Shown here: positions 1-41,977 of the stretch, piece by piece
Position numbering within the stretch: the stretch's first letter is position 1
Layout of the letters: every line of letters starts with the position of its first letter
Assembly (NCBI GenBank): GCA_017467605.1
Contig: JAFUSQ010000022.1
Coordinates: 1 to 41,977 of the forward strand
Source: a bacterium
GTDB taxonomy: Bacteria > Cyanobacteriota > Vampirovibrionia > Gastranaerophilales > Gastranaerophilaceae
Reading direction: 5' to 3'
Length of the DNA stretch: 41,977 bases
Position numbers and translations under genes: made by a program
The notes under the pieces: model-generated
Told to the model about the DNA's origin: nothing
Databases searched by the model: none
What the model saw: only the letters and a program-made list of their open reading frames with translations

Positions 1-88
1 CCCATCCCGAACACGGTCGTAAATACTCATAGCGGTGACAATACTTGGAGGGCCACCTCCCGGGAAGATAACTCGTTGCCGACACCTA
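1..88 (+). rRNA. rrf: 5S ribosomal RNA, 3' part
   Basis: The window opens inside a 5S rRNA gene. The first bases, CCCATCCCGAACACGG, are the conserved internal segment that normally lies about 35-40 nt from the 5' end, and the copy runs to the closing helix near GCCGACACC. Roughly the first third is beyond the left edge. An intrinsic terminator follows within 10 nt, so this is probably the end of an rRNA operon read rightward. The 3' end is estimated (85-90). Confidence 0.93.
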
Positions 89-96
89 ATTTAGAA

Positions 97-137
97 AAAT
101 AAGGAATAAGACAAAAGTCTATTCCTTATTTTTTTTT
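97..137 (+). terminator. Intrinsic terminator after 5S rRNA
   Basis: A 15-bp stem (arms at 97-112 and 117-131, one bulged A) with an AAAA loop runs into a T tract at 129-137. It is placed to end the rRNA transcript. Confidence 0.9.
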
Positions 138-400
138 GATTAGGTGGGACAATCTCGTTATATTTGTTTCAGGAGAAACAAATGATAACTCGAACGCCCT
201 CGCAATAAACGGCACTGTTCGCACTTGCAATGAGTCCTCACCCGAATTTCTAACATTTGCCTTGCTCATGTTGAAATTCTTCCCTTTCCGCGTTCCGCTT
301 CGCTGCCCGTAGAGAAAATTACTATGTTTTTTCGTTCTCTCCCTAAGTAAAATAGAAACTAAACGTCAAAATGGTACAGGATTATGTTATTGTTCGTAGC
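138..400. other. Non-coding stretch between 5S rRNA and the first prepilin
   Basis: No gene is supported here. A perfect 9-bp inverted repeat (ATTTGTTTC at 162-170, GAAACAAAT at 175-183) is the only clear structure. The rest is degenerate palindrome-like sequence of the kind filling other gaps in this window. No tRNA follows the 5S gene. Confidence 0.5.
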
Positions 401-1147
401 TTAATAATTCATTTTACCTTCTTCTAAAACTCGTCCGGCACAACCTGCACCTCTATCTGAGTCATATTTAATGCAACTAACAGAGCTATTATTTGAATTC
501 CAGTAGCAACTTGTCAAATTACCACAGAAAAATTTTGAAAATGCTTGTGAACCCCATGGATAAATAGTTCCATCATCACTCAGTACAAATTGAAATATAT
601 CTCGCCCCATTTTATTTGGACCTTTGAAACCATTTATATCAATTATAAAACTTCCCATATCAAAACCTTGCGGGCTATATTGACTTTCAGAAAAGAATAC
701 AAAGTTTGTTATCATAGTACCATCCATTAATGTAATAGTATTTCCAAGATAATAATCAGAATAAAATCCCCCGCCAGTGTAATCAGAAATTAATACATCG
801 TCGCCAGTATAATTATCACTAATAGTAGCTTTTTTGATATCTGCTATTTTGAAATATTTACGTAGGTTTGTAAAAAAATCTTTACAACTATCTATATCAC
901 TATCAGCGGCACAAGCAATATTATCAGCGATAGATATAAATGTTTCTGTTTGTGAAAGATACTCAACACTGTCATCTGCAAGCATGCGTCTAAATCCTTG
1001 ATTGATAGTTGAGTATGCCTTTTGCAGTTGTGCTGTCCAGGTTCGTTTTTGATAATTACTTATCAAGTTTGGAATAGTCAGTGCTGCAACAACTCCAATT
1101 ATACCTATTACAATGAGTGTTTCTGCCAATGTAAAAGCTTTTTTCAT
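401..1147 (-). CDS. Prepilin-like protein (type IV pilin/pseudopilin N-terminus)
   Basis: A 248-aa prepilin-like protein, presumably processed at the inner membrane by a prepilin peptidase and assembled into, or secreted by, a type IV pilus/type II secretion-like machine (inference). The N-terminus is MKKA|FTLAETL followed by a hydrophobic helix (GIIGVVAALTIP), with the +5 Glu typical of the class. The C-terminal half has the DINGxxGPNxxGRDIF signature (about residues 168-185) shared by every full-length prepilin in the window, then a Cys-rich tail. ATG 1147 is chosen over an upstream in-frame codon because GGGAGA lies 7 nt before it and it puts the cleavage site at residue 4. It diverges from an XRE regulator starting at 1287. 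Pilus, pseudopilus or other filament role cannot be told from sequence. Confidence 0.88.
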   Translation of the reverse strand: MKKAFTLAETLIVIGIIGVVAALTIPNLISNYQKRTWTAQLQKAYSTINQGFRRMLADDSVEYLSQTETFISIADNIACAADSDIDSCKDFFTNLRKYFKIADIKKATISDNYTGDDVLISDYTGGGFYSDYYLGNTITLMDGTMITNFVFFSESQYSPQGFDMGSFIIDINGFKGPNKMGRDIFQFVLSDDGTIYPWGSQAFSKFFCGNLTSCYWNSNNSSVSCIKYDSDRGAGCAGRVLEEGKMNY

Positions 1148-1286
1148 ACATTTTCTCCCATAATTTGTACCTACATCAATCAAACCAAATTTTCTAAATA
1201 TTGTCAACTGTAAGTATACAAAATATTACCAATAGTTTACAAATATGCAACAATGTAAAGTTAACAGTTAGTTGACAGGAGCGTGT
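1148..1286. promoter_or_regulatory. Divergent control region, prepilin/XRE pair 1
   Basis: On the minus strand a TTGACA -35 (1207-1202) with a 17-bp spacer precedes a weak -10, TTTGAT (1184-1179), serving the prepilin. An inverted repeat overlaps it: GTCAACT at 1203-1209 and AGTTGAC at 1270-1276, the second arm touching the ribosome-binding site (AGGAG, 1277-1281) of the XRE gene. This fits an autoregulatory operator, but binding is inferred. Confidence 0.5.
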
Positions 1287-1571
1287 ATGCTTGAAATCGG
1301 TAAAAAAATAAAAGAATTGAGAATACAAAAGTCACTTACACAAGAACAACTTGCCAAAAGACTTTGGGTTACTAAGGCATTGATTAGTGCTTATGAAACC
1401 GGGTCTCGATTTCCTTCATTAGAAGTTTTGGTGCAATTGGCTTATACATTTAATGTATCAATAGATTATCTACTTGGAGTAAACAAAAAGCAAGTTATTG
1501 ATGTCTCCAATCTTTCTCCTTCTCAAATAGAAATTGTTAATAGGTTAATTGTAGAATTTAGTGCAAAGTAA
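1287..1571 (+). CDS. XRE-family transcriptional regulator (pair 1)
   Basis: A 94-aa cytoplasmic DNA-binding protein that is almost entirely one helix-turn-helix domain: IGKKIKELRIQKSLTQEQLA, then the recognition region VTKALISAYETGSRFPS, and the family's usual VSIDYLLG end of the fold, plus a short helical C-terminus. ATG 1287 is preferred to TTG 1272 because AGGAG ends 5 nt before it and the XRE fold begins at once. It is divergent from the prepilin at 401-1147 with 139 bp between them. The likely targets are its own promoter and that of the prepilin (inference from layout and the dyad between the genes). Confidence 0.88.
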   Translation: MLEIGKKIKELRIQKSLTQEQLAKRLWVTKALISAYETGSRFPSLEVLVQLAYTFNVSIDYLLGVNKKQVIDVSNLSPSQIEIVNRLIVEFSAK

Positions 1572-1670
1572 TAGTTCTATTAGTAATAATTCACAAAAGT
1601 ATTTGAGAGAATTTCCCCAAAGTGATTGTAACGAATTGTAAATACGTATTTAAAATAGCTAAAACCCTGA

Positions 1671-1702
1671 TATAATGCTCTATATGATATGATATGATAT
1701 GA
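1671..1702 (+). repeat. Pentanucleotide tandem repeat after a -10 box
   Basis: Four perfect copies of TATGA (1683-1702) begin 7 nt after a TATAAT hexamer (1671-1676), about where transcription of the 134-aa gene at 1801 would start. A weak -35, TTTAAA (1649-1654), lies 16 bp upstream. The remaining leader to 1800 holds no other obvious structure. Confidence 0.55.
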
Positions 1703-1800
1703 TGTGGTGTGCCTATAGCAATTAATTTTCCTAAAAAGTTTTTACATGTATGTAAGCGATGTGCTGAAAATTATGAGTAAAAACACGAAAGGAGATTATT

Positions 1801-2205
1801 ATGGGTATTACTTTTAATTCTGATGGGAGCAATTTACAAAAAGCAGATAGTTTGTCCGGTCAAAGTTCTCTAAAACAATTTTTTGAACGAGTGAAACAAA
1901 AACCGGTTGATGTTAAAATGAGTCCCCATATGCGGACTATAGAATATAATCCTGATCCGTATGTCGCACCAAAGGAAATTTTGGAAATTACAGGTAAATC
2001 AAAAAAAGATTATAAGCCATCTGATGAAAATTTGATATTTAGGTATCAAAGTTGTGTTAAAGCAAAGAATGACGGTGTAAAAATTAATAAAAAAGGATAT
2101 GATAATCTTGTAAAAGAATTGCAAAAACGGGGGTATGATTTATCAACAATTGATTTAATGTTGAATATGGGTATGGAACCTTCTGCTATTGCTAAGAAAA
2201 AATAA
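1801..2205 (+). CDS. Hypothetical 134-aa protein
   Basis: I do not recognise this protein. It is 134 aa, soluble, lysine-rich and mostly helical in appearance, with no signal peptide or membrane segment. The start is well supported: AAAGGAG lies 8 nt before ATG 1801 and a terminator closes the gene at 2219-2253. The N-terminus (MGITFNSDGSNLQK) is polar and looks unstructured. The middle contains a Pro-rich stretch (NPDPYVAPKEI) and the C-terminal third repeats short helices (GYDNLVKELQKRGYDL, STIDLMLNMGMEPSAI). It faces the unrecognised 2263-2640 gene tail to tail. Lineage-restricted origin is likely but unproven. Confidence 0.75.
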   Translation: MGITFNSDGSNLQKADSLSGQSSLKQFFERVKQKPVDVKMSPHMRTIEYNPDPYVAPKEILEITGKSKKDYKPSDENLIFRYQSCVKAKNDGVKINKKGYDNLVKELQKRGYDLSTIDLMLNMGMEPSAIAKKK

Positions 2206-2218
2206 TAAATTCTAAATA

Positions 2219-2253
2219 GAAAACAGGTCGATTTAATAAACCGACCTGTTTTC
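2219..2253. terminator. Bidirectional terminator between convergent genes
   Basis: A 12-bp perfect stem, GAAAACAGGTCG (2219-2230) and its complement at 2242-2253, with A and T tails on both sides. It can terminate the 1801 gene on the plus strand and the 2263 gene on the minus strand. Confidence 0.85.
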
Positions 2254-2262
2254 TTATGCTTT

Positions 2263-2640
2263 TTATTTTGGTAAAATTCCTGTTAAAAATTTATCAAGAT
2301 ATTCAGCTTTAACTAATGTTGTTGGTCTTGTGCCATCTCCTGCAAAAATCATAGGTTTTAATGATTTTGGCGGATTGAATGTTTCTGCATATCTTAATAA
2401 ATTATCAAACATATTTCCTGTTATCCCGTAATATTTTCCTGCTTTTTCAATAACTGTTGCATTATTCGGATATACAACATTTCCGACTGTTTTCCCCGCA
2501 AGCGCATTTCTAAAATATCTTGTACCTGTCAAGTTGTTAGTTATTTCTGTTCCGATTTTCGCATTTCTAACAATTGAAAATAATCTTGGAGTTTGTGATT
2601 TAGCCACCTTTATAGCAATTTTTGTTACTGTATTCAACAT
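2263..2640 (-). CDS. Hypothetical 125-aa protein
   Basis: I do not recognise this protein. It is 125 aa and basic, with no clear transmembrane helix; the amphipathic N-terminus MLNTVTKIAIKVAKSQTPRL could touch membrane but is not a standard signal peptide. ATG 2640 is well supported by AAGGGG 6 nt upstream. Motif-like stretches are YFRNALAGKTVGNVVY and AGKYYGITGNMFDNLLRYAE. It ends against a shared terminator with the 1801 gene and diverges from the XRE gene at 2881 across a 240-bp AT-rich gap. Confidence 0.7.
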   Translation of the reverse strand: MLNTVTKIAIKVAKSQTPRLFSIVRNAKIGTEITNNLTGTRYFRNALAGKTVGNVVYPNNATVIEKAGKYYGITGNMFDNLLRYAETFNPPKSLKPMIFAGDGTRPTTLVKAEYLDKFLTGILPK

Positions 2641-2880
2641 AATTTTTCCCCTTTCCAGTGTGTTGTGTTGTTAATAAAGTTAAACTTACAGTTAATATAG
2701 TTACTTTTGAAAAACGTTTTTCTCTACATATCTATAAAAAATAACTACAAAATAAAATTGCTAAAATTTATGAAGTGATACTTCTAAAAAGCTAGAATTT
2801 AGGTATATTGTCGCATTACAGGTTTACAAAAGTTAATATAAAATACATTTAGAGACAAAAAAATAAAAATTTATGAAGTT
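2641..2880. promoter_or_regulatory. AT-rich divergent gap with palindrome and direct repeat
   Basis: The gap holds the perfect palindrome GAAAAACGTTTTTC near 2708-2721 and a direct repeat, AAAATTTATGAAGT, once near 2765 and once just before the XRE start at 2881. The second copy replaces a normal ribosome-binding site. A regulatory role is plausible but no promoter is clear. Confidence 0.35.
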
Positions 2881-3207
2881 ATGGGTATAAAACAAGAGCT
2901 CGGATTAAAAATTAAACGCATGAGAATTAACAGAGGTCTAACTCAGGAGCAGTTGGCTGAAAAGGTTAATGTGTCGCAGCGTACTATGAGCGGAATTGAA
3001 ATTGGAGAAAATTTTGTTACCGCTGAGACTCTTGATAAAATTATAACCGCCTTAAATACTACTTCAGAGGAACTTTTTGCAACAGACCACCTGAAAGAAC
3101 AAAAATATTTATTTGAAGAAATTCAAAATGATATAAAATTAATTAGTCAAAATCCACAAAAACTCGAAACTCTTTATAATATTGTTAAGTCTTTGAAAAA
3201 AGAATAA
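2881..3207 (+). CDS. XRE-family transcriptional regulator, not paired with a prepilin
   Basis: A 108-aa regulator with a complete N-terminal helix-turn-helix: LGLKIKRMRINRGLTQEQLA, VSQRTMSGIEIGENFVTAET and LNTTSEELFA. A helical tail of about 40 residues follows and resembles the tails of the regulators at 7146, 32352 and 41491, so it belongs to the same local subfamily. No Shine-Dalgarno sequence precedes ATG 2881, and no other start gives a full fold. Unlike its relatives it diverges from an unrecognised 125-aa gene, and it runs into the convergent 3213-3851 gene with 5 bp between stops. Confidence 0.82.
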   Translation: MGIKQELGLKIKRMRINRGLTQEQLAEKVNVSQRTMSGIEIGENFVTAETLDKIITALNTTSEELFATDHLKEQKYLFEEIQNDIKLISQNPQKLETLYNIVKSLKKE

Positions 3208-3212
3208 TTTAT

Positions 3213-3851
3213 TTAATTAATATCAATTTCTTTTATATCAATATATTTAGGTTTGACTTCTTTGTAATTAATTATTCTTTCAAATACATTAAGTATCTCT
3301 TTAACTTTGTATTTATTAATTTCCATTTCAAGTTTTGTGTTGTACACTTTAGAGGTTGGTTTAAGTCCTAATTCCTGGTATTTTGTAACTGTGTCATAAG
3401 GCCCGTTTGTTATTGCATCAAGTTTTATTCTGGTTCCTTTATTTTTGTCAAAATCTTTGAATACTTTGTAAAATAAACTTTTACCCGCAAATTTAACTTT
3501 TTTGCCAAATTCTATTGGCCAAGTACAAATACAATCAATTACGGTTGTTTTATCAGGAAAACAAGTTATAATTCCGCAGATTTTATTATTTAGGGTTTCA
3601 AAATATGTTGTGTTGCCGGGTGATTGCATCATATCTATTGCATATTCAAGCATTTCGTGCCATCTTTCGTATTCTTCTTTTGTCAATCCCGGCATTAATT
3701 TTTTCATGTCAATTTTTTGAGGTAATGTCTTTAAATATCCAATATCAGCTTGATCAACAACTTTATAAATATTTAATTTCCCGCATGTTGCTACATGTAG
3801 TGCTTCAAATTGAGGTGTATAGACTTGATTTGTTTGGTTAGTTATTTGCAC
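3213..3851 (-). CDS. Hypothetical protein, possible GNAT-like fold
   Basis: A protein of about 212 aa, not firmly assigned. The C-terminal part, with LFYKVFKDFDKNKGTRIKLD, a long YQELGLKPTSKVYNTKLEM stretch and alternating strands, recalls the last strands of GCN5-related N-acetyltransferases, but I see no clear acetyl-CoA pyrophosphate loop. I prefer GTG 3851 to TTG 3887: AAGGAA lies 7 nt upstream and the resulting N-terminus (MQITNQTNQVYTPQFEALHV) is polar and disordered-looking. If TTG is used the protein gains 12 residues. It is convergent with the XRE gene ending at 3207. Confidence 0.6.
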   Translation of the reverse strand: MQITNQTNQVYTPQFEALHVATCGKLNIYKVVDQADIGYLKTLPQKIDMKKLMPGLTKEEYERWHEMLEYAIDMMQSPGNTTYFETLNNKICGIITCFPDKTTVIDCICTWPIEFGKKVKFAGKSLFYKVFKDFDKNKGTRIKLDAITNGPYDTVTKYQELGLKPTSKVYNTKLEMEINKYKVKEILNVFERIINYKEVKPKYIDIKEIDIN

Positions 3852-3995
3852 TAAAATTTCCTTTGTGGATTTTATAAGTTTAATCAAAATAAAAATTGCT
3901 AAATTTAAATTTTTTGTAAAGAAATTTTATCTTGATTTTGTCTTTTTTTTATTGTATTTTAATTTTGTAGGAATTAAGTTGGGGTAAATTTTATA

Positions 3996-4232
3996 ATGCT
4001 TGTATCTTCTATTGGATATTTTAAGCCGGTTAGCACAGTTTATAGTGATAATGTTGTAAACAGTCAGCTATCTAATAATAAAAATATACTTTCGGAAGGA
4101 TTTGGGCATTTTAATCAAAGCAGTATTTCTAAAAATAAAACTTTTATGGATTCTTTTTTAGATATTTGTAAATCTATTTTTTCAAATGATAAATCGGATA
4201 ATAGTTCTAAATATTTATCATTAATTGGTTAG
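3996..4232 (+). CDS. Small hypothetical protein, 78 aa
   Basis: A 78-aa Ser/Asn-rich open frame starting MLVSSIGYFKPVSTVYSDN and ending KSDNSSKYLSLIG, with no membrane segment. Evidence is modest. Codon use matches the neighbourhood, but the nearest purine run (GGGG, 3981-3984) is 11 nt upstream, and the last 12 nt overlap the convergent MFS gene. It could be a true short gene or chance coding. No function is assignable. Confidence 0.4.
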   Translation: MLVSSIGYFKPVSTVYSDNVVNSQLSNNKNILSEGFGHFNQSSISKNKTFMDSFLDICKSIFSNDKSDNSSKYLSLIG

Positions 4233-5396
4233 GTTATTTTTTATATCAAGTTTTTTTACCATAACTGAGCAAATTGCCGGAATTGCCGATAAAATTACCA
4301 ATACAGGTACAATACTTGTTGCTTGTGCTATAAAACCTATAACAGACATTAAAATGGCTACTATTCCCCAAGAAAATCCGTTTATAAATCCACCGATAAT
4401 ACTTTTATATTGCGGTAAAACTTTTTGGGCCATACTCATTGTTATCGGAGTTGCAAACATTGTTACAAATCCCATTAATGCATATATTACAAATGATAAA
4501 ATAGGATAGGTTTTGTATGTTAACATAAACAGTATCATCATTGGAAATGTTAAAATCATTGAAATATAAAATACGTTTGTTGTGCCTATTTTCTTTTCAA
4601 ATTTCGGACTTAACAGTGAACTTATTCCCCCTAAAAATATAAATAAAAACAATGCGAAACCTATTTGAAATTGGCTATAACCTTCTGATTTCCATAAAAA
4701 TGGCAGTAAAATTGAGCAAGAAGTTTGTATTAATGATTTTAACATTGCAATTATATTTAAAATATTTAGTTGTCTGTTTGATAAAATATCTTTCAATGCC
4801 TGTTCAAAATTTATATGAATTTGCTTTGTATTTATCCCTGAAAATTTTGGAACCATTTTGAACATTAAAATAGCCCATATAATTCCTAATAGTGATAATA
4901 TAGGCATTTTATTCAGTCCGAAATATTGCGCAATTGTTGCAGATAAAAGCGGTCCGACTGAAAAACCTAAAGTCCCGCAAGCAATAAAAATTCCCATGTT
5001 TTTGATGGTATCTGATGTGGTGAATTTTGAGATTAATCCTAATGATTGCGGGTGAAATAAGCTTGATCCTAAACTCCCTAAAACTATACATAATATCATA
5101 AGCCATATATTATTTGCAGCAGGTGCACATGATATAAATATTGCAGTACATAATAACCCCCAAAAAATTAATGCGCGTTTTTGTATGCTATCGGCAAAAA
5201 ATCCAAAAAAAGGCTGCATTAATGATGAAAAAACATGTGAGCAACTTAAAATAATTGTTGCGACAGGCATAGATATTTTAACCTGTTCCGCTATAAATGG
5301 CATAATAGGATTTAAAAATCCGGTGTAAATGTCATTTATAAAATGTCCGCCGCAAAACCAAATTTGAGGTTTACGCTCGTCGTTGTTATATATCAT
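4221..5396 (-). CDS. MFS transporter, fosmidomycin-resistance-like family
   Basis: A 391-aa inner-membrane major facilitator with about 12 hydrophobic helices. The N-terminal part (GGHFINDIYTGFLNPIMPFI, then PFFGFFADSIQKR as the loop 2-3 motif) resembles the Fsr group of small-molecule efflux proteins. HPQSLGLISKF in helix 4 fits the same group. The substrate is unknown. ATG 5396 sits exactly 6 nt after a TAAAAT -10 box with no Shine-Dalgarno sequence, so the mRNA is probably leaderless. It diverges from gatD across 71 bp and overlaps the small 3996-4232 frame at its 3' end. Confidence 0.85.
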   Translation of the reverse strand: MIYNNDERKPQIWFCGGHFINDIYTGFLNPIMPFIAEQVKISMPVATIILSCSHVFSSLMQPFFGFFADSIQKRALIFWGLLCTAIFISCAPAANNIWLMILCIVLGSLGSSLFHPQSLGLISKFTTSDTIKNMGIFIACGTLGFSVGPLLSATIAQYFGLNKMPILSLLGIIWAILMFKMVPKFSGINTKQIHINFEQALKDILSNRQLNILNIIAMLKSLIQTSCSILLPFLWKSEGYSQFQIGFALFLFIFLGGISSLLSPKFEKKIGTTNVFYISMILTFPMMILFMLTYKTYPILSFVIYALMGFVTMFATPITMSMAQKVLPQYKSIIGGFINGFSWGIVAILMSVIGFIAQATSIVPVLVILSAIPAICSVMVKKLDIKNNLTN

Positions 5397-5467
5397 AAGA
5401 TAATTTTACAATAACTTAGCCAAAAATCAATTAAACAAGTATGATTTACTCGTGTTATAATATGCTT
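5397..5467. promoter_or_regulatory. Back-to-back promoters for two leaderless genes
   Basis: Minus strand: TTGATT (5430-5425), 16-bp spacer, TAAAAT (5408-5403), then 6 nt to ATG 5396. Plus strand: TATAAT (5456-5461), then 6 nt to ATG 5468; the matching -35 is weak (TTAAAC near 5431). The two promoters share about 50 bp. Confidence 0.6.
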
Positions 5468-6202
5468 ATGAGAGATAAAGAATTAACGATTTCTATTGCG
5501 CATTTGTATCCAAAATTACTTAATTTGTATGGAGATTTGGGTAATATTATTACTTTAAAAAAAAGATGTGAATGGAGAGGAATAAATGTTGAATTTGAAG
5601 AAATTAATACAGGTGATTCCATAAAAAATCACGATTTATATTTTATTGGCGGCGGACAAGACAAACAGCAGGAAGAAGTAGCGCAAGAACTTTATTCTCA
5701 TAAATCAGAATTGATTGATCAAAGGGATTGTGGTGCGGTATTTTTGGGAATTTGCGGAGGATATCAGCTTTTTGGACATTATTATCAACCGCATGATAAA
5801 GATAAATTACTTGGAATTTCTTTGATGGACGCTTATACTGTTGCAGGGAAAAATCGTTTTATAGGTAACGTCACGATAAAAACGGATTTTCTGACTCCAA
5901 ATACTCTTGTTGGGTTTGAAAATCATAGCGGTTTGACATATTTGCAAGGTGATACCAAGCCTATCGGCAAGACTGTTATTGGTAATGGTAATAACGGTAA
6001 GGACGGATTTGAAGGCGGGCGTTATAAAAATGTTTTCGGAACTTATCTTCATGGTTCGCTTTTGCCTAAAAATCCGCATTTTGCAGATTATTTAATTTCT
6101 CTTGCACTCGAAAAAAGATACGGTGAAAAAATAGAACTTTCAAAACTTGATGATAAATTTGAGTTTGAAGCTCATAATTCAGTTATCGGAAAAGAATATT
6201 AG
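5468..6202 (+). CDS. gatD: Type 1 glutamine amidotransferase, GatD-like (lipid II amidation)
   Basis: A protein of about 244 aa of the CobB/CobQ-like glutamine amidotransferase class. The nucleophile elbow FLGICGGYQLFG carries the catalytic Cys, FGTYLHGSLLPKNP carries the His, and DLYFIGGGQDKQQEE is the oxyanion-side loop. In GatD this domain supplies ammonia to MurT, which amidates the D-Glu of lipid II. MurT is normally encoded next door and is absent here. ATG 5468 is chosen because a TATAAT box lies 6 nt upstream; an in-frame ATG at 5441 lies upstream of that box. The stop overlaps the convergent prepilin stop. Cobyric-acid-type amidotransferase is the alternative, less likely at this length. 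Confidence 0.8.
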   Translation: MRDKELTISIAHLYPKLLNLYGDLGNIITLKKRCEWRGINVEFEEINTGDSIKNHDLYFIGGGQDKQQEEVAQELYSHKSELIDQRDCGAVFLGICGGYQLFGHYYQPHDKDKLLGISLMDAYTVAGKNRFIGNVTIKTDFLTPNTLVGFENHSGLTYLQGDTKPIGKTVIGNGNNGKDGFEGGRYKNVFGTYLHGSLLPKNPHFADYLISLALEKRYGEKIELSKLDDKFEFEAHNSVIGKEY

Positions 6203-6984
6203 TGTAAATAATTCATGTTGTGGTTTGTTAGAATGTAATAAGAGCAGCCCCAGCCGGATTTATCTTTTTTACAACTGTCTTTTTCGGCATCTGAGATTCC
6301 GACAGAGCCATTTTGATATAATAAATTAAATAGGTCTTTCCCAACTATATTGGGAGGATTTGAGCCGTTTATATCTATAAAAAAATCTATGTCAAATTTT
6401 TCAGTGTTTTTTTTACCGCTTCTGAACCAAATTGAAGAACCGTTAAGTAATTTTATTTTATAATAATTTGAACTTACGGAATAATTTATATGATTATTAC
6501 CATTCAGTTTTTTATATATAATATTTGGAGTACAAATACTTTTTTCATCTGTTAGTCCGCAATCATATGCAAGTTTAATATAAGGTTTAATTTTTTCTGC
6601 AATAATTTCAGCATCTTGAGATGACCCATCATAATTCATGCCCCAACCTGAAACATCACCATCTTCCTGTTCGGCATGCCTAACTGCTTGTGCAAGAATT
6701 GATTGAACTTCTCTAAGTTGGCTGACAACCCTTTTTTCAAACGAATTTTGTATAAGATTTGGTAATGTTAATGCCGCAACAACGCCGATTATGCCGATTG
6801 TTATAAGGACTTCTGTGAGGGTAAACCCCGCGGAGCGCAGTAATCGCGGTAATTCAGTTGTTTTTGTCATTCCGAACTTGTTGCGGAATCTACTCATATT
6901 GCTTTTAAAGGTTAATTCCCTTTCGGCATTTTGCGTTACTGCTTCAATCAAAGCAGAATAAGTTAACATTTCTCTAAATTTCAC
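6199..6984 (-). CDS. Prepilin-like protein with repeat-bearing leader (pair 2)
   Basis: A 261-aa prepilin-like protein. A 53-residue leader precedes the cleavage site RSAG|FTLTEVL and the hydrophobic helix. Within the leader, SRFRNKFGMTK is the translation of a dispersed palindromic element (about 6868-6896), and PRLLRSAG recurs in the prepilin at 32484. The C-terminal signature FFIDINGSNPPNIVGKDLF lies near residues 201-219, followed by a Cys pair. The start is GTG 6984, supported by AGGAGA 6 nt upstream; an ATG five codons in is the alternative. It diverges from an XRE gene at 7146. The mature protein should not contain the repeat-derived segment if it is processed normally. Confidence 0.87.
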   Translation of the reverse strand: MKFREMLTYSALIEAVTQNAERELTFKSNMSRFRNKFGMTKTTELPRLLRSAGFTLTEVLITIGIIGVVAALTLPNLIQNSFEKRVVSQLREVQSILAQAVRHAEQEDGDVSGWGMNYDGSSQDAEIIAEKIKPYIKLAYDCGLTDEKSICTPNIIYKKLNGNNHINYSVSSNYYKIKLLNGSSIWFRSGKKNTEKFDIDFFIDINGSNPPNIVGKDLFNLLYQNGSVGISDAEKDSCKKDKSGWGCSYYILTNHNMNYLH

Positions 6985-7145
6985 AATTATTCTCCTATAA
7001 CTAACAAATAGTATTAGTTTCTTCGTAAAATCCTACTAATTAAAAATATAATATACCTAATTGTAATATTTTGTCAACATTAATAATACAAATTAGTAGT
7101 TTTATAGTATACCCCAATGTTTTAAATTGATGTTAGGAGAAATTT
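6985..7145. promoter_or_regulatory. Divergent control region, prepilin/XRE pair 2
   Basis: Minus strand: TTGACA (7077-7072), then a TATATT/TATTAT -10 cluster (7055-7048), is a strong prepilin promoter. A perfect 9-bp dyad brackets it: CTACTAATT at 7033-7041 and AATTAGTAG at 7091-7099. A related ATTAGT core occurs near 7013. The XRE start has its own site, AGGAGA (7135-7140). Cooperative repressor binding across the promoter is the natural reading, untested. Confidence 0.6.
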
Positions 7146-7466
7146 ATGGTTGAATCCGGAAAAATATTTGGGGAAAGATTAAAAGAAATCAGAAAAAACA
7201 ATAGAATGTCGCAATCTAAGTTAGCTGAATTGCTTAATGTTGATGAAAAATATATTTCTCGTCTTGAAACAGGTTCTTCTACTCCCTCATTTTCAATGCT
7301 TGTAAAAATTTCGCAAGTATTGAATATTAGTCTTGAAACTTTGTTTAAATTTAAACATTTCCGCTCAAGAGATGAATTAGTGAAAATTATTATTTCAAAA
7401 ATTCAAAATGCAACAGAAGAAAAAGTTCAACTTATATATAAAATAGTTGAGGATATTTTGGAATAA
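7146..7466 (+). CDS. XRE-family transcriptional regulator (pair 2)
   Basis: A 106-aa regulator. Its N-terminal helix-turn-helix reads FGERLKEIRKNNRMSQSKLA, VDEKYISRLETGSSTPS and LNISLETLFKF. A helical tail of about 40 residues (RDELVKIIISKIQNATEEKV) may serve dimerisation. ATG 7146 has AGGAGA 5 nt upstream. It diverges from the prepilin at 6199-6984 with 161 bp between starts and is closed by its own terminator at 7469-7490, so it is monocistronic. The tail pattern is close to that of the regulator at 41491, suggesting duplication of whole modules. Its targets are inferred to be the dyads in the shared gap. Confidence 0.88.
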   Translation: MVESGKIFGERLKEIRKNNRMSQSKLAELLNVDEKYISRLETGSSTPSFSMLVKISQVLNISLETLFKFKHFRSRDELVKIIISKIQNATEEKVQLIYKIVEDILE

Positions 7467-7468
7467 AA

Positions 7469-7490
7469 AAGACCGCTTTTGCGGTCTTTA
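7469..7490 (+). terminator. Intrinsic terminator of XRE gene
   Basis: Perfect 9-bp stem AAAGACCGC/GCGGTCTTT with a TTTT loop, 3 nt after the stop codon. The 3' tract is short but the stem is strong. Confidence 0.85.
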
Positions 7491-7512
7491 TAAATCTATC
7501 CTAATTCCTTTT

Positions 7513-7583
7513 GGGGTAAATGTTGCTGCTAATTACTTAAAATCTCCACAAATTATTGCAGATGGGGGTAAATATAATTACCC
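7513..7583. repeat. G-tract element, two partial copies
   Basis: GGGGTAAATGTTGCTGC (7513 on) and GGGGGTAAATATAATTACCC (7564-7583) are members of the dispersed G-tract family described at 16131 and 20047. Neither is upstream of a promoter here; they lie between the XRE terminator and the small gene at 7623. Confidence 0.6.
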
Positions 7584-7622
7584 GATTTATTCCTTATCCT
7601 TATTCCTTTTCCAACGACTGAT

Positions 7623-7799
7623 TTAAGCTATGAAGTTTGTTCCAAATCTGTTTGCTCCATGGAAAAATGATTGCTTCATTATTTGTGATAAAGTCTTTTT
7701 AACAACCTTTTTATCACCAAGTTCAACTTCTTTTATAGCTTTTGATGTATCTTTATATGCGCTTGTAACTGCATCAGAAAATAATAGCATTGTAGCCAT
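7623..7799 (-). CDS. Small hypothetical protein, 58 aa
   Basis: A 58-aa protein too short for routine gene calling. It begins MATMLLFSDAVTSAYKDTSK and ends in FFHGANRFGTNFIA. The middle is a charged, probably helical segment (KAIKEVELGDKKVVKKTL). Coding is supported by AGAGGA about 9 nt before ATG 7799 and by normal codon use. The opposite-strand frame over the same bases has no ribosome-binding site. It diverges from the 451-aa gene at 8025, and the two N-termini are of similar small, Ala/Ser-rich type. Function unknown. Confidence 0.68.
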   Translation of the reverse strand: MATMLLFSDAVTSAYKDTSKAIKEVELGDKKVVKKTLSQIMKQSFFHGANRFGTNFIA

Positions 7800-8024
7800 A
7801 GTTTTAATCCTCTCTCAAATTTAAATCTTAATTAAACTAATTTTCTTTTTCTTTATTTGTCTCTTACATATATATAAAAACTTCCGTTAAAAATTTATTG
7901 ACTTTTTATATTCAATTTATATAAAACTTGTTACATAACTTTACAAATTAAGAAAATTATTAAAGAAAATAATCAGTTTGGCCGAAAAGAATAGTAATAA
8001 GTTATGAAAGGATTGTTCTAAGAA

Positions 8025-9380
8025 ATGGGAATTTCGGCATCACAAGCAAGATTATTAACAATAACTGCAAGGCTGACTTCTAATGAGTATGAATCTCAAC
8101 AAATTTCTAATGCAAAAATGAGATTAGCTTCCAAATCAGAACAAGCAAGCCGGGATTATATTGCTGCATTGGATTCAAAACGTTTGCAGTATATGACTTA
8201 TGATGCTAAGGGTGATGCTATAACAACAGATTTAACAGCAAGTGCTATTTATCAATATGCTGATATGAAAAATCAGTACGCTTTATCAAATACAAGCGGA
8301 CAAATTTTGGTATCAAGTGCTGATGCGAAAAACTTCATGAAAGCAGATAATTTAGACGAATTTTTAGCGGCTTATGGAATAGAAAAAACGTATAAAACAG
8401 AGACTTTGGCTGCAAATGCTGCAAAATTATCAAATTATGCAGAAGATTTAGATGGCGGTGTTAAAGGTTATTATGAGGCTTGGGAAGAAGCAATTAATAC
8501 TCAAAAATTAGCACCGGGTGCTGATATTGCATATCAAACAGAAAAAGCTATTGCCAAAGATAATTATGATGCTGCATTGGCAGAATATGAAGATGTTATT
8601 ATAAAGCGTAATGCCGGTTTAAATGGTATTGATGTGGCTACTCCATTAAAAACGTTGACAGAAGCAAAACAACATTTTACTGATACAATTACTTTTAATA
8701 ATTGGGCTATTGCAAAAGCAGTTGCCAGCAATCCTAATGAATATAAAAATGCTGAAAAGTATTATGAGGTTTTGACAGAGTTTTTGTCTGAAGCTGAAGA
8801 TTTAGGTTGTACAAGTATTGAAGATACTTATGAATATTCTGATACTTCAAAAGCTCAGTGGTATACAAATTTGTGGTACAGAATGAATGGTGAGTCAACA
8901 GAAAAATCTTCTTTGGGTACAAAACAAGCTAATTATGCTATCTTAGACGGAAAACTTGCATCAAGTTCGCAATGGATTCAAGATGCATTAGGACAAGGTT
9001 TAATATCATTAGAAGTCGTTTCTAATTCAGAAAGCGCAACAGTTCTTGCAACAGAACTTGTTTCAGAAAAATTTAATACTCAAGATGCAATGAAAAATCT
9101 TCTTGGTAATCCTCTACAGTTAAAATTGAATGGTATTCAATGGAGGACTACTCAGTATGCAGCTTGTACAGAATTTACCGAAAAAGATGATGAGGCTGCG
9201 GTAGCAAGAGCTGAAGCTGAATACGAAAGAAAAAATAACGAAATTACTGCAAAAGATAAAAAATATGAAAACAAAATTAAAACTTTAGATACAGAACATA
9301 ATGCATTGCAAACAGAGTATGAATCTGTTCAATCTGCAATGAATAAAAACGTAGAAAGATCATTCAAAGCTTTTTCATAA
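8025..9380 (+). CDS. Hypothetical 451-aa coiled-coil protein
   Basis: A 451-aa protein of no family I can name. It has no signal peptide or membrane helix. The N-terminus (MGISASQARLLTITARLTSN, then QQISNAKMRLASKSEQASRD) is Ala/Ser/Gln-rich and helical, reminiscent of the N-terminal coiled coils of flagellin-like or type III-secreted proteins, though that is only a resemblance. The C-terminal 60 residues are a charged coiled coil (KKYENKIKTLDTEHNALQTE) ending in NVERSFKAFS. ATG 8025 has AAGGAT 12 nt upstream, a long but usable spacing. It is followed by a terminator at 9423. A structural or exported protein is possible; the evidence does not decide. Confidence 0.8.
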   Translation: MGISASQARLLTITARLTSNEYESQQISNAKMRLASKSEQASRDYIAALDSKRLQYMTYDAKGDAITTDLTASAIYQYADMKNQYALSNTSGQILVSSADAKNFMKADNLDEFLAAYGIEKTYKTETLAANAAKLSNYAEDLDGGVKGYYEAWEEAINTQKLAPGADIAYQTEKAIAKDNYDAALAEYEDVIIKRNAGLNGIDVATPLKTLTEAKQHFTDTITFNNWAIAKAVASNPNEYKNAEKYYEVLTEFLSEAEDLGCTSIEDTYEYSDTSKAQWYTNLWYRMNGESTEKSSLGTKQANYAILDGKLASSSQWIQDALGQGLISLEVVSNSESATVLATELVSEKFNTQDAMKNLLGNPLQLKLNGIQWRTTQYAACTEFTEKDDEAAVARAEAEYERKNNEITAKDKKYENKIKTLDTEHNALQTEYESVQSAMNKNVERSFKAFS

Positions 9381-9422
9381 CTAATCATTTATAACTTAAT
9401 TTTTCCCCTACAAATTTTATTT

Positions 9423-9452
9423 CCCCGGTATTACAAAATATCGGGTTTTTAT
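9423..9452 (+). terminator. Intrinsic terminator after the 451-aa gene
   Basis: An 8-bp stem, CCCGGTAT (9424-9431) with ATATCGGG (9438-9445, one G-U pair), is followed by TTTTT. Confidence 0.75.
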
Positions 9453-10156
9453 TAGCGTCATTGCTTATGTATAGAAATGACATTATTGGTGGGGTACACT
9501 TCAACCTACCCCACAGCAATTGTATATGCAAAGCAATTAGTTACATATTTATCAAAAAGGTCATCTGTTTCGACCTCCACGAAGTGAGCAATTATTGTTA
9601 CACGAGACAACAACAAGATTGGACTTGTTTGAGCGTTCATATAATAATAGACCCTGAAACACCTAACGGCTACGCTGACGGATACAGGCTCACACAAAAA
9701 TTTTGTCATTCAAACTGACATTGCAGATGTCACCCTGAACTGACTAGAAAATTAGGTGAGCTTGCGAAACGTAATTTTCTGTTCCTACTCGGTGATTCAG
9801 GGTCTAATTTAGAATCTAAAAATTTTTGGTTCGCTTTGTAAAGTTCATGGTGGCATTAAAGCGGTATAATAAAAATCAGACAAATTTTGTAAAACAGAGA
9901 ATCCGTCTCCGACGGGTCCTCCGGACAGGGAAACTTTTGGCGTCAAAAGTTTCACAAAACCGGAGCACAGAACTCCGTTTGTAACCAACTGTAACGCTCA
10001 ACCAAAGGCAAGCAAACTCGCTTCGCTCAGACAATGCTTGCCCTGATATTGTTTTGCGTACAGTTGCTAACTCACTGCGTTGAGTGCTCTTTTTATATTT
10101 TTATGTAACTAATTTGTAAGGTTGAGTACCTTGAAGTGTACCCCACCTTACAAATT
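9453..10156. repeat. Repeat-dense non-coding region
   Basis: About 700 bp without a credible gene. A perfect 17-bp inverted repeat, GGTGGGGTACACTTCAA, lies at 9488-9504 and in reverse at 10131-10147. The right arm is part of a palindrome with 12-bp arms (10111-10122 and 10145-10156). Between them are hairpins with perfect arms: 9930-9939/9944-9953 (10 bp), 9961-9965/9973-9977 (5 bp) and 10007-10014/10035-10042 (8 bp), and fragments of the CACCCTGAA...TTCAGGGTC element near 9738-9803. A TATAAT at 9865-9870 has no convincing -35. It could hold a structured small RNA or simply accumulated palindromic elements. Confidence 0.6.
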
Positions 10157-10157
10157 A

Positions 10158-10207
10158 AAAAACCGTTCTGTCATTCTGAACTTGATTCAGAACCTTGAAC
10201 GGTTTTT
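10158..10207 (-). terminator. Nested hairpin, probable terminator beyond dnaK
   Basis: Outer arms AAAAACCGTTC (10158-10168) and GAACGGTTTTT (10197-10207) are perfect and carry A/T tails on both sides. The loop is a copy of the dispersed TTCTGAA/TTCAGAA palindrome, so one hairpin sits inside another. It lies about 110 nt downstream of the dnaK stop on the minus strand. Confidence 0.55.
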
Positions 10208-10230
10208 GCATATTTGTTAGTTAAAGAATA

Positions 10231-10310
10231 TCACTACAGTTGGAGTAACATTTACCCCCAAAAAGCTTTACTTAGTGTTACTCTAGGGCGTTGGTAACAA
10301 CATTTACTCC
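10231..10310. repeat. Two G-tract element copies downstream of dnaK
   Basis: AACATTTACCCCC (about 10240-10252) and AACAACATTTACTCCCCC (about 10296-10312) are two same-orientation copies of the dispersed family. No promoter follows either one. Confidence 0.55.
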
Positions 10311-10314
10311 CCCT

Positions 10315-12393
<2,079 letters not shown>

Positions 12394-13389
12394 ATGAGAA
12401 CAATAACATTAATCAATGGTGATGGCATAGGCCCTGAAATTTCTGAAAGTGTAGTCAAAATAATTAAAGCAAGCGGCTTAGATATAAACTGGGACATTCA
12501 AACTGCGGGAGCTGATGTAATTGCTCAGGAGGGAACACCGCTTCCTCAAAGAGTTTTAGACTCAATTAAGAAAAATAAGGTCGCATTGAAAGCTCCTGTT
12601 ACAACTCCTATTGGTAAAGGTTTTCGCTCTGTAAATGTTCAATTGCGTAAAAGTTTGGATTTGTATGCAAATCTTCGTCCATGTAAGAATTTGCCAAATG
12701 TTGAAACAAGATTTAAAAGTGTTGATTTAGTTGTTGTGAGAGAAAATACAGAAGATTTGTATGCTGGTGTAGAAGAACAGATTGATGAAAATACCGCGCA
12801 TAGTATAAAAATCATTACTCGAGCTGCATCAGAGCGAATTTGTAAATTTGCTTTTGAATATGCTGTAAAAAATAACAGAAAAGAGGTTTGCGCCGTATCA
12901 AAAGCAAATATTATGAAATTGTCTGACGGGTTATTTTTAGAAGCTTTCAGGCATGTTGCAAAAAATTATCCTGATATTAAAACAAGAGAAATTCTTGTTG
13001 ATAATTTATGTATGCAATTGGTTCAAGACCCGACAAGATTTGATGTTTTGGTTTTACCAAACTTGTATGGGGATATTGTTTCAGATTTAACTGCAGGTTT
13101 AATTGGCGGGTTAGGGGTTGCGCAGGGGGCAAATATCGGGCTTGATTGTGCGGTTTTTGAGCCGGTTCATGGTTCTGCTCCGGATATAAAAGGGCAAAAT
13201 AAAGCAAATCCTACGGCACTTTTATTGTCTGCAATTGAAATGCTCAAATATATCGGAGAAAACAATTACGCTAAAAAAATTGAAAACGCTTTATATAAAA
13301 CTCTTTCTCAGGGTTGCAAAACCGCTGATTTAGGCGGAGATTTGTCAACTTCTGAGTTTACTGATAAGATTATTGAGAATTTATATTAG
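12394..13389 (+). CDS. icd: Isocitrate dehydrogenase, NAD-type (isocitrate/isopropylmalate family)
   Basis: A 331-aa beta-decarboxylating dehydrogenase, oxidising isocitrate to 2-oxoglutarate. [12 protein letters not shown] opens the fold and [20 protein letters not shown] carries the Ser-x-Asn pattern that favours isocitrate. [14 protein letters not shown] and the metal-binding [20 protein letters not shown] follow; [18 protein letters not shown] is the cofactor loop. The short length and [10 protein letters not shown] resemble the NAD-dependent, IDH3-like group rather than the longer NADP enzyme. CGGAG lies 10 nt before ATG 12394. No other TCA-cycle gene is near; the product would feed glutamate synthesis. 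Homoisocitrate or isopropylmalate specificity is less likely. Confidence 0.88.
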
Positions 13390-13860
13390 GGTGAGTAAGT
13401 TAGTAAGTTCTTTACGGTTATTAATCCTTCTGTCATTGCGAGGAGGACGTAAGTCCGACGAAGCAATCCAGAAATATATGTCACCCTGAACTCGTTTCAG
13501 GGTCTAAAAACAGATTCCGAAACAAGTTCGGAATGACAAAAACAACTGGATTGCCACGCACTCACTGGCTTGGATTTGTTCAAAGCTCGAAAAGTTTCGC
13601 AATTGCCACTTCGTTGCAGTTTGCTCAATTTTCTCGCTATCCGGACTCGCTTTGCTCCGTCCGTCCGCAAATCCGCTGTCGTTCGTGCTCGCAATGACGG
13701 TATTATCATTGCGAGGAGGACGTAAGTCCGACGAAGCAATCCAGTCTGCCCCTCTCCTGTCCTTTGGACACCCTTCCCGTAGAGGCAAAAAATATTTACC
13801 CCTGTCATACTGAGCCGGTATGAGTAATGTATGGTAGACTTTAGTCTACCAATCTGTAAC
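13390..13860. repeat. Composite block of dispersed palindromic elements
   Basis: No gene. In order: the F element in reverse (13391-13426); an A element GTCATTGCGAGGAGGACGTA (13432-13471); paired CACCCTGAA and TTCGGAATGAC palindromes (about 13480-13540); an inverted A-like variant with a GCTCGCAATGACGG end (13545-13697); a second A element (13706-13744); and a G-tract remnant, ATTTACCCC, near 13793. Open frames here are translated repeats. The same elements recur inside prepilin leaders. Confidence 0.8.
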
Positions 13861-14598
13861 TTATTCGGAAATTTTCCAGCCGTTTTTCATAACTTTAGTT
13901 AAACAACCTTGAGTCCAATCACCAATATGCCCGTCAGACATTGCGCGAGTATTGCATTTTTCTTCATCATTGCTCCAGTCAACAACGGTGCCGTCAGGTT
14001 TAATCTTTGCGCCAAATGTATCAATCCCTATCATATTGGGTTCATCAGGCCCGTTAACGTCAATTACAATGAATGCGACACCGTTTGTTATGTCAGCCGG
14101 ACTTTCAGCATGATATGTCATACATATTGTTGCGCCGTTAATTGTTAATATACAGTGTTGTCCGTATAAATTCCCTGCATCTTCACCGTTTTTTGTTATG
14201 TATGAGCTTCCGACACATTTTGGATTTTTAGTTGCTGCAACATCAGCAGTAGCCTGACAATCGGCAGCTGATTTAAAATAATTTCTTAAAAAGTAGCAAG
14301 CACCTTTTTCAAAGCTATCTGTATCGGTTTTACATTTGTTTGGAACACCTGCTGTTGTTTGGTAAAAATTAGTTGAATGCTCATCATTCATAATTGCCTG
14401 AGCAGCATCAGTAATTTGAGAATATACTTTTTTCAGGCTTGAACCATATATTTTAAATCTGTAATTTTTAACCATTGCAGGAACGGTTAGCATGGCAACT
14501 ACCCCGACAATACCAAGTGTTACAAGTACTTCTGCAAGGGTAAAAGCAGTTTTTTTGATATTTTTATTATCCTGTTTATCCAATTTATTATTCCTCAT
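13861..14598 (-). CDS. Prepilin-like protein, third gene of prepilin operon
   Basis: A 245-aa prepilin-like protein. The 18-residue leader ends KKTA|FTLAEVLVTLG and is followed by a hydrophobic helix. The signature IVIDVNGPDEPNMIGIDTF lies in the C-terminal third. Six or more Cys suggest disulfides outside the cytoplasm. I start it at ATG 14598, which overlaps the stop of the preceding gene as TAATG, a translational-coupling arrangement; an in-frame ATG 18 nt upstream would lie inside that gene. It is the distal gene of a three-prepilin operon with 14598-15389 and 15403-16074. It shares a long alignable body with its immediate neighbour (AIMNDEHS/TxNFYxTT), so the two are recent duplicates. 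Confidence 0.87.
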   Translation of the reverse strand: MRNNKLDKQDNKNIKKTAFTLAEVLVTLGIVGVVAMLTVPAMVKNYRFKIYGSSLKKVYSQITDAAQAIMNDEHSTNFYQTTAGVPNKCKTDTDSFEKGACYFLRNYFKSAADCQATADVAATKNPKCVGSSYITKNGEDAGNLYGQHCILTINGATICMTYHAESPADITNGVAFIVIDVNGPDEPNMIGIDTFGAKIKPDGTVVDWSNDEEKCNTRAMSDGHIGDWTQGCLTKVMKNGWKISE

Positions 14599-15389
14599 TA
14601 ATATTCCATCTTCCACCCTGCTTCTACAACACTTGTTAAACAGCCTTTTGCAGCACTATTTATACCACTGGAACCATCGTCTTGCCCGCATTCTGCCGCA
14701 GATGCTCCTGCGTTGTTATCAGCACAACCGCTTGCATAATCAGATATGGAGCCGTTTTTATGTATATCCATTGAAAATATGTCACGTCCTGCAACATTTG
14801 GCTCTGACATTCCATTAACATCAACTGTTAAAGACATACAATTATTTGCAGTGTTATAAACTCCGCAAATAGCAGCCCCATTTGGTGTTTGAATACTATA
14901 AGGACAGTATGCACCACTAATAGAATTTCCGCTCATTGTTTGGTATTTGTTGTCTGCAGTTGTAAAACAACCTTTGAAGTCTGCTCTCGCACAATCTTTC
15001 TTGATTGATTTAAAATATTTTGTAAAAAAGTAACCTACTCCTGTTTGGCAATCTCCTGTAGCTTTATTCACGCATGAAGTTAATCCTACTGCAGTAGTTT
15101 CATAGAAGTTATCTGTGTGTTCATCATTCATAATAGCCTGTGTTGCATCAGCAATCAGAGCATAAGTTTTTTGAAGTTGTGCAGTGTAAATTCTGTTTTG
15201 ATAGTTTTTCATAACCCCGGGAATTGTTAAAACTGCAACAACACCAACAATACCAAGCGTAATCAAAACTTCTGACAGGGTGAACCCTTGTCTGTCACCC
15301 TGAACTTGATTCAGGGTCTGCTTTTTAATAGATTCTGAAACAAGTTCAGAATGACAATTATATTGATTTTTTTTATCAAATTTTTCCAT
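14598..15389 (-). CDS. Prepilin-like protein with in-frame palindromic element, second of operon
   Basis: A 263-aa prepilin-like protein. Its 35-residue leader is MEKFDKKNQYN, then CHSELVSESIKK and QTLNQVQGDR, which are the translation of a paired palindromic element (15290-15356), then QG|FTLSEVLITLG. Without the element the leader would be about 13 residues, like its neighbours. The body resembles the 13861 protein (AIMNDEHTDNFYETT; signature LTVDVNGMSEPNVAGRDIF). GGAAGGA lies 6 nt before ATG 15389, 13 bp after the stop of the first operon gene. The element keeps the frame and the cleavage site, so the mature product should be unaffected. Confidence 0.87.
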   Translation of the reverse strand: MEKFDKKNQYNCHSELVSESIKKQTLNQVQGDRQGFTLSEVLITLGIVGVVAVLTIPGVMKNYQNRIYTAQLQKTYALIADATQAIMNDEHTDNFYETTAVGLTSCVNKATGDCQTGVGYFFTKYFKSIKKDCARADFKGCFTTADNKYQTMSGNSISGAYCPYSIQTPNGAAICGVYNTANNCMSLTVDVNGMSEPNVAGRDIFSMDIHKNGSISDYASGCADNNAGASAAECGQDDGSSGINSAAKGCLTSVVEAGWKMEY

Positions 15390-15402
15390 ATATATCCTTC
15401 CG

Positions 15403-16074
15403 TTAATATTTCATTTCCCAGTTATTTTCTAAAAGTTGAGCAAAACAGCCTTTGCCTTCAAAATTATATTTTGTTTTGGTCTTGTTTTCATCTTCTGTAT
15501 CTATATATTCTTTCCCGCATTCTGTTACCGGATCATTATCGAAAATTTTGTTAGTATATTTGTCAATATATATACTAAAAAGGTCTCGTCCTCCAATATT
15601 TGGGCCTTCGGTAGAATTAATATCAACTCTAAATCGACAATATCTGCTATTGGTATCACTATTTGCCCAACAAAAGAAAGAAACTGCTTCTCCGCTTGCT
15701 AATTTAGCATAACCGTGCCTATCATTAGCTAATGAGAAACTTCCAGTACTGCTAGAATTTATAATTCCATATTTGGAAGCGAAAGGTCTTGAATTATCTC
15801 CGCTGGCTTTTTTAAAGTATTTGTCTATAAATGCTTGTGAGGCTCCACCGCTATTATATGCTGCAGCATACGGAGTTTGATAAAAATATGAAACATTATT
15901 GTCGCTGCAAGCCTGATTTATTGCACTATCAAGCATTTCTACGACTTTTTTCAATTTTGTTACATAAACTCTTTTATGATAATCTTTTATGACACCAGGC
16001 AAAACCAATGCAGAAATAGTACCAATAATTGCCATTGTTATCAATAATTCACCAATAGTAAGGGCTTTTCTCAT
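15403..16074 (-). CDS. Prepilin-like protein, first gene of operon
   Basis: A 223-aa prepilin-like protein with a very short leader, MRKA|LTIGELLITMA, and Leu instead of Phe at +1. The helix continues ALVLPGVIKDY. The signature FRVDINSTEGPNIGGRDLF sits in the last third, and the end (CFAQLLENNWEMKY) matches the other operon members. GAGAG lies 5 nt before ATG 16074. A strong promoter with an adjacent G-tract element is upstream (16106-16180). No XRE partner is present, so this operon is under a different control from the divergent pairs. Confidence 0.87.
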   Translation of the reverse strand: MRKALTIGELLITMAIIGTISALVLPGVIKDYHKRVYVTKLKKVVEMLDSAINQACSDNNVSYFYQTPYAAAYNSGGASQAFIDKYFKKASGDNSRPFASKYGIINSSSTGSFSLANDRHGYAKLASGEAVSFFCWANSDTNSRYCRFRVDINSTEGPNIGGRDLFSIYIDKYTNKIFDNDPVTECGKEYIDTEDENKTKTKYNFEGKGCFAQLLENNWEMKY

Positions 16075-16105
16075 ACTCTCAAAATCCTGTATTATCTATA
16101 TATTG

Positions 16106-16180
16106 ATTATACAATTTTTTTTAAATCTTTTCAAGTGGGGGTAAATGTAGCTGCCAACTACCTAAAATTTTTATAAATTA
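16106..16180 (-). promoter_or_regulatory. Prepilin operon promoter with G-tract element at its -35
   Basis: Minus strand: TTGAAA (16134-16129), 17-bp spacer, TATAAT (16111-16106). Directly upstream lies a G-tract element (16131-16180) that reads on the plus strand TCAAG, T, five Gs, then TAAATGTAGCTGCCAACTA. The -35 overlaps the element's edge. Confidence 0.7.
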
Positions 16181-16468
16181 ATGCAAAAAGGGTGAAATAA
16201 AGTAGAGAAAGAGGAAAATATAATATAACACCCCTCCTATCCTCCCCCTCCGGGGAGGAACAAAGTTAATCTGCCCCAATGGGGGAAGTGGCACGAAGTG
16301 CCGAAGGGGAGCTTCCCCGTAGGGGAAAAATTATGAGATTCTGATGGGCAAAAATTACGTCATTCAGAGCGCAGCGTGGAATCTCCGTAATTTTTGCCCA
16401 TCAGAATGACAATGCTAATCTGTTCAAAGGTCTAATAAAATTATCAATATCCCTTTTTTAATGTGTAT
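16181..16468. repeat. Composite D + C palindromic element, left of hydrogenase
   Basis: No gene in 16075-16468. A D element with GTGGCACGAAGTGCC and CTGCCCCAATGGGGG (about 16270-16335) runs into a C hairpin with perfect 22-bp arms (16338-16359 and 16386-16407) around a 26-nt loop, TCATTCAGAGCGCAGCGTGG and six more. A smaller CCTCCCC/GGGGAGG hairpin lies near 16240-16258. The composite recurs inverted on the other side of the hydrogenase gene at 18170-18302. Confidence 0.8.
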
Positions 16469-17932
16469 CTACTTAACAATACTACTAATTTCAGGACTTT
16501 CGTTTACGTAATTTGTCAATTGTTTCAGTGCGGGTTTGTATGAATTAATTGTGCTTGAACCGCCTAGGCAGCCGCCCGGACATGCCATTACTTCAATTAA
16601 ATTACCAAGTTCGCATTTACCGTTTTTGGCAAATTTTTTCAAATCTCTTATAGCAGCTTTATCAAGTCCGTTTATAACGTGAGCTTGAGCTTTTTGTCCA
16701 TCTTCAAGCAATGCATTAACGGCTTGAGCTACTCCGCCTGTTACTGCAAAATTGCGGGCTTGTGCTGATGATTCTTGTGCAAATTCTTCACCTTCGCATT
16801 GAGCTACTTGAATATTAAGAGCAACGAACCAAGCCCCTAATTCTTCAAAGTTAAGTACATAATCAATATTTGGGTTCTGCATTGCTTCACGTCTTTTTGC
16901 AACACATGGGCTGAAAAATACAGTTATTGCATCAGGATTTTGTTTTTTTACGATTTCTGCCGTATAGTATGCAGGAGTGTGTGTTGAAGAACGGAAAGGT
17001 TTAATTTCCGGAATATGTTTTTCAACAAGTTCGTTATATGCTGCACAACAAGACGTTGTCATAAATTGCTGTCCTTCTTCCATTCTTTCTTTAAATTCAT
17101 CAGATTCATTTTTTGTTGTAATATCTGCACCAACTGCGACTTCAACAACATCTGCAAATCCAATATCTAAAATTGATTGTTTTAATTGCTGCGGAGTGCA
17201 GGGTAATTGACCCATTATTGCAGGTGCAAGCATTGCAATAACTTTTTTACCTTGTTTCATTTGTTTAATAATGTCGATAACGTGGCTTTTTTTGTGAACC
17301 GCGCCAAACGGGCATGCTGTTACACATTTTCCGCAAGATATACATTTTTCATGATTAATTCTTGTAATTCCGTCCTCGTCTTTTGCTATTGCTCCGACAG
17401 GACAAGCATTTTCACAAGGTACTATAATTTTTGTGATTGCTTGGAACGGACAAACTTGTACACACATTCCGCAGCTTTTACATTTTGAATGGTCAATATG
17501 AGATTTTCCGTTTTCAACTTTAATTGCGCCAAATCTGCAAACTGATTCACAAGGTCTTGCAACACAACCTTGACATAAATCTGTTACGTGAATTCTTGCC
17601 GGAACACATTCATTACATGCCGTTTGTAAAAGTGTAAGCGGGTGTTCTTCAGGTTGTTCTCTTTTTGTTGCTTTATCTGCTAAATCAGACAAAAGCTGAC
17701 TGTCTTGAACTTCTTCAATATCAAAACCAAGACCTGCAATTACTCTGTCTCTTAAAATTGCACGTTCCTTATGGATACAACATCTGAAAGGCACTTCGCT
17801 TCCTTTCGGACGCATATCATAAGGTATCATTCTTACATCTTCTTCGTAATTATTTCCAAGGTAAGCCCTGATAAGTCTTACCAAAATTTCTCTTTTTAAA
17901 TGTGATGTTTGTTTGGGGGTATTTATACTCAT
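16469..17932 (-). CDS. [FeFe] hydrogenase, group B-like, ferredoxin-type
   Basis: A 487-aa soluble monomeric-type [FeFe] hydrogenase, expected to exchange electrons with ferredoxin and make or use H2 in fermentation. Three or four Cys-rich segments for [4Fe-4S] clusters lie at residues 115-215 (CKSCGMCVQVCP, CISCGKCVTACP). The H-cluster motifs are TSCCAAY (294-300), SPCVAKRREA (341-350) and MACPGGCLGG (449-458). All four H-cluster ligands (Cys296, 343, 451, 455) and the proton-relay Cys295 are kept. The CPGGC form and TSCCA instead of TSCCP suit group B rather than group A. AAAAGG lies 7 nt before ATG 17932. The maturases HydE, HydF and HydG are not in the window. Confidence 0.88.
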   Translation of the reverse strand: MSINTPKQTSHLKREILVRLIRAYLGNNYEEDVRMIPYDMRPKGSEVPFRCCIHKERAILRDRVIAGLGFDIEEVQDSQLLSDLADKATKREQPEEHPLTLLQTACNECVPARIHVTDLCQGCVARPCESVCRFGAIKVENGKSHIDHSKCKSCGMCVQVCPFQAITKIIVPCENACPVGAIAKDEDGITRINHEKCISCGKCVTACPFGAVHKKSHVIDIIKQMKQGKKVIAMLAPAIMGQLPCTPQQLKQSILDIGFADVVEVAVGADITTKNESDEFKERMEEGQQFMTTSCCAAYNELVEKHIPEIKPFRSSTHTPAYYTAEIVKKQNPDAITVFFSPCVAKRREAMQNPNIDYVLNFEELGAWFVALNIQVAQCEGEEFAQESSAQARNFAVTGGVAQAVNALLEDGQKAQAHVINGLDKAAIRDLKKFAKNGKCELGNLIEVMACPGGCLGGSSTINSYKPALKQLTNYVNESPEISSIVK

Positions 17933-18056
17933 TTATCTTTTCCTTTTTTACTATCCTTAAATCAATATAAATTGTCTCACAAAAAAAAAATAAAACAAAT
18001 TTTTCTTAAAAAGCGTTAGTAAATTTAGAAAGTTATTATTGAAGTGAATAGGTTTC

Positions 18057-18302
18057 TGTCATTGCGAGGGAGGAACGACCGAAGCAATCCCGTCTGAATT
18101 GCATCAATTTTTCTGGATTGCTTCGTCGGACTTCCGTCCTCCTCGCAATGACGTGATTCGTCATTCTTCGGAGCAAAAATTACGTCATTCAGAGCGCAGC
18201 GTGGAATCTCCGTAATTTTTGCTCCCCTGAATCTCATAATTTTTCCCCTACGTGGAAGCTCTCCTTCGGCACTTCGTGCCACTTCCCCCATTGGGGCAGA
18301 TT
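18057..18302. repeat. A/A' and C + D palindromic elements, right of hydrogenase
   Basis: From left: two opposed A elements forming a long palindrome (18057-18153); a C hairpin with perfect 15-bp arms (18170-18184, 18211-18225); and a D element in reverse (about 18238-18302). The C + D unit is the inverted counterpart of 16270-16407, but its C loop has the same absolute orientation as on the left. With the promoter below, this accounts for all of 17933-18475; the frame at 18025-18291 is translated repeat. Confidence 0.8.
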
Positions 18303-18346
18303 AATTTGTAAGGTGGGATACCTACCACACCAATAATGCAATAAGT

Positions 18347-18403
18347 TTGTAGCAACATTTACCCTCCCCCCCCCTTGCAAATAAATTTTTTTTATATTAC
18401 CAT
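18347..18403 (+). promoter_or_regulatory. rpmI-rplT promoter with G/C-tract element
   Basis: AGCAACATTTACCCT and a run of nine Cs (18366-18374) abut a TTGCAA -35 (18375-18380). A 17-bp spacer and TACCAT (18398-18403) follow. This is the same element-to-promoter geometry as at 16131 and 20047, on the plus strand. Confidence 0.55.
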
Positions 18404-18431
18404 ACTCCTAGCCGAAATAGGCTTTGGTATG
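18401..18431 (+). promoter_or_regulatory. Possible leader hairpin upstream of rpmI
   Basis: Nested pairing CATAC (18401-18405)/GTATG (18427-18431) and AGCC (18410-18413)/GGCT (18420-18423). L20 leaders often bind L20 for autoregulation, but I cannot match a described class. It partly overlaps the proposed -10, so only part may be transcribed. Confidence 0.3.
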
Positions 18432-18475
18432 CCTATAAGGTCAGGATACTAAAACTTTAAAAAAAGGAGAAGAAA

Positions 18476-18685
18476 ATGCCAAAATTAAAAACTCACAGAG
18501 CGGCTGCAAAACGTTACAAAGTTACTGCAACCGGCAAAATTATGAAAAGACAAGCTGGTATAGGCCACTTGCTCCAACACAAATCATCTTCAAGAAAACG
18601 CAGAATCTTTAAGATGGTTGAAGTTTCTGAGTCACATGTAAATCTGGTATCTAAAGAGTTACCATACAAGAAGTATTCAAGATAG
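18476..18685 (+). CDS. rpmI: 50S ribosomal protein L35
   Basis: A 69-aa basic ribosomal protein of the large subunit. MPKLKTHRAAAKRYKVTATG is the classic L35 start; LLQHKSSSRKRR and the YKKYSR end are also typical. AAGGAG lies 7 nt before ATG 18476. rplT follows after 11 bp with its own AGGAG, the universal rpmI-rplT order. The usual upstream infC is missing: instead a repeat block and a promoter stand before rpmI, so the operon starts here. Confidence 0.97.
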   Translation: MPKLKTHRAAAKRYKVTATGKIMKRQAGIGHLLQHKSSSRKRRIFKMVEVSESHVNLVSKELPYKKYSR

Positions 18686-18696
18686 GAGCATAGAAA

Positions 18697-19041
18697 ATGA
18701 GAATTAAACGTGGTAATGCCGGTGTTAAAAGGCACAAAAAAATATTAAAACTTGCTAAAGGCTTTATTGGTGCAAGATCAAGAATCTTTAAAGTTGCTAA
18801 TATTGCCGTAATGAAAGCTTTAAAATACGCTTACAGAGACAGACGTGCTACAAAACGTAATATGAGAAGATTATGGATTGTTAGAATTAATGCGGCTGTT
18901 AGAGAACGCGGTATGAGCTATTCAAGATTTGTTAACGCTTGCAAAAAAGCAAATGTTGTTGTTAACAGAAAAATGTTAGCTGATATGGCTGTTAGAGATC
19001 CTGAAGCATTTGATGTAATTTTTGAAACTATTTCTAAATAG
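18697..19041 (+). CDS. rplT: 50S ribosomal protein L20
   Basis: A 114-aa large-subunit protein needed early in 50S assembly and often a repressor of its own operon. It begins [20 protein letters not shown] and contains [13 protein letters not shown] and [20 protein letters not shown], all standard for L20. Length is normal. AGGAG lies 8 nt before ATG 18697. A strong terminator closes the two-gene operon at 19065-19102. Confidence 0.98.
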
Positions 19042-19064
19042 TGAATTTTGCATAGAGTTTTTGT

Positions 19065-19102
19065 AAAAAGCGGGCGGTCAATTTATTGACCGCCCGCTTT
19101 TC
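19065..19102 (+). terminator. Strong terminator of rpmI-rplT
   Basis: A 17-bp perfect stem (19066-19082 and 19085-19101) with a TT loop, GC-rich core GCGGGCGGTCAAT and a TTTT end. Confidence 0.95.
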
Positions 19103-19116
19103 GTATGATTTCTATC

Positions 19117-19270
19117 TCTCCAAGGGAGAGAAAAATTTTTCTTAGTGAACGATAGTGAACTTAGAAAAATAAGAGAGGGGTTTATTATGGTGCGCTGGTA
19201 AGCGCATTTTCCCCTAACGGGATAATTCCCCTTTGGCACTTCGTGCCACTTCCCCAATCGGGGCAGATTA
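19117..19270. repeat. Hairpins and a third D element
   Basis: TCTCTCC/GGGAGAGA and TTTTTCT/AGAAAAA hairpins (about 19110-19165) are followed by a D element (19202-19270) with GGCACTTCGTGCC and TCGGGGCAGATTAATTTA, in the same orientation as the copy at 18238-18302. Confidence 0.65.
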
Positions 19271-19277
19271 ATTTAAC

Positions 19278-19991
19278 TTAGTGTCCATGGTATAAGTCTT
19301 TGAAATAATCGGTACTGGTGAGGGCTTTTTCACCACATGTCCAACCGTTCATCAATGTTGAGGAGTCGTCTTTTTTACAGTATTTTTCTCTATTTGTCTC
19401 ACTTCCCAAATAAGTTCCCGGAGCTCCGACAGGAAGCAAACCTTGGTTAGTTAACTCAAAAGAAAACAAATCCCAACCCAATTTATTAGGTAATTTATTT
19501 GCTCCGTTTATATCTACAGATATGAATAATTGAGTTTTATATATACTATCATCGTTTGTTATAATAACCAACATTCCATTATTTGTAACAAATGAGGTTG
19601 ATTTTACAACAGATCCAATAATTGATGCTGCGTGGTTGCTATTACTATTATATTCTGTATAAGTATTGCTTTTTTTAGGGCAGGCGCTTTGTTTATTTTC
19701 AGTAGTATCACTAAGTACTCCGCAATCTTCAATTATTTTAAAATAATTTTTTGCTATTGGATAAAAAGAGTTAAGTTTACCTGCATATTTGGCAGGCATT
19801 ATTGAAACTCTGTCAGCTTCCATTGAATCTATTGCTTGAGATAACATTGCATATGCGGTGTTGAACTGAGATTGAGCAATTGATGCTTTATGCCCGCTTA
19901 TCAATTGTGGTAAAATCAATGTTGCAACTACTCCGATTACACCAAGAGCAATCAAAACTTCTCCTAAAGTAAAGGCTAAAAATTTTTTCAT
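19278..19991 (-). CDS. Prepilin-like protein, unpaired
   Basis: A 237-aa prepilin-like protein with a 6-residue leader, MKKFLA|FTLGEVLIALG, a hydrophobic helix and the signature ISVDINGANKLPNKLGWDLF near residues 165-185. Cysteines CGVLSDTTENKQSACPK and a C-terminal YCKKDDSSTLMNGWTCGE suggest disulfides. GAGGA lies 14 nt before ATG 19991. It is transcribed alone from the TTGAGT/TATAAT promoter at 20022-20050, next to two tandem G-tract elements. No XRE gene is adjacent, which places it with the 15403-16074 operon rather than with the divergent pairs. Confidence 0.87.
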   Translation of the reverse strand: MKKFLAFTLGEVLIALGVIGVVATLILPQLISGHKASIAQSQFNTAYAMLSQAIDSMEADRVSIMPAKYAGKLNSFYPIAKNYFKIIEDCGVLSDTTENKQSACPKKSNTYTEYNSNSNHAASIIGSVVKSTSFVTNNGMLVIITNDDSIYKTQLFISVDINGANKLPNKLGWDLFSFELTNQGLLPVGAPGTYLGSETNREKYCKKDDSSTLMNGWTCGEKALTSTDYFKDLYHGH

Positions 19992-20021
19992 ACTTAAATT
20001 TGTCCTCGTTATTATATAAAA

Positions 20022-20153
20022 ATTATAACATATTTTTTATATCGACTCAAGTGGGGGGGTAAATGTAGCTGCCAACTACCTAAAAATTTTACAAATTACT
20101 TCAAGTGGGGGGTAAATGTAGCTGCCAATTATTTAAAATCTTTATAAATTATT
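20022..20153 (-). promoter_or_regulatory. Prepilin promoter with two tandem G-tract elements
   Basis: Minus strand: TTGAGT (20050-20045), 17-bp spacer, TATAAT (20027-20022). Upstream are two tandem copies of the element, 20047-20100 with seven Gs and 20101-20153 with six Gs, each reading TAAATGTAGCTGCCAA after the G run. The two copies are about 80% identical and diverge toward the distal end. Confidence 0.7.
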
Positions 20154-20186
20154 TAAAGTAGGGGCTGGAAGTTAAAATTTTTCAAT

Positions 20187-20227
20187 TTACCCACCCCCTT
20201 TGACTTGAAAATTTGTTAGGGTATGAT
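20187..20227 (+). promoter_or_regulatory. Promoter of solute-binding lipoprotein gene
   Basis: ATTTACCCACCCCCT (20185-20199) stands directly before TTGACT (20200-20205), then a 16-bp spacer and TATGAT (20222-20227). The C tract and its position repeat the element-promoter arrangement of the neighbouring prepilin genes. Confidence 0.65.
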
Positions 20228-20250
20228 TTAAAAAGAAAAAGAGGAAGGTT

Positions 20251-21036
20251 ATGTATAAAAAAATTATATCAATAATTATGTTATTAATACTCGTTTGTAC
20301 CGGCTGCGGAAAGAAACAGGCAGAACCTATGGCAAACGATTTAAACACGATTATAAAAAGAGATAAAATTATTGTTGGAGTAAAAACAGATGCATATCCT
20401 TTCGGTTTCAAAGACGAAAAAGGACACTTTTCAGGGTATGATGCCACACTTGCAAGGCTTATTGCAAGAGGAATATTAGGAAGTGACAAAAAAATCGAAT
20501 TTATACCCGTAACTGCTTCAGACCGAATGATGAAACTATATTCAGGTGATGTGGATATGCTTATTGCAACAATGTCCATAACCCAAAAACGACGCGAAAT
20601 TCTTGATTTTTCAAATTCATATTATACTGCAGGTCAAGCAATACTCGTAAACAAAGGAAGCAAAATTCGTTCTTTACAAGACTTGAATAAAAAACGTGCA
20701 ATTATAGTTTTCGGTTCAACAAGTGAAGGAAGTCTGAGAACAGCTATTCCAAGCCTTGAAATTATCGGTTATAAAACATATCCGGAAGCTTATAAAGCCT
20801 TGAAACGTCATAAGGCTGATGCCATTGTAGCAGATGATACAATTTTAATGGGAATGGCATTAAAAGATGAATCTGTAGAACTTTTGCCCAAAAAATATAC
20901 AAAAGAACCTTATGCAGCAGCCTTTAGGAAAGGTACAGAATCAAAAGATTTAATTAAAGCAGTAAATAAAATTATAGAAATTGAAACAAGAAACGGAAAT
21001 TTACGCAAAATTCAAGAAAGTTACGGAATAAGATAA
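20251..21036 (+). CDS. Amino-acid ABC transporter substrate-binding lipoprotein
   Basis: A 261-aa periplasmic binding protein of family SBP_bac_3. The signal peptide MYKKIISIIMLLILVCTGC predicts lipid attachment at Cys19. The mature part opens with IIVGVKTDAYPFGFKDEKGH and continues GYDATLARLIA, the common start of polar amino-acid binders; GDVDMLIATMSITQKRREILD is the hinge-side motif. GAGGAAGG lies 4 nt before ATG 20251. No permease or ATPase gene is nearby, so it is an orphan receptor or works with a transporter elsewhere. The stop is followed 1 nt later by tsaC. Which amino acid is bound cannot be read from the sequence. Confidence 0.88.
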   Translation: MYKKIISIIMLLILVCTGCGKKQAEPMANDLNTIIKRDKIIVGVKTDAYPFGFKDEKGHFSGYDATLARLIARGILGSDKKIEFIPVTASDRMMKLYSGDVDMLIATMSITQKRREILDFSNSYYTAGQAILVNKGSKIRSLQDLNKKRAIIVFGSTSEGSLRTAIPSLEIIGYKTYPEAYKALKRHKADAIVADDTILMGMALKDESVELLPKKYTKEPYAAAFRKGTESKDLIKAVNKIIEIETRNGNLRKIQESYGIR

Positions 21037-21037
21037 A

Positions 21038-21622
21038 ATGTTAAAAAATAAAGACGAGATTATAAAAATTCTTGAAAATGGCGGCGTTATAGCATATGTA
21101 ACTGACACTGTATGGGGATTGGGCTGCTTACCGGATAACGAAAAAGCCGTAAAAAAAATTTACGAAATAAAAAAGCGTGAATCTCAAAAACCTCTTATAT
21201 TAATGTCAAACGAGATTTATAACTTGTTGGAATATGTAAAACCTATTCCAAAAATCGGACAAAAACTTATAAAAAAATACTTTCCCGGGGCTTTGACAAT
21301 TGTGACGGATAAAAGTGAAAAAACACCTGATTTTATAACTTCTTCAATGAAAACTGTTGGTATAAGAATTCCTGATAATGAAGTTTTTAGAGAAATTTGT
21401 GAAATAATCCCCGGACACGTACTTGCAACAACAAGTGCCAATCTTTCTCATCAGCCCAGTGCAAAAACCTATAAACAAGCGGTTGAAAATATGTCAGGAC
21501 TTGCTGATTTGATTATAGAAGATTACGGATATAATGCCAAAGGGCTTGAATCAACCGTAATCGGGGTGATGAATAACGAACTTCGGATTTTTCGTCAAGG
21601 TGCAATTGAGATTGAAATTTAA
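21038..21622 (+). CDS. tsaC: Threonylcarbamoyl-AMP synthase (Sua5/YciO/YrdC family)
   Basis: A 194-aa cytoplasmic enzyme that makes threonylcarbamoyl-AMP from Thr, bicarbonate and ATP for tRNA t6A37. AYVTDTVWGLGC is the family's TDT-x-GL motif, KKRESQKPLILM the KxR...KPL loop, and LATTSANLSHQPSA the SAN loop; KGLESTVIGV and LRIFRQGAIEI close the domain. It is TsaC-length, without the extra C-terminal Sua5 domain. ATG 21038 is 1 nt after the preceding stop, so it is read by coupling in an operon with the binding protein. Its last 4 nt overlap a prepilin fossil on the other strand. Confidence 0.93.
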   Translation: MLKNKDEIIKILENGGVIAYVTDTVWGLGCLPDNEKAVKKIYEIKKRESQKPLILMSNEIYNLLEYVKPIPKIGQKLIKKYFPGALTIVTDKSEKTPDFITSSMKTVGIRIPDNEVFREICEIIPGHVLATTSANLSHQPSAKTYKQAVENMSGLADLIIEDYGYNAKGLESTVIGVMNNELRIFRQGAIEIEI

Positions 21623-21756
21623 TTACCAAGGATAGTCTTTTTTAATTTTGAAATTGTCTGCTTTTTTTCATAAGTTGTTATCAATCCGGGAATTGTTAAT
21701 GCACTGACAACCCCGATTATACCGATAGTTATCAGGGTCTCAGCCGGTGTAAAGCT
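21619..21756 (-). pseudogene. Prepilin fossil, N-terminal piece only
   Basis: A 45-codon open frame, S|FTPAETLITIG, then IIGVVSALTIPGLITTYE and KKQTISKLKKTILGN, stop. It is plainly a prepilin N-terminal segment, but there is no start codon or ribosome-binding site in frame and the pilin body is missing. Its upstream side is the F element in the same orientation as in the 32484 and 41635 prepilin leaders. It overlaps the tsaC stop by 4 nt. I take it as a dead prepilin truncated when tsaC or a neighbour was brought in. Confidence 0.82.
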
Positions 21757-21811
21757 ATTTTTTGAAGTGAATAGGTGGATAAGTTGATAAGTTCTTTACG
21801 GTTATTAATCC
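21757..21811 (-). repeat. F element (leader-type TTATCCAC repeat)
   Basis: On the minus strand it reads TAATAACCGTAAAGAACTTA and then TCAACTTATCCACC, ending CACTTCAAAAAA. The same string precedes the prepilin region at 32771-32830 and at 41911-41974, and a decayed copy lies at 23925-24025 and a reversed one at 13391-13426. Confidence 0.7.
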
Positions 21812-21863
21812 CCTTGCCTAAATCCTTTTATCATATAAAATAGTTAGTATAAGTGAGGAAGAT

Positions 21864-22106
21864 ATGACAAAACACAACATAAAAGTTTGTATGGGAAGTT
21901 CTTGTTTTGCACGCGGAAACGCTGAAAATTTGGAATTTATAGAAAATTATATAAAAGAGCATAATTTAGATGCGGAAATTGAACTTGTTGGAGCTTTATG
22001 CTCAGAAGAATGCAGTTCCGGTCCAAATATTTTCATAAATGATGTTCTCTATAATGAAATGAACAAAGAAAAGTTAAAAGAAGCTTTGGATAAAGTTGCA
22101 GTATAA
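21864..22106 (+). CDS. Thioredoxin-like [2Fe-2S] ferredoxin (NuoE/HndA-like)
   Basis: An 80-aa small iron-sulfur protein, the first gene of a hydrogenase-sensor operon. Four cysteines match the NuoE-type [2Fe-2S] site: VCMGSSCFARGN (Cys9, Cys14) and GALCSEECSSGP (Cys46, Cys50). It would pass electrons in the cytoplasm, here probably to or from the HydS-like protein encoded 72 bp downstream. GAGGAAG lies 3 nt before ATG 21864. An AT-rich 9-bp hairpin (22124-22132/22138-22146) separates it from the next gene and may partly uncouple their expression. A paralogue ends the operon at 25222. Confidence 0.9.
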   Translation: MTKHNIKVCMGSSCFARGNAENLEFIENYIKEHNLDAEIELVGALCSEECSSGPNIFINDVLYNEMNKEKLKEALDKVAV

Positions 22107-22178
22107 TTTATAAAATGGGGTAAAATAATAAAATATATTTATTATTTTAAAAAAATGTAAAATAGGAGTTAAGTAATA

Positions 22179-23900
22179 ATGACAAGTCAAACACAGCACC
22201 CTGTATACACTTTGACAAACGAATGCAAAGACTGTTACAAATGCGTAAGACATTGTCCTGTAAAGGCAATTAAAATAGAAAATGACCATGCCTCTGTTAT
22301 TCCTGATAAATGTATATCTTGCGGTAATTGCGTAAAAGTTTGTCCGACAAATGCAAAATGTGTCAGAGGCGATTTGGAGAAAGTCAAAAATCTTCTTATT
22401 GCACAGAAAGATGTATATGTATCATTAGCACCTTCTTGGAGAGCTGTATTTGAAAATTCTGCAAAAAAAATGATTGCTATTTTAAAAAGATTAGGCTTCA
22501 AAGAAGTTTCTGAAACAGCTTTGGGAGCTCAGGAAGTATCAATTCATGATGCAGAAGTTTTAAATAACATGGAAAAGGGATTATTAATTTCAAGTGCGTG
22601 TCCTGTAATTGTTGATTATATAAGAACTTACAAGCCTGAATTCACTAAATACATTACTCCTATAGGTTCTCCTGCAAAAACTCATGCAAAAATGCTCAAA
22701 GATAAATACGGAAGCAATATTTCAGTAGTATTTATAGGGCCTTGTATCGGCAAAAAAAATGAAGCTGACGAAAATGACGGGCTTATTGATGTTTCAATTA
22801 CTTTTGAAGAATTAAAAATCTGGGTTGCAGACGAAATCGGAGATATTTCTTCAATTAAAAAAGAAAACGATTTTGAATTTGTTCCGCAAAGTGCATACGA
22901 AGGAACTTTGTACCCAATAAACGGCGGAATGAATGAAACAATTAAAAAAATTGGAATTAAAAATAATGTTCAACTTATGGAAATTTGTACAATTCCGGCG
23001 TTTGAAAAAGCTTTGGAAAATCTCAATCCGGAAAAGCTTGAAGTTCCTGTATTTGTTGAGGCACTGGCTTGTGAATCCGGTTGCATAACAGGACCTTGCA
23101 TCGCCTCAAATAAGGCGAGTATAAGTTCAATATCTGATGTTATGTTTAAAGTTAAATCAAGAGATAATATTCCGACAAAAGCAGAGACCGTTGTTGAATG
23201 TACATATTCGCCAAAAGAAATTCAAACAAATAAATATTCCATAGAAGAAATTCAACAAACTTTGAAAAAAATCGGTAAACATACGGAAGAAGATGAATTA
23301 AACTGCGGAGGCTGCGGATATTCATCATGTAGAGAATTAGCAGTTGCATTATTAGACGGTGTTGCAGAAACTTCTATGTGTGTTTCTTATATGAGAAAAA
23401 TTGCCATGAGAAAAGCCGCAGCAATGCTTCGTTGTATGCCTGCCGCAATTGTCATGGTTGATAATAATATGAATATTTTGGAAGCAAATGACAGTTTTAT
23501 GAAAATGTTTACGGGCGATATGTATGAGATTTTCAAAGCTCGTCCTGACGGATTGACGGGTGCTGCAATCGACAGAATAGTAGAATTTTCAGATATATTC
23601 AGAACAATTTTAAAAACAGGTAAAGATCTTCATAAAGAGCATTATAGCGTCAAAGACAGATTGTTTGACATAAATGCATTCACAATTGAACCTAACGAAA
23701 TTGTCGGCGCAATTATAACAGATGTTACTCAAACAGAAACAAACAGAGAAAAAATTTCCGAAAAAGCTAAAGAAGTTATTTCAAAAAATATTTCTATTGT
23801 TCAGGAAATTGCCTGTTTGTTAGGAGAACACATGGTAGAAACAGAAACTTTACTTAACTCTATCGCAAATGATTATGATGATAAGGAGGGAAACAAGTGA
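22179..23900 (+). CDS. Sensory [FeFe] hydrogenase with PAS domain (HydS-like, group C)
   Basis: A 573-aa H2-sensor-type protein. Order: two [4Fe-4S] ferredoxin motifs (residues 16-61; CKDCYKCVRHCP and CISCGNCVKVCP); H-cluster domain with SSACP (138-142), GPCIGKKNE (187-195) and ACESGCITGPC (297-307); a four-Cys Fe-S domain, NCGGCGYSSC (375-384) plus Cys401; a PAS domain (about 418-515, AAIVMVDNNMNILEANDSF); a C-terminal helix. The H-cluster ligands are kept, but the proton-relay Cys is Ala (SSACP for TSCCP), as in low-activity sensors. There is no kinase domain; the next gene is a PP2C phosphatase, which suits phosphatase-linked group C. AGGAG lies 9 nt before ATG 22179. Confidence 0.9.
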   Translation: MTSQTQHPVYTLTNECKDCYKCVRHCPVKAIKIENDHASVIPDKCISCGNCVKVCPTNAKCVRGDLEKVKNLLIAQKDVYVSLAPSWRAVFENSAKKMIAILKRLGFKEVSETALGAQEVSIHDAEVLNNMEKGLLISSACPVIVDYIRTYKPEFTKYITPIGSPAKTHAKMLKDKYGSNISVVFIGPCIGKKNEADENDGLIDVSITFEELKIWVADEIGDISSIKKENDFEFVPQSAYEGTLYPINGGMNETIKKIGIKNNVQLMEICTIPAFEKALENLNPEKLEVPVFVEALACESGCITGPCIASNKASISSISDVMFKVKSRDNIPTKAETVVECTYSPKEIQTNKYSIEEIQQTLKKIGKHTEEDELNCGGCGYSSCRELAVALLDGVAETSMCVSYMRKIAMRKAAAMLRCMPAAIVMVDNNMNILEANDSFMKMFTGDMYEIFKARPDGLTGAAIDRIVEFSDIFRTILKTGKDLHKEHYSVKDRLFDINAFTIEPNEIVGAIITDVTQTETNREKISEKAKEVISKNISIVQEIACLLGEHMVETETLLNSIANDYDDKEGNK

Positions 23901-24031
23901 AGAAATGATTAAGTGAAAAAATAAATAAGTTCATTAACAATTATCTTTTATACCTTGGAGTTTGACCGGAATAAATAAACGATACGAACTTATTCACCTA
24001 TTTACTTATTAACTTATTCACCTTAAAAATT
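23901..24031 (+). repeat. Decayed F-element spacer inside the sensor operon
   Basis: A 131-bp gap in an otherwise tight operon contains ACGAACTTATTCACC and further TTATTCACC-like repeats (about 23980-24025), a decayed F element. No ribosome-binding site precedes ATG 24032, so the element may have replaced it. Confidence 0.55.
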
Positions 24032-25195
24032 ATGTTCATAGATATAGATTGTCATCAGGTAAAAAAATATAATCAAAATGCTTTTGGAGATTATTTTGTT
24101 TCCAAAAGATATCCTGATGAAGGCAAATTAATTGCAGTATTATCTGACGGATTAGGTTCCGGGATTAAAGCAAATATATTATCCTGTATGACTGCAACAA
24201 TGCTTTTAAAATTTGTCGAAAAAGAAGAAATTCCGATTCGCCATGCTGCAGAAATTGTCATGAATTCTCTACCTGTTTGTCAGGTCAGAAAAATAAGCTA
24301 TTCAACATTTTCTGTTATTGATGTTAATGATGAAGGAGTTGCAAGGATTATTGAAGAAGGGAATCCCGAATTTCTATGGATAAAAAACGGTGAAGTTATG
24401 ACCCCGACATATGACACAATTCAGTCAAAAACTTTCAAAAACAGATGTATGAAAAGTTACAAAATTCACCTTGAACTTGGTGACAGATTGATATTTTGTT
24501 CAGATGGAGTAACTCAATGCGGACTTGGCAACGGGAAATTAAAACTAGGGTTACGCAGAGAGGGTTTAATTGAGCTTGTTTTAAACAAGTTAAAAGAAGA
24601 ACCTGATATTTCAAGTTCTGATTTATCAGAATATATAATTCGCCAAACTGAAAATATTGAAACAAACAGATTACCAAAAGATGATATTTCGGCTTGTGTT
24701 TTATATTTCAGAGAACCGAGAACATCATTGATATTTACAGGACCGCCATTTAATCAAAAAAATGATGCCGAATATGCACAACTATTCAAAGATTTTAAAG
24801 GTAAAAAAGCAATTTGCGGCGGAACTACGGCAAATCTTATTTCGCGAGAATTAAATCGTCCTATAACCATGGATAATCAAATTAGTATTGGAAAACTTCC
24901 AAGTTGTTCATATATGGAAGGGGTTGACCTTGTAACAGAAGGTATTCTGACCCTCACAGAAACACTTGAACGATTAGAAGCCGGTAATTGGGATATTGAC
25001 AATGCTGCCGGAAAGCTGATAGAATTTCTATTAGATAGTGACTGCATCAATTTTATGGTCGGTGCAAAGCTCAATCAAGCTCACTATAATCCTGCATTAC
25101 CGGTTGAAATTGAAATCAGAAAAAATATTATAAGAAAAATGGCAGCAGTATTACAGGATAAATATTTCAAAAAAGTTAATATCCAATTTATGTAG
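24032..25195 (+). CDS. SpoIIE-type PP2C protein phosphatase
   Basis: A 387-aa Ser/Thr phosphatase of the SpoIIE/PP2C class. The metal-binding Asp residues are in FGDYFVS (Asp20), VLSDGLGSG (38-44), CSDGVTQCG (near residue 155) and DDISACVLYF (near 220). After the catalytic domain a C-terminal region of about 150 residues (KKAICGGTTANLISRELN) is of a type found in phosphatases beside sensory hydrogenases. It probably responds to the HydS-like protein encoded immediately upstream and dephosphorylates an unknown anti-sigma-type or kinase partner (inference). ATG 24032 has no ribosome-binding site; a repeat has entered the leader. The 3' end is 26 bp from the next operon gene. Confidence 0.87.
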   Translation: MFIDIDCHQVKKYNQNAFGDYFVSKRYPDEGKLIAVLSDGLGSGIKANILSCMTATMLLKFVEKEEIPIRHAAEIVMNSLPVCQVRKISYSTFSVIDVNDEGVARIIEEGNPEFLWIKNGEVMTPTYDTIQSKTFKNRCMKSYKIHLELGDRLIFCSDGVTQCGLGNGKLKLGLRREGLIELVLNKLKEEPDISSSDLSEYIIRQTENIETNRLPKDDISACVLYFREPRTSLIFTGPPFNQKNDAEYAQLFKDFKGKKAICGGTTANLISRELNRPITMDNQISIGKLPSCSYMEGVDLVTEGILTLTETLERLEAGNWDIDNAAGKLIEFLLDSDCINFMVGAKLNQAHYNPALPVEIEIRKNIIRKMAAVLQDKYFKKVNIQFM

Positions 25196-25221
25196 TTATA
25201 TAGTCATAGAGGAAGGTGAAA

Positions 25222-25479
25222 ATGGAAAAAATTAGTGTTAAAGTTTGTTTAGGGACAACTTGTTTTGTAATGGGTTCTGCAAATCTTCAAGAATTAATAG
25301 AAATAGTTCCGAGAAAATATGGAGATAAAGTTGATGTATCAGGAGTTCCTTGCCTTGGATTATGTGCTACGGATTGGGAATTTTCAAAAGCTCCATATGT
25401 AAAAGTCGATAATGATGTTATTAAAGAAGCAACTGTAGATAAAGTTATTGCTGCAATTGATGCAAAACTAAAAAAATAG
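25222..25479 (+). CDS. Thioredoxin-like [2Fe-2S] protein, last gene of sensor operon
   Basis: An 85-aa paralogue of the 21864 product. Cys9 and Cys14 (VCLGTTCFVMGS) and Cys44 and Cys48 (GVPCLGLCATD) form the NuoE-type [2Fe-2S] site. It is likely an electron carrier for the sensor hydrogenase. ATG 25222 is preferred to GTG 25216: AGGAAGG ends 5 nt before the ATG. A second such gene in one operon suggests separate input and output carriers, but nothing in the sequence says which is which. Confidence 0.9.
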   Translation: MEKISVKVCLGTTCFVMGSANLQELIEIVPRKYGDKVDVSGVPCLGLCATDWEFSKAPYVKVDNDVIKEATVDKVIAAIDAKLKK

Positions 25480-25500
25480 ACTTTGTAAAATAGTACGAAA

Positions 25501-25552
25501 CTGTCATTCAGAGGGTCAAATCTTCCGAGATTTTACGTTGTGCTCTGAATGA
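25501..25552 (+). repeat. Palindromic C-type element after the sensor operon
   Basis: TGTCATTCAGAG (25501-25512) pairs with CTCTGAATGACA (25541-25552). The loop is AT-rich. It lies 22 nt after the last operon stop and could slow or end transcription, but lacks a T tract. Confidence 0.7.
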
Positions 25553-25579
25553 CACGGTATTTTAGATTTTAGCAACCTA

Positions 25580-25608
25580 TTCACTTTAAATAAAATTTAA
25601 GCTATTAT
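25580..25608 (+). promoter_or_regulatory. aroK promoter, leaderless type
   Basis: TTCACT (25580-25585), 17-bp spacer, TATTAT (25603-25608), then exactly 6 nt to ATG 25615. No Shine-Dalgarno sequence fits in between. The -35 match is 4 of 6. Confidence 0.5.
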
Positions 25609-25614
25609 AAGTAT

Positions 25615-26124
25615 ATGAAAACTGTTTGTTTAGCAGGAATGATGGGGGCAGGAAAAACTTCTGTCTCAAAAATTCTTTCTGATAAATTGAATATGGAAAT
25701 TTTGGATATAGATTTTATTATTGAGCAGAAAGAAGGCATGAAGATTTCTGAAATTTTTGCTCAAAAGGGTGAAAATTATTTTAGATATGTTGAGCAAAAT
25801 ACTATAGTTTCTGTTTTGAAAAATGAAAATCAGGTGATTTCTCTTGGCGGCGGAGCTTTCGAAAATGAAAAAACAAGAAAATTTTTGCTTGAAAATTCAA
25901 CGGTTATTTATCTTGAAACTTCTGCTGAGGTAATTTTTGAACGAATAAAGAATGATGTTTCACGACCGCTGCTTTGTGATAATATGTCTGTGGAGAAAAT
26001 TAAAGAAATACTTGGCAAGAGAGTTAATAATTATAAATTTGCACAAATTACGATTAATACTGATGGCAAATCTCAAATTGAAATAGCAGATGAAATTATT
26101 GGAGTTTTGAATTATGGAAGTTAA
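25615..26124 (+). CDS. aroK: Shikimate kinase
   Basis: A 169-aa kinase that phosphorylates shikimate in aromatic amino-acid synthesis. The P-loop is GMMGAGKTSVSK (8-19), the shikimate-binding Asp is in ILDIDFIIEQ, Arg in YFRYVEQ, the GGG turn in VISLGGGAFEN, and the lid carries DVSRPLL. Length is normal. ATG 25615 is 6 nt after a TATTAT box, so it is probably leaderless. The 3' end overlaps aroB by 11 nt in another frame, so the two are translated together. Confidence 0.96.
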   Translation: MKTVCLAGMMGAGKTSVSKILSDKLNMEILDIDFIIEQKEGMKISEIFAQKGENYFRYVEQNTIVSVLKNENQVISLGGGAFENEKTRKFLLENSTVIYLETSAEVIFERIKNDVSRPLLCDNMSVEKIKEILGKRVNNYKFAQITINTDGKSQIEIADEIIGVLNYGS

Positions 26125-27178
26125 TATTAAAGGTCAAGAAATATCTTATCCTATTTATATTTCAAATACAGGGCTTGAAAATTTAAAAAATTTAATTTTG
26201 GACGAGATAAATCATAAAAATTATGTCGTAGTTTTTAGTAAAAAAGTTTATAATTTATATGCAAAAATTTTGGATTTTCCAAAGGATAAAACCCTGATAT
26301 TGCCTGATGGAGAAAAGGAAAAAAATTTTAAAAATTATCAAAAAATTTTAGATTTTTTATTGTCAAAAAAATTAAAAAGAGAAGATTATGTAATAGCCGT
26401 TGGCGGTGGTGTTATAGGGGATATTACGGGTTTTAGCGCATCAAGTTATATGCGCGGCATAAATTTTATTCAAGTTCCTACAACTCTGCTTGCTTCAACT
26501 GATAGTTCCGTTGGTGGGAAAACTGCTATTAATACTAAATTCGGTAAAAATTTAATAGGTGCTTTTTATCAGCCAAAAGCAGTTTTTATAAATATAAATT
26601 TTCTCAAAACTCTTGATAATAAACAGTTTAAAAGCGGATTGGGCGAAGTTATTAAATACGGGTTTATTGAAAAAAGCTGTAATCCTGATAATGAACCGTA
26701 TTTGATTAATTTTCTGAATGAATATTATGACAAAATATTGGCAAGAGATATATTTGTTTTAAAGAACTTAATTCAAATATGTGTTGAATTGAAAAAAACG
26801 GTTGTTGAAAAAGATGAAAAAGAAAGTAATTTGAGAAAAATTTTGAATTACGGACATACATACGGGCATGTTGTGGAGGCTTTAACAAATTACAAAAAAT
26901 ATACTCATGGCCAGTGTGTTGTAGAAGGTATAAAATTTGCACTTAAATTAGCTTATAATTTGAATGTAATTGATAAAGAATATAAGTTTTTATGCGAAGA
27001 TTTAATTAAAAAATTTGGTTATGAATCTCTTAAAACTTTTGATAAAAATAAAATTATAGATATTATGATATCGGACAAAAAGGCCACTGATGAATATATA
27101 AAATTTATTCTTCCTACTAATTATGCGACGGTTGGACAGTTTGATTATACCCCTGATGAATTGAAAGAAATGTTATGA
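26114..27178 (+). CDS. aroB: 3-dehydroquinate synthase
   Basis: A 354-aa NAD- and metal-dependent cyclase that makes 3-dehydroquinate from DAHP, the second step of the shikimate pathway. VIAVGGGVIGDITGFSASSY, then IQVPTTLLASTDSSVGGKTA and KNLIGAFYQPKAVF, are the nucleotide- and substrate-binding segments; GEVIKYGFIE and ILNYGHTYGHVVEAL provide metal ligands. Length is normal. ATG 26114 overlaps the end of aroK, with GGAG 10 nt upstream inside that gene. aroK and aroB form a two-gene shikimate operon; other aro genes are not in the window. Confidence 0.97.
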   Translation: MEVNIKGQEISYPIYISNTGLENLKNLILDEINHKNYVVVFSKKVYNLYAKILDFPKDKTLILPDGEKEKNFKNYQKILDFLLSKKLKREDYVIAVGGGVIGDITGFSASSYMRGINFIQVPTTLLASTDSSVGGKTAINTKFGKNLIGAFYQPKAVFININFLKTLDNKQFKSGLGEVIKYGFIEKSCNPDNEPYLINFLNEYYDKILARDIFVLKNLIQICVELKKTVVEKDEKESNLRKILNYGHTYGHVVEALTNYKKYTHGQCVVEGIKFALKLAYNLNVIDKEYKFLCEDLIKKFGYESLKTFDKNKIIDIMISDKKATDEYIKFILPTNYATVGQFDYTPDELKEML

Positions 27179-27211
27179 ATTTAACATTCTTGCATTAGTA
27201 AATTGTGAGAG

Positions 27212-27237
27212 GTATATTTTTAGTATCAAAAATATAC
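27212..27237 (+). promoter_or_regulatory. Perfect dyad upstream of the HxlR gene
   Basis: GTATATTTTT (27212-27221) and AAAAATATAC (27228-27237) are separated by 6 nt and end just before the GAGGAA ribosome-binding site of 27247. HxlR-type regulators bind such dyads; autoregulation is inferred. Confidence 0.55.
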
Positions 27238-27246
27238 TGAGGAAAT

Positions 27247-27591
27247 ATGAATTCAAAAGACTTACCAAAATGTCCGATAGAAACTACTATAAAAATGCTT
27301 GGCTGCAAATGGAAAGTTCTAATTACAAGAGATTTACTGACCGGAACTAAACGATTTTGTGAATTAAAAAAATCTGTTAAAGGAATTACACAAAAAGTTT
27401 TGACATCAAAACTTCGCGAAATGGAAGATTTGGGTTTGTTAGAACGTAAAATATACTCTCAAACACCGCCAAAGGTTGAATATACCCTGACTGATATCGG
27501 TTATAGTTTGGCTCCGGTAATTGATGCAATGAAGATTTGGGGTAAAGATTTCAAAAAATATACTAAACTTGTTGAAAAAATGAATTCGTAA
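27247..27591 (+). CDS. HxlR-family transcriptional regulator
   Basis: A 114-aa winged-helix regulator. CPIETTIKMLGCKWKVLITR is the standard HxlR start with its Cys and GCKW motif; FCELKKSVKGITQKVLTSKL is the recognition helix and RKIYSQTPPKVEYTLTDIG the wing. Members often respond to redox-active or electrophilic compounds through the N-terminal Cys. GAGGAA lies 6 nt before ATG 27247. A perfect dyad lies just upstream. No target gene is obviously linked: aroB precedes it on the same strand and an XRE gene faces it from the other side. Confidence 0.92.
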   Translation: MNSKDLPKCPIETTIKMLGCKWKVLITRDLLTGTKRFCELKKSVKGITQKVLTSKLREMEDLGLLERKIYSQTPPKVEYTLTDIGYSLAPVIDAMKIWGKDFKKYTKLVEKMNS

Positions 27592-27603
27592 ATAAATTTT
27601 TAG

Positions 27604-27822
27604 TTATTCTGATGTAAAAGTTGAAAAGAATTCTGCAATTGAAATATTAAAACCTTTGCAAATAGCTTCAATTGTTGAAATTCTTATATCTCTTTGTGCT
27701 TTTTCGGCATATGTTACACAACTTTTGGATAAATCGGAGTACCACGCAAGTTTTTCTGCTGTGAGGTGTTTTTGTGCTCTGAGTTCTTTTATTCGTGCAG
27801 AAATTTTTTCATTTATGTTCAT
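27604..27822 (-). CDS. Short XRE-family regulator (pair 3)
   Basis: A 72-aa protein that is just a helix-turn-helix domain: INEKISARIKELRAQKHLTA, LSKSCVTYAEKAQRDIRIST and FNISIAEFFSTF. It lacks the 40-residue tail of the other regulators paired with prepilins, so pair 3 may bind as a smaller dimer or have arisen separately. ATG 27822 has AAGG about 10 nt upstream. It diverges from the prepilin at 27921 with 98 bp between starts, the tightest gap of the five pairs, and is convergent with the HxlR gene. Confidence 0.82.
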   Translation of the reverse strand: MNINEKISARIKELRAQKHLTAEKLAWYSDLSKSCVTYAEKAQRDIRISTIEAICKGFNISIAEFFSTFTSE

Positions 27823-27920
27823 TATCGTAATACCTTTAAGTTAATACCTTGACATTAGTATCAACATGAAATATCATAGTTAACAAAGTTAGTATTAATA
27901 TTGTGAACTTAGGAGAAAAA
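27823..27920. promoter_or_regulatory. Divergent control region, prepilin/XRE pair 3
   Basis: Plus strand: TTGACA (27849-27854), 17-bp spacer, TATCAT (27872-27877), a strong prepilin promoter. TTAATAC (27841-27847) and GTATCAA (27858-27864) form a near-perfect dyad around the -35, with a third half-site, GTATTAA, at 27892-27898. TAATACCTT is directly repeated at 27828-27836 and 27842-27850. Repression by the adjacent XRE protein would block the -35. Confidence 0.6.
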
Positions 27921-28871
27921 ATGAATTTATTTAAATGTAAAATAAGTAATAGGACCGCTGAGACCAATAGGGGTAAATATAATGGCGATGAGTTAAATTA
28001 CAAAACAAATTCCCTGCTGAATGACGAGTCACGTCATTGCGAGGAGGACGTAAGTCCGATGAAGCAATCCAGTCATTTCTGTCATTCTGAAATTGTTTCA
28101 GAATCTATTAAAAAGCGGACCCTGAATCAAGTTCAGGGTGACAGGGGTAAATGTAGTTCCCTCTCCCCTACCCCCTCTCCTGCAGGGCGAAGGGAAAAGA
28201 AGGCTGCGTTCACCCTTGCCGAAACTCTTATAACAATCGGCATAATCGGAGTTGTCGCGGCAATGACTATTCCAAACTTAATCCAAGAAAACCAAAAACG
28301 CGCAACTGTCACAAAATTACAGAAAGGAATTTCTGTAATAAATCAGGCTTATAAATTATCATTTGATGAGCAAGGAGAACCTGAGAGTGCATTTGATATA
28401 GGTGCTGAAGCATATTTCAAACAATACTGGCAGCCGTATATAAAGATGCTTCAATATTGTGACACATACAAAAATTGCGGATATAGAGAATCAATGCCTT
28501 TTACTTGTTCAAATGATAGTAAAACTACTTTGAGTGCAATTTGGACAACTACCAGAACAACATTTTATACGCATGATGGTTTGCTATATATTATTATGAA
28601 TGCAACCGGTAATAGTGGAGATGTAGCGGATAATAGAATTCTTTTAGATATAAATGGTGGTGAGGGGCCTAATAAATATGGCAGAGATTTATTTACTCTG
28701 GAACGAATAGAAGATGGGGGAGGAGTTCGCCCGTATGGATATAATCTATCAGATGAAGTAATAAATAGAAATTGTTCTAAATTAGGCAAAAACGAACATT
28801 GTGCCGGTGAATTTTGTGCCGAGAAAATCCGCCGCGCAGGTTGGAAAATTGAAAAAGATTATCCTTGGTAA
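27921..28871 (+). CDS. Prepilin-like protein with long repeat-built leader (pair 3)
   Basis: A 316-aa prepilin-like protein. About 96 residues precede the site EKKAA|FTLAETLITIG. The leader is a mosaic: a short unique start, GKYNGDELNYK (also in the 41635 leader), an A element read as RHCEEDVSPMKQS (28033-28072), then a paired B element read as CHSEIVSESIKKRTLNQVQG (28079-28141). The body has GPNKYGRDLF in the usual signature (near residue 245) and a Cys-rich end. ATG 27921 is chosen over GTG 27903 because AGGAG lies 7 nt before it. Cleavage at KKAA|F would remove the repeats. It is divergent from the 72-aa XRE gene. Confidence 0.86.
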   Translation: MNLFKCKISNRTAETNRGKYNGDELNYKTNSLLNDESRHCEEDVSPMKQSSHFCHSEIVSESIKKRTLNQVQGDRGKCSSLSPTPSPAGRREKKAAFTLAETLITIGIIGVVAAMTIPNLIQENQKRATVTKLQKGISVINQAYKLSFDEQGEPESAFDIGAEAYFKQYWQPYIKMLQYCDTYKNCGYRESMPFTCSNDSKTTLSAIWTTTRTTFYTHDGLLYIIMNATGNSGDVADNRILLDINGGEGPNKYGRDLFTLERIEDGGGVRPYGYNLSDEVINRNCSKLGKNEHCAGEFCAEKIRRAGWKIEKDYPW

Positions 28872-28874
28872 ACT

Positions 28875-29045
28875 TTATTCGTTTTTGTTAAGTTCACCGA
28901 TATAGTCTAAATATTTGCTTTGCGGAACACCTTCAAAGCAATCGGAAAGCATCTTTTCTATATTTGAAAGTTTACAGATCCCGCTTATTTTTTTAATTTT
29001 ATCTATAAAATCAAAATTTATTCCCTGTCTTAGTACAATATCCAT
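28875..29045 (-). CDS. Small hypothetical protein, 56 aa
   Basis: A 56-aa soluble, probably helical protein starting MDIVLRQGINFDFIDKIKKI and ending YIGELNKNE, with two Cys (GICKLSNIEK, SDCFEGV). I choose ATG 29045 because GGAG lies 9 nt before it; an ATG 18 nt further upstream would include that site in the coding sequence. It is convergent with the 27921 prepilin (3 bp between stops) and diverges from the secreted-protein gene at 29233. No family is recognised. Confidence 0.62.
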   Translation of the reverse strand: MDIVLRQGINFDFIDKIKKISGICKLSNIEKMLSDCFEGVPQSKYLDYIGELNKNE

Positions 29046-29220
29046 ATTATTTATCTCCGCCAAGTGTTATCTATATATTTAATAAACCCAGTTTGAGAGT
29101 AAAAATTACACTTTTTTAAGTTTTGTTAATATAAAGAGATATAGTTTAAGTGTTTTAGCCTAACGTCTACTTGTCAAAATCTCCATTATTTATACTATTA
29201 AATTTTTTTTAAATTTAAAG

Positions 29221-29226
29221 TATACT
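29221..29226 (+). promoter_or_regulatory. -10 box 6 nt before a start codon
   Basis: TATACT is followed by 6 nt and ATG 29233, with no ribosome-binding site; the -35 match (TTAAAT, 29198-29203) is poor. Confidence 0.45.
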
Positions 29227-29232
29227 CGTTTT

Positions 29233-30129
29233 ATGAAGAAAATTATAACAACATTCTTGCTGGCATCATTGATAATTCCCGCAACTGTAATAAAATCAGA
29301 AGCCTCATTGATTTCTGACAGAGCATACAGAGCTGAACAGAGACGTGAAAGCAAAGAAAATATTAAACAAATTAAGGCATTGTTTAAAGTTCATGATACT
29401 TACGCAAACAATCATGAGATAGAAAATTTGCAGGCATTGTATGCTGATAATTATATGAATAACGACGGCTTTGACAAAAAAGCTTATGTACAGAGTATAA
29501 AAGATACCTGGAAAGCGTGTAAGGATATAACTTATACAACAAAAATTTTGTCAATAAACGTTAATGGTGATAATGCAAGTATCAATGTTGAAGAAACTGC
29601 ATCAGGAACGGTATTTGAAAATTTAGATATGGGTCCGATTGCAGGAGAAATTCATTCAAAATCGTTAGGAATTTATCACTTGGTTAAGATTAATGGCAGT
29701 TGGTATATCTCAGGAGAAACATCTTTAACAGATGAATCCTCTTTATTATATGGTGATGCAAGATTTATGAATATTGAACTTCAAACTCCTGCTCAGGTTG
29801 CATCAGGTGAAACTTATACTGCCAGTTTGAAGGTTGATGCTGATAAAGATACTTTTATTGTAGGTTCAATTGAGCATGATCCTGTAACATATCCTGCAAA
29901 TACTCCAAAAAATAATTTAAGAGCTTTGAATAATCAATCTCAAACTCTTGAACGATTTATAAAAGCTAATACTGATAATATAAATGAATATGCTGTTGCC
30001 TCAATTGCTATTTCAAAAATAAGCGGAGGTAACAGTGAACATGTAAAAATTTATATGGCAGGACTTGCTTGTGTAATGCGCAGGGTTAACGTCATACCGA
30101 AAAATAATTTTATTAACATAAAGGATTAG
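29233..30129 (+). CDS. Secreted protein with NTF2/SnoaL-like domain
   Basis: A 298-aa exported protein. Residues 1-25 are a signal peptide (MKKIITTFLLASLIIPATVI, then KSEA|S). Residues 45-160 look like an NTF2/SnoaL-type alpha+beta domain: IKALFKVHDTYANNHEIENL, YADNYMNNDGFDKKAYVQSI, and a last strand, GIYHLVKINGSWYISGE. The C-terminal half is beta-rich and unassigned, ending in AGLACVMRRVNVIPKN. It may be the first gene of a run with lspA and the pseudouridine synthase, 2 bp before lspA. A -10 box 6 nt before ATG points to a leaderless message. No enzyme activity is implied by the fold. Confidence 0.78.
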   Translation: MKKIITTFLLASLIIPATVIKSEASLISDRAYRAEQRRESKENIKQIKALFKVHDTYANNHEIENLQALYADNYMNNDGFDKKAYVQSIKDTWKACKDITYTTKILSINVNGDNASINVEETASGTVFENLDMGPIAGEIHSKSLGIYHLVKINGSWYISGETSLTDESSLLYGDARFMNIELQTPAQVASGETYTASLKVDADKDTFIVGSIEHDPVTYPANTPKNNLRALNNQSQTLERFIKANTDNINEYAVASIAISKISGGNSEHVKIYMAGLACVMRRVNVIPKNNFINIKD

Positions 30130-30131
30130 TA

Positions 30132-30596
30132 ATGAATTCATCAGTTGGAAAATATTTCTTTTTAGTTTTATGTTTTATATTTTGGATATTTTTGGCTCTG
30201 TTTTCGTCAAAATTAATTGTAGATAATTTGACATCAGGTCATCATTATTCAAATATTGTGTTTAATCTTCATTATTTGAAAAATTCCGGTGCTGCTTTCA
30301 GTCTTTTGCAAAATGCTCGAGAATTTTTGATTATTGTTTCAATTGTTGCAACAACTTTGTTATTTATGTTTGTTCATTATCATATTAGAAGTATTCATTA
30401 TATATCTGTTTCATTTATTGCACTTTTGAGTGCCGGAATTATGAGTAATTGTCACGAAAGAATAGTTTTAGGATATGTTAGAGATTATATTCAATTAAAT
30501 TTTATGAATTTCCCAATATTTAATATTGCGGATATATTTATTACAATCGGGGTGATTGCGCTCGTTGTTATTTTATTTTTCTATAAAGGAAAATAA
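30132..30596 (+). CDS. lspA: Lipoprotein signal peptidase (signal peptidase II)
   Basis: A 154-aa inner-membrane aspartyl protease that removes signal peptides from prolipoproteins. Four hydrophobic helices are visible. LKNSGAAFSLLQ is the NxGAAF motif; the catalytic Asp pair lies in GYVRDYIQL and FNIADIFITIG. The usual NLIDR and VVDF are here NCHER and VRDY, so non-catalytic parts of the active-site motif have changed, while both Asp are kept. AAGGA lies 6 nt before ATG 30132. It is followed within 3 bp by the pseudouridine synthase gene, the common lspA-rluD order. Confidence 0.9.
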   Translation: MNSSVGKYFFLVLCFIFWIFLALFSSKLIVDNLTSGHHYSNIVFNLHYLKNSGAAFSLLQNAREFLIIVSIVATTLLFMFVHYHIRSIHYISVSFIALLSAGIMSNCHERIVLGYVRDYIQLNFMNFPIFNIADIFITIGVIALVVILFFYKGK

Positions 30597-30599
30597 ATT

Positions 30600-31517
30600 A
30601 TGTTGATAATAATTGATGAAAATACAGATGAAATAAGACTTGATATATATTTGTCCCAACTTTACGTAGATATATCGCGTTCTAAAATTCAAGCCTCTAT
30701 AAAATCAGGTAAGGTTTTGGTTAATGGTGAAATTAAAAAGCCTTCATACATTTTAAAATTTGGGGATAGAATAGAATTTGAAAATTTAGCTCCTGTTGAA
30801 ATACTAAAAGTTGAACCCGAGAATTTACCTTTAGAAATTGTTTGGGAAGATGAAAATATGGCGGTTGTAAATAAACCCTCAGGCATGCTGACTCACCCGA
30901 CAACGCTTGAAAACTCAAATACATTAGTTAATGCTCTTTTGTATAAATATGGGGAAAATCTGTCGGATATAAACGGAGAATTCAGGCGAGGAATTATCCA
31001 CAGGCTTGATAGAAATACTTCCGGTTTACTTATGATTGCTAAAAATAACCAAACTCACGAATATCTTGCACAAATGATTAAAAATCATGACTTAACCAAG
31101 AAATATCGTGCGGTTTTAAAAGGTGATTACCAAAAAGATGAAGATATAATTGAAGAAGCAATTGGCCGTCATAAAACTCAACCGCATAAGATGACAGTCA
31201 CACCTGACGGAAAACCAAGCAAAACAATTTTGAAAGTTCTTGAACGTTTTGGAGAAGCAACTTATGTCGAATTAACCCTTGTAACAGGCAGAACTCACCA
31301 AATAAGAGTTCATACAAGTTATAAAAAACACCCTGTATATAACGATACATTATATGGTGCAGGCATGGGTAAAATTAAAACTGATGAACAAGTATTACAA
31401 TCTTATTACTTAAAATTTGCAAAACCTGATTCATCACAGATAATTGAATTAGAAATCGAACCCGATGAAAAATTATCAAAAGTTTTGAAATTTTTTAGAA
31501 ACAGGAGAATAAATTAA
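30600..31517 (+). CDS. rluD: RluA-family rRNA pseudouridine synthase
   Basis: A 305-aa pseudouridine synthase. The N-terminal S4-type RNA-binding part (RLDIYLSQLYVDISRSKIQA, then GKVLVNGEIKKPSYILK) is followed by the catalytic domain: IIHRLDRNTSGLLMIAK holds the catalytic Asp, and LVTGRTHQIRVH is the second conserved block. RluD, acting on 23S rRNA helix 69, is the likeliest identity from domain order and the lspA context, but RluA or RluC activity cannot be excluded. GGAAA 6 nt before ATG 30600 lies in the end of lspA. The C-terminal codons overlap the first copy of an 18-bp repeat (31493-31510). Confidence 0.88.
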   Translation: MLIIIDENTDEIRLDIYLSQLYVDISRSKIQASIKSGKVLVNGEIKKPSYILKFGDRIEFENLAPVEILKVEPENLPLEIVWEDENMAVVNKPSGMLTHPTTLENSNTLVNALLYKYGENLSDINGEFRRGIIHRLDRNTSGLLMIAKNNQTHEYLAQMIKNHDLTKKYRAVLKGDYQKDEDIIEEAIGRHKTQPHKMTVTPDGKPSKTILKVLERFGEATYVELTLVTGRTHQIRVHTSYKKHPVYNDTLYGAGMGKIKTDEQVLQSYYLKFAKPDSSQIIELEIEPDEKLSKVLKFFRNRRIN

Positions 31518-31578
31518 TGATGTCATTCTGAGGGAACTCAGTGACCGAAGAATCTCATAATTTTAGAAGCAGGAGAAT
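31493..31578 (+). repeat. 18-bp direct repeats around a palindromic element
   Basis: TTTTAGAAACAGGAGAAT (31493-31510) and TTTTAGAAGCAGGAGAAT (31561-31578) differ at one base and flank a GTCATTCTGAGGGAACTCAG element (31521-31560). The right copy supplies the ribosome-binding site for the next gene; the left copy lies in the end of the previous one. Confidence 0.75.
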
Positions 31579-31582
31579 TTAG

Positions 31583-32044
31583 ATGAGACGAGTTTTCTTA
31601 ATACTAAGTGTAATAATTTTACTTTCGGTAATATATTTTGCAATAATCAATTTTAACAATTACGCGAATATAAATTATCTTTTCAGTCCGTTGCTTGATG
31701 CTCAAACAAAAGCAGGCTGGACAGAACAAGGGGCATATTTTGCAAAAGCAATAAGAGTTTCAACATATACTATTTTAGTATTGTTATCAGGAATTTTTGC
31801 AGGTGCGGGAACAGTTTATATGTTTTTATCTGCTCAAAACGAACGAGTAAAAGCTTACCGTAGAGAGCTTGAAAAAACTTCAATTTCCGGAATGAATAGT
31901 GCTTCAAAAGTTGAGGTTTTGGAAGCGAAAATAAAAACATTAGAAAAAGCTTTTAATACAGTAATAGACGAACGTACTCAGCTTGAAGTTCAAATAAAAT
32001 CTTTAAATGCTGAAATTGATAATATTAATAAAAATAACGGTTAA
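31583..32044 (+). CDS. LapA-like membrane protein with coiled coil
   Basis: A 153-aa inner-membrane protein with two transmembrane helices (MRRVFLILSVIILLSVIYFA and TYTILVLLSGIFAGAGTVYM) and a C-terminal cytoplasmic coiled coil (VEVLEAKIKTLEKAFNTVID). The layout resembles LapA/DUF1049 proteins, which support envelope biogenesis, but no signature residue decides it. AGGAG lies 7 nt before ATG 31583, in the duplicated 18-bp repeat. The last 4 nt overlap the stop of the convergent XRE gene. Confidence 0.6.
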   Translation: MRRVFLILSVIILLSVIYFAIINFNNYANINYLFSPLLDAQTKAGWTEQGAYFAKAIRVSTYTILVLLSGIFAGAGTVYMFLSAQNERVKAYRRELEKTSISGMNSASKVEVLEAKIKTLEKAFNTVIDERTQLEVQIKSLNAEIDNINKNNG

Positions 32045-32352
32045 ACCTTTAAAGCTCTTGCAATGCGTAAAAGTTTTTCTTTGTCACTTTGTTCAAGAGT
32101 TTCAAATATATTTATCAAATTTTCTTTTAAATTAGTGTCTTTGTGCTCATAACAAAAGAAATCTTCCAATTCTATGCCAAGATTACTTGCAATTTTTTCC
32201 AGATTAGAAAGTAATGGGAAATTTTTTCCTGATTCAATTTTGCTGATTGATTGCGGTTCAATTCCTGCAATTTCAGCCATTTTATCTTGTGTATAACCGA
32301 ATTTTTTTCTTATTTCTTTAAACCTTTTACCAAAAATTTCTTTTTTATTCAT
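32041..32352 (-). CDS. XRE-family transcriptional regulator (pair 4)
   Basis: A 103-aa regulator: FGKRFKEIRKKFGYTQDKMA, IEPQSISKIESGKNFPLLSN and LGIELEDFFCYEH form the helix-turn-helix domain, followed by a helical tail (NLINIFETLEQSDKEKLLRI). ATG 32352 is preferred to the ATG 15 nt upstream because AGGTG lies 7 nt before it. It diverges from the prepilin at 32484 across 131 bp. The tail is like those of the 2881, 7146 and 41491 regulators. Confidence 0.88.
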   Translation of the reverse strand: MNKKEIFGKRFKEIRKKFGYTQDKMAEIAGIEPQSISKIESGKNFPLLSNLEKIASNLGIELEDFFCYEHKDTNLKENLINIFETLEQSDKEKLLRIARALKV

Positions 32353-32483
32353 ATTGCACCTAAACAAAATGTATCAATTACTGATATAGAATAAAATATA
32401 TTTGTAGGTTATTATATTGAAATTTTGAACGTTGTAATGTATAATATTATTGTTGAAGTATATAAAAGAGGAATTTTGAACTT
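32353..32483. promoter_or_regulatory. Divergent control region, prepilin/XRE pair 4
   Basis: Plus strand: TTGAAA (32417-32422), 17-bp spacer, TATAAT (32440-32445), a near-consensus prepilin promoter. The only dyad is short, TATCA (32372-32376) and TGATA (32382-32386), on the regulator's side. TTTTGAAC occurs at 32423-32430 and again near 32473-32480. No dyad as clear as in pairs 2, 3 or 5 is visible. Confidence 0.5.
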
Positions 32484-33722
32484 ATGAAGTTAAAATTATT
32501 AAAAAGAAAGTTACAATTTTTTGTTTTACTGAGCCTCCCCAACCGAGGAGGGAAGAATTTTAACACCTGTTTAAGAGTGTTAGAAATTCAAGGTGGGGTC
32601 TTTACCCGTAAGGGCAAGCTTAATAGCTTCTTCGGATTTTACCTTCACAATGACGAATTACGTCATTGCGAGGAGGACGTAAGTCCGACGAAGCAATCCA
32701 GAAATATATGTCACCCTGAACTTGTTTCGGAATCCATTTCAAAAAAGATGCTGAAACAAGTTCAGCATGACATAATAATCCGTAAAGAACTTATTCACTT
32801 AATCACTTATTCACCTATTGACTTCAAAAAAGCTGCCTTCACTCCTCACCGGAACGCCCGACGAGCAGAAGGTACTCTGCCGAGCAAAAACAATCCGGTG
32901 AATTGTTTTTGCGAGAGGGAAGTGAGCGATGCCTGTTTAATGCGAGTCGGGCAAGAGAGTGGGTACTCTGCTGCTAACTTTGGCAAGACTCCACGACTAC
33001 TGCGCTCCGCGGGGGTTACGTTGGCAGAAGTCTTGATAACAATCGGCATAATCGGAGTAGTCGCGGCAATGACTATCCCAACACTTATTCAGAAAAATCA
33101 AAAACGAATTATTGAAGCCAATATGAAAGAAAATTATTCTATAATTCAGCAGGTTATTCGCCAGAACGAAGCAAATGATATCGATATAGTTTCTGAATTT
33201 AAAGATGGTGATATTCAATTTTTAAAAACTTGGTTTGAAACATATTTTGAGCCGTATATGAAATATAATCGTGTTTGTTATGATACAGAAGGGTGCTGGC
33301 AAAATAAGGGACCTACTAAAATTCTAACCGGTGGTACTGTTTATGCAAATCGTGATAATATCGGTATCGGTTCACAAATTATTACTGTTAAACTTAATAA
33401 CGGGTCTAACTTAGTTTTTAATATATGCGGTTCAAGCAGTATGCGTAATTATTGCGGTATGAGTACTACAGGTTCGGGTCTGTCTTTGTATATAGATGCT
33501 AACGGAGATTCTCCTCCAAATGTTATTGGAAAGGATATATACGTACTATGTTATTCTTCGGCTCATGGATTAATTCCTGCAGGATATAATATTGCAGATA
33601 GTGAAGTCAACAAAAATTGTTCCAAAAATGCCTCAGGAGACAATGCCGGTTTTTACTGCCTTATGCGCATAAAAAATCATGGCTGGCAAATCCTTGATGA
33701 AGTTTGGAGGATTAAAACTTAA
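32484..33722 (+). CDS. Prepilin-like protein with a 177-residue mosaic leader (pair 4)
   Basis: A 412-aa prepilin-like protein, the longest here. Its leader contains, in order, an A element read RHCEEDVSPTKQS (32661-32701), a B element read CHPELVSES with SKKMLKQVQHD (32709-32772), an F element read KELIHLITYSPIDFKK (32771-32830), then AAFT, which looks like a former cleavage site, and a further palindrome-rich insert (CAAAAACAAT/ATTGTTTTTG arms, 32886-32912). A new site follows, RLLRSAG|VTLAEVLITIG (177/178). The body has IDANGDSPPNVIGKDIY. AGAGGA lies 10 nt before ATG 32484. Either the long leader is tolerated or translation starts further in; no better start is visible. Confidence 0.82.
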   Translation: MKLKLLKRKLQFFVLLSLPNRGGKNFNTCLRVLEIQGGVFTRKGKLNSFFGFYLHNDELRHCEEDVSPTKQSRNICHPELVSESISKKMLKQVQHDIIIRKELIHLITYSPIDFKKAAFTPHRNARRAEGTLPSKNNPVNCFCEREVSDACLMRVGQESGYSAANFGKTPRLLRSAGVTLAEVLITIGIIGVVAAMTIPTLIQKNQKRIIEANMKENYSIIQQVIRQNEANDIDIVSEFKDGDIQFLKTWFETYFEPYMKYNRVCYDTEGCWQNKGPTKILTGGTVYANRDNIGIGSQIITVKLNNGSNLVFNICGSSSMRNYCGMSTTGSGLSLYIDANGDSPPNVIGKDIYVLCYSSAHGLIPAGYNIADSEVNKNCSKNASGDNAGFYCLMRIKNHGWQILDEVWRIKT

Positions 33723-33724
33723 TT

Positions 33725-34531
33725 TTATACTGCATTTTTGACAATCATAAGTACAAGTTCTTTAAATTTTGCTTTAACTTTGTTAGTTGTTTCAATAACT
33801 TCATCATGAGAAAGTTTTTTAGTGGAAACACCGCTTGCGTAATTTGAAATACAAGTTAAACCAAGAACTTTCATACCGCAATAGTTTGCAACGATAGCTT
33901 CCGGAACTGTTGACATACCTGCTGCATCTGCTCCAATAGTTCTTGCTGCTCTAATTTCAGCAGGAGTTTCATAGCTTGGACCTGATGATGCCATATAAAC
34001 TCCGCGTTTAATATCAATTTTTAATAATTTTGCGGCTGCATCTGCTATTTTTATAAGATTTTTGTTGTAGATTTCTGACATATCGGGAAATCTTATTCCA
34101 AATTCATCATCATTAGGACCAATTAAAGGATTTGTTCCCATATTATTTATATGATCGGTAATAATCATTAAATCGCCCGGTCGGAAACTTTTATTGATTG
34201 CTCCTGCAGCATTTGTTAGAATAACAATTTTTACACCCAATTTTTTCATTACTTTAATAGGATAAGTAATTTCTTGCATTGAATGTCCTTCGTAGTAATG
34301 ATTTCTCCCTTGCATCATAACGACTTTTCTATTACCGATTTGAGCAAAAACGAGCTGCCCTTTATGCCCTTCTACAGTTGATTTTGTAAATCCCGGAATT
34401 TTTTCATATGGAATAGCATATTCACAAAATTTGTCTGCCAATTCGCCCAATCCTGAACCGAGTACAATTCCTATTTCCGGTTTAAATCCGTCTGTATATG
34501 TTTCTATGTAATCCAGTGTATCTTTCATCAT
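33725..34531 (-). CDS. punA: Purine-nucleoside phosphorylase, trimeric type
   Basis: A 268-aa phosphorylase that splits inosine and guanosine to base and ribose 1-phosphate. IGIVLGSGLGELAD is the phosphate-binding start, VVMMQGRNHYYEGHSMQEIT, then LTNAAGAINKSFRPGDLMII, the family block, ASSGPSYETPAEIRA and GADAAGMSTVPEAIVA the base site, and ISNYASGVS the Asn switch of 6-oxopurine enzymes. Length is normal. GGGAG lies 7 nt before ATG 34531; the next codon is also ATG. It is convergent with the 32484 prepilin and lies after rpoZ on the same strand, beyond a terminator. Confidence 0.95.
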   Translation of the reverse strand: MMKDTLDYIETYTDGFKPEIGIVLGSGLGELADKFCEYAIPYEKIPGFTKSTVEGHKGQLVFAQIGNRKVVMMQGRNHYYEGHSMQEITYPIKVMKKLGVKIVILTNAAGAINKSFRPGDLMIITDHINNMGTNPLIGPNDDEFGIRFPDMSEIYNKNLIKIADAAAKLLKIDIKRGVYMASSGPSYETPAEIRAARTIGADAAGMSTVPEAIVANYCGMKVLGLTCISNYASGVSTKKLSHDEVIETTNKVKAKFKELVLMIVKNAV

Positions 34532-34613
34532 AACCTAACTCCCTGCTTTTTTAATAATATTCTACAGAATTAACCGATAAAGTGCAAGTGTATAATTTTT
34601 TATTTTGGGCAAA

Positions 34614-34651
34614 AAAATACACAAAAACATTTTGAAGTTTTTGTGTATTTT
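34614..34651 (-). terminator. Terminator of the rpoZ-like gene
   Basis: Perfect 15-bp stem AAAATACACAAAAAC (34614-34628) and complement (34637-34651) around an 8-nt loop, with a seven-T tail on the minus strand (34617-34611). Confidence 0.85.
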
Positions 34652-34660
34652 TAAACTTAA

Positions 34661-34900
34661 TTAACCTACTAATCTATTGTCATCAGCTTCTGATGCTTTA
34701 ACCATTAGTGCATGTTCAACAGGGTTTTCTCTTGAAAAAGATGTTTCATGAGTTTCTTCAAAACCGAAATCTTCGCGAGCTTTTCTTGCCTGATTTTCAT
34801 CAACGATTTTTTTAGCAAGTTCTGCAATTTCATAAACTAATTTATATCTGTTATCGGTATTTTCGTTTAAATCCCATGCTACTTTAATTATTTGATCCAT
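34661..34900 (-). CDS. rpoZ: RNA polymerase omega subunit-like protein
   Basis: A 79-aa protein that fits RpoZ, the small subunit that helps fold beta prime: NRYKLVYEIAELAKKIVDEN matches the RYxLVxxxAxRAK helix, and NPVEHALMVKASE matches the NPVxxALxEIxEG end. A charged linker lies between. The match is by pattern only; omega is variable and poorly conserved, so this is a likely rather than certain call. GAGGA lies 9 nt before ATG 34900. It diverges from radA and is closed by its own terminator. Confidence 0.65.
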   Translation of the reverse strand: MDQIIKVAWDLNENTDNRYKLVYEIAELAKKIVDENQARKAREDFGFEETHETSFSRENPVEHALMVKASEADDNRLVG

Positions 34901-34997
34901 TGATTAAATCCTCACTTTTTCTTGTGTCTGAAATAATGATATAATAACCGAAAAAATTTTTCAAGTATTCAGATTTATGGCTTATGTAACCCATATA

Positions 34998-35025
34998 TTG
35001 ACCGTAGTATTTTAAAGAATATAAT
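34998..35025 (+). promoter_or_regulatory. radA promoter, leaderless type
   Basis: TTGACC (34998-35003), 16-bp spacer, TATAAT (35020-35025), then exactly 6 nt to ATG 35032. This is the best-matched example of the leaderless arrangement in the window. Confidence 0.75.
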
Positions 35026-35031
35026 CAAGCT

Positions 35032-36402
35032 ATGGCAAAAGTTAAATCAAAATGGATATGTCAGCAATGCGGGTATGAAACGGCAGGTTATTTGGGAAAA
35101 TGTCCTGAATGCGGGACTTGGGGTTCTTTGGTTGAAGAAGTTCAATCAGATTTGAAACCTCAAAATATATCTCCTCAAGGGATATTAAATGACTCAAAAC
35201 CTTCGTTAATAAAGGATATTCATATTGGTGAAGAAGTTAGGGTAAGTACAAATATTTCTGAATTTGACAGAATTTTGGGCGGAGGTCTTGTTCAGGGTTC
35301 ACTCGTGTTGATTGCAGGAGATCCCGGAATCGGTAAATCAACAATTCTATTACAGACTAGCGGTAATTTAGCTCAAAATGGCAAAAAAGTTTTATATGTA
35401 TCCGCAGAAGAATCTTCAAGTCAGGTTAAACTTCGCGCAAATCGTCTTGAAATTTCTTCTGATAATCTTTATATTTACCCCCAGACAAATTTAGAATCAA
35501 TTAAACAACAAATAGATGAACTTAAACCTGATACGGTTGTGGTGGATAGTATTCAGGCTATATACTCTCAATCTGTTACAAGTTCTGCCGGTAGTGTTTC
35601 ACAGATAAGAGAGTGTTGTAATATTTTAATGCAGATTGCAAAGACTCAAAATATTACTGTAATTGTTATAGGGCATGTTACAAAAGACGGAAATATTGCA
35701 GGCCCTAAAATTTTAGAGCACATGGTAGATACGGTTATTTCCTTTGAAGGAGATAAATATAAGTCTTATAGAATGCTTCGTTCTATGAAAAATCGTTTTG
35801 GAAATACATCTGAGGTCGGAATTTTTGAAATGAGAGAAAAAGGTTTAGTGGAAGTCCGAAATCCAAACGAATTATTTTTGAATGAACGTTCGCAAGATGC
35901 TATCCCCGGAAGTGCAATTATTGTAACAAACGAGGGTACAAGACCGCTTTTGGTGGAAATTCAAGCACTTGTCGGAACAACTCCGTATCCGTCTCCTCGC
36001 AGAGTTGCAAATGGTGTGGATTTTAGCAGAGTTTTGCAAATATTAGCCGTTTTGGAAAAACGGGTGGGATTAAACTTATCTAAACAAGATGTATATGTTA
36101 ATGTAATGGGCGGAATCGAAATTGATGAACCAAGTGCGGATTTAGGGATTGCTTTGGCAATTGCAACTTGTGCAAGAGATGTCGTTGTGGATTCCCAAAC
36201 TGTTATAATCGGTGAAATAGGTTTGTCAGGCGAAATTCACCCTGTTAATAATATCGAAAAACGACTTAATGAAGCAGTAATTTCAGGATTTAAAAAAGCG
36301 ATAATCCCTTATGCTAACAGAACAGTCCAAAATGATAAAATTAAAATCGTTCCCGTAAAACGCGTAATTGATGCGATTACTGCTTGTGTTAGTCCTGCAT
36401 AA
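35032..36402 (+). CDS. radA: DNA repair protein RadA
   Basis: A 456-aa RecA-like ATPase that helps branch migration during recombinational repair. A C4 zinc finger (Cys10, 13, 24, 27; CQQCGYETAGYLGKCPECG), the Walker A loop GDPGIGKST (96-104), VVVDSIQAIYSQ as Walker B, the RadA-specific KNRFGNTSEVG, and a C-terminal Lon-type domain (NVMGGIEIDEPSADLGIALA) are all present. ATG 35032 is 6 nt after a TATAAT box; no Shine-Dalgarno sequence is available. pncC follows after 23 bp and the spoIID-like gene after that. Confidence 0.97.
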   Translation: MAKVKSKWICQQCGYETAGYLGKCPECGTWGSLVEEVQSDLKPQNISPQGILNDSKPSLIKDIHIGEEVRVSTNISEFDRILGGGLVQGSLVLIAGDPGIGKSTILLQTSGNLAQNGKKVLYVSAEESSSQVKLRANRLEISSDNLYIYPQTNLESIKQQIDELKPDTVVVDSIQAIYSQSVTSSAGSVSQIRECCNILMQIAKTQNITVIVIGHVTKDGNIAGPKILEHMVDTVISFEGDKYKSYRMLRSMKNRFGNTSEVGIFEMREKGLVEVRNPNELFLNERSQDAIPGSAIIVTNEGTRPLLVEIQALVGTTPYPSPRRVANGVDFSRVLQILAVLEKRVGLNLSKQDVYVNVMGGIEIDEPSADLGIALAIATCARDVVVDSQTVIIGEIGLSGEIHPVNNIEKRLNEAVISGFKKAIIPYANRTVQNDKIKIVPVKRVIDAITACVSPA

Positions 36403-36425
36403 ATTTATTTTGAAGGGTTACTAAT

Positions 36426-36911
36426 ATGAAAATTGAAGAACAACTTGGACAATATTTAATAGAAAATAATTTAACTATAGCTACTGCAGAATCTTGTACA
36501 GGAGGTTTGGTTAGTTCAAAACTCACTGATATTTCCGGAAGTTCGGCTTATGTTAAGCTAAATTTTGTAACTTATGCAAACGAAGCAAAACATGATATTT
36601 TAGGGGTTGATTGGGAAATTTTGGATAAATTTGGTGCTGTTAGTGAAGAATGTGCTCAAAGTATGGCAAACGGGCTTCATAAAATTACAAATTGTGATTT
36701 GGCATTATGTACAACAGGTATTGCCGGTCCGACAGGCGGAACAAAAGAAAAACCTGTCGGGTTAGTTTATATTTCCGTCAAATACAACAACATTGTTACA
36801 ATTAAAGAAATAAAATTATCCCCGAATATTCAAAGAGCGCAAATGAAGGAAGAATTTGCAAATCAAGCTCTAAAACTTGCCTATGAAACATTAACAAGTG
36901 ACAGAATATGA
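36426..36911 (+). CDS. pncC: Nicotinamide-nucleotide amidohydrolase (CinA C-terminal domain)
   Basis: A 161-aa stand-alone CinA C-terminal domain, which deamidates NMN to nicotinic acid mononucleotide. IATAESCTGGLVSSKLTDIS is the catalytic Ser region, FVTYANEAKHDILGV the next block, and CTTGIAGPTGGTKEKPVGLV the TGIAGPxGG loop. It lacks the N-terminal MoCF-like domain of full CinA, as in PncC. AAGGG lies 9 nt before ATG 36426. The promoter of the next gene lies inside its 3' end. Confidence 0.93.
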   Translation: MKIEEQLGQYLIENNLTIATAESCTGGLVSSKLTDISGSSAYVKLNFVTYANEAKHDILGVDWEILDKFGAVSEECAQSMANGLHKITNCDLALCTTGIAGPTGGTKEKPVGLVYISVKYNNIVTIKEIKLSPNIQRAQMKEEFANQALKLAYETLTSDRI

Positions 36912-36927
36912 TTTTTTGTAATATAAT
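36898..36927 (+). promoter_or_regulatory. Promoter of the SpoIID-like gene, leaderless type
   Basis: GTGACA (36898-36903), 18-bp spacer, TATAAT (36922-36927), then exactly 6 nt to ATG 36934. It starts within pncC. Confidence 0.6.
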
Positions 36928-36933
36928 TCCTCT

Positions 36934-38610
36934 ATGAGAAATTTGGGTTTAGTTTTAGTTTTGATTTGTTTAAGTTTTTCACCTGTTTACGGTGCGTTTT
37001 GGACTCATGATATTCCTCAAACAACTTTAGAAATTGCAAAAAATTTTGATTCTAACCTAATTTTACCATCTAAAACTGTTAGAGTCGGGATAGGAACAAA
37101 TAATTTTTCATCTTATGAGTGGAATGAGGCAAATATTTATGCAACAGGGGAGTTTGAAATTTATGATGGCGAAAATTATATTAGCACGTTTGATGGCAGT
37201 AATGAAATAAATGTTAAAATTGATGGTAAAACTTTTGTATTAACAGATAGTGATGGTGAAGTTATTACTAAAGTTCAGGGACCTGTAATTTTTAAAACAG
37301 ATTTTGGATTTGTTGGGGTAAAAGATTTGAAAAGAGCCGGCAAAGATGCTCTTTATAGGGGGCAGTTGGAACTTGTTACGGCATCTAAAGAAGGGAAATT
37401 TCATATTATAAATTCTTTAGAATTAGAGGATTATTTAAAAGGGGTTGTTCCAAATGAAATGCCTGTAAGTTTTGGATTGGAAGCGTTAAAGGCTCAAGCT
37501 GTTGCTGCCAGAAATTATGTGCTTTCCCCGAGAGTAAAAGCAAATCCGAATTATGATGTTGTGGATTCTGTTGCAAGTCAGGTTTATTTTGGGGTTAATA
37601 CCGAAAGAGAATTGTCAAATAGGGCAGTAAACGAAACTTCCGGGATAGTAGCACTTTATGATTGGGATTTAATACTTGCGCAATATTCTTCAACTGCCGG
37701 AGGGTACACAGAAAGTTATTCAAATGCTTTTTCTGATCCGATTACGAAAAAATTTCCATCAGACCCCAAGCCATATTTGATTGCAAAACCTGATTATGAT
37801 GATTTTGATTCTTTGAATGATGAGGAAAACGCTTCAAGATTTTATAAATCAAAGCCAAAATCTTTTGATGTTAAATCTTCATATTACAGATGGGAAAGGG
37901 AATGGAACGGCCAGGAAATTCAAGATGCAATACAGGCAAACATTGCATCTCAGAGTTTGACCGGATTTGTAAAACCCGCCGTTAAAAAAGATGAAATTAT
38001 CGGTATTATAAAAAAAATAGAAGTTACCAAGCGCGGTGATTCCGGTAAAATTATTGAACTTGAAATTCAAACAGACAGCGGAAATTATACTGTTCAAAAG
38101 GAACTTGTCATAAGAAGGTTATTTACTTGTAACGGGAAAGCATTGCCAAGTGCAAATGTTGTGTTTGAACACGAATATAATGATGATGGAGATTTGATTT
38201 ATCTAAAAGCTTATGGCGGAGGTTTCGGGCATGGTGTCGGAATGAGTCAATATGGTGCCGGATATATGGCAACAGAATTACATAAATCTTATGATGAAAT
38301 TTTGAAACATTATTATAACGGAATAAAACTCGGAACTGAACCTGCCGTAATTTCTAACTGGGCAAGAACTTTAACCAGAACGTTCTATACTAAAAACGGT
38401 AAAGCTTGTCTTGTTGTTGATAACAAATACAATGTTAAATCTGTTAATATAACCATCAATGGTGAAGAATATATTATGGAGTTTGACCAAACGGAAAGAT
38501 ATAACATAATTGACTTATCTCAATATTTGACCAATGGAATGAATACCGTAAAATTAAACTTTACCGAAGAAAAGAACGGAATAAAATTTTATATTGAAAT
38601 GGGTAATTAA
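36934..38610 (+). CDS. SpoIID/LytB-domain exported protein
   Basis: A 558-aa exported protein, probably a peptidoglycan lytic transglycosylase acting on stem-less glycans. A signal peptide (MRNLGLVLVLICLSFSPVYG|A) is followed by an N-terminal beta region, then the SpoIID domain: LEDYLKGVVPNEMPVSFGLE holds the catalytic Glu candidate, AVAARNYVL follows, and ASQVYFG, YSSTAGGYTES and GFGHGVGMSQYGAGYMA are the family blocks. The last 80 residues are a beta domain (AVISNWARTLTRTFYTKNGK) that may bind wall material. ATG 36934 is 6 nt after TATAAT with no ribosome-binding site. Such proteins in non-spore-formers act in cell-wall remodelling; this organism shows no sporulation genes here. Confidence 0.87.
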   Translation: MRNLGLVLVLICLSFSPVYGAFWTHDIPQTTLEIAKNFDSNLILPSKTVRVGIGTNNFSSYEWNEANIYATGEFEIYDGENYISTFDGSNEINVKIDGKTFVLTDSDGEVITKVQGPVIFKTDFGFVGVKDLKRAGKDALYRGQLELVTASKEGKFHIINSLELEDYLKGVVPNEMPVSFGLEALKAQAVAARNYVLSPRVKANPNYDVVDSVASQVYFGVNTERELSNRAVNETSGIVALYDWDLILAQYSSTAGGYTESYSNAFSDPITKKFPSDPKPYLIAKPDYDDFDSLNDEENASRFYKSKPKSFDVKSSYYRWEREWNGQEIQDAIQANIASQSLTGFVKPAVKKDEIIGIIKKIEVTKRGDSGKIIELEIQTDSGNYTVQKELVIRRLFTCNGKALPSANVVFEHEYNDDGDLIYLKAYGGGFGHGVGMSQYGAGYMATELHKSYDEILKHYYNGIKLGTEPAVISNWARTLTRTFYTKNGKACLVVDNKYNVKSVNITINGEEYIMEFDQTERYNIIDLSQYLTNGMNTVKLNFTEEKNGIKFYIEMGN

Positions 38611-38650
38611 TAGTCATTCTGAGGGCAAAACCTAAGAATCTCATAATATT
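38611..38650 (+). repeat. Palindrome-family fragment between genes
   Basis: GTCATTCTGAGGGCAAAACC and AAGAATCTCATAAT (38613-38648) match the element inserted at 31521-31560, here without the flanking duplication. Confidence 0.6.
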
Positions 38651-38695
38651 GAAAAGAATTTAATTGTATTGTATAAAAGTTGTGAGAAATTAAAA

Positions 38696-40309
38696 ATGGA
38701 CACCAAAGCGGAAGTATTACAACAAAATAATTATAAAGCTCCGAGTGTGCTAAAAGCGGCTTGGCTTATTGCTGTTGTTACAATAGTAAGTAAGCTTATA
38801 GGTTTTGTAAGAGATATAATAATTGCAAATTATTATGGCGCATCATTAGTATCTGATGCGTACTACTATGCATATCAGATTCCGTCTTTGTCATTAATAT
38901 TGCTCGGCGGGGTGGGCGGACCTTTTCATAGTGCAACCGTTGCGATTTTTTCAAAGTTAATCCCAAATTTGGACGACAAACCAAGTGATGAGGTTAATCG
39001 TTTGTATTCAACTTTTATGAATGCAACGATAATATTTTTTCTGATACTTTCCGCATTAATTTTTATATTCCCAAAACAAATAATGGGTATAATTATTTCC
39101 GGCGGTTCAAGTGAAATGATAAATCTTGCATCTGCTCACTTGAGAATTATGACACCGTTACTTGTAATTGGGGGAATTGTCGGGATTTATTATGGTATTT
39201 TGATTATATACAGGCAGTTTATGCTTCCGAACTTATCTCCAATTATTATGAGTCTTGCAATAATCGGGGTAGTAATTGGTGTTCCTAATGATCAAAAAGG
39301 TTATGCACTTGCTATTGCAACTACAATAGGTGCTATTTTGCAATTAATAATTCAATATCCCAATATTAGAAAATTAGGGTATAGATTAAAACCTGTTTTC
39401 GAATTTACGAACAATCCGCATTTTAGAGAAATTGGCGAATTATTATTTCCTGCGGTTTTAAGTTCTACTGTCGGGCAAATTCACATATATGTTGATATGT
39501 TTTTTACATCTTCAATATCAGAGGGTGCTTGGACGGCTATCGGGTATGCAAACAGAGTATTTCAATTTCCTGTAGGGATACTTGTTACGGCTTTTCTTGT
39601 GCCGTTATTCCCTATATTTGCGAAACTTGTTGCAGATAATGATTTGGCAGGGATAAGAAATTATTTTAATAAGGGTGTCGGGGTTTTATTTTTTGGCGCA
39701 ATTCCGATTATTATAGGAATTTTGGTTGTCGGAACTGATGCGGTAAGATTGGTTTTTGAACACGGGGTTTTTGATAGTAAAGCGACATTTATGGTAACGG
39801 AAGCTTTATGGTTTTTGTCTGTTTCAATAATTCCTTATGTATTTAGAGATTCTATTACAAGAGTTTATTATTCATTTAACGATTCAACTACACCTTTTGT
39901 AGTTGCTTTTTCATCAATTGTTTTGAAATTGTTTTTAAACTGGATTTTAATTTCAAAAATGCATTTTGGAATTGGCGGAATTACTCTTTCAACCTCGCTG
40001 GTAACTTTATTTAATGCTGTTGTATTGGGAATTTTTATTACAAAAAAAATGAAAATGGATTATAAATCATTATTTATTAATTTGTTTAAAATGATTGTTT
40101 CAGGTATAATTACACTTGTTGTATGTTTCATTTGTGCAGTTGAATTTGATAAATTTGTTCATTTGTCTAAGATTCCGTTTGAAACATTAAAAATAAGTTT
40201 AATAGCAATTGTTTGCCTGATTATATATGTTCCTTTGAATTTATTATTTAAAATGGAATATGCAGGAGAGCTGTTTAATAGATTGTCTGCAAAAATTAAC
40301 AGAAAATAA
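38696..40309 (+). CDS. murJ: Lipid II flippase MurJ
   Basis: A 537-aa membrane protein with about 14 helices, which flips lipid II across the inner membrane. IVSKLIGFVRDIIIANYYGA, SDAYYYAYQIPSLSL and GPFHSATVAIFSKL in the first helices, then GYANRVFQFPVGILVTAFLV, are the MurJ/MVF signature. ATG 38696 (MDTKAEVLQ) is preferred to TTG 38669; only GTGAG near 38683 could act as a ribosome-binding site. It follows the SpoIID-like gene, both being wall functions, with a repeat fragment between. Confidence 0.94.
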   Translation: MDTKAEVLQQNNYKAPSVLKAAWLIAVVTIVSKLIGFVRDIIIANYYGASLVSDAYYYAYQIPSLSLILLGGVGGPFHSATVAIFSKLIPNLDDKPSDEVNRLYSTFMNATIIFFLILSALIFIFPKQIMGIIISGGSSEMINLASAHLRIMTPLLVIGGIVGIYYGILIIYRQFMLPNLSPIIMSLAIIGVVIGVPNDQKGYALAIATTIGAILQLIIQYPNIRKLGYRLKPVFEFTNNPHFREIGELLFPAVLSSTVGQIHIYVDMFFTSSISEGAWTAIGYANRVFQFPVGILVTAFLVPLFPIFAKLVADNDLAGIRNYFNKGVGVLFFGAIPIIIGILVVGTDAVRLVFEHGVFDSKATFMVTEALWFLSVSIIPYVFRDSITRVYYSFNDSTTPFVVAFSSIVLKLFLNWILISKMHFGIGGITLSTSLVTLFNAVVLGIFITKKMKMDYKSLFINLFKMIVSGIITLVVCFICAVEFDKFVHLSKIPFETLKISLIAIVCLIIYVPLNLLFKMEYAGELFNRLSAKINRK

Positions 40310-40349
40310 GACAATTTAAAATTTGAATAAGAAGAGTTAAGTTTAGTTT

Positions 40350-40703
40350 ATGAAATTACAGATTAGTACAAGAATAGATGATAACAGAGTTCGTTTGGAC
40401 TTTAGAAACAGTCCGGGCAAACCGCATTATACACCGAGTTACGAAATAGATAAATCAAAAGCTGACGAATTTATAAAAGAATATAATAAACAAGAAAAAA
40501 AATTGCAGAATATTACGACCTATTCTATTGGAATAGCGGGTTTGATAGGCTTTTTGGCAACTTTTAAAAAGCATTCATTTAAGCACTCTTTTATCGGGAC
40601 ATTGGCAGGTTTAATTGCAGGTTTTGGAATTGGTGCAGGTATTTCTGCTCATAAGAAAAATGAACTTATGGACAAATATGATGTAAAAGAATATTCTAAA
40701 TAG
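40350..40703 (+). CDS. Hypothetical membrane protein, 117 aa
   Basis: A 117-aa protein with a polar N-terminal half (MKLQISTRIDDNRVRLDFRN) and two hydrophobic Gly-rich segments, YSIGIAGLIGFLATF and SFIGTLAGLIAGFGIGAGIS, joined by a His/Lys-rich loop. The C-terminus is charged. No family is recognised; the Gly-zipper-like helices suggest helix packing or oligomers in the membrane. GAAGAG about 14 nt before ATG 40350 is a poor ribosome-binding site. It lies between murJ and another membrane protein on the same strand. Confidence 0.65.
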   Translation: MKLQISTRIDDNRVRLDFRNSPGKPHYTPSYEIDKSKADEFIKEYNKQEKKLQNITTYSIGIAGLIGFLATFKKHSFKHSFIGTLAGLIAGFGIGAGISAHKKNELMDKYDVKEYSK

Positions 40704-40722
40704 TGAATAATGCGGAGAAAGA

Positions 40723-41181
40723 ATGAAAGAGATTTTTAAACCGAATACAAATGAACAGCCGGCGTTTATAGTTCTTGGAATTTTGACATTGTATATTCTT
40801 GTTAGCGGTTTTGTTTTTTATTTGTATTTTTTACATAGAATTTCTATAATCATTGCATTATTTACAGTATTGATTTTTACATTGTTATATTTCCCAAGAT
40901 TATTGATAATAAAAAAACTCTATAAAAAGGATTTAATAAAAATTTTAGATAATTCTATTTTAATAAATAATATTAAAATAAATTTTTCTGAAATAAAAAG
41001 TTTCAATGTAGAAAATAAAAAACCCAAAGTTGTATTTTTTATAAATAATAATATGGTAGTTTTTCAGGAAGCAAAATTTACTCTTTCGACCACAAATGGA
41101 CAAATAGAATTTATTGCGATAGGAACTGAAAAAATCAGACTGCTGACTGAGTTTCTTGAAAACGTCAGAAAGAATTGGTAA
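40723..41181 (+). CDS. Hypothetical membrane protein, bacterial-PH-like, 152 aa
   Basis: A 152-aa protein with two N-terminal helices (FIVLGILTLYILVSGFVFYL and IIIALFTVLIFTLLYFP) and a C-terminal beta-rich part (LIKILDNSILINNIKINFSE, then FINNNMVVFQEAKFTL) that resembles the soluble half of YcxB/PH-like membrane proteins. The resemblance is by pattern only. GGAGA lies 6 nt before ATG 40723. Its 3' end overlaps the convergent XRE gene by 17 nt. Confidence 0.65.
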   Translation: MKEIFKPNTNEQPAFIVLGILTLYILVSGFVFYLYFLHRISIIIALFTVLIFTLLYFPRLLIIKKLYKKDLIKILDNSILINNIKINFSEIKSFNVENKKPKVVFFINNNMVVFQEAKFTLSTTNGQIEFIAIGTEKIRLLTEFLENVRKNW

Positions 41182-41491
41182 TAGTTGAAACAATATCTTT
41201 AATTATACTAACGTTTTTTGTTGAAGTACTTTTTAAATCATTATTGATAATTGAAATCATTTCATTTTTATTAAGTTCTTGTTCTTCTTCAAGAATATAG
41301 CTGATATTTATATTTAATACTCCGAATATTTTTTCAACAACAGAAAGTGAAGGATAAGAAATCCCTGTTTCAATTCTACTTATATATTTCGGATCAACTC
41401 CCACTGATGATGCTAAATCATATTGGGTCATTTTCAATTTTTTACGGTTCTTTTTTATAATATTTCCGATAACTTTCCTGATATCTTGCAT
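41165..41491 (-). CDS. XRE-family transcriptional regulator (pair 5)
   Basis: A 108-aa regulator: IGNIIKKNRKKLKMTQYDLA, VDPKYISRIETGISYPSLSV and LNINISYILEEEQ form the helix-turn-helix domain, then a helical tail (NEMISIINNDLKSTSTKNVS). ATG 41491 is 6 nt after a TATAAT box on the minus strand, with no ribosome-binding site, so it is probably leaderless. It diverges from the truncated prepilin at 41635 across 143 bp. The VDxKYISRIETG core and tail match the regulator of pair 2 most closely. Confidence 0.88.
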   Translation of the reverse strand: MQDIRKVIGNIIKKNRKKLKMTQYDLASSVGVDPKYISRIETGISYPSLSVVEKIFGVLNINISYILEEEQELNKNEMISIINNDLKSTSTKNVSIIKDIVSTITNSF

Positions 41492-41634
41492 TTACACATT
41501 ATAGAGGATAATTAAATAATAAAAAACCAATACTATGTTAGAATTTGCTTGACAATCTAACTAATTAATAGATAATATAACATGAAAGTAGATAATTTAA
41601 GAAAATTACTAACACACAATTAGAAAGGTGATTT
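41492..41634. promoter_or_regulatory. Divergent control region, prepilin/XRE pair 5
   Basis: Minus strand: TATAAT (41503-41498), then 6 nt to ATG 41491. Plus strand: TTGACA (41549-41554), 16-bp spacer, GATAAT (41571-41576), the prepilin promoter. A perfect dyad, GTTAGA (41537-41542) and TCTAAC (41556-41561), brackets the -35. A bound regulator would block the prepilin promoter. AAAGGTG provides the prepilin ribosome-binding site. Confidence 0.65.
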
Positions 41635-41977
41635 ATGAACAGAGAAAATACAGATAGATTTTGCTATATTGATGAAGTCAGGGATAAATATAATGACAAT
41701 GAGTTAAATTACAAACCCAATCCACCTTACAATGACAGTACCGTCATTGCGAGCACGAACGATAGTGAGTGCGTGGCAATCCAGAAAAATTCGTACAGAA
41801 ATGACTGGATTGCTTCGTCGGACTTACGTCCTCCTCGCAATGACGTGTCTTGTCATTCCGAACTTGTTTCGGAATCCATTTCAAAAAAGATGCTGAAACA
41901 AGTTCAGCATGACATAATAACCCGTAACGAACTTATCCACTTATCTACTTATCCACCTATTCACTTCAAAAAGATAG
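41635..41977 (+). CDS. Probable prepilin, leader only, cut by window edge (pair 5)
   Basis: An open frame of 114 codons from ATG 41635 (AAAGGTG 4 nt upstream) runs off the right edge. Only leader is visible: a short unique start, then DKYNDNELNYKPN (matching the 27921 leader), opposed A elements (41752-41846) read IASTNDSECVAIQ and DWIASSDLRPPRND, a B element read CHSELVSESISKKMLKQVQ (41851-41913), and an F element read RNELIHLSTYPPIHFKK (41911-41974). In the 32484 gene the same F segment leads directly into AAFT. I infer a prepilin domain just beyond the edge. No stop codon occurs despite the repeats. Confidence 0.65.
   Translation, partial: MNRENTDRFCYIDEVRDKYNDNELNYKPNPPYNDSTVIASTNDSECVAIQKNSYRNDWIASSDLRPPRNDVSCHSELVSESISKKMLKQVQHDIITRNELIHLSTYPPIHFKKI

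Follow-up and report, generated by a model that had tools for sequence, protein, structure and literature searches.

Why a gene for a PAS-containing [FeFe] hydrogenase should be followed by one for a phosphatase, and what such a pair would measure and act on, is the question raised by a short operon in a bacterium of the order Gastranaerophilales. The window analyzed is a stretch of 41,977 nucleotides (contig 67 of a draft genome of 2.19 Mb), and its nearest named relatives are Candidatus Gastranaerophilales bins (L094, L100, L114), with identities of 71-75% for the hydrogenase, here HydS, and 78-80% for the phosphatase; these protein identities point to a presumed gut member of that order (Melainabacteria). 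The arrangement described in an earlier note on this DNA, four ORFs at 21864-25479 in the order [2Fe-2S] protein, PAS-containing [FeFe] hydrogenase, SpoIIE phosphatase and [2Fe-2S] protein, was borne out by ORF positions and Pfam matches. Features are given below in window coordinates.

21864..22106, plus strand: 2Fe1, an 80-aa thioredoxin-like [2Fe-2S] protein (CX4C...CX3C; PF01257, E 1.9e-11)
22179..23900, plus strand: HydS, a 573-aa sensory-type PAS-containing [FeFe] hydrogenase (Fer4, Fe_hyd_lg_C (E 8e-45), PF04060 FeS and PAS)
23754..23897, plus strand: putative C-terminal signalling helix of HydS with QEIACLLGEHMVET, an element kept in phosphatase-linked HydS
24032..25195, plus strand: SpoIIE-family PP2C phosphatase, 387 aa (SpoIIE match, E 3e-12)
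24707..25192, plus strand: C-terminal alpha/beta domain of the phosphatase, ~162 aa (GPP..GGTT..DLVTEG..VG..N), with no Pfam match
25216..25479, plus strand: 2Fe2, an 87-aa thioredoxin-like [2Fe-2S] protein (PF01257, E 5.1e-8)
16469..17932, minus strand: HydB, a catalytic group B [FeFe] hydrogenase of 487 aa (TIGR04105, 520 bits; cut-off 450)

The hydS and phosphatase genes are separated by 131 bases, and the genome encodes three [FeFe] proteins in all: HydS, the group B enzyme at 16469-17932 and a group A-type protein on contig 18. A Rex operator upstream of the operon was considered and rejected, as the best site (21693-21710) carries 2 mismatches and matches in the window numbered 18 against 16 expected by chance; promoter and terminator predictions were close to those obtained with shuffled sequences and were also discarded. 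Many prepilin-like proteins are encoded elsewhere in the window (13861-16074, 19278-19991, 27903-28871 and 32484-33722), with a motif like FTLAETLITIGIIGVVAA, and a prepilin-like gene fragment seems to lie antisense at about 21630-21770. Repeat-like DNA (GTCATTGCGAGGG...) occupies 18058-18230 and is read through in several ORFs as SRHCEEDVSPTKQS.

Whether HydS is a sensor or an enzyme was addressed through its domains, its active-site residues and its phylogeny. The protein comprises two [4Fe-4S] ferredoxin-type motifs, the H-cluster domain (residues 77-306), a PF04060 FeS cluster, a PAS region and the C-terminal helix. The PF04060 match exceeds its Pfam cut-off and covers residues 374-402 with the spacing Cx2Cx4Cx16C, which is that given for groups C and D (PMC8163306). 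PAS matches fall below the curated cut-off (about 21 bits vs 22-27), and the region aligns with that of homologous HydS whose PAS exceeds it. The claim that the H-cluster ligands are kept while SSACP replaces TSCCP was confirmed: C141, C189, C298 and C302 are invariant across 52 homologues, SSACP is present, and the proton-relay position is occupied by Ala, as it is in 14 of 14 close homologues (the whole window clade), whereas all 39 group A/B sequences have Cys there. Since 13 of 37 other HydS retain the relay Cys, SSACP alone is an insufficient argument for a sensor, and loss of the Cys is typical of HydS but not defining. The position corresponding to M353 is Gly in the window clade, and that corresponding to M497, kept in 39/39 catalytic group A/B sequences, is Leu in 13 of 14 members.

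Stronger evidence for a sensor is given by the M497 position together with a tree of H-cluster domains, which was built from 96 sequences with the named T. maritima and HydDB reference sequences left out. Phosphatase-linked HydS group there with histidine kinase (HK)- and chemoreceptor (MCP)-fused sensors (SH-aLRT 99), apart from group A (SH-aLRT 100) and group B (98), and the window clade sits together with Riflebacteria and Treponema on a branch of its own. The earlier note had named this phylogeny as the check on its own assignment, and HydS fell in the sensory clade, outside catalytic groups A and B; against the catalytic group B model TIGR04105 it scores 202 bits, with a cut-off of 450. 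Fusions of HydS-like proteins to histidine kinases, to a kinase-receiver-Hpt hybrid and to a chemoreceptor domain also exist in this order (L024, L025, L032-L035).

Judged by the defining features that a sequence can test, HydS is a member of HydDB putative [FeFe] group C3, the phosphatase-linked class: its H-cluster domain lies in the sensory clade, a Ser/Thr phosphatase is co-encoded, and a PAS region (sub-threshold) accompanies the Cx2Cx4Cx16C cluster. As in the class description (PMC5037454), a sensory-clade [FeFe] domain adjoins a Ser/Thr phosphatase gene, and we found no class-defining difference. The earlier description of a HydS-like group C sensor whose output pathway is unknown thus stands as to the sensory clade and needs amending as to the architecture, which is an already named class. 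Membership of group D (M2e, TamHydS), which is defined by having no PAS domain, does not fit the PAS region of the window HydS. TmHydS (group C, PMC10055695; compared from the publication) likewise has Ala as its relay residue and Gly at M353, and both TmHydS and TamHydS (group D, PMC8163306) share the C-terminal Cx2Cx4Cx16C cluster; the M497 position is Leu in the window HydS but Ser in TmHydS, and TamHydS is without PAS.

The kind of gene set is likewise known: besides HydDB C3, there are genetic studies of it in Thermoanaerobacterium (PMC5707799) and measurements of its expression in R. albus (PMC6776011). The hfsABCD genes of Thermoanaerobacterium (PMC5707799, PMC11837493; compared by description only) similarly encode a PAS-containing [FeFe] hydrogenase, a serine phosphatase and a catalytic hydrogenase, whereas the window type adds a [2Fe-2S] gene after the phosphatase and its hydB is displaced. 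Deletion of hfsA or hfsB, but not of hfsC or hfsD, raises adhE expression and ethanol, and H2 sensing by HfsB was stated to be not verified (PMC5707799). The Ruminococcus HydS cluster (PMC6776011; R. bromii locus L085) also holds [2Fe-2S], HydS, SpoIIE and group B-type genes, and in R. albus the presence of an H2-consuming partner lowers its expression 111-fold (PMC6776011). Linkage to rex/adhE in related loci is a further shared trait; the difference is an additional APH/RIO-like kinase in clostridial clusters, which was undetected in the window genome. An H2 response was shown for no C3 protein in the literature examined, and H2 sensing by such proteins is putative throughout. We regard the operon as being, with good probability, a phosphatase-linked (group C3-type) putative H2/redox sensor operon of the hfs/HydS type, with a phosphatase as its output.

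The HydS locus is not a product of chance, since orthologues of at least 58% identity occur in 31 of 36 genus genomes, and every locus examined keeps this gene order. Across 107 HydS genes, 98 are adjoined by a phosphatase gene (78 of these pairs touch or overlap), and most of those lacking an adjacent phosphatase lie at contig ends. In a contig scan across genomes that covered 80 loci, from Clostridia, Bacteroidales, Treponema, Riflebacteria, Chloroflexi and others, the operon core recurs. Among the contigs seen, one from Riflebacteria (L039) has a group B hydrogenase flanked by two distinct HydS-phosphatase pairs in tandem, and one filed under Methanocorpusculum (L108) bears a Ruminococcaceae-like HydS operon, probably through a binning error. 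When the 80 loci and the order relatives were clustered by neighborhood, rex was found at 22 loci, adhE at 22 and an APH/RIO-like kinase at 28, which accords with what has been published on hfs and on R. albus (PMC5707799, PMC11837493, PMC6776011). All three of these genes are linked to the operon in Clostridia. Both adhE and rex precede the sensor genes in three relatives (L016, L017, L018); in the window genome they are unlinked to the operon, with adhE on contig 61.

The group B enzyme, earlier noted as lying 4 kb away, is indeed catalytic group B and a linked gene, and is not a mere neighbor. An uninterrupted series of [2Fe-2S], HydS, SpoIIE, [2Fe-2S] and HydB genes is present in eight relatives (L016, L019, L020, L026, L028-L031), and hydB is the fifth operon gene, on the same strand within about 5 kb, in 24 of 34 HydS-positive related genomes; sensor, phosphatase and catalytic hydrogenase are thus contiguous there, as in hfsABCD, and non-contiguous in the window, where hydB is displaced and inverted. 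It lies elsewhere in nine other HydS-positive genomes as well. Five of the 36 genus genomes have hydB with no HydS detected, so HydS is the dispensable part. Group B hydrogenases of this order, including the one in the window, carry TSCCA where clostridial ones carry TSCCP or SSCCP, with both Cys present.

This linkage of hydB would also suit a slow catalytic role, in which HydS would join the [2Fe-2S] proteins and the group B enzyme in a single metabolic complex that the phosphatase only tunes, and purified TmHydS does turn over H2, slowly (PMC10055695), while TamHydS retains activity (PMC8163306). We consider such a role improbable, given the placement in the sensory clade, the relay Ala together with M497L, the PAS region and output helix, the lack of a NuoF-like flavoprotein subunit in the operon, and the finding that hfsB deletion raised hydrogenase activity (PMC5707799).

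Returning to a sensor with a phosphatase output, the proposal of such an output is supported by fold, residues and conserved adjacency to HydS. Residues G19, D20, D39, G40, D158, D217 and D218 of the PP2C site are invariant in 64 of 64 homologues, and the AlphaFold2 model (pLDDT 88.9) matches SpoIIE/RsbU-type structures with Z of 20-25. The window phosphatase shares the catalytic fold and metal-site residues of SpoIIE and RsbU; it differs in an added conserved C-terminal domain and in its presumed control by a separate PAS-hydrogenase protein. That domain, the last 162 residues, is predicted with confidence as alpha/beta (pLDDT 88.6) and has the near-invariant motifs GPP, GGT, DLVTEG and VG..N. 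A scan of 146 genomes of the phylum detected it in 62, among them 57 of 62 genomes of this family, and only with the HydS-type phosphatase, in ORFs of 387-436 aa save for one 128-aa partial match. Pfam gave no match, a PDB sequence search nothing convincing and Foldseek none at E below 0.001. A second structural search placed the alpha/beta domain of Mo/W-bis-MGD oxidoreductases and complex I 75-kDa subunits on top (Z 7-9.8), with the next unrelated rows near Z 6.3, which hints at a likeness of the modelled domain at fold level; a likeness to methylglyoxal synthase was weaker (Z about 6).

On the HydS side, the helix consensus QEIAxLLGExxAET is present in the phosphatase-linked HydS inspected, sometimes in weaker form, and is absent from six of six kinase- or chemoreceptor-fused (HK/MCP) HydS. 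Because of this co-occurrence with the phosphatase, the helix is proposed as the phosphatase-facing element.

The SpoIIE/RsbU-type fold invites classical partner switching, in which the phosphatase would act on an RsbV-like STAS protein and so release a sigma factor held by an RsbW kinase. The search for anti-sigma or anti-anti-sigma partners suggested in the earlier note was largely negative. Apart from the operon phosphatase, the one SpoIIE protein of the window genome is a Cache-HAMP-SpoIIE-HATPase fusion encoded beside a small STAS gene on contig 74 (L142, positions 1-8000); this set, patchy in the genus, could serve such a scheme, but it is self-contained, with its own phosphatase. Of 21 HydS-positive genus genomes searched, 13 had neither a strong HATPase_c_2 match nor a small STAS ORF and eight had both; one genome that is 99% complete (G014) had no STAS at all, and the remaining STAS matches in the genus lay in ORFs of about 540 aa, a length that would suit SulP transporters. 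Apart from the contig 74 set, the window genome thus yielded no RsbV/RsbW pair of the kind that defines RsbU-type switching. A Hanks kinase was not detected in 20 of the 21 genomes, a search in which diverged kinases could be missed. With Hanks kinases, RsbW-type kinases and small STAS proteins undetected in most of these genomes, classical partner switching is disfavored and very improbable.

The APH/RIO-like kinase of clostridial clusters was also tried as the partner and rejected for this lineage, as it was not detected in the window genome or in 38 of 40 genomes searched, with matches in G004 and G010. It recurs upstream of HydS, with an intact HGDxxxxN motif, at 28 loci that include L074:6731-7474 and are clostridial with few exceptions, and it is a candidate for the opposing kinase in Clostridia.

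Whether H2 is the signal was considered in the light of genomes that lack the [FeFe] domain. Four genomes (G060, G122, G164, G172) encode the phosphatase with no Fe_hyd_lg_C domain in the genome. In two of these, G060 and G122 (L133:3412-10807; L136), the phosphatase gene comes after a HoxEFUYH-like [NiFe] operon and the gene of a short stand-alone PAS protein, which is without FeS and H-cluster domains and ends in the same LLGE helix as HydS. The phosphatases of G060, G122 and G164 are nested among those linked to HydS, which suggests, subject to the rooting of the tree, that the sensor-less versions arose by co-option. A literature search of limited coverage returned no report of a SpoIIE/PAS/hydrogenase link or of a phosphatase beside a hox operon. 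The signal may in some cases be something other than H2, since in two genomes the PAS-phosphatase part is without any H-cluster protein. These two genomes, like the conserved [2Fe-2S] partners adjoining HydS, accord with a redox (ferredoxin) sensor, whose clusters would report the ferredoxin/NAD pool via the [2Fe-2S] proteins and whose H-cluster would be an electron outlet or a vestige; the invariance of the four H-cluster ligands in every HydS examined, as expected of a used active site, speaks against this, and we hold it to be possible but the less likely reading. With similar reserve, we advance tentatively that PAS, helix and phosphatase with its C-terminal domain make up a portable redox-output module, driven by an [FeFe] sensor or sitting with a [NiFe] hydrogenase, and that in Gastranaerophilales its target would be chosen by the C-terminal domain and would owe its phosphate to a kinase other than those of the Hanks, RsbW and clostridial cluster types.

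For the putative H2/redox sensor operon that we favor, the sequences establish the architecture, the ligands, the place in the sensory clade, the intact phosphatase site, the conserved linkage of the genes and the joint occurrence of helix and phosphatase. From there we infer the following route from H2 as the signal to the target and the direction of its control. The sensor state would be relayed through the [4Fe-4S] clusters of HydS, including the PF04060 cluster, to the PAS region and C-terminal helix; the helix would dock on the SpoIIE/PP2C phosphatase encoded next to it and switch it; and the phosphatase would dephosphorylate a Ser/Thr target, altering expression or activity of fermentative outlets, of which the group B hydrogenase and AdhE are likeliest. 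Electron transfer between the sensor and the ferredoxin/hydrogenase pool would presumably fall to the small [2Fe-2S] proteins. Against this stand the failure to find a substrate or opposing kinase, the unlinked adhE and rex of the window genome, and the turnover of TmHydS.

How an [FeFe]-based protein measures H2 and what its phosphatase acts on is an unsolved problem, in a system that affects the ethanol/H2 branch in fermenters. Points of specialist interest are the missing partners, the undescribed C-terminal domain and the sensor-less versions. These results reduce the problem, in that the helix is probably what switches the phosphatase, the C-terminal domain was seen with that phosphatase only across the 146 genomes scanned, and some genomes have the output but lack the sensor domain. 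A gut lineage in which the usual partners were not detected offers a smaller field in which to search for the target.
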